Made by a program: the position numbers and the translations under genes. Below, piece by piece: positions 1 to 64,000 of a DNA stretch of 64,000 nt. The stretch comes from Lachnospiraceae bacterium (GTDB lineage Bacteria > Bacillota > Clostridia > Lachnospirales > Lachnospiraceae): assembly GCA_022793065.1 (NCBI GenBank), contig JAAWCE010000073.1, forward strand, positions 1 through 64,000. The letters are read 5' to 3'. The notes beneath the pieces are model-generated. The model had not been told where the DNA came from and ran no database searches. It saw only the letters and a program-made list of their open reading frames with translations. Each line of letters opens with the position of its first letter. Position 1 is the first letter of the stretch.

Positions 1-33
1 GGTTCATATGAGTACAGGTGATAACAAAGAAGT

Positions 34-57
34 AGCAGGTCCGCGGGCCTGCTTTTT
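34..57 (+). terminator. Rho-independent terminator at the left edge
   Basis: AGCAGGTC and GGCCTGCT pair around a CGCG loop, with one G-T wobble, and run into five T residues. This has the shape of an intrinsic terminator for a gene lying to the left of the window. Nothing of that gene can be identified in the 33 bases before it. Confidence 0.75.
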
Positions 58-128
58 GCCATTAAATATGACGAGAAACAGTTGTATATAACAAAATAAT
101 TCATTTAAAACTATATGCTGAAATATAT

Positions 129-527
129 ATGGCTGAAAATGAACTTCGTGCATTTATCAGTAAAGTGATGATAGAGCATTTTGGAATTGACTGGAATGAT
201 AGGCCGGAATTTTATAAGCTGGATACAAGTATTAAGGAAAATAGTGCAAATATAAGAAGAAACGTTCCAAGTTTCGATAATATAGATATTAATCTTTATA
301 CAGTAATATTAGAAACACTTATGGACACGGTAAAAGCAGATATTTATTCAGATACTCTGCCAGAGGCATCAGAGATTCAAAGGACAATTAAGGAGAAAGT
401 TTTTGCCACGACACATTTAGATAAAATGCAGTTAGCGTTGGCTTATTTAAAAAATAGGTATGTGAAAAAGTGTAACAGTTCAACCTTCCGGTCAAGCAAT
501 TTACGAATGGTACAATATACGATATAG
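129..527 (+). CDS. Hypothetical protein, 3' end probably frameshifted
   Basis: The 132-residue ORF begins MAENELRAFISKVM and has a regular amphipathic, mostly helical composition over residues 1-110, so it looks like real protein. The N-terminal pattern (acidic ELRAFI, then HFGIDW) vaguely recalls HEPN-type helical domains, but I do not recognise it securely. The last 18 or so codons (CNSSTFRSSNLRMVQYTI) look out of frame. In frame 2 the DNA reads a sensible tail ending in TVENKATYEEI with a stop at 569-571, so a single-base indel near 475-500 probably separates two parts of one gene. No clear ribosome binding site precedes the ATG. It lies directly upstream of the broken hsd genes and may be part of the same decaying island. 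Confidence 0.45.
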   Translation: MAENELRAFISKVMIEHFGIDWNDRPEFYKLDTSIKENSANIRRNVPSFDNIDINLYTVILETLMDTVKADIYSDTLPEASEIQRTIKEKVFATTHLDKMQLALAYLKNRYVKKCNSSTFRSSNLRMVQYTI

Positions 528-571
528 ATTTGACGACAGTGGAGAATAAAGCGACTTATGAGGAGATTTAG

Positions 572-886
572 AGTTATGTGTTGGAGCATAGCAGATTAAA
601 AGTAAGAAATATTTATATTGTAAATATAAAACAAAAATGTAGTATTGTTGAGAGAGAAAACTATAATAAAGCGAAAATAGAAAAGATTAAACAACCACAG
701 TGTCCGCCGGAAAAGGAAACGGTAATTATGGAGGAATTAGAATATTTTAGAATAATTTAATTTTTAAAATTATTATCACATAAACTAATTAAATCCTACA
801 AGGGATATAAAGAAAGTAGAGAAGAAAATTAACAGCTTGATATAAGATTATAGGGTGATTTAATACATAAAAAGCGGAGGTCAGAA
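572..886. other. Intergenic stretch before hsdR
   Basis: AT-rich, with no convincing gene. The 60-codon ORF at 578-760 has no ribosome binding site or recognisable protein character. A TTGATA at 837-842 and TAATAC at 861-866, 18 bp apart, could be a weak promoter for hsdR. A good GCGGAGG ribosome binding site lies just before the hsdR ATG at 887. Confidence 0.4.
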
Positions 887-3800
887 ATGCTGGTATTTAA
901 TGAAGATACAAGGGTAAAAATTCCTGCAACAATACAGTTTCTTAGGTTGGGCTACAATTATCAATCGCTGAAGGCAGATGACATTGATATAGATTTTAAT
1001 ACAAAGATTTTTGTAAATAGATTAAAGCCTGCGCTTGAAATCATTAATGGCAGAAAATTTACTTATGATGAGATTAAAGCCATTGTTATAGATATTCATA
1101 ATGTGCTAAAGAATAATGATTTGGGGAAAGAGTTTTATAATTGGCTTATTGACCCAAAGGATAAGGTAAAACTTATTGATTTTGAGGATATAACAAAAAA
1201 CGATTTTGCAGTCGTGGATGAATTGCCGTTTAGCATTGTGGAAGGAACGGAGGAAGGCTCGTTCAGACCGGATATAAATATACTGATTAATGGTATGCCA
1301 CTTGCTTTTCTGGAAGTAAAGAAGCCAAATAATGAGGGTGGGATACAGAAAGAATTTGACAGAATGATAAATAAAAGACTACAGAATCCAGATTACAAAA
1401 AATTTTTTAATTTGATTCAGTTGGTATCTTTTTCTAATAATATGGAATATGAAGAAGATGACGATGCGGAAGATGTAAAGGCGGGCTCATTTTATACAAC
1501 GCCAAATGGAAATAATACCAGCTTTTCGTTTTTCAGAGAGGATAATGAACAATATCATTTAACGTATCCATACAAAGATATTGATGAGGATACAATCAAA
1601 TATGTAATGAAAGATTGCGGTTATAATCCGGACGAAACAGATACATCAGAGTTTGCGGAGAACTTAAAGGCAGGAACACCTTGTAATAGTTTTGTAACTT
1701 CTGTATTTGACAGGGAACGATTCTTATATTTCTTGCAGTATGGGATAATGTTTATAAGCAGCCAGATTCCGGAGAAGCATATTATGCGCTATCCTCAATT
1801 TTTTGCTACTAGAAAAATTATTGAAAGATTAGAAACTGGAGGTAAGGGCGGTATTATATGGCATACACAGGGGTCAGGAAAGACAGCGATAGCTGCTTTT
1901 TCTAATCGCATTATCAGAGATTATTATTCTAAGAAAGACATTAGCACAAGGTTTTTCTTTGTGGTAGACAGGCTTGATTTGCTCACACAAGCTAGTATCG
2001 AGTTTACCAATAGAGGGTTGAATACTGTTAATTGCGAAAATAAGACAAGTTTTAGCAAAGAACTGAATAAACCTCTTTCAACAGATGTTGGTGGTAAGGC
2101 GATTGGTGAAATATGTGTTGTAAATATACAAAAATTTGAAGGGAAGATGCCAGAGGCAAAGAATGATTATAATGCCAGGGTGCAGCGCATTTTTTTTGTT
2201 GACGAAGCGCACAGAAGCTATTCTTCCACAGGGGAATTTTTCAAAAATCTAATGATTTGCGATATGGATGCCGTTTATATTGGACTCACTGGGACACCGT
2301 TACTTTCAAGGAAGGAACGTTCTAATTTGAAGTTTGGCGATTATATACATAAGTATTTTTATGATAAGTCCATTGCTGATGGATATACACTTAGAATTAA
2401 AAAGGAAAATATTGATACTATTGCAAAAACTGAAATTAAAAAGAATCTGGAAATAGAAGATAAACAGCTTGAAGATAAAGATATTTATGAATCGGATGCT
2501 TATGTAAATGCCCTGGGTGCTTTTATAGAAAAGGACTTTGTTAATTTTAGACTCCAGAACACAGATACATCTATAGGCGGGATGATTGTGTGTCGTTCAA
2601 ATCCGCAGGCGAAAAAGGTACATCAATGGTTTAAAGATAACTCCAAGTTAAATACAGGACTTGTTATCACGGATTCAGACGATCCGAAACAGAAGAAAAT
2701 AAATCATAATAATCAGATAGATTTTAGGGAGACCCTTGTTCCTGATATTTTAGTAGTAAATTTTATGCTTACGACAGGATATGATGTGAAACGTCTCAAA
2801 AAAATGTACCTTCTACGAGGCCCACATGCACAGTCGCTTTTACAGACCATTTCAAGAGTAAACAGACCTTATAAATCACCAAATGGAAAGACATATAAAT
2901 ATGGTTATATTGTTGATTTTGTAGATATTGAACAGGAATATGATAAGACAATAGAAGCCTATATAAAGGAATTAGAAGCAGACCTTAATGAAAATGGAGA
3001 AAATGAAGGCTCTCTTTCGGGATTGGTTATTGATAAAGAAGATATTAACAGAAAGTATCATAAGTATGCAGATGAGTTAGAAGATATTATTTCTACGGAT
3101 AATTTGGAAAGGTTTTCAAAACAGCTTACTTTTTATAATAAAGAAACGCTGCTAAAAATTTAAAGACTCTTAAATGGCATCAAAGAATGTCAGACGGAGT
3201 TTATTCTTTCAAGAGCCATGGATTATGCAGCGCAGATTGATTCTGATAAAAATAAAAAACTCTTGAAATCAACACAGGAGAGAATTGATTTTATAAATCT
3301 TTCTCAGAACACTGTTGATATGATGGATGTTATTTCAAATGAAGAAGTAGTGGAGATTTTGTATGAATTTATAAAAGTGAAAATTATCATTATGGACCTC
3401 GGACAGATGACACAGGATAACCCTAAGTTCCAGAGATTCTCAAAAGTTGTCAGGGATATACAAAATGAGATAAAGAAGAACAAAAATAAGGGTGATATTA
3501 AAATCAGAAAGCTGGATGAATTATTGCAGAAGATTTTCAATGATTTATCTATTTCAGATTTCAATGATTTGGATTCTATCACTGATGAACTGTTAGAGGC
3601 TCTGCAAAGGGCAAGAAATATTAATTATGAAAATGAAAGGTTATCAAAAATTTATGGTGGAAATTATGCTTTTGTGAAAACCTATCAGGATGCCATAGAA
3701 ATATATCCTGCTGATAAATCAGAGATTGAGCGTACCTTGGTTATCATATTTAAGGAAATAAGAGATGCCTTAGATAAAGAGATAGTAACAATTCAGGGAA

Positions 3801-3934
3801 GAAAGAATTTTGTTGACTCCATAAAATCAAAAGCAACAAAGATTCTTTTGAAAGAAAAATTGTATGGAAAAATAAAAGGATTCTATGTACAGTTGCTGAA
3901 TGATTTATATACAAATATACAATTATTCAAATAA
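887..3934 (+). pseudogene. hsdR: Type I restriction endonuclease subunit HsdR, interrupted by an in-frame stop
   Basis: This is the ATP-dependent translocase/nuclease subunit of a type I restriction-modification complex. The first part (758 codons) holds an N-terminal nuclease region (PDINILINGMPLAFLEVKK, a PD-(D/E)xK pattern), Walker A HTQGSGKT, the DEAH box FFVDEAHRSY, motif III LTGTPLLS and a motif VI region QTISRVNRPY. TAA at 3161-3163 ends it. The same frame then continues without another stop through RLLNGIKECQTEF into the 238-codon ORF at 3218-3934, which supplies the C-terminal helical domain. The whole would be about 1,015 residues, normal for HsdR. The lesion is a substitution, not a frameshift. 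A C-terminally truncated HsdR would probably not assemble with HsdM/HsdS, so I treat the gene as inactive. A sequencing error is possible. Confidence 0.88.
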
Positions 3935-3945
3935 GGAGAATTAAA

Positions 3946-5621
3946 ATGACGGATATTTTTACGTTAGAGAACAAAATAAAACAGATGATTGATGAAATGA
4001 AGGGACTTTGTCAAACTAATGGGTTGTCAAATCAGGCAAGTGAAGAAGTGGTAATTACTTCTGTATTTCTCTACAAGTTTCTAAATGATAAATTTATGGC
4101 AAATATGAAAGATTTTGCAAACGATATGGATATGAGTACAGAAAAAGTTTTGCAAGATGAAGATATGCTGGCTGGATTTTATGATACATATCCACAGGAT
4201 GTGGCTTTTAAGTATGAAGATACAATTGAGTGTTTGATTAATAAAGTTGGGAGCAGCGATTTTTATAAGCTTTTTGATGATGCATTGGAGAGGATATCGA
4301 ATTATACAGAAAATGAAGAATTTAGCATTGATACGGCGGATGGCGGAAGGAAGCCACTGTTTACCAGAGTGACAGAGAATGTAGAAGCGTCAAAGCGAAA
4401 TAATTTTGCTAAGAATATTTTTGGAATTATCAGTCAGGACAAATTTGATTTTGGAGAGGCATTTAAAAATAATTTCGATTTTTACAGTGCAATTTTTGAG
4501 CATTTGATTAAAGATTACAATGTTGCCAGTGGTGTATATGCGGAATATTTTACACCGCAGGCTATTTCTGCTATTATAGCAAAGATTTTAGTAGAGATGT
4601 CCCCTGTAGAAGATAAAATATATGATGTGTATGATCCATCCGCAGGTTCCGGTTCGTTGGTGCTTCATCTTGCAAATGCTTTAGGAAAGGGAAGTTTTGG
4701 AGATAGGGCGCAAGTGTATACACAGGATATTTCTGGAAAATCATCCAGGTTTCTTAGAACCAATATGCTGCTGAATGGTCTTACAAATAGTTTGGACAAT
4801 ATCATTGAAGGAGACACTCTGGAAACACCGGCAAATTATAAAGCGGCTCATGACCCAAGTTCCGGAGTAAAGCAGTTTGACTATATTACATCTAATCCCC
4901 CATTTAAAATGGATTTTTCTTCTACCAGAAATATGATTGAACAGAAGTGGGAGAATTCAGAACTTAGGGACGGAATTAAAAGATTTTTGCAGGAGTTCCT
5001 AAAATCCCAAATAAGAAAAAAGAATCAATGGGAGTATATTTGTGCTTTATCCAACATATTCTCTGGAGTTTAAAAGAAGATGGAAAAGCAGCTATTGTTG
5101 TGCCAACAGGTTTTATTACGGCACAATCAGGAATTGAAAAAACGGTGCGGCAGACGATTGTTGATAAACATTGGTTGAAGGGCGTTATTTCCATGCCGTC
5201 TAATATCTTTGCAAATACAGGGACAAACGTATCTGTTCTATTTATAGACAAGTCAAACCAAGATGGGAAAATTATGCTCATAGATGCGTCTAAGTTAGGA
5301 GAAAAAAGAAAAGAGGGAAAGAATCAGAAAACAGTTTTACGTCCTGATGAAGTAATGAAGATAGAAGATACATTTATTAATCAGGACGTAATTGAAGACT
5401 TTAGCGTTTCCGTTACATATGAACAGATTGCAGAGAAAAATTACTCTTTATCAGCAGGGCAGTATTTTGAAGTGAGAATTGAGTTTGTGGAACTGTCGCA
5501 AGAGGCATTTGAACAAAGAATGACAGCATATGCTGATAGGTTAGGAAAGTTGTTTGCTGAGGGAAAATCTTTGGAAGATGAAATAAAACAGAGATTGGGG
5601 GAGTTGAAGTATGAAGATTAA
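3946..5621 (+). pseudogene. hsdM: Type I methyltransferase subunit HsdM, frameshifted
   Basis: This is the DNA adenine methyltransferase subunit of the type I complex. Frame 1 (from 3946) gives the N-terminal helical domain, AdoMet motif I (DPSAGSGSLVLHLA) and catalytic motif IV (SNPPF). After AGATTTTTG at 4981 the protein becomes nonsense (RFLQEFLKSQ). Frame 3 resumes the expected HsdM sequence (FAGVPKIPNKKKESM, then KAAIVVPTGF) to the stop at 5621. Adding one T to the five-T run at 4984-4988 restores RFFAGVPKIP and one protein of about 558 residues. It overlaps the start of hsdS by 11 bp, as is usual in hsd operons. The break lies just after the catalytic motif, so the product should be inactive. 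Confidence 0.88.
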
Positions 5622-6884
5622 AGATATTGGCAAGGTAATCACAGGAAAAACTCCCAGTACTAAAAATATAGAGTATTTTGAAGGGGGCATTAATTTTATA
5701 ACTCCTGAGGATATTTCCAAGGGATATATTATAAAAGTAACAAATAGGCATATATCTGAAAAAGGGTACAACAGTATAAAATCAAATACTTTGGATGGTA
5801 TCAGTGTGTTGGTTGGATGTATTGGATCTGATATGGGAAATGTTGCAATTTCAGTGGGGAAGTGTGCAAGTAATCAACAAATTAACGCGATTACAGATAT
5901 TGTAGCTACATGGAATCCTTTTTTTATTTATTATTATTTATCGAAAAAGAAGAAATATTTTCAGCAGATAGCAGGAACAACGACAACGCCAATTTTACCA
6001 AAAAGTGTTTTTGAAGAAATAAATATTCCTTATATTAGAAAAGAAGTACAGGATAAAATAGCCAATATTTTGAAATCCTTTGATGATAAAATAGTAAATA
6101 ACAATATGGTAATTGAAGAATTGGAATCTATGGCAAAAACCATTTATGACTATTGGTTTTTACAGTATGAGTTTCCAAATGAAGAAGGGAAACCTTATAA
6201 GTCTTCTGGTGGGAAAATGGTTTGGAATGAAGAATTGAAAAGAGAGATACCAGAGGGATGGAAAGTGGATCTTTTGGGCCATTTATTCACATCAAGTAGA
6301 GGAATATCTTATAATTCAAAAAACATTGAGGGTAATGGTGTTCCGATGATAAATTTAGCTTCATTTAATACGGATGGAAGCTATAAAGAAGAAGCTATAA
6401 AGAAGAAGGTATAAAAGTATATTCAGGAGAATATTCGGAAGAAAAAGTAGTAAAACCATTTAATTTATTGATGTGTAATACACAGCAAACGGCGATAGAC
6501 TATAAAAAGGATATTATTGGGAAAGCATTTTTAGTTCCAGATATATTTGAAGGGGATATTGTCACTTCACATCACGTTACGACAATACAAGTAAAAAAAG
6601 ATAATGTGAAATATTTTCTCCATAGGCTTTTTAATACAGATTACTTTCATAAATATGCAGCGGGTTTTACTAATGGTACAAATATTTTGGGATTGATTTT
6701 TAGCGGTATTGAAAAGTATAGATTGGAAATACCAGATGATGCAGTGTTAGAAAAATTTGCAGATTTAATGTTAGATATAGAAATGAAAAAAAGTAAAATT
6801 ATCAAAGAAAATCAAGAACTTATTTCTCTTAGAGATTTTCTACTTCCACTTTTAATGAATGGGCAGGTTGGGTTTAAAGAGTGA
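5611..6884 (+). pseudogene. hsdS: Type I specificity subunit HsdS, disrupted by a 14-bp duplication
   Basis: HsdS determines the recognition sequence through two target-recognition domains (TRDs), each followed by a conserved helix. The first TRD and its helix (roughly residues 1-190, ending near ELESMAKTIYDYWFLQ) are intact. The second TRD starts at EIPEGWKVDLLGHLF and breaks at 6414 after DGSYKEEAIKKKV. The continuing frame-3 ORF (6468-6884) holds the rest of TRD2 and the last helix (SLRDFLLPLLMNGQV). Deleting one unit of a 14-bp tandem repeat joins the frames as DGSYKEEGIKVYSGEYSEE, a typical HsdS sequence. The lesion therefore occurred by duplication. The truncated 267-residue product would be a one-TRD half subunit, and such half subunits can sometimes dimerise, but hsdM is also broken. 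Confidence 0.88.
6379..6406. repeat. 14-bp tandem duplication inside hsdS
   Basis: AGCTATAAAGAAGA occurs twice with no spacer (6379-6392 and 6393-6406). Fourteen is not a multiple of three, so the second copy shifts the frame and creates the TAA after KKKV. The single-copy version reads through as intact HsdS. Confidence 0.92.
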
Positions 6885-7653
6885 TTATAAGGAGAACTGG
6901 ATGATTATGAGCAGATAACAAAATTATGTTGCATTTCGTAAAAGGTTGAAGTCATAAACACTATTATGAATTTGCAAGACATGGGAATGTCAAAGAAATA
7001 TTTGTTTTTTGAATGTCTTCAAAAGAATTTAACGGCTTACATTCTTGTGTACATTAAGATTAGAAATATAAGCGATATAATTATTGAAGAAATTCTCAAC
7101 TGTAAATTCCTATTTGATAAAAATGGAAGTGAAGAGGTAGAAACAAGCTATAAGGCTTTTTAGCATATGGGTTGTCTTTCACAGACTGCCAATTTGGAGT
7201 CTCAAAAAATTTAGGTTAGAGGTAACGGACTATGGTGTACAACAAATCCAGTGAAGAAAGAAAATAGCATAGATGGAAAGTCGCAGAGGATGTGGTACTA
7301 CCCGAAGTGAAAATGGTTGAAAAAAAATTGGGGATAACATTGAAAATGTAGTGATGTATCAAGAGTAGTATCAGTAAGATAAGCTCATCTGCTGGATCAT
7401 TGTAACAGATGTGGATATATTGGTAGAAGAGAAAGCTAAAAAAGATGGAACAGAAACGAAAGAATTATGCAGGATAGTGTCTGGAGGAGCAGAAGATAAT
7501 AGATGATAGACATAGTTTAATAAAATGGGCGTAATGGGTTATTATAGTTTACATAGATTAAAGTTATGATGGATAAGAAAAAACGAGAAAACCACAGGCC
7601 TTATTTGTTTAAAAATTGCTTTATAATTTAAAGAATAGCAGGAGGAAATAGAA
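6885..7653. other. Decayed AT-rich DNA, no recognisable gene
   Basis: About 770 bases without a supported gene. The 65-codon ORF at 6966-7163 lacks a ribosome binding site and resembles no family I know. Short open fragments, such as one reading TDVDILVEEKAKKDG near 7410-7450, are separated by stops and look like remnants. A TATAAT at 7622-7627 lies 26 bases before the next gene and is probably its -10 box, but no good -35 is visible. Confidence 0.5.
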
Positions 7654-8547
7654 ATGTACGACATAATTATTATTGGCGGGGGACCGGCGGGGATTAGCGC
7701 GGCTATTTATGGGAAAAGCAGAGGGAAAAAAGTTTTGGTATTAGAAAAGAAAAAGGTGGGAGGCTTGATTGGAGCGGTATCTACGGTTACCCACTATACG
7801 GCGATTGTGCAGGAAGAATCCGGCGATACCTTTGCTGAACGAATGAAAGAGCAGGCTCTTAGGGCCGGTGTGGAAATTCGTTATGAAAATGTGACGGAGA
7901 CAAAACTTACTGGCGAAATAAAGAAGGTGGTAACAGAGAAAGGAAGTTATGAATCTAAAACTTTAATTTTAGCAAATGGCGGTTCTGGCCGTATGCTGGG
8001 TATTCCTGGAGAAAACCTGAAAGGCGTCAGGTTAAATGCACCCAAAGATGGTTTGAATTATAAAGGAAAGAATGTTTATGTCATCGGCGGAGCAGATGGA
8101 GCAGTAAAGGAAGCGCTTTATCTGGCACAAATAGCAGGAAAAGTGACGATTGTATGTGTGGAAGATGAACTTGTTTGTATACAAGAATTCAAAGACAAAG
8201 TAGTTACTTTTGATAATATCGAGGTCATGCCACATGCAAGTCTTACTGCAGTATATGGCAGCGAAGCGGTGGAAGAGCTTGAATTTACAGATAACAAAAC
8301 AGGAAAGAAACAAATTGTGAAAGATTCAGAGTGTGGAGTATTTGTATATGTAGGAATTGTTCCCAATACGCAGATGTACACAGAATTAAAGTTAAATGGG
8401 GGTTATATTCCCGTTGATAATTCCATGCAGACGGAAATTTCAGGAGTATTTGCCGCAGGAGATATCTGTGTGAAAAAAGTGAGACAGGTGGCTACGGCAG
8501 TTGCAGACGGTGCTATCGCAGGTATCCAGGCAGCAGCATTGTGTTGA
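7654..8547 (+). CDS. NAD(P)/FAD-dependent oxidoreductase, thioredoxin-reductase fold without CxxC
   Basis: A 297-residue flavoprotein with the two dinucleotide-binding folds of the thioredoxin reductase family. The FAD motif GGGPAGISAAIYG is at residues 7-19, the NAD(P) motif VIGGADGAVKEALYLA is near 147-162, and the C-terminal FAD-contacting AAGDICVKKVRQVATAVADG is near 266-285. At the place where thioredoxin reductases carry the redox-active CATC, just before the NAD(P) fold, this protein has LNAPKDGLNYKG. It therefore cannot reduce thioredoxin by the usual dithiol relay. It may act on another electron acceptor, such as ferredoxin, a small disulfide or a quinone, but the substrate cannot be told. 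AGGAGG at 7640 sets the start. It appears monocistronic. Confidence 0.85.
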   Translation: MYDIIIIGGGPAGISAAIYGKSRGKKVLVLEKKKVGGLIGAVSTVTHYTAIVQEESGDTFAERMKEQALRAGVEIRYENVTETKLTGEIKKVVTEKGSYESKTLILANGGSGRMLGIPGENLKGVRLNAPKDGLNYKGKNVYVIGGADGAVKEALYLAQIAGKVTIVCVEDELVCIQEFKDKVVTFDNIEVMPHASLTAVYGSEAVEELEFTDNKTGKKQIVKDSECGVFVYVGIVPNTQMYTELKLNGGYIPVDNSMQTEISGVFAAGDICVKKVRQVATAVADGAIAGIQAAALC

Positions 8548-8628
8548 ATTTTATTATGATACTGAATAATGTCTGAAATGTATATCGGATTTGTCATTGG
8601 CGAAAAGAGGAAGAAAGCAGGGGAAATC

Positions 8629-9205
8629 ATGTCGGACAGCCGTTTGTTTAAAATTGTATATCATCTTTTAGAGAAGGGACATGCCACTGCGCCCGAATTG
8701 GCAGATAAATTTGAGGTTACGCCGAGAACCATATATTGAGATGTGGAAGCCTTAAGCGGCGCAGGTATTCCTATTTATGCAGAGTCGGGAAGAAATGGTG
8801 GTATATATTTATTGCACCATTTTGTTTTGGAGAGAGCGCTATTGCCTGAAAGTGAAAGGCAGGATGTATTGACGGCAGTGCAAGGTTTTTCTCCAGACAT
8901 TTTCCCGGATCGTTCTCTTATTTGCGAAAGAAATTGCGTATCGTGTGTATGATGAATTTAACATAACACAGATTCAGTGTCAGGAGAATGGGGATTTAAT
9001 TGTGTCCGCAGATATGCCTGTTGACACATGGCTTACCGGGTATTTGCTTTCATTGGGAGCACAGGTTAAAATTATGGAACCAAGGTATTTGAGAGAGGTT
9101 TTAGCGGGGCAGGCAGAGGAAATTTATAAAAAAATAAAACTTGACAAAGGATGTCAAGGTATGTGTGTTATTGTCCCTTTTAAGGAAAGTGTTGCTGGGA
9201 TATAA
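8629..9205 (+). pseudogene. YafY/WYL-type transcriptional regulator, degraded
   Basis: The start reads SRLFKIVYHLLEKGHATAPELADKFEVTPRTIY, the winged-helix DNA-binding domain of DeoR-like WYL regulators. TGA at 8737-8739 falls exactly where the family has Arg (TIYRDVEAL), consistent with a CGA-to-TGA change. The frame continues DVEALSGAGIPIYAESGRNGG to about 8900. The middle of the protein, including most of the WYL domain, is missing. A second frame from 8945 gives a family-like C-terminus (TWLTGYLLSLGAQVKIMEP). Nonsense mutation, internal deletion and frameshift together leave about 190 of roughly 300 codons, so the gene is dead. Its former target could be the flavoprotein gene 80 bp upstream, but that is inference. 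Confidence 0.85.
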
Positions 9206-9230
9206 CTTCGGCAGTTTCTACAAAAGCACA

Positions 9231-9259
9231 TTGATATAACAGAAACTATACGCTATAAT
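9231..9259 (+). promoter_or_regulatory. Sigma-A promoter for the 120-residue orphan
   Basis: TTGATA (9231-9236), a 17-bp spacer and TATAAT (9254-9259). Transcription would start about 30 bases before the AAGGAGGG ribosome binding site of the following gene. Confidence 0.7.
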
Positions 9260-9295
9260 CAATTCGACAAATAGAAATTTAAGGAGGGCAATAAT

Positions 9296-9658
9296 ATGCA
9301 GGAAGCTATATTGAAGATACAAAAAATAGGAGCGCCGCCAGAGGGCTTTGAAGATGGTGGATGTCTGGAAGATGAAGCTTTTCCCTCAGATGAACTCTGC
9401 GATTTGTGGGACGAATATCAAGATGCGGCAGATTCAATCACTCGGCCAGTTACATGGGAAGAGGCAGAAATCCTGATAAAATGTTGTCCCACAGACCATA
9501 TGGCCGGAATTGAATGGACAGTTTTGCATTGTATTGAGAGTGTATTTGCCCCTGAAGCGATAGAGGACTTCCAAAGCCTGATCGAGAAATGCAATTCGGA
9601 CATGATGAAAAATATGCTGCTGGAACGGCTTCAGAATTATCGCAATGGAAGGGAGTAA
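9296..9658 (+). CDS. Small acidic hypothetical protein
   Basis: A 120-residue, strongly acidic soluble protein with no signal peptide or membrane segment. It is well supported as a gene: near-consensus promoter, AAGGAGGG ribosome binding site seven bases before the ATG, and good protein composition. The sequence includes TWEEAEILIKCCPTDHM and WTVLHCIESVF. I do not recognise the family. Its size, acidity and lone occurrence in a patch of broken genes resemble immunity proteins of polymorphic toxins, but no toxin is visible, so this is only a guess. Confidence 0.7.
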   Translation: MQEAILKIQKIGAPPEGFEDGGCLEDEAFPSDELCDLWDEYQDAADSITRPVTWEEAEILIKCCPTDHMAGIEWTVLHCIESVFAPEAIEDFQSLIEKCNSDMMKNMLLERLQNYRNGRE

Positions 9659-10095
9659 CAACTTACAGTTTATCGGACAGTTATCCATCAACAGGGGTTT
9701 GCTCACTTTGGATATTTTGACGCGCGGTCTGGCGAAGCGGCTTTTGGCAACACCAATCTGAAAAGGGATGTGTTATATTAAATACCATAGTAAGACAGCA
9801 AAATATAAGCATTTATGGATGCCGTTTTCGGCGGCAAATGTAATGAATGAGAAAATGGAGGCAAGAAAATGAACGAGATGAATCAGAAATAATAATTGCT
9901 GTATGCTTAGAGGCAAAGGAAATGCTTGAAACGATCCAGTCATTATAATTGGGCTATAAAAAAGCTGAAAGCACATATTAAAAATTGTAAGGGAAAATTA
10001 ACGATTACCTGTCCCAGGCATTCCATTGGGGATTGCCTGGGACATTTTGTGGATAAGCATATGCCTTCCATGGGATGGATGTGGATAATGCAGCA
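9659..10095. other. Degenerate intergenic DNA
   Basis: No supported gene. A stretch near 9664-9770 and a tiny ORF beginning MNEMNQK near 9869 look like remnants. The 62-codon ORF 9926-10114 has no ribosome binding site and spans an inverted repeat. Confidence 0.5.
10010..10044. terminator. Inverted repeat, possible bidirectional terminator
   Basis: TGTCCCAGGCA (10010-10020) and TGCCTGGGACA (10034-10044) form a perfect 11-bp stem with a 13-base loop, followed by a short T-rich run on the plus side. It lies just beyond the end of the minus-strand ABC transporter operon (last stop at 10096), so it could terminate that operon, although the U tract on that strand is poor. Confidence 0.5.
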
Positions 10096-10383
10096 TCAGG
10101 AAATACCAGAGTGAATCATCATTCCTAAGAACGCTGCCCCAGCAATGCCATAAAGGCTGTTTACAACCAGGCATACTTTCATTAAATTATTTTGAACCTT
10201 TCCCTTTACATAAAATAGAATCGTAAACACACCACTTAATATCATAAAAACTGCATAGCAGGCAATTATAATCTCCCCAGCGGGTGATTTCAACGCCCAG
10301 TCAAATGAGCGGAGGGGAAGAATGGTCCATGGGATGAAAAGCATAAGAATACTTACAAAGGTTGATATTTTGTTTTTTATCAT
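10096..10383 (-). CDS. Small three-helix membrane protein at the end of the peptide-resistance operon
   Basis: A 95-residue protein with three hydrophobic segments, near residues 8-24, 38-58 and 66-90, and little else. It begins four bases after the stop of the upstream permease and has a usable ribosome binding site (AAGGAGATAA in the permease tail), so it is the last gene of the ABC operon. I do not recognise a family. By position it could be an accessory immunity or sensing membrane protein of the transporter, but no sequence motif shows this. Confidence 0.65.
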   Translation of the reverse strand: MIKNKISTFVSILMLFIPWTILPLRSFDWALKSPAGEIIIACYAVFMILSGVFTILFYVKGKVQNNLMKVCLVVNSLYGIAGAAFLGMMIHSGIS

Positions 10384-10386
10384 AAT

Positions 10387-11157
10387 TTATCTCCTTTCAG
10401 TCTGCCCAAAACGGATGCAGGAAATACCAAAACATATCATAGTAATCAGAAAAGCAATAGGTATCCAGGGGATCAATTCCACTTGTGCTGTGTTAAGCCT
10501 GGCGGCAAGCTTTCCATATTCGGCTGTGATTACAAAGAATGGGTAGGACATGGGATAAGCAAACCACAGTTTTGTGTTAATCATTAATACCGAAGGTACA
10601 ATGGATGCCAGGCCGATACAGACGGAGAAAATAGGGGTCTGAATACATACGGACAACATCCAGAAGAAAGCAATCATAGGTATGGCGGATAAAAACAACA
10701 AGCCAATTTCTTTCACAACAAATATGGGGGGCAAAATAAAATTGTAGTCCTGTGCTGCAGAACAGATTGCGGCGCTGATGTAATACATACATGCCATCAT
10801 GATAATCTGTGTGATTGCCAGCACAAGCAACACGATAAACTTTGCCAAACAGAGTGCTGCCCTCTGAATGGGCAAAGCAAGCATTTTTAAAATACCTTTA
10901 TTTGACCTTTCCGTTTGGCTCAAGAGAACGGTCCCGACCACCATACTTGCAGGGAACATAAACCATGACATTCCCATAAAACCCTGAATAAAGAAGTTAT
11001 GTTCCGGGGAAATGCCCTCCGCTTCCATATGAAAGTTTAATTGTACATTCAGAATGGACGGTATCCACAGGATAACGGTTGCCGCAAGCAAAATAAAAAG
11101 TATTTTAGATCGTTTTAGCTTCCGAAACTCAACGCTCACAAGGGATATGAAATTCAT
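10387..11157 (-). CDS. ABC-2 type permease, lantibiotic-protection transporter subunit
   Basis: A 256-residue permease with about six membrane spans, of the EpaE/SpaG/CprC kind. The ORF track starts upstream at 11250, but the first 31 residues are hydrophilic and out of character. The internal ATG at 11157 overlaps the upstream stop as ATGA and gives MNFISLVSVEFRKLKRSKILF, the standard permease N-terminus with a basic segment before the first helix. It is the third gene of the minus-strand transporter operon, with the ATPase and a second permease upstream. The pair would form the membrane domain that expels or excludes cationic antimicrobial peptides. Confidence 0.8.
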   Translation of the reverse strand: MNFISLVSVEFRKLKRSKILFILLAATVILWIPSILNVQLNFHMEAEGISPEHNFFIQGFMGMSWFMFPASMVVGTVLLSQTERSNKGILKMLALPIQRAALCLAKFIVLLVLAITQIIMMACMYYISAAICSAAQDYNFILPPIFVVKEIGLLFLSAIPMIAFFWMLSVCIQTPIFSVCIGLASIVPSVLMINTKLWFAYPMSYPFFVITAEYGKLAARLNTAQVELIPWIPIAFLITMICFGISCIRFGQTERR

Positions 11158-11876
11158 GCACCCCACCTCCTTACACGTATCAATATTAGTTCTGCCAGGC
11201 CCAAAACTATCAGTTCTGCGGCAGTTGCGCAGACAAACCTCATACTCCATGTCATATCGGCGTTCATAAATATCTGAAACGGCGCTGCAAAAGGAAATAG
11301 TGAAAGAATAAAGTTATTTGGGGGCAGCATGGTTGCAGTAAAGACAAAGATAACGCCCATGCCCAGCGATATCCACATATTCTTGCAGCTTTGCGAAATA
11401 AGGAGCGACAGCACAATACAGGGCAGCATCAGCCAGAAGGCATATGCAAAACTTTTGCATAGTTCACTCCAAAAGGTATTTTGAATTTCAAACCATTTAT
11501 AAGCACAGAATGTTATTGCTCCGGCTTCTATTGCTAACATAAGGGTGCTCATGAAAATGGTCAGGATTGCCTTCCCAAAGAAGACGGAGCTTTCCCGTAC
11601 AGGGAGAGACTTTATCTTCTGTATGGCATTGTCGGCATATTCTGTATGATATAGAAGACAGGTTCCGGCAACAATAAACAATACATTTAACATTGCCATC
11701 ATCTGCCAGTTGGCATCCAGCAAAATTTGAATGGGATTTCCCGACACTACAACATACGTTTTCCAGCGAATGGTCATATTGAGTACCGGCACGGCTGCGG
11801 CTAAGATACCGCCGCATAAAAGCGCGGGGAAAAAACCGGTTCGTTTCAACTTAATACATTCCAGGGAAATGCTCAT
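11154..11876 (-). CDS. ABC-2 type permease, lantibiotic-protection transporter subunit
   Basis: A 240-residue protein with six predicted membrane helices. It opens MSISLECIKLKRTGFFPALL, the same basic N-terminal layout as its neighbour, and is related in design to SpaE/NisE/CprB. Its start overlaps the stop of the ATPase gene by four bases (ATGA), and its own stop overlaps the next permease in the same way, so translation of the three genes is coupled. It should form a heterodimer with the product of the next gene. Confidence 0.8.
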   Translation of the reverse strand: MSISLECIKLKRTGFFPALLCGGILAAAVPVLNMTIRWKTYVVVSGNPIQILLDANWQMMAMLNVLFIVAGTCLLYHTEYADNAIQKIKSLPVRESSVFFGKAILTIFMSTLMLAIEAGAITFCAYKWFEIQNTFWSELCKSFAYAFWLMLPCIVLSLLISQSCKNMWISLGMGVIFVFTATMLPPNNFILSLFPFAAPFQIFMNADMTWSMRFVCATAAELIVLGLAELILIRVRRWGA

Positions 11877-12628
11877 CTTACAACACCTCTTTTCTGATTG
11901 TCGGAATTGATCAGGGCCAAGAAGGTATCTTCCAGGTTATCTGTGGGATATCCACTGGAAGCAGCGCTGCTTTTTAGCTCATCCAGCGTTCCCTCAAACA
12001 GCATATGTCCATGATTTAGAATCCCCACATTGTCAGCCATCAGTTCTATTTCAGAGAGCAGATGTGAGGATACCAGAACAGTACAATCGAATTTTTCAGG
12101 CAGAGAGCGGATGAGGGTTCTTATTTCATGAATTCCCACAGGGTCAAGGCCGTTTGTGGGCTCATCCAGAATCAAAATCGGCGGTTTCCCTATCAATGCA
12201 CTGGCAAGTCCTAATCTCTGTTTCATGCCGAGAGAATACTTTTTGGCAAGCCGTTTCTTAAACTGTGTCAGACCTACAATTTCCAACGCCTCTTCCACGG
12301 AAGACTTTGGAAGGCCCAAGATTTTACGGATAATTTCAAGATTCTCCTCACCGCTTAGATTTCCGTAAAAGGCAGGGGCTTCGATAAATGACCCCACTTC
12401 TTTCAAAATTTCCACTCTGTTTTCAGGGTACCTCTTCCCATTTATGGTAAACGAACCGTCTGTAGGTTTGGTAAGCCCCAAAAACATCTTCATTGTGGTG
12501 GATTTTCCCGCGCCGTTGGGACCCAGGAATCCGTAGACGGTGCTTTTGGGAATATGCAGATTAATGCCCGCAACTGCGGTGAAATCTGCATAAGATTTGG
12601 TTAAATTTGTGGTTTCAATGATATTCAT
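11873..12628 (-). CDS. ABC transporter ATPase, bacitracin/lantibiotic resistance type
   Basis: A 251-residue nucleotide-binding protein: Walker A GPNGAGKSTT, signature YSLGMKQRLGLASAL, Walker B ILILDEPTNGLDP and a switch His in VSSHLLSEIE. The start is taken at 12628, after the AAAGGAG ribosome binding site, not at the ORF-track start at 12661. It powers the two following permeases. Gene order ATPase-permease-permease beside a divergent OmpR-type response regulator and kinase matches lantibiotic immunity or CprABC-CprRK-like cationic peptide resistance modules. The exact peptide cannot be inferred. Confidence 0.9.
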   Translation of the reverse strand: MNIIETTNLTKSYADFTAVAGINLHIPKSTVYGFLGPNGAGKSTTMKMFLGLTKPTDGSFTINGKRYPENRVEILKEVGSFIEAPAFYGNLSGEENLEIIRKILGLPKSSVEEALEIVGLTQFKKRLAKKYSLGMKQRLGLASALIGKPPILILDEPTNGLDPVGIHEIRTLIRSLPEKFDCTVLVSSHLLSEIELMADNVGILNHGHMLFEGTLDELKSSAASSGYPTDNLEDTFLALINSDNQKRGVVR

Positions 12629-12659
12629 TTTTATACTCCTTTCGTCTGGCTGTAAATTC

Positions 12660-12688
12660 ATTGTACTTTTTCAACCTTGCATTAACCT
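12660..12688 (-). promoter_or_regulatory. Probable promoter of the ABC transporter operon
   Basis: On the minus strand, TACAAT (12665-12660) would be the -10 box. Seventeen bases upstream the -35 position reads AGGTTA (12688-12683), a poor match. A good -10 with a poor -35 abutting direct repeats is the usual design of an activator-dependent promoter. Confidence 0.5.
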
Positions 12689-12715
12689 TCCCGTGTCCTT
12701 ACATTTACCTTACAT
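12675..12715 (-). promoter_or_regulatory. 11-bp-phased direct repeats, candidate response-regulator binding sites
   Basis: On the plus strand CCTTGCAT (12675), CCTTCCCG (12686), CCTTACAT (12697) and CCTTACAT (12708) start exactly 11 bases apart. Read toward the transporter, the core is ATGTAAGG. OmpR-family regulators of lantibiotic systems bind pairs of short direct repeats spaced by about one helical turn next to the -35 box. The array sits just there relative to the transporter promoter. Confidence 0.6.
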
Positions 12716-12826
12716 TTTGCTAAAACCAGAAAAAAGAGGATATTTTTGTGGTATGATCTTTTTGTACCATGGTATAATGTTGACACCAAAAAGCATGGAG
12801 TCAACTATTGATTCCATATGCGCTTA

Positions 12827-12851
12827 AAGAGGGGTGTTTACACACCCTCTT
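12827..12851 (+). promoter_or_regulatory. Hairpin in the leader of the response-regulator gene
   Basis: AAGAGGGGTGT pairs with ACACACCCTCTT with a small bulge. A TATAAT at 12773-12778 lies upstream, so the hairpin would be in the 5' untranslated RNA, ending about 38 bases before the chosen ATG. No U run follows. It may affect stability or translation. Confidence 0.4.
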
Positions 12852-12888
12852 GCGTATGAGCATAGAGGATTTATTGAGAGGTACCCAA

Positions 12889-13593
12889 ATGAGCATTGAT
12901 TACCTGAAACAAAAACGTATATTGCTTGTGGACGACGAGCAGGAGCTTTTAGAAATGGTAGTATCTATTTTAAACCAGGATGGATTTCTAAATATTAGGA
13001 CGGCGAAAACGGTAAAAGAAGCAGTTATGATTTCAGAAACCTTTTGTCCGGAATGTGCAATTCTCGACGTAATGCTTCCTGACGGCAACGGTTTTGAGCT
13101 TATGGAACGTTTAAAAAGTCTTTCGGATTATCCCATATTGTTTCTGACGGCCCGCGGAGAAGATGAGGACAAATTTCGAGGGTTTGGTCTGGGAGCGGAT
13201 GATTATATGATAAAACCATTTTTACCAAAGGAACTTCTCTTTCGTGTCAATGCGATTCTCCGCAGAAGTTATAAAGATGAAAATCCCCTTGTAAAACTGC
13301 GGGACAGCGAAATTGACTTTGACCGTGCGGAAGTCATTCAAAATGGGCGTCACATTTCTCTTACGGCAAAGGAATATGCGATCCTTGCCGCACTCTATCG
13401 AAATGCAGGAAGAATCGTTACCATTGACGCTTTGTGTGAAGCCGCCTGGGGAGACAATCCTTTTGGATATGAGAATTCTTTGATGGCGCACATTCGGCGC
13501 ATCAGAGAGAAAATTGAAGCCAATCCCTCCCGGCCTGTTTCGCTTATCACCATTAAGGGATTGGGATATAAACTTATGGTGGGGGAAAAATAA
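12889..13593 (+). CDS. OmpR-family response regulator
   Basis: A receiver domain (RILLVDDEQELLEMV, phospho-acceptor Asp in AILDVMLPDGNG, Thr in LFLTARGEDED, Lys in DDYMIKPF) is followed by a winged-helix DNA-binding domain (LTAKEYAILAALYRNAGRIV and NSLMAHIRRIREKI). I place the start at 12889, giving 234 residues, because GAGAGG lies eight bases before that ATG and the domain begins there. The ORF-track start at 12808 adds 27 residues of unlikely sequence. One base separates its stop from the kinase ATG. It probably activates the divergent transporter operon through the 11-bp repeats. Confidence 0.9.
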   Translation: MSIDYLKQKRILLVDDEQELLEMVVSILNQDGFLNIRTAKTVKEAVMISETFCPECAILDVMLPDGNGFELMERLKSLSDYPILFLTARGEDEDKFRGFGLGADDYMIKPFLPKELLFRVNAILRRSYKDENPLVKLRDSEIDFDRAEVIQNGRHISLTAKEYAILAALYRNAGRIVTIDALCEAAWGDNPFGYENSLMAHIRRIREKIEANPSRPVSLITIKGLGYKLMVGEK

Positions 13594-13594
13594 T

Positions 13595-15016
13595 ATGAAA
13601 AGTATGCCTAAACTATTGCGGCGCTTTGTTGGCATTTTGCTTTTGGCGTCAGTTTTGCTGATTATTTTAAACTTGATCTTATTATTCCTGTTTACCGTAA
13701 ACCAAACATCCAACGCGCATCCTTGGAAAACTGCTGAGGAAGTTGCCAATGAATTAAGCTGGAATACCAACGGTTATATTTTGTCTGAAGAGTTGGCGCT
13801 TGAATTAAAGGAAGCAGATGTATGGGGAATTTTCATTGACAATGTCTCAATGAAAGTGGTGTGGCGGACGGACAATCTTCCACCGTCGGTGCCTGTGACC
13901 TATTCTGCTGCGGATATTGCAAATCTGACTCGTGGTTATATAGACGGATATCCCACATTTACAGGAGAAGCACAAGATGGACTGGTGGTATTGGGATATC
14001 CTAGAGAAAGTTTTTGGAAACATATGTGGCCTAGCTGGGATTACCAATTTATTGCTAATTTCCCCAATATCTTTCTGAAAATATTCATAATTAATATTGT
14101 GTTTGTTTTTATAATCTATGTAAGCGCCAACACAAGACTACTGAAATCTGTAAAACCCATTGTGGATGGTATACAATCATTGCCCACAAAAGAAGCTGTT
14201 TACGTCAGTGAAAAAGGAGTGTTGTCTGAGCTTGCGGTAAGTATTAACAAGACTTCGGAAATATTGCAGTCTCAAAACAATCAGCTCCGCAAGAGAGAAA
14301 CTGCAAGAGCAAATTGGATTGCAGGAGTATCCCATGATATACGCACGCCTTTGTCAATGGTTATGGGTTATGCAGGGCAGTTGGAAAATGAAAAACATTT
14401 ACCGGAAGAAGACCGCAAGAAAGCGGAGGTGATTGTAAGGCAAAGCCAGCGAATAAAAAATCTGATTCAGGACCTTAACCTTGCATCTAAATTAGAATAT
14501 AACATGCAGCCCATAAATGTCACAAAGCAAAATTTGATAGCTGTTGTGCGTCAGGTTGCTGTTGATTTTATGAATATGGACATAGAGGAAAGACACCCTA
14601 TTCTATGGGAAACAGAAGGGACCTTCACTGTTTGTCTTGCAGATATTGACAGGGACTTAATAAAAAGAGCGGTAAGCAATTTGATTCAAAACTGTATCAA
14701 TCATAACGAACAGGGGTGCCATATCTATGTCTGTGTGACCGAGGAGGATGGTAAGAGTACGATAACGGTTGCTGATGACGGTGTGGGAACATCAGAGGAA
14801 CAAATTGAAAAGCTCAATCATTTGCCTCATTATATGGTTTGTGATGAAAATACGACAAAGCAGCGCCATGGACTGGGGCTGCTGATTGTCAGGCAGATTA
14901 TGTCGGTACACAACGGTATCACCAGGATTGGACGCAGCCCATACGGCGGATTTTCTGTTCAACTGATATTACCCACAAAGAATAGAGACAATGAGATAAA
15001 AAATCTAAAAAAATGA
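13595..15016 (+). CDS. Sensor histidine kinase, partner of the peptide-resistance regulator
   Basis: A 473-residue membrane kinase. It has a first helix near residues 10-35, an extracellular region of roughly 120 residues, a second helix near 150-172, a HAMP-like linker, the H-box WIAGVSHDIRTPLSMVMGY, the N-box AVSNLIQNCINHN, the G1 box VADDGVGTS and the G2 box HGLGLLIVRQI. The sizeable extracellular loop resembles NisK/CprK-type sensors more than the short-loop BceS type, so it may sense a peptide directly. The start at 13595 lies one base after the regulator stop. The ORF-track start at 13514 is inside the regulator gene. Confidence 0.9.
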   Translation: MKSMPKLLRRFVGILLLASVLLIILNLILLFLFTVNQTSNAHPWKTAEEVANELSWNTNGYILSEELALELKEADVWGIFIDNVSMKVVWRTDNLPPSVPVTYSAADIANLTRGYIDGYPTFTGEAQDGLVVLGYPRESFWKHMWPSWDYQFIANFPNIFLKIFIINIVFVFIIYVSANTRLLKSVKPIVDGIQSLPTKEAVYVSEKGVLSELAVSINKTSEILQSQNNQLRKRETARANWIAGVSHDIRTPLSMVMGYAGQLENEKHLPEEDRKKAEVIVRQSQRIKNLIQDLNLASKLEYNMQPINVTKQNLIAVVRQVAVDFMNMDIEERHPILWETEGTFTVCLADIDRDLIKRAVSNLIQNCINHNEQGCHIYVCVTEEDGKSTITVADDGVGTSEEQIEKLNHLPHYMVCDENTTKQRHGLGLLIVRQIMSVHNGITRIGRSPYGGFSVQLILPTKNRDNEIKNLKK

Positions 15017-15207
15017 AAACTTAAAACTTCTAACCCTAATTCTGTAATTTGATAAATTCTGCGTTTTTTCCTCCCGGATAAATTGAATTAAGTTGTTTTT
15101 TCCATTTTGGATTAACTGCCGTACATTGTTCCCGGCACAAGCCGGATAGCGCCTTTTGCCAATAGATAATAAATATTTTATCATGATTTATTTTTTATCA
15201 GGTATTT

Positions 15208-15325
15208 TGTGCATTTCAAGACGAAAATGTGCAGACAAAAAGTGTGTGCCCCGTCTTTTCTGTGCACGAACTTTGTGCAAGTTCGGCAAAAAATGTGCAT
15301 AAAGAGTATATCTATTGCATGCACA
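15208..15325 (+). promoter_or_regulatory. Cluster of TGTGCA motifs, candidate operator array
   Basis: TGTGCA occurs at 15208, 15228, 15261, 15274 and 15294 on the plus strand. A TGTGCC occurs at 15245, and the reverse TGCACA at 15320-15325 overlaps the promoter -35 region. Two adjacent pairs are exactly 20 bases apart (15208/15228 and 15274/15294). Seven such hexamers in 118 bp is far above chance. The downstream gene encodes an HTH protein, so autoregulation is the simplest explanation. Confidence 0.6.
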
Positions 15326-15343
15326 AAATGTATGTCCTATAAT
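15315..15343 (+). promoter_or_regulatory. Sigma-A promoter of the HTH-PIN/HAD/PRTase cassette
   Basis: TTGCAT (15315-15320), a 17-bp spacer and TATAAT (15338-15343). A TGCATGCA palindrome and the inverse TGCACA motif overlap the -35 box and spacer, so protein bound there would block polymerase. Confidence 0.75.
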
Positions 15344-15382
15344 GGGGACGTGTAATCAAAAAATACAAAAGGGGGTTTCGTT

Positions 15383-16345
15383 ATGGACAGTACCGTAATG
15401 GAATTGGCAAATATTGGCAGGACTATGGCAAGAATTCGTAAATCGCAGACAGTAAAATGGACACAGGCTGCGGTGGCAGATAAATTGGGCGTGGAAAGGT
15501 CGGTCTATGCCAAATATGAAAGCGGCCAAGTAAAGCCGTCTGGGGAAGCCATAAAAACATTTGCTGATATATTTCATGTAAAGGAAGAAGAGCTAATCAA
15601 ACAAGTATCCATTGTGATACCCGACACATCTGCATTGTTAAAAAATAAAAGACTACTGAATTTATTGTTGGAAGACTACAATGAAGTTGTAATACCGGAC
15701 ACTGTACAGATTGAATTGAATAGAGCAAAAGACAAAGGGAATAAAGCAGGATGGCAGATTTTAATGTCGATTCCGGAATTTAGAAAAAATTATCCTGATA
15801 AGTTCAAAATAGAAAAAAGTGAGCATTTGAAGGAAGAAAGCAGGGATGCAAAAATTCGTCGTCTTGCTGCCGAGATAGAAAAGAAGAAAAAGGTAGATGT
15901 CTATATTGTCCATGACGATACCAGTTTTACGAATATGTATGACAGAAGTATTCTGCTTAGAGATTATATGGCGTCAAGAAGTAAGAATCTGCATTATGCG
16001 ACAATTCTGGCGTTGGATGAAGAATACCGGAACTTTAACGCGGACTATTATAAAGAAGCCGGGCAGTGGAATCTGGATGAATATCTGCCGGATGGACTGA
16101 CTTTATTAATAAGCTGTATCAGGCATAATTATGATATAAAGAAAGGGAAGAAAAAGGGTGAGCTTGTGCCAGATTCTGACAGAATGAATAAAATTCGCTT
16201 TTTGTTAAAACATGGTGCGGATATCAATAAAACAGATGGAAAAGAATTTTGCTTTACACCATTGGCTCACTGTGTTCAAATAGATGATTTTCAGGCGTTT
16301 TGTCTTTTGCTGGGATTTCTATGTCATGGACAATCCTCCCAGTAA
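15383..16345 (+). CDS. HTH-PIN domain protein with C-terminal ankyrin-like segment
   Basis: A 320-residue protein. Residues 8-70 are a Cro/CI-type helix-turn-helix (WTQAAVADKLGVERSVYAKYE). Residues 76-250 look like a PIN nuclease fold, with candidate metal ligands D81 (IPDTSALL), E111 (VQIELNRAKDK) and the acidic pair D178-D179 (IVHDDTSF). Residues 266-310 resemble one and a half ankyrin repeats (IRFLLKHGADINKTDG, then TPLAHCVQIDD). The last ten residues leave the repeat pattern and the gene overlaps the next one, so a frameshift near 16310 is possible. GGGGG at 15370-15374 precedes the ATG. The fused DNA-binding and nuclease-like domains suggest an autoregulated RNase. No family member with known function comes to mind. 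Confidence 0.75.
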   Translation: MDSTVMELANIGRTMARIRKSQTVKWTQAAVADKLGVERSVYAKYESGQVKPSGEAIKTFADIFHVKEEELIKQVSIVIPDTSALLKNKRLLNLLLEDYNEVVIPDTVQIELNRAKDKGNKAGWQILMSIPEFRKNYPDKFKIEKSEHLKEESRDAKIRRLAAEIEKKKKVDVYIVHDDTSFTNMYDRSILLRDYMASRSKNLHYATILALDEEYRNFNADYYKEAGQWNLDEYLPDGLTLLISCIRHNYDIKKGKKKGELVPDSDRMNKIRFLLKHGADINKTDGKEFCFTPLAHCVQIDDFQAFCLLLGFLCHGQSSQ

Positions 16346-16952
16346 TTTGTTTGATGATATCTCGGACATATTAAGCTTTATAAAAAAGATTACAGAGGGC
16401 TTTAGCTGTAGTACATATGCCAGGAAATGTGCAGACAAAATTTTGAAGAGAAGTAAGTCTGACGTTATTGTACTTTTGGATGGGGATAAGACGCTTACGA
16501 TGGAAGATAGCAGTACTGTATTCGGGTACAGCACAAATCTTTATGACGGCAATTTTTATACTGGGTATCAGACATGGAAGCAGAAAGAGGAATTTAGAAG
16601 GTATAGAATTCCTGATATAAAATCCATGCCAGTTCCACTGAACAGGCATATATGCTGCCGTATTACCAAAGATTCTTATATTCTAACATCTGGGCATGAA
16701 GAAATATGGCAATATATTGCGGGCGAACTAAAGATTCCCTTTTATGGGGGAAGTGAAATGTCTGCAGAGACAAAGTTTTATATAACAAAGTATCTGCAGG
16801 AAGCCGGGAGAAAAGTGGAAGCATATGGGGATGGCATGAATGATTATTTTATGTTAAAGCAGGCGGATGCGGGATACCTTGTAACAAAACGGGATGGTTC
16901 TGTAAGCCGCTCATTAAAAGGAAGAGATATGGAGGGGTTGATATATGTATGA
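16326..16952 (+). CDS. HAD-superfamily phosphatase
   Basis: Counted from the ATG at 16326 the protein has 208 residues. It has HAD motif 1 VVLLDGDKTLT-like (IVLLDGDKTLT, D52 and D54), motif 2 ILTSG (S122), a motif 3 Lys near K150, and motif 4 AYGDGMNDYFML (D169 and D173), with a cap of about 60 residues between motifs 1 and 2. The layout is close to phosphoserine-phosphatase-like or nucleotide-phosphatase HADs. The ORF is open from 16284. No good ribosome binding site precedes either start, so it is probably translated by coupling, since it begins inside the end of the upstream gene. Its last bases overlap the PRTase start. A small phosphorylated metabolite, perhaps a nucleotide, is the likely substrate given the neighbour. 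Confidence 0.8.
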   Translation: MDNPPSNLFDDISDILSFIKKITEGFSCSTYARKCADKILKRSKSDVIVLLDGDKTLTMEDSSTVFGYSTNLYDGNFYTGYQTWKQKEEFRRYRIPDIKSMPVPLNRHICCRITKDSYILTSGHEEIWQYIAGELKIPFYGGSEMSAETKFYITKYLQEAGRKVEAYGDGMNDYFMLKQADAGYLVTKRDGSVSRSLKGRDMEGLIYV

Positions 16953-17448
16953 GTTAGCGAAAAGTGAAGAAGTGAAAAGGTTGATTGCAGCCGCCAAATC
17001 CGATTCTGGCGTAGCTGGGCCAGAACTGGCAAAAATCCATATGCGGTTAGGAGAATTGCTGGCAGGGGAAATGGAGGGATTTTATCCGGCAGATACGACA
17101 ATTGTGGCTATACTTCGGGGCGGAATCTTTTTTGCTGAAGGAATTTATTTTAGGCTCAACTGTCGATTCCAGACATATGACCCAAAGCATGAAGCGTTTA
17201 TCAGACCGAATACGCCAAATGTGATTATTGTAGATTCTGTGATTAATACGGGGAAGACCATAGAGAAGATTATAGACGACAGCATGACCATTGCCTGTTG
17301 TGTAATCAATGAAAAAGCGGCGCCCCTGTTCCACAGGCAGCTATATACGGTGAGAGTATCAAAAAATTCTTTTGTGGGATGTGATGTAAAAAAACAGTCT
17401 GGGAACCGGGGACCAGATACAACCATGCGGTTGTTTAACCAATTGTGA
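16945..17448 (+). CDS. Phosphoribosyltransferase-like protein
   Basis: A 167-residue type I PRTase fold: an N-terminal helical hood, the PPi-binding loop region VAILRGGIFFAEGIYF, and the PRPP-binding motif VIIVDSVINTGKTI (two hydrophobics, Asp-Ser where most have two acidic residues, then TGKT). The C-terminal GNRGPDTTMRLF is reminiscent of the uracil-PRTase end but not diagnostic. Such enzymes join a base to PRPP or run the reverse reaction. The ATG overlaps the HAD stop by eight bases, indicating tight coupling. With the HAD phosphatase and PIN protein it forms a coherent cassette acting on nucleotides or RNA. The actual base is unknown. Confidence 0.75.
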   Translation: MYELAKSEEVKRLIAAAKSDSGVAGPELAKIHMRLGELLAGEMEGFYPADTTIVAILRGGIFFAEGIYFRLNCRFQTYDPKHEAFIRPNTPNVIIVDSVINTGKTIEKIIDDSMTIACCVINEKAAPLFHRQLYTVRVSKNSFVGCDVKKQSGNRGPDTTMRLFNQL

Positions 17449-17475
17449 TTTTATGCCGGAAGAAAGAAAACTATT

Positions 17476-18297
17476 TTATGATTCCAAAATGGGAATTTCA
17501 ATTTGTATAATATAATCTTCAATACGGTCAATAACGGCTTCATTGATTCCTTTTTCGTAGGAAAATCCGGACAAAGTCAGTCCTCGCTCCTGGGCGAATG
17601 TTAAGATTGCCTGATAACGAAGGGGGAGTTCTTCCCACCCCCCTTTGTGGAAGGCGCTTATATATTTGCCCCCTGGACGAACGTGCAAATCCTGGGCATG
17701 TTTTAAAAAAGGAATTTCTATAAACAATTTTGTATAATCATCAAAATTTCCCCTTTGCAGGCTGCTGACAGGGATCATGGAGCCATAGGAGGCTTCATGC
17801 AGGCGTCCAAGCTGGTATCGAGCGGTTTCTGCCGTAATTAATTCCACTTCTTTTTCAAAAGTAATGTTACTGTCTATATCCACTGTTACCAGACAACATT
17901 CTTCTTTTTCTATTATATTAATTTCACATAAATCCATGGTGATTAAGGTGTTCATATTTTTAAGATGGTTGTTCAATGTATTTTTGACTCCGTGCAAGTG
18001 CATGATTTGCATATCCAAATGGGCAATCTTTTCTTCTAACAGGCATTTCATGTTCTCTGCGGAGCGGCATTGCATGAAATGCTGTATTTCCGCTATGGAG
18101 ACGTCCAATTCCCTTAGAAGTAAAATTGTTTCCAAGATGGGGCTTTGGTGGTAATTATAACAGCGGTATCCGTTGACAGGATTGATTGAAGCAGGCTTGA
18201 ACAAACCAATTTCGTCATACCACATTAATGTTTTTTTGTTGATGCCGTGCAGGGCGGCAAATTGTCCGATGGTGAGCAGTTTGTTTTTTTCGTCCAT
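17476..18297 (-). CDS. MerR-family regulator with GyrI-like effector domain
   Basis: 273 residues. A MerR winged helix at 8-77 (TIGQFAALHGINKKTLMWYDEIG, then NGYRCYNYHQ) is followed by a coiled-coil dimerisation helix at 80-120 and a C-terminal GyrI/BmrR-type small-molecule domain (EELPLRYQAILTFAQERG). BmrR-like proteins bind hydrophobic cationic drugs and switch on exporters from promoters with over-long spacers. Divergent from a MATE exporter, whose promoter has a 19-bp spacer containing a dyad. It converges on the PRTase gene with 27 bp between the stops. Confidence 0.9.
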   Translation of the reverse strand: MDEKNKLLTIGQFAALHGINKKTLMWYDEIGLFKPASINPVNGYRCYNYHQSPILETILLLRELDVSIAEIQHFMQCRSAENMKCLLEEKIAHLDMQIMHLHGVKNTLNNHLKNMNTLITMDLCEINIIEKEECCLVTVDIDSNITFEKEVELITAETARYQLGRLHEASYGSMIPVSSLQRGNFDDYTKLFIEIPFLKHAQDLHVRPGGKYISAFHKGGWEELPLRYQAILTFAQERGLTLSGFSYEKGINEAVIDRIEDYIIQIEIPILES

Positions 18298-18343
18298 TGG
18301 AAATCTCTCTTTTCTGAATTGATAAATTTTTTTGCAGTTACTC

Positions 18344-18374
18344 TTGACCGTACTGTTACTGTATGGATTATGGT
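18344..18374 (+). promoter_or_regulatory. MerR-type promoter and operator of the MATE gene
   Basis: TTGACC (18344-18349), a 19-bp spacer and TATGGT (18369-18374). The spacer carries the dyad CCGTAC-N7-GTATGG (18348-18366, one mismatch). A 19-bp spacer with a centred dyad is the hallmark of MerR-activated promoters. A rival -10, TACTAT at 18374-18379, would give a 24-bp spacer. Confidence 0.65.
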
Positions 18375-18477
18375 ACTATATGCAGGGAACAAATGCAAGC
18401 CGAAAACAGGACACTTTGGAAAAAAGTCGCTTGTGGGTTGAAAGCACGTGAAAAGCACAATACGAGGAGGTAAGAGT

Positions 18478-19812
18478 ATGGAAGATCAAAATGTATATTT
18501 AAAACCGGTAACTTTAAAAAATATTATGAAATTTGCTGTCCCAACCATTGCAATGACAGTATTTATGTCTTTTTACACTATGGTTGACGGCTTATTTGTA
18601 TCCAATCTAATTGGCACCGATGGGTTGTCGGCAATCAATTTGACTGCGCCCATCATTCAGTTGGTCACAGCCATTTCTACTATGCTGGCCACCGGAGGCA
18701 GCGCGGTAATTATGAAAAAAATGGGGGAACAGAAAAGCGAGGAAGCAAAGGAGGATTTCACATTCCTGATTTTGGTGAATGTACTTGTGGGGGTTATTAT
18801 GTGCGGGATTGGGTATCTGGCAATGGAACATATTTTTGCAGCAATGGATCTTTCACCCCATGTGGAAGGATATTGCGTGGAATATTTAAGCCGTTATCTT
18901 ATCTTCACCGTACCGATTCTGCTGATGAATAATTTTACTCTTTATATGATTGCCAGTGAAAAGGCCACGCTTTCCCTTGTCTGTTCCGTTACAGGAGGCG
19001 TTTTAAACATGATTCTCGATTATCTGTTTATAGCGGTTTTTGATATGGGAATCAGCGGCACAGCGATTGCAACAGGATTGGGATATTCTGTGACGGCGGT
19101 GGCAGGAGTAATTGTTTTCAGCCGCAAAAAGAATCTGCTGCACTTTAAGAAACCGGTATTTCGTTTTCGCGTTCTTGCAAGCGCAGCCTCAAACGGATGC
19201 TCTGAGATGGCAACGGCGTTGGTAACGGGTATTGTTACAATGATGTTCAACTGGACCATGCTCCATTATGTAGGAGAGGATGGGGTGGCGGCTGTGACAA
19301 TTATAATGTATGTCTTAATGTTTGCAAGTTCTCTTTATACGGGATATTCTTATGGGGTGGCTCCCATGCTTAGTTATTATTATGGGGAACAAAATCATGA
19401 CAAGTTAAAAAAGTTAATTGCAGTCAGTTTGAAAGTGATTATGGTGATTTCAGCCTTGACAGTTGTGGCATCATTTTTCCTTACAAGACCTTTGGTATCC
19501 ATATTTGCACGACCGGATAATCCGGTATATGACCTTGCTGTAACCGGAAACAGAATATGTACCATAGCATTGCTTTTCATTGGCTTCAATATTTTTGCCA
19601 GCGGGATGTTTACCGCATTGTCCAATGGCATTGTTTCGGCGGTGCTGGCCTTTTCCAGATCTTTCGTGTTCATGCTGATTACAATGATTGTGCTGCCGAT
19701 TATCCTGGGGGTAAACGGTATTTGGTTAGCGACGCCCGTGGCGGAATTGATGGCGCTTGCACTGTCTGCTTTTATGTTCTTAAAGCATAGAAAAATATGG
19801 AACCAGCCATAA
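18478..19812 (+). CDS. MATE-family multidrug efflux protein
   Basis: 444 residues with twelve hydrophobic segments in two similar halves, as in MATE antiporters of the MepA/NorM kind, which export cationic drugs in exchange for Na+ or H+. Typical stretches are FAVPTIAMTVFMSFYTMVDG at the first helix and LSAINLTAPI soon after. The start at 18478 follows GAGGAGG; the ORF-track start 30 bases upstream is less likely. Control is probably by the divergent MerR/GyrI-like regulator through the dyad promoter. A strong terminator follows. Confidence 0.9.
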   Translation: MEDQNVYLKPVTLKNIMKFAVPTIAMTVFMSFYTMVDGLFVSNLIGTDGLSAINLTAPIIQLVTAISTMLATGGSAVIMKKMGEQKSEEAKEDFTFLILVNVLVGVIMCGIGYLAMEHIFAAMDLSPHVEGYCVEYLSRYLIFTVPILLMNNFTLYMIASEKATLSLVCSVTGGVLNMILDYLFIAVFDMGISGTAIATGLGYSVTAVAGVIVFSRKKNLLHFKKPVFRFRVLASAASNGCSEMATALVTGIVTMMFNWTMLHYVGEDGVAAVTIIMYVLMFASSLYTGYSYGVAPMLSYYYGEQNHDKLKKLIAVSLKVIMVISALTVVASFFLTRPLVSIFARPDNPVYDLAVTGNRICTIALLFIGFNIFASGMFTALSNGIVSAVLAFSRSFVFMLITMIVLPIILGVNGIWLATPVAELMALALSAFMFLKHRKIWNQP

Positions 19813-19828
19813 AGAAGGGATGAAAAAT

Positions 19829-19860
19829 AGGGGGCGCAGTTCGCTGCGCCTCCTGTTTTT
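19829..19860 (+). terminator. Strong intrinsic terminator after the MATE gene
   Basis: AGGGGGCGCAG pairs with CTGCGCCTCCT (11 bp, one wobble) around a TTCG tetraloop and is followed by GTTTTT. It also separates the MATE gene from the convergent RpiR gene. Confidence 0.9.
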
Positions 19861-19902
19861 GGCAAAGCATATGCTGATTGGGATGATGGAAAAACTGACA
19901 AT

Positions 19903-20760
19903 CTAAAAGAGTTTTTGCGTGATTGCTTCCGCAGTGGCAGACCGAGCTTTTGCATTGACTTCGGGATTGCGTTTACAAAAGACATAAAACAAACATTCAA
20001 TTAAAAAGAGTTGTCCTAATTTTGCGGCTACAGAACCGGATTGGAGAGGACTTTCGTTATAGCCGCAGAAGAGTACCACATCCGCAAACTGAGTGGCTCG
20101 TGATTTGGGAAAATGGGTAATTAATATGACGGATACTTGACGTTTTTTTGCAATGCGCATAACGTCTTCCATATCTTTTGTGGAGCCGGAATAGGAGAAG
20201 AACAGGATAACGTCTTTTTCGGACGCCAGCGCAATGTTCATAACCTGCATATGGGAGTCTTCGATATGGACGAAACGGGAAGTAGCGGTGGAAAAGCGCG
20301 CCCATGCTTCCATGGCCATTACCATACTTCCGCCCTGACCAAAACAGAATACCCTGTCTGCGGCGGAAATAAGGTCTACCGCTCTGGAAATCTGATTTTC
20401 GTCCAAAAGTTCCATGGTCTCATTTAACGATAGAATATTAGAGGCATGAAGTTTATTAAAAATACTTTTCATGGTATCTTCGGATGTAATGGTGTCAGGA
20501 GATTCCAAAGGTTCGCCAATATCCGTCAAATAGGCCGCCTTTGCCAGCTCCAGCTTTAAATCATTGTAGCCGGACAGGCCCAGACTACGGCAAAAGCGGG
20601 TGATGGAAGCTTCTGATACACCGCTGTTCTCGGCCAGACTGGAAATGGATAGATACTGTGCGTCATGCGTATTGGCAAAAATGTAGTCTGCCAGTTTTTT
20701 ACCGGAGCGGGTGAGGACATGATATTTTTCTGTGATCTGTTCCACAATATTTCCGCTCAA
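19903..20760 (-). CDS. RpiR/MurR-family regulator of sialic-acid genes
   Basis: 285 residues. The N-terminal HTH_6 domain occupies about 1-77 (SISSLAENSGVSEASITRFC). A SIS domain occupies about 120-260 and should bind a phosphosugar (VFCFGQGGSMVMAMEAW, then ILFFSYSGSTKDMEDVM). It is the last gene of the nagB-nagA-kinase arm and starts four bases after the kinase stop. RpiR proteins controlling nan genes usually respond to ManNAc-6-P or GlcNAc-6-P. A palindromic GAAAA...TTTTC element between the two divergent arms is a plausible operator. Confidence 0.9.
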   Translation of the reverse strand: MSGNIVEQITEKYHVLTRSGKKLADYIFANTHDAQYLSISSLAENSGVSEASITRFCRSLGLSGYNDLKLELAKAAYLTDIGEPLESPDTITSEDTMKSIFNKLHASNILSLNETMELLDENQISRAVDLISAADRVFCFGQGGSMVMAMEAWARFSTATSRFVHIEDSHMQVMNIALASEKDVILFFSYSGSTKDMEDVMRIAKKRQVSVILITHFPKSRATQFADVVLFCGYNESPLQSGSVAAKLGQLFLIECLFYVFCKRNPEVNAKARSATAEAITQKLF

Positions 20761-20764
20761 ATTT

Positions 20765-21649
20765 CTACCTCCTTTGTTCTAAAACTGCTGCGCCCAACAT
20801 ACCGGCACGGTTTCCCAGAGCGGCTTTGTGTATTTTTACGCCGCGAAAGGAAGGAATCAGGTTTTCATAAAGTTTTTCCCTTATTTGTTCCAATACATAG
20901 GTCTGTTCCATGACCCCGCCGCCTAAAATAACGCATGCCGGATTTAATATATGGATAATGGTAGTGAGACCATATACAATTTCCATAATCCACCTATTTA
21001 CAATCTGCTTAATGTAAGGTTTGTCTATTTGCTCAAATATGGCGCGGCCATTGGTCAGGGAAGGATCTTCGGCAACGGCTTTGCGCACAAGGGCGGTGGT
21101 GGAGGCATATTGTTCATAGCAGCCGGAAAACATGCTTTGCCCGATATGGCGGTCTTCGGGGTGGGTGATAATGGCGCCGAATTCTCCGGCGGAAAAGCTG
21201 CTGCCGGAGTAAAGCTTTCCGTTGACAATGATAGAACCGCCAACGCCTGTTCCGTATGTGAGACATACGAAATTAGAGATATCTTTGCCGGCACCGAAGA
21301 CTGATTCGCCGATTGCCGCCGCATTAACGTCATTTTCTACGGCGGTGGGAACCTGAAATTCCTGTTCCATAATTTTTTTCAGCTGCGTGCCCGTATAGCC
21401 GGGAATGTTTTCATTGGCATAGATAATGGAGCCCTCCAGAGGATTTACCTGTCCGGCGGTGCTGATGCCTATGCGTTGGAAAGCGCTGATATTCTTATAG
21501 TCTGCGATAAGATTCTGAATGCGGTTGACTACATGTTCTCCGCCCTGTTTTGCTTCGGTGGGGATTTCCCTGAGTTCGGAGAGTTCTCCGTCTTTGTAAA
21601 GACCGGATTTTATTGCAGTTCCGCCTATATCTAAAACAATTGTAGTCAT
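20765..21649 (-). CDS. nanK: ROK-family kinase, probable N-acetylmannosamine kinase
   Basis: 294 residues. It has the ATP/phosphate motif VLDIGGTAIKSGLY, the catalytic ENDVNAAAIGE, GTGVGGSII, SAGEFGAIITH, and a C-terminal VILGGGVMEQ. The start at 21649 follows GGAGGGATC; the ORF-track start at 21688 adds 13 residues. In many ROK kinases a Cys cluster (CGCGxxGC) binds zinc after GE(F/L)GH. Here that segment reads EDRHIGQSMFSGCYEQYAS with one Cys, so the zinc site is absent. Context with nanA, nanE, nagA and nagB makes ManNAc the best substrate. GlcNAc or glucose cannot be excluded from sequence alone. Confidence 0.82.
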   Translation of the reverse strand: MTTIVLDIGGTAIKSGLYKDGELSELREIPTEAKQGGEHVVNRIQNLIADYKNISAFQRIGISTAGQVNPLEGSIIYANENIPGYTGTQLKKIMEQEFQVPTAVENDVNAAAIGESVFGAGKDISNFVCLTYGTGVGGSIIVNGKLYSGSSFSAGEFGAIITHPEDRHIGQSMFSGCYEQYASTTALVRKAVAEDPSLTNGRAIFEQIDKPYIKQIVNRWIMEIVYGLTTIIHILNPACVILGGGVMEQTYVLEQIREKLYENLIPSFRGVKIHKAALGNRAGMLGAAVLEQRR

Positions 21650-21702
21650 ATGATCCCTCCATTTGAAAAATAAGGTGAATTGAGGCATAAAGGCGGTTGA
21701 TT

Positions 21703-22854
21703 TTAGGTCAGACGGACAGGAATCGAACGATGAAAGACTTCCTTTAAGTCCAGGTTTTTGTCCAAAATCACAATATTTCCGTATTTTCCGGCAGTAAGAC
21801 TGCCATAATCCTGATCAATTCCCACAGCTTTCGCCGGGTTTACGGAGGCACATTTTACGGCGCTGGCCAGAGGAATTCCCATATCCCGGACGGCGGTGCG
21901 GACACAATTCATAAGATTGGACACGGAGCCGGCAATGGTGCCGTCTTCTAAAACTGCCAGGTTTCCTTTGACAATGAAAGTCTGTCCTCCCAATTCATAT
22001 TTACCGTCAGATAGACCGGTGGCCCGCAGACTGTCGCTGATTAGTATAATGCGATCATGGCCGAATATTTTGAAGGTGGTTCGCACCACCGCCGGATGGA
22101 TATGAACACCGTCACAGATAAGCTCCACCATGCAGTGTTCGCTGTCGGCGGCGGCTCCAATGGGACCTGGAGCGCGATGGCTTAAAGGCATCATGGCATT
22201 GTACATATGCGTCAACTGGTTGGCGCCGCAGGAGAAGGCTTCCATGGTCGTATCATAGTCCGCGGTGGTGTGAGCCAGGGAAATATTGACGCTGCCTTTG
22301 TTGGCACGGATAAAGTCCAGGGCGCCTTCTGTCTCCGGAGCTATGGTAACGGTGCGAATCATGCCGCCGGATGCCTGCTGCAGCCGCTGCAGCATTGCGG
22401 TATCGGCCGGGCAAATATATTTTTCGTTCTGCGCACCTTTTTTGCCTGGGCTGATGAAAGGTCCTTCCATGTACAAACCGCATAAATCCGCGCCATTGTC
22501 GCAGGAGAAATCTTTTACTGCTTTACAAACCTTTGTCAATGTCTCTTCGGAAATGGTCATGGTGGCGGGGGTAATGGAGGTTACACCTTGCCGTAATTCG
22601 TATTCGGCAATGGTGCGTAAGGCTTCCGCCGTCCCATCGCAGCAATCGCTTCCCATGCAGCCGTGAAAATGGATGTCGATCAACCCTGGAATGATGTAAT
22701 TTCCTTCCGCGTTCGTGATGGTTTCATTGCCCTCTGTGGAGTGATAAGCTGCCTCTGAGACGATTCTGTCATTGCAGAGATAAACTGACGCGGGCTGAAA
22801 GCAGCCTTCTTCCTGGAATACAAGTCCGTTGATAATTTTATGTTTTTTTGTCAT
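21703..22854 (-). CDS. nagA: N-acetylglucosamine-6-phosphate deacetylase
   Basis: 383 residues, amidohydrolase TIM barrel. The metal-binding HFHGCMGSDCCDGT is near residue 60, followed by YMEGPFISPGKKGAQN, the substrate loop THMYNAMMPLSHRAPG and the catalytic Asp in LISDSLRATG. It removes the acetyl group from GlcNAc-6-P to give GlcN-6-P in the cytoplasm. The start at 22854 follows GGGGGTATC; the longer ORF-track start is less likely. It lies between nagB (77 bp upstream) and the ROK kinase (53 bp downstream). Confidence 0.95.
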   Translation of the reverse strand: MTKKHKIINGLVFQEEGCFQPASVYLCNDRIVSEAAYHSTEGNETITNAEGNYIIPGLIDIHFHGCMGSDCCDGTAEALRTIAEYELRQGVTSITPATMTISEETLTKVCKAVKDFSCDNGADLCGLYMEGPFISPGKKGAQNEKYICPADTAMLQRLQQASGGMIRTVTIAPETEGALDFIRANKGSVNISLAHTTADYDTTMEAFSCGANQLTHMYNAMMPLSHRAPGPIGAAADSEHCMVELICDGVHIHPAVVRTTFKIFGHDRIILISDSLRATGLSDGKYELGGQTFIVKGNLAVLEDGTIAGSVSNLMNCVRTAVRDMGIPLASAVKCASVNPAKAVGIDQDYGSLTAGKYGNIVILDKNLDLKEVFHRSIPVRLT

Positions 22855-22931
22855 TCTGATACCCCCAGTGCGCTTTTGCGCACATACCAATCAATCGTTT
22901 TATTTTTTTGTGGATGATGCAAACACAATGC

Positions 22932-23657
22932 CTATATCTGAGACAGTGCAGCTTCGTCGGCTACAAGAATTACATGGTTATGGAGCTGCAGAACGGATGC
23001 AGGTACCTGTGGCGTAATGGGGCCGAAAAATGCTTTCTTTACAATCTCAGCTTTATCCTCCCCGGAAACGACTATCAAGATCTGGCGGGCTGACATAATT
23101 GTTTTGATGCCCATGGTATATGCTTCTCGCGGCACATCCTCTTCTGAAGCGAAGAAACGACGGTTGGCTTTGATGGTCTGTTCGGTCAATTTGACACAGT
23201 GGGTTTCCGTTTTAAAGAAGGTATCGGGTTCGTTAAATCCAATGTGGCCGTTATGACCCAGACCGAGAAGCTGTATATCCACCTGTCCCACAGAGGCAAG
23301 AATGTCATTGTATTGTCTGCATGCTTTTTCGCTGTCGGGTTCCGTTCCGTCGGGCAGAAAAGTCCTGTTTTTGTCAATGTTCACTTTTTGAAACAAATTT
23401 TCATCCATAAAGTAATAATAACTTTGAGGGTCTTCCTGGGTAAGGCCCTTGTATTCATCCAGATTCACAGTAGTAACTTTTGAGAAGTCAAGATCCCCCT
23501 TTCGATACCATGCCGCAAGCTGGTTGTAGAGGCCGATGGGAGTGGAACCTGTGGCCAGTCCCAGCACACAGTCAGGCTTTAAAATAACCTGCGCGGATAA
23601 AATGTTTGCAGCCTTTCGGCTCATGTCGTCGTAGTCCTTTGTTCTGTAAATGATCAT
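22932..23657 (-). CDS. nagB: Glucosamine-6-phosphate deaminase
   Basis: 241 residues. It has GLATGSTPIGLYNQL near residue 35, the active-site VTTVNLDEYKGL (proton-relay Asp) and GLGHNGHIGFNEP with the catalytic His. It converts GlcN-6-P to fructose-6-P and ammonia, feeding glycolysis. At 241 residues it is the short type of Gram-positive bacteria, lacking the C-terminal allosteric extension of the E. coli enzyme. It is the first gene of the minus-strand arm. Its upstream region holds inverted repeats. Confidence 0.95.
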   Translation of the reverse strand: MIIYRTKDYDDMSRKAANILSAQVILKPDCVLGLATGSTPIGLYNQLAAWYRKGDLDFSKVTTVNLDEYKGLTQEDPQSYYYFMDENLFQKVNIDKNRTFLPDGTEPDSEKACRQYNDILASVGQVDIQLLGLGHNGHIGFNEPDTFFKTETHCVKLTEQTIKANRRFFASEEDVPREAYTMGIKTIMSARQILIVVSGEDKAEIVKKAFFGPITPQVPASVLQLHNHVILVADEAALSQI

Positions 23658-23696
23658 GTTGATACCTTTCTGCGCGTTGCGGTGCGCACTGTAATT

Positions 23697-23797
23697 GTTG
23701 AATACGCATTTTTATTCAACATTTGCTGCCTTCTTGCGTCAACGCTGCTGCATAATGTGAGGTGCTTCGGCGCACATGGAATAAGAAGTTGACGCAA
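23697..23797. promoter_or_regulatory. Nested inverted repeats in the nagB leader
   Basis: GTTGAATA (23697-23704) pairs with TATTCAAC (23713-23720) around an 8-base loop. Next to it TTGCGTCAAC (23734-23743) is an exact inverse of GTTGACGCAA (23788-23797), with a GC-rich GGTGCTTCGGCGC core between them. On the minus strand both would be folded RNA in the nagB leader, or DNA operators. No known riboswitch is recognised. Confidence 0.45.
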
Positions 23798-23855
23798 TGC
23801 TCTCTTGTGGCAATATTATATCATATGTGGTCTCTTTTTTCAATTAGAAATGTTA

Positions 23856-23894
23856 GAAATTTTCAAAATAAATAAAAAGTGAAAATATTTTTCA
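23856..23894. promoter_or_regulatory. Candidate RpiR operator palindromes
   Basis: GAAATTTTC (23856-23864) and TGAAAATATTTTTCA (23880-23894, one arm mismatch) are two AT-rich palindromes. The second ends eight bases before the -35 box of the transporter promoter. RpiR/MurR regulators often bind GAAAW-type palindromes, so these are the best candidates for control by the RpiR protein of this locus. Confidence 0.5.
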
Positions 23895-23902
23895 AAAATG
23901 TA

Positions 23903-23931
23903 TTGACAAACGCACAAAGCAAAGATAAAAT
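23903..23931 (+). promoter_or_regulatory. Sigma-A promoter of the sialic-acid transporter operon
   Basis: TTGACA (23903-23908), a 17-bp spacer and TAAAAT (23926-23931): a perfect -35 and a -10 with one mismatch. It drives the binding-protein gene, whose ATG is 80 bases downstream. Confidence 0.85.
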
Positions 23932-24010
23932 GAAATCATAGTAGTGGTGCGGAATTATACAATTTCAACAATTGCGATTGAAGAAATCGCGTAGAAAAGG
24001 AGGGCTTATT

Positions 24011-25366
24011 ATGAAGAAGCGTAAAATGATGGCAATAGCGTTAAGCGGTCTTATGATGCTTTCCGCTGTAGGCTGCGGCAATGTAAACGACGGCAGTTCG
24101 TCCGGTGGAAGTTCTGCTGGAGGAAGCAGCTCAACTGCCAGCAATCAAAGTTCCACGCCCACATCCGTGTCAGGAGGAACAGAGGGGGCGGAAATTACAC
24201 TGTGGACTTATCCCATCGGCAAGTGGGGAGATTCGGCTACGGTGGACGGACTGATTGCCGACTTTAACGCAGTACATCCGGAGATTAAGGTGACGGTTGA
24301 GTATCTGGACTATTCTAACGGCGATGACCAGATTAACACTGCCATTGAAGGAAAACAGGCGCCGGATATCGTTTTGGAAGGACCGGAACGATTGGTTGCC
24401 AACTGGGGTGCAAGGGGATTGATGGTAGATCTTGCTGACCTTTGGACGGACGAGGCGAAAGCTGCAATCTATGATTCCGTAGAGAGTGCTTGTAAGGACA
24501 ATAACGGCGTATATTATGAATATCCTCTGTGCATGACGGCACATACCATGGCAATCAACCGGGATATTTTTGAAGCGGCAGGCGCATTACAGTATATTGA
24601 TGAGGAAAAAGGTACATGGACCACAGACAACTTTATCAAAGCGGTAAAGGCTGTTTATGATAATGGTCAGACAAACGTGGGCGCAGTATACTGCAACGGC
24701 CAGGGCGGAGACCAGGGAACACGTGCGCTGGTGAACAACCTGTACGGCGGAACCTTTACCAATGCGGCACATACGGAGTACACCGCTAACAGCGAAGAAA
24801 ATATCAAAGCGCTGCAGTTGTTGCTGGATATGGAAGGAATCAATTATGATGCTTCTATCGTAGGCGGCGATGAAATCAATATGTTCTGTAACGGTACGCT
24901 GGCAATGGCATTTTGCTGGAACGTATCACAGGAAAAGAATAATCTGGATAAGATTAATTTTGACGTACTTCCCATGGCATTCCCGTCCAGCGGCGATCCC
25001 AAGCTTTGCGGCGGTATCTGGGGATTCGGTATCTTTAACAATGGCGATGACACCAAGATTGCAGCGGCAAAGACCTTTATCGACTTTATGGCAAATGACG
25101 AGAAGCAGGCTGTGGAGAGTGTAAAAGCTTCTAATTACTGGCCTGTAAAGGATTTGGGAAATATCTATGAAGGCGATGAGCTGATGACCGAATATGCAAA
25201 ATTTGTTCCTTACATGGGCGACTATTATCAGGTAGTGGGCGGCTGGTCAGAAGCCCGTACTGCATGGTGGAATATGCTGCAGCAGATTGGTTCAGGCGTG
25301 GATGTGAAGACCGCGGTGGAAGAATTTGTGACCAAATCAAATGCGGCTGCCCAAGGAGCACAGTAA
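24011..25366 (+). CDS. Sugar ABC transporter substrate-binding lipoprotein
   Basis: 451 residues, a cluster-B-like (MalE/UgpB-type) solute-binding protein. A basic start (MKKRKMMAIAL), a hydrophobic stretch and the lipobox SAVGC place it as a lipoprotein with Cys near residue 20. A Ser/Gly-rich linker follows, then the mature domain (EITLWTYPIGKWGD). The start at 24011 has AAAGGAGGG before it. Being first in an operon with two permeases, NanA and NanE, it probably binds N-acetylneuraminate or a derivative such as the 2,7-anhydro form. No dedicated ATPase is present, so a shared MsmX-like ATPase encoded elsewhere is likely. Confidence 0.9.
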   Translation: MKKRKMMAIALSGLMMLSAVGCGNVNDGSSSGGSSAGGSSSTASNQSSTPTSVSGGTEGAEITLWTYPIGKWGDSATVDGLIADFNAVHPEIKVTVEYLDYSNGDDQINTAIEGKQAPDIVLEGPERLVANWGARGLMVDLADLWTDEAKAAIYDSVESACKDNNGVYYEYPLCMTAHTMAINRDIFEAAGALQYIDEEKGTWTTDNFIKAVKAVYDNGQTNVGAVYCNGQGGDQGTRALVNNLYGGTFTNAAHTEYTANSEENIKALQLLLDMEGINYDASIVGGDEINMFCNGTLAMAFCWNVSQEKNNLDKINFDVLPMAFPSSGDPKLCGGIWGFGIFNNGDDTKIAAAKTFIDFMANDEKQAVESVKASNYWPVKDLGNIYEGDELMTEYAKFVPYMGDYYQVVGGWSEARTAWWNMLQQIGSGVDVKTAVEEFVTKSNAAAQGAQ

Positions 25367-25476
25367 GTATAAAAATCTGAGCAATGGTTCTGTGAATCAA
25401 CAGGATTGAGCAAAAGGAGTCATAGAAAGGTTCTTACAGGTTAGCTTAACAAAGGAAGCGTTTTTTGTGAGACTCG

Positions 25477-25510
25477 CGACCCTTCCCAAGGATATCTGCG
25501 GGGAGGGTCG
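25477..25510 (+). terminator. Intercistronic hairpin between binding protein and permease
   Basis: CGACCCTTCCC pairs with GGGGAGGGTCG (11 bp, one G-T pair) with a 12-base loop, followed only by GTTTG. Such hairpins after binding-protein genes protect the upstream mRNA or partly terminate, so that binding protein exceeds permease. The hairpin sits in the 201-base gap, the largest in the first part of this operon. Confidence 0.65.
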
Positions 25511-25567
25511 TTTGCAGTATGAGAATGATATGTATGAATGATTTTGATACGGGAAGGAGGAATCCTT

Positions 25568-26470
25568 ATGGCAGCAGAAAGAAAAAATCCCATGAGTAAA
25601 GCCCTGGTGCGCAGGGAAACGATAACCGGATATGCGTTTATGCTTCCCAGTCTGGTTTTCTTTTTGGGGTTTGTTATTTATCCAATGGTTCAATGTGTGT
25701 TCACCAGCTTTTTTGATGCTACGATGAATCGGGAAGATATATTTATTGGGGTGGCAAACTATACGGAATTGTTTCAAGATAGTGTGTTCCTGGGAGCGCT
25801 GTGGAATACGGCGGTGATTGTAATTGTTTCCGTACCGGTGGTTTGCATCTTTTCTTTGTGGGTAAGTTCCGTAATATATAACTTAAGGGGTGCGGCATGT
25901 TCTGCGTTCAGGTGTATCTTTTATCTGCCGGTGGTAACAGGTTCCGTTGCCGTTACGGTAGTGTGGAAATGGATGTTTAATAATTACTATGGTATTTTTA
26001 ATTATGTGGGAACCAGCACAGGGCTTTTGGATAAAAATATCAACTGGCTGGGGGACGAAAAGTATGCGCTGGGATGTATTATACTGATTCTGTTGACCAC
26101 ATCGGTAGGGCAGCCAATTGTGCTATATGTATCAGCACTGAATAATGTGGATCAGTCTCTTGTAGAGGCGGCTGAAGTGGATGGAGCTACAAAGTTTCAA
26201 TGTTTTTGGCGGATAAAATGGCCTCAGATTATGCCAACTACATTGTATATCCTTGTAATTACTACGATTAACAGCTTCCAGTGCTTTGCGCTGATTCAGT
26301 TGTTGACCAGCGGCGGACCCAACCATAGTACGGACACCATTATGTACTATATTTATTACAATGCGTTTAAACTGTACCGCTATGGATACGGTAATGCAAT
26401 GGGCGTTGTCCTTGCCGTTATTATAGCAGTCCTTTCCGCTGTGCAGTTCAAACTGGCCAAGAGAGATTAG
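25568..26470 (+). CDS. Sugar ABC transporter permease, MalF-like
   Basis: 300 residues with six membrane helices. It begins at 25568 after GGAAGGAGGAATCC. The cytoplasmic EAA loop reads VEAAEVDGATKFQCFWRIKWP, here containing the conserved EAA---G pattern that contacts the ATPase. It pairs with the next permease, 17 bp downstream, to form the channel for the sugar delivered by the lipoprotein. The N-terminal segment (RRETITGYAFMLPSLVFF) is typical of the MalF/UgpA side of such pairs. Confidence 0.92.
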   Translation: MAAERKNPMSKALVRRETITGYAFMLPSLVFFLGFVIYPMVQCVFTSFFDATMNREDIFIGVANYTELFQDSVFLGALWNTAVIVIVSVPVVCIFSLWVSSVIYNLRGAACSAFRCIFYLPVVTGSVAVTVVWKWMFNNYYGIFNYVGTSTGLLDKNINWLGDEKYALGCIILILLTTSVGQPIVLYVSALNNVDQSLVEAAEVDGATKFQCFWRIKWPQIMPTTLYILVITTINSFQCFALIQLLTSGGPNHSTDTIMYYIYYNAFKLYRYGYGNAMGVVLAVIIAVLSAVQFKLAKRD

Positions 26471-26486
26471 GGAAGGGGGAAATGAT

Positions 26487-27392
26487 ATGAAACACAAGAA
26501 ATTCAATCGTTCTGCATGTTATAAGATTCTGTCGGTGGCTGTTATTACGATTTTGGCCATTTTGTTTGCCTTTCCTCTCTATTGGATTGTGACCGGTTCA
26601 TTTAAGACTTCTGCAGCAATTAATGCCACAACGCCTCAGTGGTGGCCCCAGGAGTGGGTATTGGAAAATTATCAAAAATTGTTCAGCAGACAGTTTGCGC
26701 CTCTGTGGGAAATACATATTCCGTTTACGGACGTTCAGTTTGCGGGGCCTGAGGTGCCGGCGGCTATTCGATGGCTGTTGAACACGGTGTTTATGGCGGT
26801 AGCAGCCATGCTGCTTACTTGTGTTACGGCGGCTATGGCAGGTTATGCTTTGGCAAAAAAGCGTTTTATTGGACGCACGGTGGTTTTTTCACTGATTGTA
26901 TGTGCAATGGCGCTGCCAAAGCAGGTAATTTTGATTCCCTTGCTGCGTGAGATGGCGGCTTTAGAATTGTATAATACCATATGGGCGGTCATTTTCCCCA
27001 TTGTAGGCTGGCCGTTCGGCGTGTTCCTGATGAAGCAGTTTTCAGAAGGAATTCCAGGAGAGATGATGGAAGCTGCGAAGATTGACGGGGCCGGAGAGTG
27101 GAAGACATTCTATACCATTGCTTTGCCTTTGATTAAACCAGGTATCGGGGCGCTGGCAATTTTCACGTTTATTAATTCATGGAATGATTACTTTATGCAG
27201 TTGATTATGCTGACCAGCACAAAGAATCTGACCATTCCACTCGGTATTGCGAAACTTCAGGCGGAAAATGCTATGGATTTCGGTTTGATTATGGCCGGCG
27301 CGTCGCTGGCAGCGATTCCCATTATCATTATCTTCCTGATTTTCCAGAAATACTTTACAAAGGGGATTACCATGGGGGCTGTAAAGGGATAG
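26487..27392 (+). CDS. Sugar ABC transporter permease, MalG-like
   Basis: 301 residues, six membrane helices. The first segment ends FPLYWIVTGSFKTSAAINA, characteristic of the MalG/UgpE class. The EAA loop reads MEAAKIDGAGEWKTFYTIAL, and the C-terminus KYFTKGITMGAVKG is the standard ending of the family. Its ribosome binding site (GGAAGGGGG) lies in the 16-bp gap after the first permease. It is followed after 46 bp by the YhcH-like gene. Confidence 0.92.
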   Translation: MKHKKFNRSACYKILSVAVITILAILFAFPLYWIVTGSFKTSAAINATTPQWWPQEWVLENYQKLFSRQFAPLWEIHIPFTDVQFAGPEVPAAIRWLLNTVFMAVAAMLLTCVTAAMAGYALAKKRFIGRTVVFSLIVCAMALPKQVILIPLLREMAALELYNTIWAVIFPIVGWPFGVFLMKQFSEGIPGEMMEAAKIDGAGEWKTFYTIALPLIKPGIGALAIFTFINSWNDYFMQLIMLTSTKNLTIPLGIAKLQAENAMDFGLIMAGASLAAIPIIIIFLIFQKYFTKGITMGAVKG

Positions 27393-27438
27393 TTCAGGAA
27401 GACATTGAAGAGAAGGTACTGGAATAGGAGGTGCAGCA

Positions 27439-27891
27439 TTGATTTACACTGAAATCAGTAGTATTGGGCGGTATCGCGGCATAGGAGAATATCTGGATAA
27501 GGCATTTGATTATCTTGCGACACATGCTTTAAAGGATATGGAAGCGGGGCACTATGAGATAGATGGTAAAATGGTGTATTTGAATGTGCTGGAGTATGAA
27601 ACCATTGCTGAGGAAGGGGCATTTTTTGAAGCCCATGGGAAATATGCCGATATTCAAATTGCGTTGGAGGGAGAGGAACTGGTTGGCGTTTCAGAACTGG
27701 CAAGGGTTACAGTAAAAACCTTTGACGAAGAAGCGGATTTGTATGAAGTGGAAGGGCCTGTGGAGCATTATATCAAATTGATACCGGGTAAGGTGCTGAT
27801 AGTTATGCCTGGAGATGCTCACAAGTTGAAACTGGCCCCAAAGCAGCCTTCCAAAGTAAAAAAGGCAGTTGTAAAAGTGTATATCGGATAG
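27439..27891 (+). CDS. YhcH/YjgK/YiaL family protein (NanQ-like)
   Basis: 150 residues of the DUF386 cupin family: KDMEAGHYEIDGKMVYLN near residues 33-50, FFEAHGKYADIQIALEGEE near 57-75 with the conserved His and Asp, and MPGDAHKLKLA near 118-128. Members found in nan operons act as sialate or ManNAc anomerases, speeding ring opening before NanA. The start codon is TTG at 27439, preceded by AGGAGGTG. The position between transporter and nanA fits this role. The sugar specificity is inferred from context. Confidence 0.85.
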   Translation: MIYTEISSIGRYRGIGEYLDKAFDYLATHALKDMEAGHYEIDGKMVYLNVLEYETIAEEGAFFEAHGKYADIQIALEGEELVGVSELARVTVKTFDEEADLYEVEGPVEHYIKLIPGKVLIVMPGDAHKLKLAPKQPSKVKKAVVKVYIG

Positions 27892-27944
27892 GCATATAAA
27901 ACCCTTTCCGAAAAAGGTATGGAAGGGGAGAGGAGGTTATAGAG

Positions 27945-28868
27945 ATGAGAGATATGAAAAAGTATCAGGGAATTATTCCGGCATTTTATGCGTGCTATAA
28001 CGGCAAGGGCGAGGTAGACGGGGAGCGTGTGGAAATGCTGGCCCGTTATATGGTGGAGAAGAAAGTGAAAGGGGTCTATGTGGGCGGTTCGTCGGGAGAA
28101 TGTATCTATCAGACAGTGGATGATAGAAAACGCACCCTGGAGCATGTGATGCGGGTAGCGGGGGATAAGCTGACGGTTATTGCTCATGTGGCTTGCAACA
28201 ATACAGCGGAAAGCAGAGAGCTTGCCGCTCATGCCCAAAGTCTGGGCGTGGATGCCATTGCCGCCATACCTCCGATTTATTTCCATCTGCCGGAATATGC
28301 GATTGCAGAGTACTGGAACGATATTTCCGACGCGGCTCCGGATACGGATTTTATTATCTATAATATCCCTCAGTTGGCGGGAGTGGCGTTGACCATGCCG
28401 TTGTTCCGAGAGATGAGAAAGAATCCCAGAGTGATTGCAGTAAAAAATAGTTCTATGCCCACACAGGATATTCAAATGTTCAAAGCGGAAGGCGGAGAAG
28501 GATTTGTAGTCTTGAACGGTCCGGATGAACAGCTTGTGTCAGGACTTGCCATTGGGGCAGACGGCGGAATTGGCGGTACTTATGGTGTGATGCCGGAACT
28601 TTATCTGAAAATAAAGGAACTGATGGATGTGGGGAAGGTGGAAGAGGCACAGAAGATACAATATGCAGCCAATGAGATAATATACGGAATGTGTGCTTGT
28701 CATGGAAATCTGTATGCCGTGATAAAAGAAATCTTGCGTATCCGCCAGGGACTGGACATCGGAAGTGTTCGTAAACCCTTGCCGGCGCTGCTTCCCGAAG
28801 ATATGGAGCAGGTGAAGAAATGCGCTCAAATGGTGGATAAGGCAATGGAGATGTATATAAAAGCATAG
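27945..28868 (+). CDS. nanA: N-acetylneuraminate lyase (DHDPS/NAL family)
   Basis: 307 residues, a class I aldolase TIM barrel. It shows VYVGGSSGECIYQT (pyruvate-carboxylate GSSGE loop near residue 48), the catalytic Tyr in FIIYNIPQLAG and the Schiff-base Lys in VIAVKNSSMPTQD. The family also contains dihydrodipicolinate synthase and other keto-acid lyases. The GGSSGE and AVKNSS signatures and the nan context favour sialate lyase, which splits Neu5Ac to ManNAc and pyruvate. GGAGAGGAGG precedes the ATG. A 370-base gap with a duplicated element follows. Confidence 0.9.
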   Translation: MRDMKKYQGIIPAFYACYNGKGEVDGERVEMLARYMVEKKVKGVYVGGSSGECIYQTVDDRKRTLEHVMRVAGDKLTVIAHVACNNTAESRELAAHAQSLGVDAIAAIPPIYFHLPEYAIAEYWNDISDAAPDTDFIIYNIPQLAGVALTMPLFREMRKNPRVIAVKNSSMPTQDIQMFKAEGGEGFVVLNGPDEQLVSGLAIGADGGIGGTYGVMPELYLKIKELMDVGKVEEAQKIQYAANEIIYGMCACHGNLYAVIKEILRIRQGLDIGSVRKPLPALLPEDMEQVKKCAQMVDKAMEMYIKA

Positions 28869-28943
28869 GATGAGACATAACTTTGGGACTTATGCGGCGT
28901 GAAAAACAGCATCCACAGGGAAGCATCCAGGAGAAAAACGGGT

Positions 28944-29049
28944 GCACGAGAGCAAATTTCATGAGATGACTTAGGAATGAAATTTGTCTCTCCTGTGTGT
29001 GCGCCGAAAGAACTTCACCCTTTAGTGCCGTCGCGCAGCGACTTAAAAA
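28944..29049. repeat. Duplicated structured element, copy 1
   Basis: 106 bp, from GCACGAGAGC to GCGACTTAAAA, identical to copy 2 except for one extra A in GAAAATTTG. Inside, GAGAGCAAATTTCAT can pair with ATGAAAATTTGTCTCTC and GTCGC with GCGAC (loop GCA), giving two adjacent hairpins. It does not encode protein. Confidence 0.9.
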
Positions 29050-29117
29050 TCGTCCGGCTAAGAAATGTCAAACCATTTATTAAAAATGTTTTGCTGGACA
29101 GGTGAGGTTGTGAAGGC

Positions 29118-29222
29118 GCACGAGAGCAAATTTCATGAGATGACTTAGGAATGAAATTTGTCTCTCCTGTGTGTGCGCCGAAAGAACTTCACCCTTTAGT
29201 GCCGTCGCGCAGCGACTTAAAA
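29118..29222. repeat. Duplicated structured element, copy 2
   Basis: 105 bp, one base shorter than copy 1, from which it is separated by 68 bp. With flanking bases, GGCGCAC at 29115-29121 also pairs with GTGCGCC, lengthening the first stem to an imperfect 65-base hairpin. The repeat ends at the AGGAGG ribosome binding site of nanE, so its structure could affect nanE translation. Confidence 0.9.
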
Positions 29223-29237
29223 TAGGAGGAAACCGAG

Positions 29238-29948
29238 TTGAAGAAAGAGGAATTGTTTGAGCGGATTAAGGGAAAGATAATTGTATCCTGTCAGGCAGTG
29301 AAAGGCGAGCCTTTGTATGTGGAAGAAAAATCCATTATGTATCTGATGGCCAGAGCGGCCAAACAGGCGGGTACGCCGGCTATCCGTACCAGCAGTATCC
29401 GAGATGTCATCGCGATCAAGGAAGAGACAGGACTTCCTGTAATTGGGTTAATCAAGGTACAATATGAAGGTTTTGAAAGTTATATTACGCCTACCATGAA
29501 GGAAGTGGATGAACTAGTTGAAGCAAAAGCGGATGTGATTGCTTTGGATTGTACTGCCCAGAAGCGGGGAGACGGCAAAAGTATCAGCGAATTTATTACA
29601 GAGGTTCGGGAAAAGTATCCCGAAGCAATTTTGATGGCGGATATTTCTACTTACGAAGAAGGGGTCAATGCCTGGAAATTGGGGATGGATATTGTGGGAA
29701 CTACTATGAGCGGATATACGCCCTATACCACTAAAACAGATGGCCCTGATTATGAGCTGGTAAGACGGTTGGCAGAGACTGTGGATGTTCCTGTAATTGG
29801 AGAAGGAAGGGTGCACAGTCCGGAACAGGCGGTGGAGATGCTGAAGACAGGCGCTCATGCAGTGGTAGTGGGAGGCGCTATTACTAGGCCGTTGGAAATT
29901 GCACAGCGTTTTATGAAGGCGGTAGAAATGAGTAATGAGCTTGTGTAG
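29238..29948 (+). CDS. nanE: N-acetylmannosamine-6-phosphate 2-epimerase
   Basis: 236 residues, a ribulose-phosphate-binding barrel. It shows KGKIIVSCQAVKGEPL at the start, IALDCTAQKRGDGKS near residue 98, the phosphate-binding GEGRVHSPEQAVEML and GAHAVVVGGAITRP near the end. It converts ManNAc-6-P to GlcNAc-6-P, linking the ROK kinase to NagA. TTG is the likely start, eight bases after AGGAGG. The 370-base gap from nanA holds a duplicated structured element. SGNH follows after 16 bp. Confidence 0.93.
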   Translation: MKKEELFERIKGKIIVSCQAVKGEPLYVEEKSIMYLMARAAKQAGTPAIRTSSIRDVIAIKEETGLPVIGLIKVQYEGFESYITPTMKEVDELVEAKADVIALDCTAQKRGDGKSISEFITEVREKYPEAILMADISTYEEGVNAWKLGMDIVGTTMSGYTPYTTKTDGPDYELVRRLAETVDVPVIGEGRVHSPEQAVEMLKTGAHAVVVGGAITRPLEIAQRFMKAVEMSNELV

Positions 29949-29964
29949 CGGAATGTGAGGAAAG

Positions 29965-30621
29965 ATGAAAAGACATATTGTATGTTTTGGAGATTCTAAT
30001 ACCCATGGTTATTGCGCCATGACAGGGGGACGTTTCGATGAAACGCAAAGATGGTGCCATCTTCTTCAGGAAAAGCTGGGAGATGATTTTCTTGTGTTGG
30101 AGGAAGGATTGAGCGGACGTACCACTTGTTTTGAAGACCCGATTCATGAGGGATTATCCGGCCTAGCCTATATTTATCCTTGCTTAATGAGTCATGAACC
30201 GGTGGACTTATTGATTATTATGCTGGGAACCAATGACACAAAAGAGAGGTTCGGCGCATCGGCGGCCTGTATTGCATTGGGATTGAAAAGACTGATTGCC
30301 AAAGCCATTGCCACTACGGATTGCTGGAGGGATGGGAAGGCGTCTATTCTGATAGTGACCCCGCAGAATATCGACAGACAGTATATGAAGACAGAGATAG
30401 CCGCTACCATGGGGCGGGGATGCGCGGAAAAGTCGGAAGGACTGGCAGAGGAATATAAAAAAATAGCCCAGCTTACCGGTTGTTATTATTTGGACGCCAA
30501 TGAGTTTGTCACAGCCCAGCCAAATGATATTGATTATATGCACCTGACGGCAGAAGGCCACAGACAATTGGCGGAGGGGCTTACTGATAAGATCAGGGAG
30601 ATTTTTTCGGAAGACCAATGA
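29965..30621 (+). CDS. SGNH/GDSL hydrolase, possible sialate O-acetylesterase
   Basis: 218 residues with the four SGNH blocks: nucleophile FGDSNTHG (block I), the block II Gly region GLSGRTT, block III Asn in MLGTNDTKERFG, and the catalytic Asp-His in DIDYMHLTAEGH. There is no signal peptide, so it acts in the cytoplasm. As last gene of the nan operon it plausibly removes O-acetyl groups from imported sialic acid so NanA can cleave it. Arylesterase or lipase activity cannot be excluded. A strong terminator follows. Confidence 0.82.
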   Translation: MKRHIVCFGDSNTHGYCAMTGGRFDETQRWCHLLQEKLGDDFLVLEEGLSGRTTCFEDPIHEGLSGLAYIYPCLMSHEPVDLLIIMLGTNDTKERFGASAACIALGLKRLIAKAIATTDCWRDGKASILIVTPQNIDRQYMKTEIAATMGRGCAEKSEGLAEEYKKIAQLTGCYYLDANEFVTAQPNDIDYMHLTAEGHRQLAEGLTDKIREIFSEDQ

Positions 30622-30655
30622 TGGGAAAGCTGAAAAATGAAATTGGATAAGGGAT

Positions 30656-30694
30656 AAAAAGCTATCGGTAACAGTACAGTTCCGATAGCTTTTT
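30656..30694. terminator. Bidirectional intrinsic terminator after the nan operon
   Basis: AAAAAGCTATCGG and CCGATAGCTTTTT form a perfect 13-bp stem around a 13-base loop. T runs occur on both strands, so it can end both the nan operon and the convergent HTH-repeat gene. Confidence 0.92.
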
Positions 30695-30746
30695 ATAATA
30701 TGTCAAGGATAATGTGCAGAGAACAGGCGCGGTTTCCGGCCAATGA

Positions 30747-31934
30747 TTAAAGGTAGGGAGCAAGGTTTTTTAAAGCGTCTAGGTTTTTGGCTTGTATCAG
30801 GTGATGTGCAAGCTGCTTTAATGTGTCATGGCTTAAATATGGCGCCAGCTCATGTATGTGGTTCATGTGCTTATGGGGGTCTGCCTGTAGTACTATTTTG
30901 TCCAGAGTATCCTCGTTCAAATAAGGGGCTAAAGAAACCCATTTGGGCAGAATATTCATATGGAGCTTATTGGTGGCCAGTTTGTCCAGCGTGTCATCGG
31001 CCAGGTAAGGGGCCAGAGCCAAAATGCCATCCATATCTCCCGGTAATTCTGCCCGCTGTATCATAGTATCCAAACATTCCTCACTCAGATAAGATGCCAG
31101 GGGAATTAATTCGTACAGGGTATCTATCTGTAAATGGTCTGTAACAAGAGTGGTCAGGGTGTCTTCGCTGAGGTAGTTGGTCAGAGGAAGCAGGTCCGAT
31201 ACTTTGTCAATATGGAGTTTCTCCATAACCAGCCTGTCTAAAGTATCTTCGCTCAGGTAGGGCCCAATGGTCAGGATGTCTTCTGTTTCTACCTTTATAT
31301 TATCCTGAAAGACGATTGTCTCCAGGACATCTTCGCTCAAATAAAATACCAAATCGTTCAGCTCGCAAAGCCTGTTCACATGAAGTTCTTTTATAAGAAG
31401 GTTCAGGTATTCATCATCCAAGTAGGGTGCCAATGGAACCAAATCCTTTGGACGAAAGCCGTTTCCATTTTCGCAGAATTTTTCATCTACTAATTTTTCT
31501 ATTCTGGCTGGCGGAAGGAGAGGCGCAACTGTTTGAATTTCTTCTATTGTAATGGGCGCGGTACTGCAGATGGTGTCCAAATCGTTGTCTGCAGACTCCA
31601 TGCCGGGAATATCCTCTGCAATGTGGCTGTTGGCAGCCTCAGGAAGATTGACAGTATGCGTAACATCGCAGGCTGGCGTAATCGGAGCAGAATCAGCGGT
31701 ATCCACAGAGATAATTTTATGCAGTGTCCGGGTGGCGTCATCTGAACCTAAAAGTTCTTCTAAGGTAATATGCAAAATTCCGCAAAGCTGTTCCAGTTTA
31801 GAGATATCCGGCATGGAATTTCCGCGTTCCCAGTTGGAAACGGCCTGGTAGCTGACTTCCATAGCATCGGCCAGGTTCATTTGTGTCATATTTTGTGCAA
31901 TTCTTGCCTCTTTAATTTTTCGTGCTGTTTTCAT
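30747..31934 (-). CDS. XRE-family regulator with 28-residue helical repeats
   Basis: About 395 residues. The first 65 form a Cro/CI helix-turn-helix (MTQMNLADAMEVSYQAVSNWE). An acidic linker covers about 70-140. The rest is a run of roughly eight repeats of 28 residues with the core APYLSEDTLDKLV, for example GPYLSEDTLDRLV, TNYLSEDTLTTLV, APYLADDTLDKLA and APYLNEDTLDKIV. The chain ends in mid-repeat at NLAPYL. The repeats should stack as an alpha-solenoid. Similar HTH-plus-repeat proteins occur in Lachnospiraceae without known function as far as I know. The start may be either ATG at 31946 or 31934. It appears monocistronic, with a promoter in the 400-bp region shared with galK. Confidence 0.8.
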   Translation of the reverse strand: MKTARKIKEARIAQNMTQMNLADAMEVSYQAVSNWERGNSMPDISKLEQLCGILHITLEELLGSDDATRTLHKIISVDTADSAPITPACDVTHTVNLPEAANSHIAEDIPGMESADNDLDTICSTAPITIEEIQTVAPLLPPARIEKLVDEKFCENGNGFRPKDLVPLAPYLDDEYLNLLIKELHVNRLCELNDLVFYLSEDVLETIVFQDNIKVETEDILTIGPYLSEDTLDRLVMEKLHIDKVSDLLPLTNYLSEDTLTTLVTDHLQIDTLYELIPLASYLSEECLDTMIQRAELPGDMDGILALAPYLADDTLDKLATNKLHMNILPKWVSLAPYLNEDTLDKIVLQADPHKHMNHIHELAPYLSHDTLKQLAHHLIQAKNLDALKNLAPYL

Positions 31935-31946
31935 AGTGTTAAACAT

Positions 31947-32378
31947 AGTATTCTCCTGTTTAAAGTTCTAATCTCTAATTTTTTCTTGACAGTTCTTAGC
32001 TGGACTATCATAGCAGTGTATTACTTTTACATGTGGGACTGATTTTTTGGCTGCAGTCAGTGTGCCGGGCACAATCATAGTATATACGATTTTGACCACG
32101 TATGGAATAAAGAATTGCTTGAGTTCAGGTTTGTCCGGAATAAACAATGTCATAGGCTGTATTTCAGGGGACTAAAGCATTGCTTGAGTTAACATTTTGA
32201 CAGGTTCAAAAAACAAATACATGTAGCAATTTATTTGGAGTGTCCTATATAATAAAAGTATATTTATCGTGGGGTATTTTCCTGATGTCCTGGAAGAGGG
32301 CGGGAAAGAAAACGTAAGGAATCGTCATATGATAATTGATATGTTTGAGCGTCAGCAGCGCTCAGGAATGGAGGGTGT
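31947..32378. other. Divergent regulatory region between the HTH-repeat gene and galK
   Basis: 430 bases without a gene. ATTGCTTGAGTT occurs twice (32114-32125 and 32179-32190, 65 bp apart). A TTGACA at 32197-32202 lacks a good -10 at the right distance, while a TATAAT at 32248-32253 lacks a good -35, so galK may need an activator. TGAGCG-N7-CGCTCA (32346-32364) forms a small hairpin just before the galK ribosome binding site GGAGGG. Confidence 0.5.
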
Positions 32379-33542
32379 ATGAAAGATAGGATAATGGAAC
32401 GATTTACGGAAGTATTTGGAGCCGGGGAAGGGGTAAAAGTATATTTTGCCCCTGGGCGTGTGAATCTGATTGGAGAACATACTGACTATAATGGAGGGCA
32501 TGTATTTCCGTGTGCGCTGACCATCGGCACATATGGAGCCGCACGTAGGAGGACGGATCATAAGCTTCGGTTTTATTCCATGAATTTTGAAAAGCTGGGT
32601 GTTATTGAATCATCATTGGATGAGCTGACGGCGTCAAAGGAAGCAGGTTGGACCAATTATCCAAAGGGGGTTCTGTGGGCATTTGGCGAAAAGGGTATGA
32701 AAATTCCCTGTGGTATGGATTTGATGCTGTACGGAAATATTCCCAATGGTTCCGGTCTGTCGTCCTCTGCGTCGGTAGAGATATTGACAGGGTATATTTT
32801 AAGAGATTTCTTTGGATTTGAGGTGGATAATCAGGAGCTGGCACTCATTGGACAATATGCGGAAAATCATTTTAACAAAGTAAATTGTGGTATTATGGAT
32901 CAATTTGCAATTGCTATGGGGAAAAAAGATCATGCTATTTTCCTGGATACGGCGGATTTGTCTTATACATATGCTCCTATTGCATTGGAAGGGGCAAAAA
33001 TTGTCATTGCATGCAGTAATAAGAAACGCGGCCTGGGGGATTCAAAATATAACGAGCGGCGCAGTGAATGTGAAAAGGCGCTGGAGGAACTGCAGGCTGT
33101 GGTAAACGTAAAAAGTCTTGGGGAGTTGGACGAATGGGATTTTGAGAAATATCAGTCATCCATTGGAGATGACGTGCGCAGAAAGCGTGCGAAACATGCG
33201 GTGTATGAGAATCAGCGTACTGTCCGTGCAGTGGAAGCGTTAAAGAATCATGATGTGGCAGAGTTTGGCCAACTGATGAATGAATCTCATGTGTCTCTCA
33301 GGGATGACTATGAAGTGACTGGGATTGAGCTGGACACTCTGGTGGAAGAGGCATGGAAAGTGGAAGGCGTCATTGGTTCCAGGATGACCGGTGCAGGCTT
33401 TGGCGGCTGCACGGTAAGCATTGTGAAAGATGAGGCCATTGATACTTTTATTGCACAGGTGGGCGCGGCGTATGAGGCTAAGATCGGTTACAGGGCGGAT
33501 TTTTATGTGGTGGAAATCGGAGACGGGCCAAAGGTGCTGTAA
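32379..33542 (+). CDS. galK: Galactokinase
   Basis: 387 residues, GHMP kinase. It has the galactokinase signature GRVNLIGEHTDYNGG near residue 30, the ATP-binding motif GNIPNGSGLSSSASVEI near 118 and motif 3 MTGAGFGGCTVSIV near 340. It phosphorylates alpha-D-galactose at C1 in the Leloir pathway. The ATG follows GGAGGGTGT. It forms a two-gene operon with galT 43 bp downstream; galE is not in the window. Galactose from mucin glycans would be a fitting companion to the sialic-acid pathway nearby, which is inference. Confidence 0.96.
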   Translation: MKDRIMERFTEVFGAGEGVKVYFAPGRVNLIGEHTDYNGGHVFPCALTIGTYGAARRRTDHKLRFYSMNFEKLGVIESSLDELTASKEAGWTNYPKGVLWAFGEKGMKIPCGMDLMLYGNIPNGSGLSSSASVEILTGYILRDFFGFEVDNQELALIGQYAENHFNKVNCGIMDQFAIAMGKKDHAIFLDTADLSYTYAPIALEGAKIVIACSNKKRGLGDSKYNERRSECEKALEELQAVVNVKSLGELDEWDFEKYQSSIGDDVRRKRAKHAVYENQRTVRAVEALKNHDVAEFGQLMNESHVSLRDDYEVTGIELDTLVEEAWKVEGVIGSRMTGAGFGGCTVSIVKDEAIDTFIAQVGAAYEAKIGYRADFYVVEIGDGPKVL

Positions 33543-33585
33543 AGTATGGCGCAGTATAAGCGTGAGAAAGTGAGGGAGAAGCAGA

Positions 33586-35097
33586 ATGATACAAAAGGAT
33601 ATTAGGGTGCTGGTGAATTATGGAATAAAGACAGGGCTTGTACCAAAAGAGGATGAGGTCTATACCGCCAACAGGCTGTTGGAGTTATTTGGGTTGGATG
33701 AATTAGAGGCAGCGGAAGAAACGGCTCAGGAACCGGAGGGAGAGAATTCGTTGGAAGAAGTGTTGGGCAGAATGTGTGATTATGCCTTTGAACGGGGAAT
33801 TCTTTCCGAGAACAGTGTGGTTTATCGGGATTTGTTTGATACTAAGATTATGGGATTGCTGATGCCCAGGCCCAGTGAAGTGATTGGACGTTTTCATGAA
33901 TTATATGAAACGGAATCTCCAGTGGCGGCCACGGAATATTATTATAAATTAAGTCAAGACTCCGATTATATCAGAAGATATCGTATCTGTAAGGACATGA
34001 AGTGGATTGCGCCCACAAAGTATGGGGATTTGGACATCACAGTTAATTTGTCCAAACCGGAGAAGGACCCCAAAGCCATTGCCGCCGCCAAAAACGCGAA
34101 ACAATCCGGATACCCCAAATGTCTGCTTTGCAGGGAGAATGAGGGATATGCCGGAAGGGTGAATCATCCCGCAAGACAGAATCACCGTATTATTCCGGTG
34201 ACCATTAACGGAAGCCAATGGGGATTTCAGTATTCTCCCTATGTCTATTATAATGAACATTGTATTGTATTCAACTTTCAGCATGTTCCTATGAAGATAG
34301 ACCGGGCGGCATTTTGTAAACTTTTTGATTTCGTAAAGCAGTTTCCGCATTATTTTGTAGGTTCCAATGCGGATTTGCCTATCGTGGGCGGATCTATTTT
34401 GAGCCACGACCATTTTCAGGGCGGACACTATGAGTTTGCTATGGCCAAAGCGCCGGTGGAAAGGCAGTTTACGGTGACAGGATATGAGGATGTGGCAGCG
34501 GGTGTGGTCAAATGGCCCATGTCGGTGATTCGTTTAAGCGGACCTGACACAGAACGCATGATTACTTTGGCAGATGTGATATTGAACAAGTGGCGCGGCT
34601 ATACGGATGAACAGGCATTTATTTATGCGGTTACGGATGGGGAGCCGCATAATACCATCACTCCCATTGCCAGAAAGCGGGGAGAGAACTATGAACTGGA
34701 TTTGGTTCTGCGCAATAATATTACGACAGAAGAACATCCCCTGGGCGTATATCATCCTCATGCAAAACTGCATCATATTAAGAAGGAAAATATTGGATTG
34801 ATAGAGGTTATGGGTTTGGCTGTGCTACCCGCACGTCTGAAGGACGAAATGGCAAAGTTAAAGGCGGCCATACTTTCGGGGGCAAATCTCCAGGAAGATG
34901 CTGAATTGGAAAAACATGCAGATTGGGTCAAAGAATTTATGCCCAAGTATGATAAAATAGACGAGAGTAATATTGACAGTATAATTGAAGCGGAAATCGG
35001 ACTGGTATTTATGGAAGTTTTGGAAGACGCCGGAGTGTATAAGAGGACGCCGGAAGGACAGGCGGCATTTGATAGGTTTATACATGAACTGGGGTGA
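33586..35097 (+). CDS. galT: UDP-glucose--hexose-1-phosphate uridylyltransferase
   Basis: 503 residues, the long Firmicute class of GalT, distinct from the roughly 350-residue E. coli type. Conserved regions include CLLCRENEGYAGR, VNHPARQNHRIIPV, the central SILSHDHFQGGHYEF with a His-rich motif, and TPIARKRGENYELDLVLRNN. It exchanges galactose-1-P for glucose-1-P on UDP. GGGAGAAGCAG precedes the ATG. It completes the galKT pair. The next gene follows after 60 bp and may be co-transcribed. Confidence 0.95.
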   Translation: MIQKDIRVLVNYGIKTGLVPKEDEVYTANRLLELFGLDELEAAEETAQEPEGENSLEEVLGRMCDYAFERGILSENSVVYRDLFDTKIMGLLMPRPSEVIGRFHELYETESPVAATEYYYKLSQDSDYIRRYRICKDMKWIAPTKYGDLDITVNLSKPEKDPKAIAAAKNAKQSGYPKCLLCRENEGYAGRVNHPARQNHRIIPVTINGSQWGFQYSPYVYYNEHCIVFNFQHVPMKIDRAAFCKLFDFVKQFPHYFVGSNADLPIVGGSILSHDHFQGGHYEFAMAKAPVERQFTVTGYEDVAAGVVKWPMSVIRLSGPDTERMITLADVILNKWRGYTDEQAFIYAVTDGEPHNTITPIARKRGENYELDLVLRNNITTEEHPLGVYHPHAKLHHIKKENIGLIEVMGLAVLPARLKDEMAKLKAAILSGANLQEDAELEKHADWVKEFMPKYDKIDESNIDSIIEAEIGLVFMEVLEDAGVYKRTPEGQAAFDRFIHELG

Positions 35098-35157
35098 ATT
35101 TGATTGCGTGCTATGTTGTGATAGCAATCATGTCATATCGGATAATGGAGGGAAGCG

Positions 35158-36933
35158 TTGAAGTTCAAATTTTTACTGATAGCAGTGAATGCAAAATATA
35201 TTCATTCCAATCCCGCCATTTACAGCCTTCGTGCGTATGCGAAAGAAGCCGGACGGCAATATGTGGAGTTAGCGGAATACACGATTAACCAATCCATGCA
35301 GGAAATCCTAGCGGATATTTACCGCAGGAAACCAAGTGTGATTGGTTTTTCCTGTTATATTTGGAATTGGCGTATCATTCAGGAATTGCTTGTGGAGCTG
35401 CCCAAAGTTCTGCCGCACATTCCAATCTATTTAGGCGGTCCTGAGGTGAGTTATGACCCGGAGGTTATTCTGCTGCAGTATCCCTGGCTGGCGGGTATTA
35501 TGATCGGAGAGGGAGAAGAGACTTTTCAGGAACTGCTTGACTATTATGTAGAAGCGATGCCATGTAATTTAACGGACATCAAGGGATTGTATCTGCCCAG
35601 CGGGTATACGCCGTTTCGGCCGCTGACGAATATGAATCACATTCCTTTTTTATATGATACGCTGGAACCATTTGAAAATAAAATTATATATTACGAAACC
35701 AGCCGGGGGTGTCCCTATAGCTGCAGTTATTGTCTGTCTTCCATAGAGAAGGCGGTGCGGCTGCGGGATATGGACATAGTGAAGAAGGAACTGCAATTTT
35801 TTCTGGATCACAAAGTAAAGCAGGTAAAGTTTGTGGACAGGACTTTTAACTGTAATCATAGTCATGCCATGGCAATTTGGCAGTTTATTTATGATCATGA
35901 CAATGGGGTTACCAATTTTCATTTTGAAATTTCCGCAGATATATTAAAGGCGGATGAAATTGCGCTGCTTCGCCGATTTCGTCCCGGATTGGCCCAATTA
36001 GAAATCGGAGTGCAATCTGTAAATGGGCACACATTGGAAGCAATCAAACGTGTGATGAACGTGGATAAACTGGAACAAGCGGTGGCTGCCCTTCAAGAGG
36101 GCAAGAACCTTCATTTGCACCTTGACCTGATAGCCGGACTTCCTTATGAGGATTATGATAGTTTTAAGATTTCTTTTCAAAGGGTCTATGGTCTGCGTCC
36201 GGAACAATTGCAGCTTGGGTTTCTGAAAGTTTTGAAGGGGTCCCAGATGTGGGAACGGGCTGATGAGTATGGAATTCAGTACATGAGCCGGCCCCCATAC
36301 GAAGTATTATCGACCAGATGGCTGTCTTATGATGAAATACTTCGGTTGAAAAGCATAGAAGAAATGGTGGAACTGTATTATAACAGTGCTCAATTTACAC
36401 ATACCTTGCCGTTTCTGGAGAAGGCGTTTCCGGATTCTTTTACTATGTATGAAGCGTTGGCAGATTTTTATAGGCAAAAAGGATATGGAGTCATAAGTCC
36501 GGCGCGGATACAGCGATATCAGATTTTGCTTGAATTTGCGGCGCAGTATGACGGCGCCAGAAAGGCCATATACCAGGAGCTTTTAACCTACGATATGTAT
36601 TTACGGGAAAATTTGAAAAGTCGGCCCGATTTTGCCAGCGAGCTTTCTGAATGGAAGGAAGCCATAAAGGAATTTTACCGGAAAGAAGAAAAAGAACGTC
36701 AATTTCTCCCTGAATATGTGGGGTATGATTGGAAACAATTGAGTAAAATGACGCATTTGGAGCCTTTTTTATATCCGGTATGGGATATGGAGCAGATGGT
36801 AAGCGGGTATGATGCGTGGGGAGACGGCACTGTCCTGAACAGTACTGAACAAGGGAAGCAGAAAGATTTTATTTTGTTTGATTATCAACAGAGAAATCCA
36901 TTAAATTACGAAGCGAAAGTCAGGCATATATGA
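35158..36933 (+). CDS. B12-binding-domain radical SAM protein (DUF4080 type)
   Basis: 591 residues. The N-terminal Rossmann-like cobalamin-binding region (about 1-130) contains IGFSCYIWNWR and YLGGPEVSYDPE. The radical SAM core (about 175-390) has the 4Fe-4S motif SRGCPYSCSYC, with CxxxCxxC spacing. A C-terminal DUF4080-like segment follows, with QLSKMTHLEPFLYPV near the end. TTG is the apparent start, after GGAGGGAAGCG. Members are common in Clostridia and their substrate is unknown; many are thought to be methyltransferases or methylthiotransferase-like enzymes. No substrate gene is evident beside it. Confidence 0.87.
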   Translation: MKFKFLLIAVNAKYIHSNPAIYSLRAYAKEAGRQYVELAEYTINQSMQEILADIYRRKPSVIGFSCYIWNWRIIQELLVELPKVLPHIPIYLGGPEVSYDPEVILLQYPWLAGIMIGEGEETFQELLDYYVEAMPCNLTDIKGLYLPSGYTPFRPLTNMNHIPFLYDTLEPFENKIIYYETSRGCPYSCSYCLSSIEKAVRLRDMDIVKKELQFFLDHKVKQVKFVDRTFNCNHSHAMAIWQFIYDHDNGVTNFHFEISADILKADEIALLRRFRPGLAQLEIGVQSVNGHTLEAIKRVMNVDKLEQAVAALQEGKNLHLHLDLIAGLPYEDYDSFKISFQRVYGLRPEQLQLGFLKVLKGSQMWERADEYGIQYMSRPPYEVLSTRWLSYDEILRLKSIEEMVELYYNSAQFTHTLPFLEKAFPDSFTMYEALADFYRQKGYGVISPARIQRYQILLEFAAQYDGARKAIYQELLTYDMYLRENLKSRPDFASELSEWKEAIKEFYRKEEKERQFLPEYVGYDWKQLSKMTHLEPFLYPVWDMEQMVSGYDAWGDGTVLNSTEQGKQKDFILFDYQQRNPLNYEAKVRHI

Positions 36934-37004
36934 GAATTGGCAGATTAGTATCCGGATCTGAAAGTTGTGGAAGGATTTGAGGTTACGGTTATTCATTTCG
37001 GGAG

Positions 37005-37358
37005 ATGTTTTCTGTCTATAATCCAAATTCGTTAATGAAGGCTATTTTCAATGATGATTTTGATTCTTATTGGACACAGACCTCTGCCGCAGAGAGTCTG
37101 TTGGGATACATTGGGCTTGATTTTGACGGGCTGGATAAGACGATTTCAGAGCTGCTCGGCGGTGTGGAGATAAAGGTGGACCTAAGAGGATTTGCAAATG
37201 ATATGGTGACTTTTCGAGATAAAGATGATGTGTTGACATTACTGATTCATTTGGGATATTTAACCTATAATGAAATTACGCAGAAAGTGCATATTCCCAA
37301 CGAAGAAATTCGATTAGAATTTGCCAGAACTGTCCGAAAAGTCAAAAAGAAAGCATAG
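37005..37358 (+). pseudogene. Fragment of an AAA-ATPase-like/PD-(D/E)XK protein
   Basis: 117 codons beginning MFSVYNPNSLMKAIFNDDF. This matches the middle of the large AAA-ATPase-like proteins that carry a C-terminal PD-(D/E)XK nuclease domain. The stretch DVLTLLIHLGYLTYNE and IPNEEIRLEF is characteristic of the junction between the two. Both the N-terminal ATPase (about 300 residues) and the nuclease domain are missing. No ribosome binding site is visible, and the sequence just upstream (36934-37004) is not in frame with known ATPase sequence. These genes are multicopy in gut Firmicutes, and this copy is a remnant. Confidence 0.75.
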
Positions 37359-37388
37359 GTGTAAGATAAAAATATGAATAAAACGTCC

Positions 37389-38045
37389 CTACTCCATGAA
37401 ATCTACATGAAGTAATGCCTGCGCAAGTGCAAAATCTTCGGAATTATTGATATCAATGGCTTCCTTGTATGTGACTGTTTTTATAAAGGGATGTTTTCCA
37501 ATGCGTCGATGATAAGTTTTGAAAACTTCTCTTGTAAAAACATATACCCCAGATGTTTCACGGTATATGGGAGCCAAATCCTGACTGCGGGGGATATTTT
37601 CCGCATCAAAATTAAGCGGTTCTCCATTTTGCCACAAGAAATCCTGAATTTTGACCGCACAAAAGGCGGAATCGTATTCGCCTGATAGAACTGCCTTCAT
37701 ACATTGTGTCATGGTATCTACGGAAATAAAAGGAGCGGTTGCATGGGCATAAACATAAATATCGGCGTCGTGCATAGGAAGAAATTCTTCAAATATCTGA
37801 GTAAAGTTAGAACTTGGCAAATCCAAATATTCGGGTCGCTTGGCAAATAAAATATCTTTGGGAAGGTAAGGGATGATATCTTCCTGGCTGCAAAATACAT
37901 AGATTTGTTCCGGTATCCCTGTTTCTTTCAAATTGTCAAGTTCATATTGCAGTAAGGGCTTTTCACCCAATAGTCGGGTATTCTTGCCGGGAAGGCGTTC
38001 ATTTTGCAGTTTAATTGGCATTATTGCTATTATTTTTTGATTCAT
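37389..38045 (-). CDS. Acylneuraminate cytidylyltransferase-like protein
   Basis: 218 residues, nucleotidyltransferase fold of the NeuA/KdsB group. IAIMPIKLQNERLPGKNTRLL is near the start (CTP-binding loop), followed by FAKRPEYLDLPSSNF and the metal-binding region IYVYAHATAPFISVDTM. It should activate a keto-acid sugar as its CMP form, or in some relatives a different sugar with CTP. It is the last gene of the surface-glycopolymer operon and overlaps the stop of the aldolase gene by four bases, so the two probably act in one pathway. No NeuB-like synthase is in the window. Confidence 0.85.
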   Translation of the reverse strand: MNQKIIAIMPIKLQNERLPGKNTRLLGEKPLLQYELDNLKETGIPEQIYVFCSQEDIIPYLPKDILFAKRPEYLDLPSSNFTQIFEEFLPMHDADIYVYAHATAPFISVDTMTQCMKAVLSGEYDSAFCAVKIQDFLWQNGEPLNFDAENIPRSQDLAPIYRETSGVYVFTREVFKTYHRRIGKHPFIKTVTYKEAIDINNSEDFALAQALLHVDFME

Positions 38046-39091
38046 GATGGCACCTTTCTGTCTGTTTTCTTTTCATAACTGGCATGTTCCTTCTTAAAGG
38101 ATTTCCACATTTGGAGGACGTAAGGTTTTCGGCAACGGGTTTTCATCTCATCCGGTATGGTAAGGATAAAAGCTTCAAAATCCGAAACAGATACATCATA
38201 CTCTTCCAGTAAATAACAAGCGTAATTTGGGTGGCAATGGTATAGTCCTGTAATAAACAGGTATGGGGAATATCCCCAGGATCTTTGCCGATAGATGGGC
38301 ATAATGTATTGACCGATGAGTTCCAAAATTAGTTGAATATTATACTTTTGGCCCATGGTCATATTGTAATAGTTGGTAATTAGTTCTGTGTTGAGGTTTC
38401 CGGCACCTCTGCCCATTCCGTACAGAGATGCGTCAAGAATTAATTTCCGGGTGGTTTCATATTCTAAAACATCCTGTGCGGTGATAAATGCCAGATTCAT
38501 ATTATTATGGGAGTGAAAGTCAATGAGGACATCGGGTTCCAGTAAGTTGTCTATGATCTTAAAGTACTTTCTGAAATCTTCTTTTATCATATATCCAAAA
38601 CTGTCCACAATGGAAACAGCATATGGTTCCAGGTGTGCAATCTGTCTCATTAAGCCGGCAAATTCATTCATGGTATAGTCAATCGTAACCATTGGCTGCA
38701 TAAATAGTTTGTAACCCTTTTGCCTCACCTCATGGGCAAGGGAGATTGCCTGATCAATCTGGTGTTTATAAAATACGACTCTGATACCGTCAATAGATGA
38801 GCCGGTGAATGTTGATAAATCATTTAAGGTAAATTGGTCTACATCTGCCATAGCCAGGAAGGTACAGTTTTTTCGGTCATCAGGAAGAAAAGAAATAATC
38901 TTTTCAATGGTATCAAACTGTGTGGTATGGCTGCAATGAACGGAATTGTTCAAATAACCTACTTCGATAAAGTCAATGGATGCAGTGGTTAAACCATGAA
39001 TCAATTGTCTTATTGTGTCATCCGAAAAGTTCCATTTGTTGATATAACCACCGTCTCGCAATGTGCAGTCCAGAATATTGAATTTGTCCAT
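38042..39091 (-). CDS. DRE-TIM (HMGL-like) aldolase-domain protein
   Basis: 349 residues from the ATG at 39091, which has AGGAG before it; the ORF track begins 73 residues earlier inside the membrane-protein gene. The start FNILDCTLRDGGYINKW carries the D-R-D/DGG motif of metal-dependent DRE-TIM aldolases, such as 4-hydroxy-2-oxovalerate aldolase and HMG-CoA lyase. DFHSHNNMNLAF holds the metal His pair and GMGRGAGNLNTE the conserved GxGRGxGN. Such enzymes make or break C-C bonds next to a keto acid. Paired with a NeuA-like enzyme in a glycan locus, it may make an unusual keto sugar or modify a side group. Confidence 0.85.
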   Translation of the reverse strand: MDKFNILDCTLRDGGYINKWNFSDDTIRQLIHGLTTASIDFIEVGYLNNSVHCSHTTQFDTIEKIISFLPDDRKNCTFLAMADVDQFTLNDLSTFTGSSIDGIRVVFYKHQIDQAISLAHEVRQKGYKLFMQPMVTIDYTMNEFAGLMRQIAHLEPYAVSIVDSFGYMIKEDFRKYFKIIDNLLEPDVLIDFHSHNNMNLAFITAQDVLEYETTRKLILDASLYGMGRGAGNLNTELITNYYNMTMGQKYNIQLILELIGQYIMPIYRQRSWGYSPYLFITGLYHCHPNYACYLLEEYDVSVSDFEAFILTIPDEMKTRCRKPYVLQMWKSFKKEHASYEKKTDRKVPS

Positions 39092-39102
39092 TTTGTTTGC
39101 TC

Positions 39103-40890
39103 CTATGAAGTTGTTTTCCTGCCAATGATGGGAATTATACTTATAAATATTGGAAGCATGTAGTAAATAACTAACATATATCGTGGCCAATAACTTGTTG
39201 GTGTGGCTATAAGTAATGTTATTAAAACTCCCAGACAAGGTACTATTGATAATATAAGTGATAGTTGTTTTTTTATTGAAGCATAAACCATTACCAAAAT
39301 CATAAACCACACAAGTATTCCAATTGCTATCATAGGAGTTGTCAGTGAAAAAATTTGTGTTGCATCAAACCATTTATTGCTTAATATATTATAATATTTT
39401 ACTTGTGCGTTTTTCCACCAGGGATTAGTTAGGGCACTGTTGAGATTACCGCTTGTAATATTTATTTTAAAATGGTTGTTTTCCCATACGTTGGGCGTCC
39501 AATATTGATAAGTCATTTCCAAGTATGCTTTTATATAAATGTCAGGGTTTTTTATTAATAGTTTAAACCATATTTTTATAAATTGAAGTTGATTTTGGGC
39601 TAAAAAATCTTTATTGAAATCTTTATCCCATTTAAGGGGATCAACTATTTGAGGGTGATATAATTCATTATATTTTTCTATAGGAAGTAGTTTATTAAGA
39701 AACTCCAATTCTTCTGTTCCTATATTACCTTCATCAGTGACAGTTCGAGCCATTTGTTGTAATAGTATTCCATATTTTTCAACTTCATCATCTTCTATAT
39801 TAAGAACTTTATATATGGGGCCTGTTATAATAAAAACCATAAATATAATTGTACATAAGGTCAAGATGTAGTGAATTTTTTCTTTGTAATTTTGTCTGTC
39901 AATAAAAGTATATATAAGCATAGATATGGTAATGACAGCGATAATATAAACACCATTATTTCTAAAAAAACAAATAATGAAAATACTTATTATATTTTGC
40001 AACAAAAAGCTTTTACTACGTAGGAGCTCACCTTTACTTAAGACCAGATCAAACAATAAAGTGCATAAATATAATAAGGAAACTGAAAAAATTCCATCTT
40101 TCCACATTGCAATTGCATGTTGCGGAAAACTTGGTTCAAATGCATAATATATGCAGGAAATAACTGAAAGAAAAATTATATTCTTATGTTTTAACCAACA
40201 AACTACATAGGAAAGAATACATGAAATAGCAATCATTTGTATGATAGTGTAGAAAGCATACCCTAAATTTATATTTCCCAACATAAGTCCGAATTTAATA
40301 CAAATTTTGATAAAGAATGTATATAATATTGGAAAGTGGTTATTCCAATTTTGAATTCCAAGTGCTTGATAGATAGAATTTAATGAATCTCCAAATATTA
40401 AACCAGGATAATATGTCAAAAAATATGGAAACCACATAGCAAAAATGAAGAAAGTGATAAGTATGAATTCACTTTTCTTTCCTATACCAGTTTTGGTTAG
40501 GTCTATAGAGCTTGTGTAGTTTCGGTAGGAAATTATTTCAAAAAGGTTGCAAAAAAAATTAAGTATCAGGTATGATGAAAACAGCAATAGTATTATGTCT
40601 AAAATGACAATTATAATATTAGCGTTGAAAGAAAATTCGTTTTTTATTAAATAAGCGACAAGGACTGATATATTTAAAAGTATTGCAGTTGATGAGAAAA
40701 CTAAGTTTTTTACATTATACAAATGGAGCAAAGAATATAAAAGGATACCTGCAATTATAAAATAGAGTATAGTTATATTAGGAATTAGCCAGTATTTAAG
40801 AAATACCTTTGTCACTAATAATATAAATAAGGTTTGGAAAAATAGTCGGATAATTGTTTTGTTATTTAAGGTTGAATTCTTTTCATTCAT
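39103..40890 (-). CDS. Polytopic membrane protein, DUF6020-like
   Basis: 595 residues with roughly twelve hydrophobic helices and one longer hydrophilic segment (about 370-480). An early loop reads YYPGLIFGDSLNSIYQALG followed by NHFPILYTFF, a pattern I associate with DUF6020 proteins, a GT-C-like group in which an acidic residue of the first external loop is thought to be catalytic. It could be a membrane glycosyltransferase using lipid-linked sugars. It is markedly AT-rich compared with the flanking housekeeping genes, like the rest of 39-46 kb, which suggests transfer of the locus. Confidence 0.72.
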   Translation of the reverse strand: MNEKNSTLNNKTIIRLFFQTLFILLVTKVFLKYWLIPNITILYFIIAGILLYSLLHLYNVKNLVFSSTAILLNISVLVAYLIKNEFSFNANIIIVILDIILLLFSSYLILNFFCNLFEIISYRNYTSSIDLTKTGIGKKSEFILITFFIFAMWFPYFLTYYPGLIFGDSLNSIYQALGIQNWNNHFPILYTFFIKICIKFGLMLGNINLGYAFYTIIQMIAISCILSYVVCWLKHKNIIFLSVISCIYYAFEPSFPQHAIAMWKDGIFSVSLLYLCTLLFDLVLSKGELLRSKSFLLQNIISIFIICFFRNNGVYIIAVITISMLIYTFIDRQNYKEKIHYILTLCTIIFMVFIITGPIYKVLNIEDDEVEKYGILLQQMARTVTDEGNIGTEELEFLNKLLPIEKYNELYHPQIVDPLKWDKDFNKDFLAQNQLQFIKIWFKLLIKNPDIYIKAYLEMTYQYWTPNVWENNHFKINITSGNLNSALTNPWWKNAQVKYYNILSNKWFDATQIFSLTTPMIAIGILVWFMILVMVYASIKKQLSLILSIVPCLGVLITLLIATPTSYWPRYMLVIYYMLPIFISIIPIIGRKTTS

Positions 40891-40920
40891 GGGTTTTTCT
40901 TCTTAATTTAGTCTATCAAG

Positions 40921-42774
40921 CTAATTTATGTTGTCATACATAGCAAATGGAGAATAAACATCAAATAGTACCTGATTACGATTTGGACTTAAATTATTAT
41001 ATTCCAGATAGAAGTAGTTCTCTATTTTTTCAGTAAGTTCAGTATGAGTTTTGTAATCAGTGATGTTACCGTCAGAATCCATGTACATATTAAATGAAGA
41101 TAAAACAGGAACATCCTTTTGCAGGTCAAGCATATATTGATAATATGGGGAGCGCTGTAAATCTGCCACTTCTAAAACCATAGGCATAATATAATTTAAA
41201 CTTACATAACCAACATCTTTGCTTTCCATATCACGATTACTCCAAATGATAAAAGGAGTACTGCGTAATCGCAGATCTTTTTCATAACCAGTATATTTTT
41301 CACTTACAATATCATCTGCAAAATAAGGAGAATGATCTCCTACCATACAGATAATTACAGGTTTGGATACATTTAAAAAGTAGTCAGTTAAATCTTTAAA
41401 TGCAGTATCAGATAATTTCATACATGAAAGAAACTCATTGATACGAGACGTATATTCGCCATAATCGCCTAAAATGTGTATAGAATCTACCTCAGGAGGA
41501 TTCATTTCATAATCGGCATGATTTTGTATGGTTAGAAGATATATAAACAGAGGATTGTCTTCCGAATTGTTCTCATACCATGTGATTAAATTCTGATACA
41601 AGCTGTCATCTGTTTCAAACCATCTATCTGAGTAAAATTCCCGATTAATAAAATCTTCCTCAAAATAGATTTTTTGAAATCCCATTGCTGGATACGCTCT
41701 ACCTCTTGAATAGTTCTCTCCCGTTCTGGGATGAGCGCCAATACTATTGTATCCTAACTGATTCATCAGGCTGACAATACTGTTTGCGTTTGTCATATCC
41801 AGTACATTAAAAGGAGTAATTCCCTGCATTATTTGAAGGGAGTTACTGGTTAGCAGTTCATATTCAGATGCATTGGTCATTCTTACAGGAACCACAGAAT
41901 ATCCTCTAATGGAGTTTTCTAAACTGTAAAAATTGTCAAAATATGGTACATCAGTTTTGATATCTATAATCTGATTGAGATCATAAAAAGTTTCATTCAA
42001 TATCAATATAATGTCCGGTCGTTCGCTGAAAGTTTCAGGTACTTCAATTTCAATATTTTGTACTGCAGCTTCAGAATAATTTTCAGGCATTTGTATAATG
42101 TGGAAGCTGGATTGTATCATTTCAATAGAGCATGCAACATAGCCATATGTCTGATAAGATTCTTGCCACGACCAACCAATTGTCTGATGCGGCTTAATTG
42201 AATACTCTGACAAATAACCGATATATAATAATGCTGAACAATATATAAGCGTTAAAGCGTTAAAAATGATATTTTGCTTTAATGTATAGTTCTTTTGAAC
42301 AAACTTAGGAATAAACGCCAAAATAATAGATGGTATTTCTAGCGCAATGAGTAAAAGTACAGTATTGTCGATTTTAATATTATACCCATTTATGACATCT
42401 AAAGCTGTTTTGAAATTTTTTAGTTCAAAAATAGTCAGAGGTAAACTGTGTAATTTTATCATATAGTAATTAACAATACCAACTAAAAAAAACGAAATAG
42501 AAAAACAAATTTGACTAATCCAGAGTTTTCTTAAAATTATGGTAAATAAGCCTAAAACTGCAATGAGAGTCATATAATTTAATATAATATATTTCCATTC
42601 CATTTTAAGATATTGCTCACTATAGTTACAGCTTATCTCTAACTGTATTTGTGTCAATAATATAATTATAATAGAAGATATTGCATTTGCTGAGTATATA
42701 ATTTTATGAGATATTGGACGAAAATTCAATATGGTATCCTGCTTTCTAATAATAGTTATGAATGATATTATCAA
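40921..42774 (-). CDS. LTA-synthase-like sulfatase-domain membrane protein
   Basis: 617 residues in the ORF track. Five membrane helices occupy about 1-215, followed by an extracellular alkaline-phosphatase/sulfatase domain. RPDIILILNETFYDL supplies the metal-binding Glu, RMTNASEYELLTSNSL a Thr that aligns with the catalytic Thr of LtaS, and CMVGDHSPYF a metal-binding Asp-His. LtaS-type enzymes transfer glycerol-phosphate from phosphatidylglycerol to a polymer or glycan. The TTG start at 42774 has no good ribosome binding site, so the true start is uncertain. In this locus it may decorate the exported polysaccharide with phosphoglycerol. Confidence 0.83.
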   Translation of the reverse strand: MIISFITIIRKQDTILNFRPISHKIIYSANAISSIIIILLTQIQLEISCNYSEQYLKMEWKYIILNYMTLIAVLGLFTIILRKLWISQICFSISFFLVGIVNYYMIKLHSLPLTIFELKNFKTALDVINGYNIKIDNTVLLLIALEIPSIILAFIPKFVQKNYTLKQNIIFNALTLIYCSALLYIGYLSEYSIKPHQTIGWSWQESYQTYGYVACSIEMIQSSFHIIQMPENYSEAAVQNIEIEVPETFSERPDIILILNETFYDLNQIIDIKTDVPYFDNFYSLENSIRGYSVVPVRMTNASEYELLTSNSLQIMQGITPFNVLDMTNANSIVSLMNQLGYNSIGAHPRTGENYSRGRAYPAMGFQKIYFEEDFINREFYSDRWFETDDSLYQNLITWYENNSEDNPLFIYLLTIQNHADYEMNPPEVDSIHILGDYGEYTSRINEFLSCMKLSDTAFKDLTDYFLNVSKPVIICMVGDHSPYFADDIVSEKYTGYEKDLRLRSTPFIIWSNRDMESKDVGYVSLNYIMPMVLEVADLQRSPYYQYMLDLQKDVPVLSSFNMYMDSDGNITDYKTHTELTEKIENYFYLEYNNLSPNRNQVLFDVYSPFAMYDNIN

Positions 42775-42896
42775 ACTTTTATAAGGTTCTAACAGTTACA
42801 CTAAGTTTCTCTGTATAAAAAAGAATATATAGGCTGTCAGCATCACCATGTCATGCACAGCATATTTTGGGGGATTAATGTGGGTAGTTATGATGT

Positions 42897-43991
42897 TCAA
42901 CGAATCACCTCGTCAAAGTTAATTCGGGGAAAGACTTCCAGTGCGCTTTTCCGACTGGCATTGTAAATTTGTACGCCTAATTGTTTCTCACAATGATACT
43001 TTATATCTGCGTAAGCCTGTGTGGTATATTGGAAGGATTTTTCTGCATCGATAACATTTTTGTATACTTGTGAACGCTCTTGTTCATTGGAAAAATATTT
43101 ATTGTTAAAATGGCTGTTTACACTTGTGTCAACCACCTTTTTTCCATTTTCATCTATCTTCATGGGGAGCGTATGGTCACACCCTAATAAATATATTTCT
43201 GTAAATCCCATATAAACCGCAATGTTAATTAATTTGCCGGTAATGGTTCCATAGAAGTGTATTCCCCTGGTAATGTCTTTATTGAAGAAACAAGGTTGTC
43301 TCTCTGCCTGGATAAAGGGGTAATATATCGCATCTTTAATTTCAATATTGTGTCTTAGAATCGCTTGTGCACAGACAAATTTGGGAAAGCCGGATAATTT
43401 ATTTATATCTTTTTCTTTCAATTTAATATAATCCAAGTCGGACACGCCCCAAATGTCTGGTCGCCATGGGGTATCATCAAATATGTTATAAATTCCTTTT
43501 GATGCCAGGCAAAAAATGTGATTATCTTTTAAAGTAGTAAGATCCTCTGCATTTAAAGAGGGGCCATTACCAATAACAAAACATTTTTCTCCAACGTGGG
43601 AATTTTGGAATGACTCAATTTTGCTGCGATTTCCGGGAAAACGTTGTTCGATTTCGTATAACTGCAATTGGGAAAGCATATTATCAAAGCCAAAGGTAAG
43701 CATCCAATCTTCGGCTTTTTTAAAATTTTTGTATTCTTCCAGGCGTCGGTCTCTTTCCTCCAACTTACGGTTAATATAATTATACAATTCATCGCTTAAC
43801 ATCTTGTGACTTTGAGATATTCTGGTTTCTGTGTATTCTATTGCATTTTCGGGAGTGTTGCCATTATGATTATTCTCCAACTGTTTTCGCAAATCTTCAT
43901 TTTCTTCTTTCAAAGAATTTAACAGTTCGCTTAATTTAGAAATTCTAAAACTGTTCTCACGGATTTTTTGTTCTAATTCGGCTGATCTCAT
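42897..43991 (-). CDS. DUF115-type protein with N-terminal coiled coil
   Basis: 364 residues. Residues 1-100 form a charged coiled coil (LSELLNSLKEENEDLRKQLE). The rest has the DUF115/MptE-like fold, with KCFVIGNGPSLNAEDL at the start and GFTEIYLLGCDHTLP in the second half. DUF115 proteins relate to 6-hydroxymethylpterin pyrophosphokinase and to Maf-type proteins, and in Firmicute glycan loci they commonly stand beside glycosyltransferases, where a role in sugar transfer is suspected. It starts 11 bp after the GT2 gene stop, so it belongs to the operon. Confidence 0.8.
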   Translation of the reverse strand: MRSAELEQKIRENSFRISKLSELLNSLKEENEDLRKQLENNHNGNTPENAIEYTETRISQSHKMLSDELYNYINRKLEERDRRLEEYKNFKKAEDWMLTFGFDNMLSQLQLYEIEQRFPGNRSKIESFQNSHVGEKCFVIGNGPSLNAEDLTTLKDNHIFCLASKGIYNIFDDTPWRPDIWGVSDLDYIKLKEKDINKLSGFPKFVCAQAILRHNIEIKDAIYYPFIQAERQPCFFNKDITRGIHFYGTITGKLINIAVYMGFTEIYLLGCDHTLPMKIDENGKKVVDTSVNSHFNNKYFSNEQERSQVYKNVIDAEKSFQYTTQAYADIKYHCEKQLGVQIYNASRKSALEVFPRINFDEVIR

Positions 43992-44002
43992 TTTTTCCTT
44001 CC

Positions 44003-45292
44003 TTATACATTCTTATTTTTGTTAAAAAAATTACGCAATTTAAATTTAAAACTGAATATAATAGATGCAAAAGTAGTTTTTAGTCCTTTATTTTCTACAC
44101 TTTCAGTCAGTTTCTCTATTTTTTTGCTCTTAAGTAATAGATTACTCTTTTTTAGAAAACCATCTATACACTTGTTGAACTTTCCTGGATAATATCTTAT
44201 ATTGTTTTGCTGGGCAGTACTATTTTGCTTTTGGATATCCTGTTGGTGGATTTCTAAAAGTTTGTCATAAGCATATCCTACATCATTATGCTTTACACAG
44301 TGCTTAATCCATTCAAAATTTTCTGGAATCCAACCAGCTTTTCCAATCCATCTTTTGGCATCCTTGGTGTTAAGAATTCTAAAGATTTCTGATTTTATTC
44401 CTTGTTCTTCGGATAAATGTATGGATTTGCTTAGGGAATGTATACATTTTGATATAATTCCGGCAGCATATTGATAAAAATAATTTATATTATTTCCTGA
44501 CCAGATTTTTTCATCTATCAGAAAACTTTTAAATTCTCTTAACATAGCAATCTGATTATCAAACAAATTTTTGTGATAGCGCTCTGTTAAGGATTCCTGA
44601 CTTCTATGAAAATAGAAATATAAGATATCAGAAATAAAAGCAATGCTATTCAATAGCTTAAAATAGGAAAGGTTTAATATAAAATCTTCTCCTAAGTTTT
44701 TATCTTCAGGAAAAATAATATTATTTTCTGTCAAAAATTTTTTTTTATATAATTTATTGCAAGGACCTTCCAAGAGAACAGTATATAAAAGGATTGCAGA
44801 AAAGTCTTCTTCAAATTCTGTTTTGGACAAAATACATTCCTTCCCCAAATATGACGGTGTCCAGTCTTCGTGCTTTTCTACTTTTCCATCTGCCAAGTGC
44901 ACACTTCGCATGCCGCAAATGACCATATCCGTATCATAAGAAATCAGAGTATCCACCAATCGTTCTGTCATGTGAGTGGAAATGGTATCATCTGAATCCA
45001 CAAATTGAATGTAATCGCCAGTTGCCTCTTGAATTCCTTTGTTTCTGGCATGACTGACTCCATGGTTATCAATATTGATAATACGGATTCTTTGGTCCAG
45101 TTGTTCGTAATTTCGGCAGATGCGTAATGAGCCGTCTGTGGAGCCATCGTTTATGAGTAGTATTTCAATATTGTGGTAAGTTTGTCTTATAACCGAAGAT
45201 AAAGTTTGGCCTAAATATTGTTCCGCATTGTATATCGGAATAATAATACTGACTTTCCCTTTTTTTTCTTCGGCTATTTCCTTTTGATACAT
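44003..45292 (-). CDS. GT2-family glycosyltransferase
   Basis: 429 residues. A GT-A domain occupies about 1-220: VSIIIPIYNAEQYLGQTLSS, EILLINDGSTDGS and the metal/nucleotide-sugar DxD region IQFVDSDDTIS. The C-terminal 200 residues are helical and basic, without membrane spans. It resembles WcaA/EpsJ-type enzymes that add a sugar to a lipid-linked glycan at the inner face of the membrane. Its start overlaps the end of the upstream GT2 gene by 19 bp. The donor sugar cannot be predicted. Confidence 0.9.
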   Translation of the reverse strand: MYQKEIAEEKKGKVSIIIPIYNAEQYLGQTLSSVIRQTYHNIEILLINDGSTDGSLRICRNYEQLDQRIRIINIDNHGVSHARNKGIQEATGDYIQFVDSDDTISTHMTERLVDTLISYDTDMVICGMRSVHLADGKVEKHEDWTPSYLGKECILSKTEFEEDFSAILLYTVLLEGPCNKLYKKKFLTENNIIFPEDKNLGEDFILNLSYFKLLNSIAFISDILYFYFHRSQESLTERYHKNLFDNQIAMLREFKSFLIDEKIWSGNNINYFYQYAAGIISKCIHSLSKSIHLSEEQGIKSEIFRILNTKDAKRWIGKAGWIPENFEWIKHCVKHNDVGYAYDKLLEIHQQDIQKQNSTAQQNNIRYYPGKFNKCIDGFLKKSNLLLKSKKIEKLTESVENKGLKTTFASIIFSFKFKLRNFFNKNKNV

Positions 45293-46272
45293 CGCTCCAA
45301 TGATACCTTTCCTTCCCTTGCATTTCTTTCAACCCCATATTTGATAATTCCTTTGGATAAGAGTTTAAATTCATCCAAATACCAGGGATCTACTTTGTGC
45401 TTTTCCAAATAGGCCACATCTCGTTGCACCTGCTTTATCAATTCGTTAACTTTATTGCCGCCGATATTGTATTGGTAGCATTTATAAGCACTCTCCAGCA
45501 CTTGCCAACAATAGATATCGTTCATTTTCTTTTCCAGACGTTTAATGCCGTTGGCTTCAAAAAAATCTATCCGCTCCCTGAATGCTTGGCAAGCGTCTAA
45601 ATTAGCCGCGCTGAATTTTTCACCCGTTATACTATCAGTGCGTCTGCGGTCATAATTATAAAAAGAAAAATCTATATAAACCAGTTTTTTTGCCTGATAA
45701 AATATCTTGTAAGTAGTAAATTCATCTTCGTGAATTTTACCTTTGGGATATCGGATATTGCCTATGACCTTCTTTTTGTATAGTTTATTCCACGCATTGG
45801 GTTTGAAATAATGCCAATCCAGCATTGCTTCCAAAGCAAAAATATTGTCCCCAACCGTTACGTCGCCCGTACAGGGGGATTCCTCTAAAGTGATATCGGA
45901 ATATAAATTGCGATAGCTACATTCCGCAATATCTGCCCCATGTTCAAGCAGGGTAGTGTGCAGGATTTCCAACATTTGCGGGTCAATCCAGTCATCGCTG
46001 TCAATGAAAGCCAGATATGCGCCTGTGGCCAATTCCATGCCGGCATTTCTGGCATCGGAAAGTCCTCCGTTTTCTTTGTGAAGTACACGGATTCGCTGAT
46101 CCGTTTGGGCATATTTATCACAAATATCTCCGCAGGAGTCAGGAGAACCATCGTCTATGAGCAAAACTTCCAGGTTTTGGTAGGTCTGATTCAGGATGGA
46201 ATTCACACAACGGTTTAAATATTGTTCCACGTTATAGATGGGGACAATGACACTTATTTTTTCATTTTCCAT
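45274..46272 (-). CDS. GT2-family glycosyltransferase
   Basis: 332 residues from the ATG at 46272 (ISVIVPIYNVEQYLNRCVNS, EVLLIDDGSPDSCGDICDKY, LAFIDSDDWIDP). It is closely similar in the first 110 residues to its neighbour, suggesting an old duplication, but has a shorter C-terminus. The ORF-track start at 46284 adds four residues. The 130-bp gap to the upstream ATPase gene is AT-rich with no clear terminator. It belongs to the surface-glycopolymer operon. Confidence 0.9.
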   Translation of the reverse strand: MENEKISVIVPIYNVEQYLNRCVNSILNQTYQNLEVLLIDDGSPDSCGDICDKYAQTDQRIRVLHKENGGLSDARNAGMELATGAYLAFIDSDDWIDPQMLEILHTTLLEHGADIAECSYRNLYSDITLEESPCTGDVTVGDNIFALEAMLDWHYFKPNAWNKLYKKKVIGNIRYPKGKIHEDEFTTYKIFYQAKKLVYIDFSFYNYDRRRTDSITGEKFSAANLDACQAFRERIDFFEANGIKRLEKKMNDIYCWQVLESAYKCYQYNIGGNKVNELIKQVQRDVAYLEKHKVDPWYLDEFKLLSKGIIKYGVERNAREGKVSLERCIKRK

Positions 46273-46401
46273 AACTATCCTCAATTAGTTTTCTTAGACG
46301 GCAATTTATCTGTGATGTCCGAAAATCTGCCAATACGCCGAACCAAATAAAAGTAATTGCGAAAAATAGCAATAATGTTGTAAAAAACGTATATTTTTAG
46401 A

Positions 46402-47139
46402 TTATTGGCTCATATATGCGTCGCAGACTTTCTCGGCATCACCCTTCATCATAACATGACCTTTTTCCAGCCAAAGCACATGACTGCACAGGGTTCTGAC
46501 GGATTTGATCGTATGTGAAACATAGAGTAAGGTAGTTCCGGAATCCAACATATGTTTCATGCGAGTTTCGCATTTCTCCTGAAATTTATAGTCGCCCACG
46601 GATAATACCTCGTCACAGATGAGGATATCGGGCTGTACCATGGTTGCGACGGCAAAACCCAACCGTGCTGCCATACCGGAAGAGTAATTTTTCAAAGGCA
46701 TATCAAGAAAGTCCCATAATTCTGCAAATTCAATAATTTCTTCAAAATTATTCCGCATAAATTCTTCCGAGTATCCCATCAATGTACCATTGAGCAGAAC
46801 ATTTTCCCTCGCCGTAAGTTCTCCGTCAAAGCCGGCGCCCAATTCGATTAATGGCGCGATACTGCCGGAAACGGAAACGCTCCCCTTATATGGTCTCAGA
46901 ATACCGCAAATGAGTTTCAATAAGGTGGATTTGCCGGAACCGTTAGTGCCCACAATGCCCCAGGATTCTCCGGCCTTTACCTGGAAGTTTACGTCCTGAA
47001 GAGCCAGAAATTCCTGAAACATGAGTTCTTTTCTTGCCAATTTAATGATATATTCTTTTAAATTGTTGATTTTTTGCGATGCCATATTGAAGCGCACAGT
47101 GGCATCCTTCACATCAATGACAATATTATTTTCGTTCAT
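46402..47139 (-). CDS. Polysaccharide ABC exporter ATPase (Wzt/TagH-like)
   Basis: 245 residues. Walker A is GIVGTNGSGKSTLLKLI, followed by APLIELGAGFDGELTARENV (the E-L-G-x-G-F motif typical of polysaccharide exporters), signature LKNYSSGMAARLGFAVAT and Walker B ILICDEVLSVGD. It lacks the C-terminal carbohydrate-binding domain of some Wzt proteins, so chain length is probably not sensed by it. It energises the export of a completed lipid-linked polymer through the permease encoded nine bases upstream. Confidence 0.93.
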   Translation of the reverse strand: MNENNIVIDVKDATVRFNMASQKINNLKEYIIKLARKELMFQEFLALQDVNFQVKAGESWGIVGTNGSGKSTLLKLICGILRPYKGSVSVSGSIAPLIELGAGFDGELTARENVLLNGTLMGYSEEFMRNNFEEIIEFAELWDFLDMPLKNYSSGMAARLGFAVATMVQPDILICDEVLSVGDYKFQEKCETRMKHMLDSGTTLLYVSHTIKSVRTLCSHVLWLEKGHVMMKGDAEKVCDAYMSQ

Positions 47140-47148
47140 GCCGCACTC

Positions 47149-47937
47149 CTAAATGTACAGGATAAATTTATCCTGATTCTTTAAAAAGGAACAAGTGCCC
47201 AGTAATAAGAAAACGAAAGCCAGCACAAAACCATATACAAGGGTGCCGATATCAGGAATGGACTGTTCCAACACAAGGGTTCTGAACTGTGTAACATAGT
47301 GGTACATGGGATTAAACGTCATAATTGCCTGCTGCATAGCCTCAGGAAGCTGCTCCATAGGATAGAAGAGTGGGGTCAGATACATCCAGGCAGTTGTTAA
47401 GACACTGTATATATATTGAATGTCTCTGAAGAATACTGTAATCTGTGCCAGGAACAACCCCAGGCCGAGGCAGAAAATGTATACTTCAACCAATACCACA
47501 GGCACTAAAAGCATGTAAAAAGAAAACTGTACTTTGGATATAATAAATACAATGACCATTGCACCCAGGGAAAATAACAGGTTTACAAGGGAACTTGTCA
47601 CTTTGGACAGGGTAAAAATATATTTTGGCACATAGACTTTTTTCAGCAATGGACCGTTTCCGGTAATTGAAAAGAGCGCCTGGTTTGTGGCTTCTGTCAT
47701 AAAAGTGAAAAGCGTCTGACCAATAATCAAATAGGCAGGGTAATTTTGCACCTCAAAACGAAACATGTGTGAAAACACCAGATACATTACTACCATTACC
47801 ATCAGTGGGTTTAAAACGCTCCAAACATATCCGAGGAAACTTCTTCTGTATTTCAATTTGATATCTTTTAATACAAGCTGTTTTACCAATGCTCTATATT
47901 TATACAGCCCTTGTAATCGGGCGCTCATTTTATTCAT
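47149..47937 (-). CDS. Polysaccharide ABC exporter permease (Wzm/TagG-like)
   Basis: 262 residues with six membrane helices. The N-terminal amphipathic RALVKQLVLKDIKLKYRRS and GYVWSVLNPLMVMVVMYLVF are hallmark features of ABC-2 polysaccharide exporters. The start at 47937 follows AAAGGAACC. It partners with the following ATPase. Together they define ABC-dependent, not Wzx/Wzy-dependent, export, so the polymer is probably finished in the cytoplasm. Confidence 0.92.
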   Translation of the reverse strand: MNKMSARLQGLYKYRALVKQLVLKDIKLKYRRSFLGYVWSVLNPLMVMVVMYLVFSHMFRFEVQNYPAYLIIGQTLFTFMTEATNQALFSITGNGPLLKKVYVPKYIFTLSKVTSSLVNLLFSLGAMVIVFIISKVQFSFYMLLVPVVLVEVYIFCLGLGLFLAQITVFFRDIQYIYSVLTTAWMYLTPLFYPMEQLPEAMQQAIMTFNPMYHYVTQFRTLVLEQSIPDIGTLVYGFVLAFVFLLLGTCSFLKNQDKFILYI

Positions 47938-47981
47938 AATTTGTGGTTCCTTTCCCGGCAATTCTTTTACTGCAAATCAAA

Positions 47982-49445
47982 TTATTTTCTACGATATATT
48001 TTGTGTAAGCATGCTCTCACAAAGCAACGAAACATAATTGCCGGACTGCTTAGTTCTTCCATGCTGACGATAGGCCGTTCCGGAACTTTACCAGAATTGT
48101 CAGGGGAAGATTCAATATTTATGGGTATTGCTGTAATATTTGACATGGCAGCCAATAACATATCATAGTCCGCAACATGTGAAGCAGGAGATGCATAAAA
48201 CAAAACTTTTATCTCTTTTTCCTTCAGCATGTTGTAAAATATCTTTGCCCGTTGTTCGTATAAATCCCAACTTGCATTAATGGAATCTGGTAAATATACG
48301 ACTTCTTTCAGGAATGTTTCCGAGGTATCCAATATATCTTTTTGATTTTCATCCGTGTATATTGTGACGGCGCTGCCTTGAGATTTTAAAAGGGCAATTA
48401 TTTGCGGTAATATGTGATTCAAGTCTTGATTGCCCAAATATCGGCAGTAAATTGCCGTATTACTTCCTACTTCAATTCCTGTTCTTTTTACAATGGTTTT
48501 GACTTGTTCAAAGTGAAGCCTTGCAAGGGCACCCACAATAGCGTCCGGTGAAAAGTATTTACTCAGAATTTGAAAACCTTTGACAGAATCGGATTTTGTC
48601 AATTTATGAAACCAACAATCTGCACAATCCCACAAAATTTGATTGGCAAACTGTGTGGCAATGGCCTCATATTGTTCCGCTGCATGTTCACTTTCTAAAA
48701 AATCTGCCACCAACGCAGAAGCAGAAGCACCGGAACACCGTTTCTCAAATTGTTCAACCGTTAAGAGATCTCCGCCGGTTACACCAATGCCAAGGTTGTA
48801 ATGATAAAATTTGTCTGTAATGCCCCTATAGCTTTTGGCATAATAAGCCATTAGGAAGAATAAATATCTATCTTCTGATGCTACAAGTCTTTGAGGTTGC
48901 ACTTTGGAAAAGGCGGCGGAGCATATTTCCCGTTTCCATATTTTATTTGTTATATTAAAATCAAATTTTTCCTGTAGAAAGCAAAAATTTAATAGATTAT
49001 CTCCCTCTAATTTTCCACTGTAAGGGGTCAGAAAGTGTGTAACCCATTTTATCATTTCGGCGGACACATTTGATCCGGAATGAAGTGCCGTGCCGAAATG
49101 GATGACATCGGTCTGTTCCTTTTCCATAAGAAGATACAGTCGTTCACAAGCCTGACAATCCAGAAAATCATCACTGTCCACAAACATCAGATATTGACCG
49201 TTTGCTTCCGCCACACCCTGAGTACGGGCGCATAACGTCCCTTTGTTTTCCGGAAAGGTAATTGTAATAATCCGGTCGTCTTCTTTTGCATATTTTTGTA
49301 TAATTTCGTGACATTTGTCCTGTGACCCATCGTTAATACATATGATTTCAATCTCTTTTAGCGATTGTCTGATCAGACTGTCCAGACAACCGCAAATATA
49401 GTTTTCTACATTATAAACAGGTACGATAATTGAAATTTTTACCAT
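47982..49445 (-). CDS. Two-domain GT2-family glycosyltransferase
   Basis: 487 residues. The first 230 form a GT2 domain (ISIIVPVYNVENYICGCLDS, EIICINDGSQDKCHEI, LMFVDSDDFLDC). Residues 330-480 look like a Rossmann-type domain (TAIYCRYLGNQDLNHILPQI, then SHVADYDMLLAAMSNITAIP), perhaps a GT-B-like half or glycerol-phosphotransferase-like region that I cannot assign. It is the first gene of the minus-strand operon behind the inverted-copy promoter near 50 kb. Confidence 0.85.
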   Translation of the reverse strand: MVKISIIVPVYNVENYICGCLDSLIRQSLKEIEIICINDGSQDKCHEIIQKYAKEDDRIITITFPENKGTLCARTQGVAEANGQYLMFVDSDDFLDCQACERLYLLMEKEQTDVIHFGTALHSGSNVSAEMIKWVTHFLTPYSGKLEGDNLLNFCFLQEKFDFNITNKIWKREICSAAFSKVQPQRLVASEDRYLFFLMAYYAKSYRGITDKFYHYNLGIGVTGGDLLTVEQFEKRCSGASASALVADFLESEHAAEQYEAIATQFANQILWDCADCWFHKLTKSDSVKGFQILSKYFSPDAIVGALARLHFEQVKTIVKRTGIEVGSNTAIYCRYLGNQDLNHILPQIIALLKSQGSAVTIYTDENQKDILDTSETFLKEVVYLPDSINASWDLYEQRAKIFYNMLKEKEIKVLFYASPASHVADYDMLLAAMSNITAIPINIESSPDNSGKVPERPIVSMEELSSPAIMFRCFVRACLHKIYRRK

Positions 49446-49467
49446 GAGTTACCTCTATGATGGCTGT

Positions 49468-49665
49468 TTAACTATCCAAATGGCCAATGAGCTTTAGATA
49501 GACTTTGACAGCCCATTTTCGCGCTTTACTTTCTTTGGGGTGGTCTTTAAAAATATCCAGTATGAGAAAACGATAAATTGTTTCCGTCGTAATGGGTTCT
49601 TTTGCCAGAAGAATATGCCCGGCAACTTTCTTTCGGACATTTACAAAGGAAATCCAAACATTATC
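49468..49665 (-). pseudogene. Decayed GT8/DUF4422 glycosyltransferase gene
   Basis: Read on the minus strand the frame gives DNVWISFVNVRKKVAGHIL, then ITTETIYRFLILDIFKDHPK, and jumps directly to ESKARKWAVKVYLKL before the TAA at 49468-49470. The intact gene at 50378-52276 has GDNVDLSFVNVGKRV, ITTETYYRFLILDILKCYPK and, some 230 residues later, GSKARQWAIQVYFKL. The fragment is therefore a paralogue of that gene with a large in-frame internal deletion and no proper start. Confidence 0.85.
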
Positions 49666-49953
49666 CTTGCATAATTGAGTCTATTGGCTGGAAGTATTTT
49701 GTTGTCACCCATTGTCAATCGCCGCGAAACATTGTGATAAATTTCCCGATTGAATTCATGCGCTGTTTTACCGGTCCATGAAAGCCATTACTTCTATTGC
49801 ATAAGCTTTTGGGATGGGCGTTTTCGGTTTTGCAGCCGATATATAAAAATGCGCTATAACAATTACAAAAGCGCAACAATAAAAAGCATATATTTTATGT
49901 TTTACCCCACGTAAGCCCAAAGACATTAAGCCGGCCCATAGGGGGATGTCAAT

Positions 49954-50031
49954 ATTTATAACAAATAAGGACTTTTTTAATATAACAGTATTAGCCGGTA
50001 ATGTCAATACTTTAAAATCGCCTATTTCTGC
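49954..50031 (-). promoter_or_regulatory. Promoter of the surface-glycopolymer operon (left arm of inverted repeat)
   Basis: On the minus strand TTGACA (50007-50002), a 17-bp spacer and TATATT (49984-49979). The whole 78-bp segment is an inverted copy, 72/78 identical, of 50264-50341. It points toward the ten-gene minus-strand operon that begins at 49445. Confidence 0.75.
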
Positions 50032-50263
50032 TTTTATAAGGTATAATAACAGTTCCTGAATAGTGGTACGCCCTAAGTAAAATAGCCGCACTAAATTTCA
50101 GGAAACTCTTTGCATTCTGAAAGGGTTTGGGAAACTATGCACAAAATACAATTAATACCACTTTAAATATGTATGTTTATCTGCAGCTTGAAGAAAATGT
50201 GTAGAATTGGTAGAGTGGAAGTAATATCAATTGGGTATCCTAATTCTTAATTTTTGATAAGAT

Positions 50264-50341
50264 GCAGAAATAGGCGATTTTAAAGTATTGACATTATCGG
50301 TTGGTGCTGTTACATTAAAAAAGTCCTTATTTGTTATAAAT
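50264..50341 (+). promoter_or_regulatory. Promoter of the DUF4422-GT8 gene (right arm of inverted repeat)
   Basis: TTGACA (50288-50293), a 17-bp spacer and TACATT (50311-50316). The segment matches the left arm in inverse orientation with six substitutions, all within the spacer and -10 area. The flanks of the -35 box and the transcribed start are identical. Confidence 0.75.
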
Positions 50342-50377
50342 ACAGCAATCCGGACAGGAGGATACGGAGAAACGACA

Positions 50378-52276
50378 ATGAACGATATTAAAGTATATGT
50401 AACCCATAGTCCAAACGGCAATGCAATGAGAATAGAAAATTCTCTTTTCTGCCATGTCATAGCGGGAAGCGATTTTCTGAAACAGCCTGTACCACAGGGA
50501 TATTTGCCGGATAATCAGGGGGAAAATATTTCCTCAAAGAATAAATCTTATTGTGAGCTTACCACCCAATATTGGGCATGGAAAAACCAGCAGGCCGACT
50601 ATTATGGCTTTTGTCATTACAGAAGGTATTTTAGTTTTAACAGGGGAACTTTGCCGGAAACCAAATGGGGAACCATTGAGTATGATTATTTGGATGAACA
50701 GGTTGCCGCCGAACTTCATTTAAATGAAAAGGACATGAAGAAATATATTGAAGAATATGATTTCCTCATAGCCAAAGGCGTCAACGCGGATTGTATGGAC
50801 TCCAAGACGATTTACGACCAATATAATGAGGCTTCCGATCTTCATATTGAAGATGTGGATTTGCTGTTGAAGATTATAGACGAGAGACATCCATATTTAA
50901 GCAGCGTTGCCAGGCGCTTTTTTCATGGGAAGACTTTTTACCCATGCAATATGTTTATTATGAAGAAGGAGTTATTTCATACTTATAGCAAACTCCTTTT
51001 TGATGTGTTGGGAGAGTTTGAGCGCTGTGCGAATTTAAGCGATTATTCAAGAGAAGGCTATCGAACCATTGGACATTTGGGGGAACGTATGGCCGGAATT
51101 TATTATCTGTATCTGAAGGAGAAACAGCAATTTCGACTGGGAGAAATTCAGATTGCATTGGTTCATCATGCAGATAAAGAAGATGAATGTTCTGCAGAAC
51201 TTGCAGACGGAGTGATGGGAGAGGATGAATCTGCCGTGGGTCAGGTAGTGCCTGTGGTGTTGGCGGCCAACCAAAAATATGTCCCCATTTTGTATATATG
51301 TATACAATCCATTGTGGAACATCTTAGCAGGGAATATCAATATCATATATATGTTTTCCATACAGATATCACCAAAGAGAGCCAGGACAAGTTTCGACAA
51401 CATTTTGTCGGCGACAATGTGGATCTTTCCTTTGTCAATGTGGGAAAAAGGGTGTGGAGACATGTTTTGCAGGCCAAGGAACACATTACAACGGAGACAT
51501 ATTATCGTTTTTTGATACTTGATATTTTGAAATGTTATCCAAAGGTAGTATATCTGGATTGTGACACCATTGTATGCCGGGATGTGGCGGAGCTGTATCA
51601 TACCGAGCTTAAGGATAATTTGATTGCAGCGGTTGTAGACGCTGACTTTGCAGGGCAGTGTAACAGGAAGAATTCGGAAATGAGGCAGTATTGTCTGGAT
51701 GTGTTGAAGATGGACAATCCTTTTCTCTATTTTCAGGCGGGCGTATTGGTGATGAATGTCCGTGAACTGCGCAAACAGATATCGGTTGAACAACTGTTTG
51801 ATATGTCCGACACGGGCATCTATAGGTTTTCCGACCAGGATATTCTCAATATTGTCTGTAAGGGACGTGTGACCTATCTGGATATGGCCTGGAATGTTTT
51901 GTCGGATTGTAATAATTTTCGTGTGAATGAGGTCATTCGTCATGCACCTTACTATATTTTAGACGCTTATGAGGAAGCGCGAAAAGAACCTTATATCATA
52001 CATTATGCAGGTTTTATGAAGCCGTGGATGAATCCCAAAGAAGATTACGCCCAGGTATTCTGGCAGGCTGCAAGGCGGACGGAATATTATGAAGCTTTGC
52101 TATGGGATATGATGGAAGGAATGTGTCCGTCGGGTGGACAGGAAAGAAAAGAAGAACCGGAAGACGGTTTGTTCTTAGGTACAATGAGAAAAATTATGCG
52201 GCATGTTTTTCCTAAAGGGAGTAAGGCAAGGCAATGGGCCATTCAGGTATATTTTAAACTGAAGAAACAGTATTGA
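50378..52276 (+). CDS. DUF4422-GT8 two-domain glycosyltransferase
   Basis: 632 residues from the ATG at 50378, placed by the GGAG segments upstream; the ORF-track start at 50288 lies in the promoter. Residues 1-260 are a DUF4422 domain (YCELTTQYWAWKNQQADYYG and FCHYRRYF), found in glycosyltransferase-like proteins. Residues 295-560 are a GT8/LgtC-like domain (IPVVLAANQKY-type start, here VVPVVLAANQKYVPILY, DxD in VVYLDCDTIVCRD, and IIHYAGFMKPWMN). Two glycosyltransferase domains in one chain may add two sugars in turn. Divergent from the operon that it probably serves. A terminator follows. Confidence 0.88.
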   Translation: MNDIKVYVTHSPNGNAMRIENSLFCHVIAGSDFLKQPVPQGYLPDNQGENISSKNKSYCELTTQYWAWKNQQADYYGFCHYRRYFSFNRGTLPETKWGTIEYDYLDEQVAAELHLNEKDMKKYIEEYDFLIAKGVNADCMDSKTIYDQYNEASDLHIEDVDLLLKIIDERHPYLSSVARRFFHGKTFYPCNMFIMKKELFHTYSKLLFDVLGEFERCANLSDYSREGYRTIGHLGERMAGIYYLYLKEKQQFRLGEIQIALVHHADKEDECSAELADGVMGEDESAVGQVVPVVLAANQKYVPILYICIQSIVEHLSREYQYHIYVFHTDITKESQDKFRQHFVGDNVDLSFVNVGKRVWRHVLQAKEHITTETYYRFLILDILKCYPKVVYLDCDTIVCRDVAELYHTELKDNLIAAVVDADFAGQCNRKNSEMRQYCLDVLKMDNPFLYFQAGVLVMNVRELRKQISVEQLFDMSDTGIYRFSDQDILNIVCKGRVTYLDMAWNVLSDCNNFRVNEVIRHAPYYILDAYEEARKEPYIIHYAGFMKPWMNPKEDYAQVFWQAARRTEYYEALLWDMMEGMCPSGGQERKEEPEDGLFLGTMRKIMRHVFPKGSKARQWAIQVYFKLKKQY

Positions 52277-52312
52277 TTTCTGGCTGCCGGAGTGCAGTTA
52301 TTTTACAGAACA

Positions 52313-52329
52313 TCCCTGTGTAACAGGGA
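52313..52329 (+). terminator. Small hairpin after the GT8 gene
   Basis: TCCCTGT-GTA-ACAGGGA, a 7-bp perfect stem with a 3-base loop, not followed by a T run. It probably stabilises the 3' end, with the better terminator downstream. Confidence 0.4.
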
Positions 52330-52421
52330 CAATAATTATGGTAATTGCGGCAAGTGAAATCGGTGTCAATGGAAATCTTACTATACTGTTCTCATAAAAA
52401 GGGAATTCATACTGTGTTATG

Positions 52422-52457
52422 TAAAATACAGTTTACTTATAGGGTAAGCTGTATTTT
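52422..52457. terminator. Bidirectional terminator between convergent genes
   Basis: AAAATACAG-T-TTAC pairs with GTAA-G-CTGTATTTT, followed by T residues, and A-rich sequence precedes it, so it works on both strands. It separates the GT8 gene from the convergent gene ending at 52498. Confidence 0.8.
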
Positions 52458-52497
52458 TAGCGTTTTTCTGTACAAGTTTCTTCAAAGAATATACATA

Positions 52498-53124
52498 TTA
52501 CAATCGCGAAACATCCCCCCATATTTTATCCTTTAAATTTCGGATAATGGCGTCTTTATTAGAGGAAGGAAGGCTTTCGGCGGACTGGATTAATTGTTCG
52601 ATATAAGTGTTTTCTCCTTGAGATAACCGGTAGTCTGCCAATTGGTAATAGGTGCGGCTGATATCGGTTCCGGCTTTGACGGCAAATTCCATCAGAGGAA
52701 CGGCTTCTTCCGCATAACCGGCTTCCGTCAGTATGTCGGCCCATTTCTGCAATGTGCGCACCAACAGAGTAAAATTCTGGTCGTATTCCGAGAGTAAGGT
52801 CAGGTTGGCAGTGCCGTATTCTAGTTTTAAGTCTGTGTTAGACCAACCGGTAAGGTTTACAATTTTTTGCCCGGAAAGGGATTTTATAATATCCATACAT
52901 TCCAATATGGCGGAATTTTCCAGCAATAACTCCATGGGAAATGATTCCAGCGGAATGTGAATATAGTTTAGATTGTCCAGAGATTTACGGCGGACATTAT
53001 TTGCCTTAGCTTCCCGAATCCAGAAGTTCTTTTCCAGTTCCACGCTTTTCTTAGATGTCCCTTTTGCGAAGACAGAAATAATAATTGCTATGCCGATAAA
53101 ACTTGCCAAAAACCCTAAAATCAT
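52498..53124 (-). CDS. Membrane-anchored hypothetical protein with TPR-like helices
   Basis: 208 residues. One N-terminal membrane segment (LGFLASFIGIAIIISVFAKG) is followed by basic residues, so the body lies in the cytoplasm. Residues 55-125 are mixed; residues 125-205 form helix pairs resembling tetratricopeptide repeats (YAEEAVPLMEFAVKAGTDIS, TYYQLADYRLSQGE). I do not recognise a named family. The start has AAAGGATAT before it. Divergent from the small membrane protein and VanW genes, so it is not obviously part of the glycan locus. Confidence 0.7.
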   Translation of the reverse strand: MILGFLASFIGIAIIISVFAKGTSKKSVELEKNFWIREAKANNVRRKSLDNLNYIHIPLESFPMELLLENSAILECMDIIKSLSGQKIVNLTGWSNTDLKLEYGTANLTLLSEYDQNFTLLVRTLQKWADILTEAGYAEEAVPLMEFAVKAGTDISRTYYQLADYRLSQGENTYIEQLIQSAESLPSSNKDAIIRNLKDKIWGDVSRL

Positions 53125-53211
53125 ATATAATATCCTTTCATAGAGATAATTGTTGGTTGTGGTTCCTGTGCCCTGTGGCGGACCGCCGCAATGGATGGAA
53201 AGGAGAATGCT

Positions 53212-53316
53212 ATGTTTCGATTAAATAATAAAAAAACTACACAGCGTATTTCGGCAATCCTTGTGATTATTTTGATACTTGCGATATTAATACCAACTGT
53301 ATCATATTTATTCTAG
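53212..53316 (+). CDS. 34-residue single-span membrane peptide
   Basis: Too short for the ORF track. The peptide begins MFRLNNKKTTQRISAIL with a basic cytoplasmic end and continues as one hydrophobic helix to its C-terminus (PTVSYLF). AGGAGAA is six bases before the ATG. The layout, a basic N-terminus and a lone helix of about 20 residues, is like small membrane peptides such as Prli42, though I see no firm homology. It lies 27 bp before the VanW gene and is probably co-transcribed. Confidence 0.6.
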   Translation: MFRLNNKKTTQRISAILVIILILAILIPTVSYLF

Positions 53317-53343
53317 TAATTCAAGTAGAGAGGGAGATGTATA

Positions 53344-54825
53344 ATGAAATTAGACAAAAAATGGCTGTATTTGGGCTGTTTGCTTTTGCTGTGTCTGTTG
53401 GTGCCGGGAAGGGCGGCAAGGGCAGAGGAAAACGAGACGATTAAAAATGGGATTTATGCGGAACAGATTGATTTGTCCGGCATGACCGCCGCAGAGGCCC
53501 AGGAGGCGGTGCAGGCTTATGTGGACGCACTTAGGGATACGGAGATTACTTTGCTGGCGGCAGCGGATAAACCTGTGATAGTGACGGCAGGGGAGCTGGG
53601 CATTGCCTGGGGAAATTCGGAGTTGGTGGAGGAAGCCCTTTCCGTAGGAATTCGAGGAAATGTTATTGAGCGCTATAAGAAATTAAAAGACCTGGAGAGA
53701 GAGAATCTGGTCTACCCCATAGAGCTATCATTTGATTTACAGGCCATTGGAGATGTGCTGCTGCAAAAATGTACTCCTTATGACATAAAGTCCGTACCTT
53801 ATGGACTGGTTCGTGAGAATGGGAAATTTCGTGTATTGGAAGGGCAGACGGGCTATGCCCTTGATGTGGAGACTTCCATTGACGAGGTCAGCCGTTATCT
53901 GGCGGAAGAATGGGACAGAAGCCCATGCACCATTTCTTTGAATGTGATGGTGGATCAACCCAAGGGGAGCGTGGAAGAATTATCCCAGGTGAAGGATGTG
54001 CTGGGAAGTTTTACCACATCTTATACCACATCCAATTTTAATCGTTGTGCAAATATAGACAACGGATGTAACCTGATTAACGGAGCACTTGTATATCCGG
54101 GAGAAGAATTTTCCATGCATGCGTTGGTGACGCCCTTTACCGCCGCAAACGGTTATTACATGGCGGGGTCTTATATGAATGGGCAGGTGGTGGACAGCTT
54201 AGGCGGAGGAATCTGCCAGGTGTCAACCACACTCTATAATGCGCTTTTGCTGGCAGAACTGGATATAACGGAGCGTTATAATCATTCTATGATTGTTACT
54301 TATGTGGAACCTTCGGCGGACGCTGCGATTTCCGAAAGTTCGGGGAAGGATTTCAAGTTTATCAATAATCTGGAATATCCTGTGTATATTGAAGGATATA
54401 CCCAGAATAAACATATTACTTTTAATATTTATGGGCGGGAGACAAGAAGCCCCAATCGTGAGGTGCGGTATGAGAGTAAGGTGCTGGAAGTAAATCATCC
54501 CACGGTCAAAATATATGCGGATGCGTCCAGGCCCTTAGGATATGTGGGTGAAAGCGGGTCTGCGCACACCGGTTACAAAGCGCAGCTTTGGAAGGTTGTA
54601 TTGGAAAACGGCAAGGAAGTCAGCCGCACACAGGTGAACAGCAGCAGCTATAAAATGGTGCCCAAGAACGCCACGGTAGGGACAGCCACCGATGACCCCA
54701 CTGCTTACGAAGAAATTATGGCGGCAATTGGTACCGGAGATATTGGTCATGTAAAGAATGTTCTGGCAATATTGCTGCCAGCGCCGGAAGAAAATGAAGA
54801 GGACATGGTTGATGATGAAGAATAA
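53344..54825 (+). CDS. VanW-family protein with YoaR-like domains
   Basis: 493 residues. A signal peptide (LYLGCLLLLCLLVPGRAARA) is cleaved near residue 28. Residues 35-200 form a YoaR-type domain often linked to peptidoglycan (NGIYAEQIDLSGMTAAEAQE). The VanW domain is at about 220-370 (GEEFSMHALVTPFTAANGYY, GGGICQVSTTLYNALLLAEL, with an HSM motif shortly after). VanW proteins occur near vancomycin-resistance genes, but most, as here, are chromosomal envelope proteins of unknown biochemical role. The acidic C-terminus ends EEDMVDDEE. Confidence 0.9.
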   Translation: MKLDKKWLYLGCLLLLCLLVPGRAARAEENETIKNGIYAEQIDLSGMTAAEAQEAVQAYVDALRDTEITLLAAADKPVIVTAGELGIAWGNSELVEEALSVGIRGNVIERYKKLKDLERENLVYPIELSFDLQAIGDVLLQKCTPYDIKSVPYGLVRENGKFRVLEGQTGYALDVETSIDEVSRYLAEEWDRSPCTISLNVMVDQPKGSVEELSQVKDVLGSFTTSYTTSNFNRCANIDNGCNLINGALVYPGEEFSMHALVTPFTAANGYYMAGSYMNGQVVDSLGGGICQVSTTLYNALLLAELDITERYNHSMIVTYVEPSADAAISESSGKDFKFINNLEYPVYIEGYTQNKHITFNIYGRETRSPNREVRYESKVLEVNHPTVKIYADASRPLGYVGESGSAHTGYKAQLWKVVLENGKEVSRTQVNSSSYKMVPKNATVGTATDDPTAYEEIMAAIGTGDIGHVKNVLAILLPAPEENEEDMVDDEE

Positions 54826-55893
54826 GTGTTCAGGAACAGCGGCATGGAAATAGGAAAAGTGTCGGGGAATGTCTTAAAACGCTCCGTTTTAGGGCAAATC
54901 AAATTTAAAAGAGAAGAAGTGGTCAGTGGCGCAGGGATGGGGGCAGACTGCGCCATTTTCTCATATGACGGCTCAGGGTATATGGCCGCCTGTATGCAGG
55001 AGGCGCAGGTGTGTTGGCCCTTGCCTCAAAGCGCTTCAATAGAAGCGGCAGTGCAAGAGGGTGTAAGGGACACAGGTGTGGAGCCATATATGACATTGGC
55101 GCAGTTGATACAGAAGTGTGCAAATAATCTGTCGGCCGCAGGGAGCAGTCCGGCGGCTTTGATGTTGACGCTGTTTTTGCCTGAGCGTGCGGAAGAGTCC
55201 CATTTGAAAGCATTGTTGAAAGAAGCGGAACAAATGTGTGCGGAGCTGTCCATGGAACTGATGGGCGGACAGACCAGGATGATAGAGAAAATTACATGTC
55301 CTATTGCGGTGGCGTCCATATATGGAAAAATGGGCCAGGGAACAGAGCAAATGTTAAAATCTGCGGCGCCGGGACAGGATATTGTAATCAGCAAGTGGAT
55401 TGGGCTTCAGGGAACTGCATTGGCGGTAAAGAGGAATCGGGCAAAGCTTCTTGCCAGATATCCTTCTTATCTGGTAGAGGAGGCGGAACTGTTTGACCGT
55501 TATCTGTCTGTGATACCGGAGGCTGCAATAGCGGTGAAGTCCGGCGTCTGCGCCATGCATGATGCTTCCGAAGGCGGTATATTTGCCGCATTATGGGAGA
55601 TGGCGGAAAGAGCAGGGGTCGGACTGAACATAGATTTGAAAAAGCTGCCCCTTCGTCAGGAGACGGTGGAGGTATGCGAATGTTGCGATTTAAATCCCTA
55701 TGAACTGTTGGCAGGAGGCTGTATGATCATGACTTCCGCGGACGGGCAGGCATTGGCGGATGCGTTATTGGCAGAAAATATCCCGGCCGTAGTGGTTGGC
55801 AGAGTTACGGAAGGTAAGAGAAGAATTCTGCGAAACGGGGAAGAAATTCGTTATTTGGACAGACCCAAACAGGATCAGATATATAAGCTGTAA
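54826..55893 (+). CDS. AIR-synthase-like (PurM/HypE fold) protein
   Basis: 355 residues. It has two PurM-like halves: GADCAIFSYDGSGYMAA near residue 38 (ATP-binding N-domain), GGQTRMIEKITCPIAVASIYG near 155, and a C-terminal half with VKSGVCAMHDASEGGIFAALWEMAE and ELLAGGCMIMTSADG. This is the HypE/ThiL/SelD-like layout. No other hydrogenase-maturation gene is in the window, so a general small-molecule kinase or dehydratase function is possible. It starts with GTG directly after the VanW stop; an ATG 18 bases downstream (54844) is an alternative. It precedes the Lrp gene by 95 bp. Confidence 0.8.
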   Translation: MFRNSGMEIGKVSGNVLKRSVLGQIKFKREEVVSGAGMGADCAIFSYDGSGYMAACMQEAQVCWPLPQSASIEAAVQEGVRDTGVEPYMTLAQLIQKCANNLSAAGSSPAALMLTLFLPERAEESHLKALLKEAEQMCAELSMELMGGQTRMIEKITCPIAVASIYGKMGQGTEQMLKSAAPGQDIVISKWIGLQGTALAVKRNRAKLLARYPSYLVEEAELFDRYLSVIPEAAIAVKSGVCAMHDASEGGIFAALWEMAERAGVGLNIDLKKLPLRQETVEVCECCDLNPYELLAGGCMIMTSADGQALADALLAENIPAVVVGRVTEGKRRILRNGEEIRYLDRPKQDQIYKL

Positions 55894-55988
55894 TGGGGAT
55901 GAGTTGAACCGGCATTATAAATTGAACGGTTTTGAGTGAAAAGCAGTTTGCATATAATGGTATATGATTTTACAGGGAGGTATGTGTA

Positions 55989-56471
55989 ATGAGAGAAGAA
56001 TTGTTAAAAGTAATTGAAAAGAACAGCCGGATTGACTTAAAAGAGTTGGCGGTGATGCTGGGGGTGGAAGAGGCTGCGGTGGTAAATGAGCTGGCGGCGT
56101 TAGAAGCGGAAGGGGTCATCTGCGGCTATCATACATTGATTAACTGGGAGAAAACTTCGGAAGAAAAAGTCACCGCATTGATTGAGGTTCGCGTAACGCC
56201 TCAGAGAGGACAGGGCTTTGACAGCATTGCGGAGCGGATTTACAATTATCCCGAAGTCCGCAGCGTGTATCTGATATCCGGCGGATATGATTTGATGGTA
56301 ATTCTGGAAGGGAAATCTCTTCGGGAAGTTTCCGCGTTTGTTTCGGATAAGCTTTCCACTTTAGAGACTGTTCTCAGTACCGCCACCCATTTTATTCTAA
56401 AGAAATACAAGGACCACGGCACCATTATTTCTACAAAAAAACAAGACGAAAGAGAGATGATTACCCCATGA
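55989..56471 (+). CDS. Lrp/AsnC-family regulator
   Basis: 160 residues. The N-terminal winged helix (RIDLKELAVMLGVEEAAVVNEL) is followed by a RAM ligand-binding domain (ALIEVRVTPQRGQGFDSIAE, VYLISGGYDLMVILEG, then LSTATHFILKKYKDHG). AGGGAGG precedes the ATG. Its stop overlaps the aminotransferase ATG by four bases (ATGA), so the two are co-expressed, and the regulator probably senses an amino acid made or used by that enzyme. Confidence 0.92.
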   Translation: MREELLKVIEKNSRIDLKELAVMLGVEEAAVVNELAALEAEGVICGYHTLINWEKTSEEKVTALIEVRVTPQRGQGFDSIAERIYNYPEVRSVYLISGGYDLMVILEGKSLREVSAFVSDKLSTLETVLSTATHFILKKYKDHGTIISTKKQDEREMITP

Positions 56472-57634
56472 GAAATCCATTGGCAGACAAGGTGGTAGAT
56501 ATTAAACCATCGGGTATTCGTAAATTTTTTGACATAGCAAGTGAAATGAAGGATGCAATCTCTTTGGGAGTGGGGGAGCCGGATTTTGATACCCCATGGC
56601 ATATTCGGGATGAGGGCATTTATTCTCTGGAACAGGGCCGTACCATATATACTTCCAATGCGGGACTGAAAGAACTGCGCCAGGAAATTTGTTATTATAT
56701 TGGGAGAAAACAGGGCGTAAATTATGATCCTATGAAAGAGGTGTTAGTTACCGTAGGCGGTTCTGAGGCAATTGATATAGGACTTCGAGCTATGATAAAT
56801 CCGGGAGATGAGGTTTTAATTCCCCAGCCCAGTTTTGTTTCCTATGAACCATGCGCCATTCTTGCCGGCGCGGTTCCGGTTATTATTCATCTCAAGGAAG
56901 AGAATGAATTCCGTCTGACCGCAAAGGAATTGGAGGAAGCGATTACGGACAAAACGAAACTGTTGGTTCTGCCCTTTCCTAATAATCCCACTGGCGCCAT
57001 TATGGAGCGGAAGGATTTGGAAGCCATTGCGGAAGTGATATTAAGACATGATATTTTTGTCATGTCGGACGAGATATACTCCGAATTGACATACACTGAT
57101 AAACATGTATCCATTATTGAATTGCCTGGAATGAGGGAGCGTACCATTTTAATCAATGGATTTTCAAAAGCATATGCCATGACAGGATGGAGGCTGGGAT
57201 ATGCATGCGGCCCTGAAGAAATTATCGCTCAAATGACGAAAATACATCAGTTTGCTATTATGTGCGCCCCGTCCACCAGCCAGTATGCGGCGATTGAAGC
57301 ACTGAAAAACGGCGACGAGGATGTTGTGGAAATGCGGACAGCATATAACCAGAGAAGAAGATTTCTGCTAAATGCTTTTAAAGAAATGGGGATTTCCTGT
57401 TTTGAACCCTATGGGGCTTTTTATGTATTTCCCTGTATCAAAGAATTTGGTATGAGCAGCGACGAGTTTGCCACCAGGTTTTTAAAAGAAGAAAAGGTGG
57501 CAGTGGTACCGGGGACAGCTTTTGGAGATTGCGGCGAAGGGTATCTGAGAATATCTTATGCCTACTCCCTGGAGCATTTGAAGACTGCTATGGGCAGGAT
57601 GAAAAAGTTTGTGACACGGCTTAGGACGGAGTAA
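56468..57634 (+). CDS. PLP-dependent class I aminotransferase
   Basis: 388 residues, fold type I. Motifs in order: LGVGEPDFDTPWHIRDEG, VTVGGSEAIDIGLRAMINPG, PFPNNPTGAIMERKDLEAIA, VMSDEIYSELTYTD, and INGFSKAYAMTGWRLGYACG with the Schiff-base Lys. It resembles the aspartate or aromatic aminotransferase group of Firmicutes (PatA/AraT-like). Substrate not certain. Translationally coupled to the Lrp regulator. Confidence 0.93.
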   Translation: MRNPLADKVVDIKPSGIRKFFDIASEMKDAISLGVGEPDFDTPWHIRDEGIYSLEQGRTIYTSNAGLKELRQEICYYIGRKQGVNYDPMKEVLVTVGGSEAIDIGLRAMINPGDEVLIPQPSFVSYEPCAILAGAVPVIIHLKEENEFRLTAKELEEAITDKTKLLVLPFPNNPTGAIMERKDLEAIAEVILRHDIFVMSDEIYSELTYTDKHVSIIELPGMRERTILINGFSKAYAMTGWRLGYACGPEEIIAQMTKIHQFAIMCAPSTSQYAAIEALKNGDEDVVEMRTAYNQRRRFLLNAFKEMGISCFEPYGAFYVFPCIKEFGMSSDEFATRFLKEEKVAVVPGTAFGDCGEGYLRISYAYSLEHLKTAMGRMKKFVTRLRTE

Positions 57635-57701
57635 TGGCGTTAGTTACAGGTGTGGTCACATACAAAGACATACACCATCGCGAGCAGTTGGGGGTAAGAG
57701 A

Positions 57702-58430
57702 ATGATTGTTGATAAAGCATATAAAATAAGTATATTTGGCGATTATAATGATATTGTAGCTACTGCAGAAAACATGCAGTTTATGTTGGATAAGTTCGGT
57801 TCTATGGGCTTATTACCTACAACGTTTCAAGAATTAGTAATGTCGGAGCAGCTTCAGCCGCCGATTTCCTATCAGCGTTTGGCATTGATTTCTGGTGATG
57901 GCTTAAAAAAGGTTACGATTGCTTCAAATAGATTGGATTTTGACATTCAGATTTCGGGCGACTGGCGTTTATCCAGTGAACAGATTTCAGAATATAATAG
58001 AGAAATGTCAGATGTATTGAAAGTAATTTTGGAAAAGTTTTCACAGAAATCTTCCCGACTTGCATTAAATACAAGCAGTCTTATTGTGGAATTAAATGAA
58101 CAAGAGATCCATGCCTTTTTGGATAAATTTACCAATCCGTTGTCTGTTTATCATGAGCCATTGGAAGAGTGGGCTACTCATATGATGATCAGAAGAGATT
58201 TTATGATTGGAGGGAATCAGGAGAAGGTTAATGTAATTACAGAAATTGAGAAGACAGAAATAGAAAAAAGCGAAAACGACAAACTCCTTCAGGCGGTTGG
58301 ATTTTCTGTATATTGTGATATTAACACGATTGCAGAGAATATCTTAAAACGTTTTAATGGAGATGATATTTTGACGTTTGCGGTGGCGGCGTCATCTTGT
58401 TGGAATGAAATTGTAGCAGATGTGGGGTGA
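57702..58430 (+). CDS. Hypothetical protein, first gene of an uncharacterised cassette
   Basis: 242 residues, soluble, no signal. LLPTTFQELVMSEQLQPPI and VTIASNRLDFDIQISGDW near the N-terminus, and a C-terminal FSVYCDINTIAENILKRFNG. The general layout, a first half with conserved RLDF-type sequence and a later ligand-like domain, recalls the TIGR04255 proteins, which are sporadic and of unknown function, but I am not certain. It precedes two further unknown genes, six and minus 17 bp apart. GGGGGTAAG lies eight bases before the ATG. Confidence 0.6.
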   Translation: MIVDKAYKISIFGDYNDIVATAENMQFMLDKFGSMGLLPTTFQELVMSEQLQPPISYQRLALISGDGLKKVTIASNRLDFDIQISGDWRLSSEQISEYNREMSDVLKVILEKFSQKSSRLALNTSSLIVELNEQEIHAFLDKFTNPLSVYHEPLEEWATHMMIRRDFMIGGNQEKVNVITEIEKTEIEKSENDKLLQAVGFSVYCDINTIAENILKRFNGDDILTFAVAASSCWNEIVADVG

Positions 58431-58436
58431 GGGTAT

Positions 58437-59078
58437 ATGGACAAATATATATCATTTATTTCCAGGTCGGAAAGCAATATTGAGGAAGGAACGTTTGAAA
58501 AAAACAAATTAATAAAATTTGTAATTCCTGAGAAAAAAACACGTAAAAGGATGAATACGGCTTCTACGTATGAAAATGAAGATAAGGCCATAAAGGAGGA
58601 ATCTACCAAACAGGAAAGTTTTTCAATACGGGTTAATGTTGAATATGCAAATATTTTGGAATCAATGTTCGAGAGCGAATTCTATGAAACAGGAATATCC
58701 AATCCATCGGAGAAATATTTTTTGAAGTGGTTTTATGATGATCCAATGGCAGCAATGAACGGCCTTACTAAGATTTTCTGGGACAATTACTTGTTGGAAG
58801 GGAGGAGGGTGAATGTACTATTGGGGGTACTTCATATATTGTCTCATATGAGATATAGTCAAGTATACCCTGTTGGGCCAGTTATTGCGGGATATGCTAC
58901 AAGTCATATGAACAACGAAGTGGCCGAATATGGACTTAAATGTTACGAAAACTGGGAATCTGCAGATGTGATTTCTAAATTAGAAGCAATGTCATTTTCG
59001 ACTGTCTGGCTTCAGGAATACGCAGATGAAATCATTGCCGAATTAAAAGGGGAAGAGTTACATGGCATTACTGGTTAG
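58437..59078 (+). CDS. Hypothetical protein, second gene of the cassette
   Basis: 213 residues. The basic N-terminal region (residues 20-60) looks disordered and is rich in Lys and Glu. The second half, from about 85 to 205, is helical (FLKWFYDDPMAAMNGLTKIF and LLGVLHILSHMRYSQVYPVG). No membrane segment, no catalytic motif that I know. It starts six bases after the upstream stop, with a GTGAGG-type ribosome binding site inside that gene, so expression is coupled. Confidence 0.65.
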   Translation: MDKYISFISRSESNIEEGTFEKNKLIKFVIPEKKTRKRMNTASTYENEDKAIKEESTKQESFSIRVNVEYANILESMFESEFYETGISNPSEKYFLKWFYDDPMAAMNGLTKIFWDNYLLEGRRVNVLLGVLHILSHMRYSQVYPVGPVIAGYATSHMNNEVAEYGLKCYENWESADVISKLEAMSFSTVWLQEYADEIIAELKGEELHGITG

Positions 59079-59499
59079 AAAAATTGCCCGTGCAAAATGG
59101 CCTGATGTTATATGCCCTATGGACGGAATACAGGGAGATGCGATTTCGGATTTGAGGACAAGGGGAAATACTCTTTCAGTATGGAGAATTGATGGACTGG
59201 AGGAATTGGATGAGGCAATATTGGCATTGGCCGCGTCATCACAGACAAGTGCTATTGAAAATATGTGTGTCGTGTGGATTCCAGAAGAAGAATTTATTAA
59301 GAATGGTATACTGATTGATGACGGAATAAAGGGCGATACGATAGTTAAAGATCTGGAAGAAACGCATCGTGATTTAATAGAAATTAATTATAGATCTTTG
59401 GGAATTATTTCAGAGATTATAATGAATGAAGTGATATCGAATCACTATAAGAGAGTGGGAAAAGGTGCTGTAAAGAAGGCGTTGGGGCCCATCGAATAA
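59062..59499 (+). CDS. Hypothetical protein, third gene of the cassette
   Basis: 145 residues, compact alpha/beta character: VRKIARAKWPDVICPMDGIQ, SDLRTRGNTLSVWRIDGLEE and LAASSQTSAIENMCVVWIPE. Strongly acidic. It begins inside the end of the second gene (17-bp overlap) after GGGGAAGAG, and ends 65 bp before the TrmL fusion gene, which has its own ribosome binding site. I do not recognise a family. Confidence 0.65.
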   Translation: MALLVRKIARAKWPDVICPMDGIQGDAISDLRTRGNTLSVWRIDGLEELDEAILALAASSQTSAIENMCVVWIPEEEFIKNGILIDDGIKGDTIVKDLEETHRDLIEINYRSLGIISEIIMNEVISNHYKRVGKGAVKKALGPIE

Positions 59500-59563
59500 C
59501 AGAGAATATTTGTACAGACACTTTATTGGGCGAAGTGCGGAAAGCATCTGAGGGAGGCGTGTA

Positions 59564-60547
59564 ATGCACATTGTTTTACATCAACCGGAGATACCGGGAA
59601 ATACCGGAAATATTGGGCGTACCTGTGTGGCTACGGGTACGCCCCTGCACTTAATAGAACCTTTGGGCTTTCGATTGGATGAAAAGTCTATAAAAAGGGC
59701 AGGAATGGATTACTGGCATCAGCTTGAAGTGCACAGATATGTAAATTTTGAAGAATTTAAAGAGGCGCATCCAGGTGTAACGATCTGGATGGCGACCACT
59801 AAGGCAAAGCATACTTATACGGAAGTGGTCTATGGTCCTGACGATTACATTATGTTTGGAAAGGAAAGCGCCGGGATTCCGGAAGAGATTTTGGTGGAAC
59901 AGGAAGCTCATTGTATCCGAATTCCTATGCTGCCTCAGATACGTTCCCTGAATCTGTCCAATGCCGTATCCATTGTGCTGTATGAAGCACTGCGGCAGAA
60001 TGAATTTGCCGGGATGCAGCAGGAAGGGGAACTTCATAGATTACAGTGGCGTTCACAGCCGGAATGTATATCAGGCGGCGAAGCATATTTTATTGCACCC
60101 GAAGCAGTGGTAGCCGGGGATGTAAAGTTGGGGAAGAACGCCAGTGTATGGTACCATGCCGTAGTGCGCGGGGATCGTGCCTCTGTGCATATTGGACGTG
60201 GAAGTAATATTCAGGATAATTGTGTGGTTCATGTAGATGCCGGATATCCCGTAGAACTAGGAGAGAATGTTACGGTTGGTCATGGAGCCATTCTTCACGG
60301 ATGCAGCATAGGGGATAACAGTCTGATTGGAATGGGCGCTATTGTTATGAATGGAAGCCGCGTTGGAAGAAATTGTATCATAGGTGCCGGGACTTTAATT
60401 ACCCAGGGCATGGTAATTCCGGACAATTCGTTGGTCATTGGTAATCCTGGCAGAGTGAAGCGTCAGGTGACGGAGGCGGAAATTGAACAAAATCTGACCA
60501 ATGCCCGACGATATGCCGCCGAGGCTGCTTCTTTACGGCGTGCTTGA
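59564..60547 (+). CDS. trmL: TrmL-like tRNA methyltransferase fused to a gamma-carbonic-anhydrase domain
   Basis: 327 residues without an internal stop. Residues 1-155 are a complete SPOUT methyltransferase of the TrmL group, which 2'-O-methylates the wobble base of tRNA-Leu: HIVLHQPEIPGNTGNIGRTC, MFGKESAGIPEEIL and IPMLPQIRSLNLSNAVSIVL. Residues 172-310 are a left-handed beta-helix protein of the gamma-carbonic-anhydrase/YrdA type, with the three metal His at H223 (NCVVHVDAG), H240 (TVGHGAILHG) and H245. TrmL is normally about 155 residues and the second domain about 170, so this is a true fusion of two usually separate enzymes. GGGAGGCGTG precedes the ATG. Confidence 0.9.
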   Translation: MHIVLHQPEIPGNTGNIGRTCVATGTPLHLIEPLGFRLDEKSIKRAGMDYWHQLEVHRYVNFEEFKEAHPGVTIWMATTKAKHTYTEVVYGPDDYIMFGKESAGIPEEILVEQEAHCIRIPMLPQIRSLNLSNAVSIVLYEALRQNEFAGMQQEGELHRLQWRSQPECISGGEAYFIAPEAVVAGDVKLGKNASVWYHAVVRGDRASVHIGRGSNIQDNCVVHVDAGYPVELGENVTVGHGAILHGCSIGDNSLIGMGAIVMNGSRVGRNCIIGAGTLITQGMVIPDNSLVIGNPGRVKRQVTEAEIEQNLTNARRYAAEAASLRRA

Positions 60548-60578
60548 AATTGACTGTGCAGCGGTAACAAGGATATGG

Positions 60579-61304
60579 TCAAATGTCTTCCGGTATCACA
60601 ATCATTTTGGCGTATGCGGGATACTCTTGCAGAAATTGTGCAATAATCTCAGGATGCCCCCAATAGTGCATGGGATAGACCTGCTTTACCGATATTAATT
60701 GAAGGAAGGCAAGGAAACCTTTGGCATAGTATGTTCCAAGTCTGGGGTCTAAGGGCAGGAAAGCGATGTCAATGGTTTTTCTTTTCAACCTTTGAATAGA
60801 TGCAAGATAGCTGCCGGTCATTTGCCGGCGTTCCTGTTCAGGTGTTTCTTCTACTATCCATTCGTTTAAATCTCCGGCGTGATAGAGGGTTCCTTCTGGG
60901 CAAGTCAGGAGAAATGCCACGCCCTTGTCTGTGGAAAGCAGGGTTTGGACATGGGTGTGGAAAGGGAGGGCGTATTCCTGGCTGTGGTAGGCTTTGATGA
61001 CAGGGATGGAACCTTGACTACGGATATCATGGGCATTTTCTGGGGAACAAGGCGTCAGGCAGGCTGGATATCGTTTTTTAGGTATGTCATTGGAAAGAAT
61101 GGCTGTGATATGTTTCATGCCCATGGAAAGCAGCAAGTGGAAGATTTGGGGATTATAATGATCCTTGTGTCCGTGACTGACAAACACAAAAATAGGCTTT
61201 TCTATCTTCAGTTGGGGCAATGTTCCCTTTTCGTAATCAAAAAGATAATATACTTCCCCGGTCTCCGCCAGGAAACCGCTGTGGTGAATGTATGTAATTT
61301 TCAT
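60579..61304 (-). CDS. MBL-fold metal-dependent hydrolase
   Basis: 241 residues from the ATG at 61304; the ORF-track start at 61337 adds 11 residues without a ribosome binding site. It has THISGF-like start (ITYIHHSGFLAETGEVYYLF), the metal motif FVSHGHKDHYNP with HxHxDH, LYHAGDLNEW with the second metal Asp, and a final MHYWGHPEI His. The fold is that of UlaG-like or RomA-like lactonases/phosphodiesterases. No specific substrate can be assigned. It converges with the TrmL fusion gene. Confidence 0.88.
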   Translation of the reverse strand: MKITYIHHSGFLAETGEVYYLFDYEKGTLPQLKIEKPIFVFVSHGHKDHYNPQIFHLLLSMGMKHITAILSNDIPKKRYPACLTPCSPENAHDIRSQGSIPVIKAYHSQEYALPFHTHVQTLLSTDKGVAFLLTCPEGTLYHAGDLNEWIVEETPEQERRQMTGSYLASIQRLKRKTIDIAFLPLDPRLGTYYAKGFLAFLQLISVKQVYPMHYWGHPEIIAQFLQEYPAYAKMIVIPEDI

Positions 61305-61564
61305 AACAATTTTCTTTTCACTTCCAACTTGAATCAATTTATTTTATAGTTCAGTTTCTTCACATATTATTATATCATTTGAGAATCCAGTGTGCAATGT
61401 ACGAAGTACTTTTCTGTTTCTGTATATTTTTTGAGTAATATTCTTTGATATTTTGTTGATTTTGCCGATATAAATGGTAGAAATAGGAAATGTTTCAATA
61501 ATATTGGGATTGTTTGGTGGCGTTCGTATGGACGGCTTGTCACAAGGATGTGGGAGGATGATCT

Positions 61565-62734
61565 ATGGATGGATTAAAAGGAATTGCCAGGGGTGTATCA
61601 GTCCCCTATGGCAGGAATGATGGGGTAAAATTGGATGTGCCGACTGCGGGTGCGGCGGCAGAAGGGGCGGCGCAGGGGTTTGTGCGGCAGGAGACAGGAG
61701 GCGGGCAAGCGCAGAAGGACTTGCAGGAGAGATCTCAGCGGAGGCCGGAAGAGGAACAAACGCTGCAGGAAACACTGCAGTTCATGCACCAGAGCGGCAG
61801 AACCACAAGGCAAAAGACCTGGGGTATGGAAGCGGAGCAGTCTGTGTGGCAGAAGGTATATGAAGAGCAGTCCGCACAAAATGCAAACAGAACGGTCGGT
61901 GAAAAGCAGGCAGACCAAGAGGCACAAAGGGAGAAATATATAGGGCACAAGGCGCCGAGACCGGTGCGGACAAGATGCAAAAGACACAATGGCAGCGCTG
62001 TGAATCTGAAAGATGAGCATGTGAATCCAAAGACCCAGGAAGAGAAAGTCAATGAGCAGAAAGCGGCCTGGGAGACATGGCTGATGCAGAAAGAAGCGGC
62101 GGAAAAAAGAAAGGAACAGCAAGAAAACAAAAACAACATGATTGAGCGTCTGAGGGAGCAGGCGGAGGCCATTAAGAAGGCCTATGACCCTAAAAAACGA
62201 AAGAATCTCTATGATGCCACACTGGATCTTACTTTGCTTGCGCAGATAGAAAAGATTCCCATGTTAAAAGCAATGCAGTCCAGACTGATGATTCAAATGC
62301 GGTATGTGAAACAAAGCGGTGCGGAATCCAGTGAGATTAGATGTGCAGTGAATAAGCTCAAAAAGGTTATAGGAAAAGCAAAAGCGAAGGTAAAAGGACT
62401 TGAGAAAGAGGCTTTGCTGGAAAAAAAGCGCAAAAGAGCCATTGAGGCCAAACGCAGAGCCAAAGAGCTTGCCTTACAAAGAGAGATTGCATGGCGAAAA
62501 AAAGCCCGGAAAGCCAGGGAACAGAAAGACATAGAAGAAAGTAAAATGGGAATGGGTGCAAATTACGGCGGCCCTACGGGAGATCCGGCACTGGATATGG
62601 CAATGGAAGCGTTTGCCAGTATGGATAGCGGAGCGGCAGCTTTGGACGTGGGAGCTATTGTGGATGTGGCAGTTGCAAATGTGGGCACTGCTGCCGCTGA
62701 CGCCGGCGGCGGAGGAATGGATATTAGTGTATGA
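61565..62734 (+). CDS. Charged coiled-coil hypothetical protein
   Basis: 389 residues, very rich in Lys, Glu, Gln, Arg and Ala. Residues 1-60 are low in complexity (GAAAEGAAQGFVRQE). Residues 60-210 are coiled coil or disordered, 210-280 are probably a folded helical region (KKNL-type start, LYDATLDLTLLAQIEKIPML), and 280-330 are highly basic (KRKRAIEAKRRAKELALQRE). The C-terminus is Gly/Ala-rich. No signal or membrane segment. GGGAGGATG precedes the ATG. Followed 28 bp later by a histidine kinase, so perhaps one operon. Unknown function. Confidence 0.6.
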   Translation: MDGLKGIARGVSVPYGRNDGVKLDVPTAGAAAEGAAQGFVRQETGGGQAQKDLQERSQRRPEEEQTLQETLQFMHQSGRTTRQKTWGMEAEQSVWQKVYEEQSAQNANRTVGEKQADQEAQREKYIGHKAPRPVRTRCKRHNGSAVNLKDEHVNPKTQEEKVNEQKAAWETWLMQKEAAEKRKEQQENKNNMIERLREQAEAIKKAYDPKKRKNLYDATLDLTLLAQIEKIPMLKAMQSRLMIQMRYVKQSGAESSEIRCAVNKLKKVIGKAKAKVKGLEKEALLEKKRKRAIEAKRRAKELALQREIAWRKKARKAREQKDIEESKMGMGANYGGPTGDPALDMAMEAFASMDSGAAALDVGAIVDVAVANVGTAAADAGGGGMDISV

Positions 62735-62762
62735 CAAAATACAGTGAGAAAGAAGGAAGGGA

Positions 62763-64000
62763 ATGTTAATTCACATATTGGTTCATGTAATACAGACATT
62801 GGGGATTCTGGTCCCGCTGGTGGGGTGCGTATCTCTTGTGAGGAAGGTTCAGAGCAGAGCGTCAATGTATCTTCTCCTTGCCAATTTAGGATGTCTGATT
62901 ATCAACGGAAGCTATATGCTTTTGCTTCAGACGGAGACCTATGAAGGGGCGCTGATCGCATTGAAGATGGAGTATTTCGGCAACGTGGTTTTTTATCTGA
63001 TGTTCGGGATGTTCCTATGGTCGTATTTAAGGCTGAAACGGCATAAATGGGTGAAAGTCTTATATGGCATATGGTGTATACTGGATGTGATGCTGTTGGT
63101 GTCCATATGGATTGCAGACGGGACGCCATTGGTATTTCAACAGTTACAGTTTCAGTGGAATGAAGGGTTGGGGCTGGTACTGACCCAATCCTCTCCCGGC
63201 GTATTATTTGTGGTGCGGTACAGTCTTGTATGTCTGTTTTTGTTCTGTGGTATGATTTATACTACGGTGCGGATGTTTTTGGTAAAGGTGCCCATGGAGC
63301 GCAATAATCTTGCTAAGCTGGCGGGGGCGCAGTGCATGATCTGCGTCTCTTTGGTCTGCATGTTGTTTTTTAATTTTTCTTTTGACATTGTACCTATCTG
63401 TGCTTCTCTGTCCATTTTATCCATTATTATCAGTGTACATAAGGATGAATTTTTTGGGATAATGGAGATTGGCCGTGAATGGATTTTTGAAGAAATGGAA
63501 GATGCCTTTGTAATTGTTGATGAATTGTACGGATATTTGGATTCTAACGCCTATGCCAAAAAGGTGTTTACAGAATTAAATTCCTTGCGCAAAAATAAAA
63601 CCGTATCGGGCAAACTATATGAGATGTTTGTGGATTTGGACAGGATACAGCAGATTGAAGGAAAGTATTATAATAAAAAAATTATGGAAATTCGAGAAAA
63701 AGGTGTTTTATCCGGATATTGTCTGTTGCTGGTGGACATTACGGAGCAGTATGTGCTGATGGAGCGGGTCAGACAGGAAAAGGAGCGGGCGGATGCGGCA
63801 AATCGGGCCAAATCTGCATTTGTTTCCAATGTTTCACATGAAATTAGGACGCCCATGAATGCCATTGTGGGAATGACCCAGATTATGCTTCGCAGGCAAC
63901 TGCCGGAACAGGACCGACAGTATCTGATGAATATCCGCAATTCCGGCAATGCGCTGCTGACCATTGTAAATGACCTGTTGGATATGTCCAAAATAGAAGC
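62763..64000 (+). CDS. Hybrid-type histidine kinase with seven-helix N-terminus, truncated by window end
   Basis: The ORF is open from the ATG at 62763, after AAGGAAGGG, to the last base (412 codons seen), so the ORF track omits it. Residues 1-235 contain about seven membrane helices like the HisKA_7TM sensor domain. A PAS-like region (about 245-340) follows, then the phosphoacceptor FVSNVSHEIRTPMNAIVGM. The ATPase domain lies beyond the window; enzymes of this type often end with receiver domains. Opposite-strand ORFs here (e.g. 63668-63991) are shadows. Confidence 0.88.
   Translation, partial: MLIHILVHVIQTLGILVPLVGCVSLVRKVQSRASMYLLLANLGCLIINGSYMLLLQTETYEGALIALKMEYFGNVVFYLMFGMFLWSYLRLKRHKWVKVLYGIWCILDVMLLVSIWIADGTPLVFQQLQFQWNEGLGLVLTQSSPGVLFVVRYSLVCLFLFCGMIYTTVRMFLVKVPMERNNLAKLAGAQCMICVSLVCMLFFNFSFDIVPICASLSILSIIISVHKDEFFGIMEIGREWIFEEMEDAFVIVDELYGYLDSNAYAKKVFTELNSLRKNKTVSGKLYEMFVDLDRIQQIEGKYYNKKIMEIREKGVLSGYCLLLVDITEQYVLMERVRQEKERADAANRAKSAFVSNVSHEIRTPMNAIVGMTQIMLRRQLPEQDRQYLMNIRNSGNALLTIVNDLLDMSKIE

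Follow-up and report, generated by a model that had tools for sequence, protein, structure and literature searches.

Two near-identical, outward-facing promoter-like sequences lie between a ten-gene polysaccharide operon and a divergent glycosyltransferase gene in the genome of a gut-type Lachnospiraceae bacterium, and beside the left one stands a fragment of a related glycosyltransferase gene. How did both units come to have the same promoter, and why are the promoters so much more alike than the genes? A preliminary description of the window, i.e., the whole stretch of 64,000 nucleotides analysed here, had proposed an inverted duplication of promoter plus gene followed by decay of the left gene, whose surviving promoter was left to drive the operon. 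The features discussed below are collected in Table 1.

Table 1. Features of the operon, the inverted repeat and the divergent gene, in window coordinates
Feature	Position	Strand	Detail or basis
Island	36934..52495	.	Absent between the radical-SAM gene and orf208 in 12 congeners
Remaining operon genes: GT2, GT2, MptE-like, sulfatase-family, DUF6020, HMGL-like, cytidylyltransferase	37389..46284	-	Domain search
ABC exporter ATPase, Wzt-like	46402..47139	-	Pfam (PF00005)
ABC-2 exporter membrane subunit, Wzm-like	47149..47961	-	Pfam (PF01061)
GT2 glycosyltransferase, first intact operon gene	47982..49445	-	Pfam
GT8 pseudogene piece 2 (intact-gene residues 612-628)	49486..49536	-	Joined in frame to piece 1
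GT8 pseudogene piece 1 (intact-gene residues 346-389)	49534..49665	-	31/44 aa, 92/132 nt
DNA separating the left arm from the GT8 pseudogene	49666..49943	-	278 nt; 52-codon ORF with one apparent membrane span
Left arm, candidate operon-facing promoter	49944..50031	-	TTGACA 50007-50002, TATATT 49984-49979, TGn-extended
Spacer between arms, mostly debris	50032..50263	.	Sequence comparison
Remnant, 3' end of IS1182-like transposase gene	50075..50152	+	Nucleotide matches
Right arm, candidate promoter facing the intact DUF4422-GT8 gene	50264..50351	+	TTGACA 50288-50293, TACATT 50311-50316
Intact DUF4422(GT111)-GT8 gene, WbbM-like bifunctional glycosyltransferase	50378..52276	+	632 aa, Pfam

The 78-bp divergent repeat of the preliminary description was confirmed (72/78 identical, gap-free and with no indel) and forms the inner part of two 88-nt arms that are 89% identical and 232 nt apart. 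A search against the organism's own genome gave this inner match an E-value of 2.4e-26 and found no copies besides these two. An assembly chimera behind the repeat is unlikely, because both the arms and the genes have diverged. Both arms carry the sigma-70-like pattern TTGACA-N17-TAYATT with a TGn before the -10 hexamer (extended -10), and both point outward; compared with the consensus, the hexamers score 11/12 in the left arm and 10/12 in the right, with a -35/-10 spacing of 17 bp. Looser promoter-like sites in the region are about as many as in shuffled sequence, i.e., at chance level, and the evidence for a promoter pair is therefore the repeat rather than the consensus. The left arm is the sole sigma-70-like candidate on the minus strand between 49446 and 50391, making it the best candidate for the operon promoter, as had been suggested. 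Judged from sequence, both arms are most likely active as promoters, and it is plausible that through them the exporter operon would be expressed in the same pattern as the divergent synthase. No common promoter was found upstream of homologous GT8 genes elsewhere, a plasmid search gave no match, and no Rfam RNA or riboswitch in the region scored near the gathering threshold. A viral contig sharing 19 exact promoter letters was judged a chance match.

The right arm faces a gene whose product contains an N-terminal DUF4422 domain (PF14393, 1.3e-58) and a C-terminal Glyco_transf_8 domain (PF01501, 4.9e-43), and a phmmer comparison with WbbM (PDB 6u4b) gave E = 1.1e-82 over residues 41-568. The N-terminal domain of WbbM is the founding GT111, a UDP-Galf transferase, and its C-terminal domain is a GT8 UDP-Galp transferase (PMC12269835). 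The present gene shares with WbbM, the bifunctional GT111-GT8 D-galactan I synthase of Klebsiella pneumoniae O2a, both the domain order and the linkage to a Wzm/Wzt-type ABC exporter (PF01061, PF00005). However, in contrast to the WbbM locus, the host is of Lachnospiraceae type, judged by its nearest homologues, the companion genes are others and the synthase gene is divergent from the operon; its activity, including the synthesis of a Galp/Galf polymer, is a prediction. A second DUF4422-GT8 homologue, 39% identical, occurs elsewhere in the same genome.

On the other side of the repeat, the proposed relationship of the left GT8 pseudogene to this intact gene was borne out. Of the 60 residues that can be compared, 41 are identical between the remnant and the intact gene, no other homologue shares more than 35 with the remnant, and quick trees pair remnant and intact gene with a support of 0.83-0.88. 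Its extent has to be qualified, since it spans only about 61 of the 632 residues of the gene before ending in a stop codon at 49470-49468. The catalytic core (residues 390-611, including the DCD motif) is deleted, and the junction is a short motif, CCNAAAG, which is found at both corresponding sites of the intact gene, suggesting that a slippage deletion removed the core. In addition, the left arm is 278 nt away from the remnant, compared with about 1,035 nt expected from the gene, and no relation of this stretch to the gene was detectable: a search with the DUF4422 family HMM at maximum sensitivity showed no homology, there was no Pfam match, and a family-wide DNA search gave nothing beyond 24-35-nt matches.

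The spacer between the arms holds a scrap of a transposase gene, called IS1182-like on an NCBIfam match below the cut-off. Its nucleotide identity is 82-84% to the copies of two other genera of the family and 75% to those of a further two. The presence of this scrap indicates that the interval was rearranged. Spacer matches to ispH (27 bp), to a Flp-pilin-like gene (43 bp) and to polA/coaE were judged to be chance. An inverted repeat that encloses transposase debris might be read as the termini of a MITE or IS with outward promoters. However, the full IS copy (at locus L138) ends in different terminal repeats, TTTTGACCCCAGCATCAT, which are absent at this locus, showing that the arms are not the ends of this IS, and no further copy of the arm or its promoter was found in the same genome or, as an exact pattern, in 138 genomes of the genus. 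With a single genomic locus and differing IS ends, this very improbable reading was rejected. The 232-bp segment flanked by inverted repeats at a polysaccharide locus also resembles the invertible capsule promoters of Bacteroides. In such a switch the promoter lies between the inverted repeats, whereas here both promoters sit within the arms and point outward in either orientation, so that inverting 50032-50263 would have no regulatory effect. As no recombinase was recognised in the island either, a promoter switch is hardly credible.

The relative ages of the genes and the promoters were compared. The remnant is identical to the intact gene at 124 of 183 sites (68%), and the 59 differences (32%) consist of 29 transitions and 30 transversions. 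Counted over both pieces of the remnant, with the junction codon counted twice, the differences are distributed 16/9/35 over the three codon positions, a third-position excess (chi-square p = 1e-4) which indicates that most of them arose under protein-level selection on both copies. The left copy would thus have been a working paralogue for a long time before its decay, and the two are probably in-lineage paralogues that are nearly as distant as genes of different species. The mirror-image homology of promoters and genes, on which the preliminary history was built, stands, but copies that diverged so far under such selection are at odds with one recent duplication and subsequent decay.

The promoter arms, in contrast, differ by only about 8% (92% identical). 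Arm positions 1-33 and 51-79 are identical. All six differences lie within positions 34-50: the -10 hexamer has one, and the other five are in the sequence separating the hexamers. Such clustering within 17 bp of 78 has p = 0.0013, and the local divergence of 6/17 (35%) is close to the 32% of the genes, which favours a promoter pair as old as the genes with constrained flanks. However, all six changes are transitions, compared with the even mixture in the gene pair (p = 0.014), and neither flanking block recurs in the same genome at up to 3 mismatches, both of which favour later copying or homogenisation. From this one genome, the promoters may have been kept alike by selection or by homogenisation of the arms, or may have been copied later.

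For the last of these, the GT8 genes would already have been old paralogues, or separately acquired alleles, when an inverted copy of the promoter alone (about 88 bp) was placed in front of the right gene, e.g., by template switching. The gap between 92% identity in the arms and 68% in the genes, the abrupt loss of similarity beyond either end of the arms, the all-transition spectrum and the rearranged interval marked by the IS scrap agree with such an event. However, it requires the divergent placement of a paralogue plus a separate copying step, and the clustering would not be expected if a recent copy had drifted uniformly; we consider it rather unlikely. Alternatively, after an old inverted duplication, gene conversion or template switching could have kept the inverted arms alike, as homogenisation between inverted-repeat arms is described for yeast (PMC8604942). 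The arms are close enough, at 232 bp apart, and their identity is much above that of the linked genes, but the mid-arm position of the six differences would need at least two tracts; we regard this explanation as quite improbable. As for selection, the two 25-33-nt blocks beside the core promoter might be a dedicated, highly specific operator pair that couples synthase and exporter expression and was kept while the genes diverged by a third, a proposal that we put forward tentatively and regard as doubtful.

The gene arrangement in relatives bears on which site is the original one. At nine loci of other genomes, the homologous gene is co-oriented with homologues of both ABC genes, directly preceding them in two and directly following them in three. 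Since relatives keep the gene co-oriented in an ABC-exporter operon, the left, co-oriented site is probably native and the right, divergent gene is the derived arrangement. The left promoter has thus probably always served the operon, rather than being a survivor recruited by it as originally supposed.

The ten-gene operon is an ABC-transporter-dependent polysaccharide set, and the structure of its product is a prediction. In 12 congeners, the radical-SAM gene (35158) is found close to the orf208-VanW genes (52498, 53344), with no operon genes between them, and DNA homology to the nearest relative restarts at 52496; a single island is therefore the best reading for the operon together with both promoters. 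The radical-SAM/orf208 junction is an integration hotspot, and in the nearest relative genes for a type I restriction subunit R, GmrSD and a helicase lie beside orf208 instead. Inside the operon, the G+C content drops to 27-35% at 39001-45000, whereas most of the sequence around it has about 41-49%, which suggests mixed origins of the operon cassette. A 117-aa ORF without a Pfam family at the left island edge (37005-37358) could be the tail of a gene that was lost. The genes galK and galT (32379-35097) immediately precede the radical-SAM gene, not far from what is probably a galactose-polymer locus; the galT-radical-SAM linkage predates the island, because it is present in congeners too.

The history that we favour, with some confidence but no more, is an old inverted duplication of promoter and gene, a long paralogue phase and then decay of the operon copy, with the arms kept alike by constraint and/or homogenisation. 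The left promoter would once have driven an ABC-exporter operon, part of a horizontally patchy polysaccharide island, that began with a WbbM-type DUF4422-GT8 synthase gene, and the duplication would have created a divergent second copy of promoter and gene. Both copies would have remained functional while diverging, until deletions removed the catalytic core and most of the 5' portion of the operon copy, so that the divergent right copy would now provide the enzyme. The left promoter would begin the operon transcript with a leader of roughly 525 nt holding the dead GT8 fragment, and the arms would have stayed near-identical through constrained flanks (shared regulation of enzyme and exporter), mutual homogenisation, or both.

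This history is supported by the mirror-image homology, by the sister relationship of remnant and intact gene, by the third-position excess, by the co-oriented gene in relatives and by the left arm being the sole operon-facing candidate, and it fits the clustered differences, since drifting spacer DNA between held flanks predicts such clustering. Counting against it are the 33 + 29 invariant flanking nucleotides, as a core promoter needs fewer, the all-transition changes, which hint at a later origin for the promoter pair than for the genes, the shortness of the remnant, and the fact that the flanks have no copy elsewhere in the genome at up to 3 mismatches and that none of the island genes was recognised as a regulator. 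Divergent duplicated promoters arising from tandem or inverted gene duplication are a known counterpart, likewise with two homologous promoters and one decayed paralogue; unlike the usual case, the promoters here are far more alike than the genes, and one of them would serve a ten-gene operon.

As a relic of an old gene duplication the locus is unusually clear, though of an ordinary kind, and it would be a compact fossil of a polysaccharide synthase leaving its operon for a divergent unit while the operon's promoter was retained. The mismatch between promoter and gene divergence makes it a testable bacterial case of promoter constraint versus inverted-repeat homogenisation.
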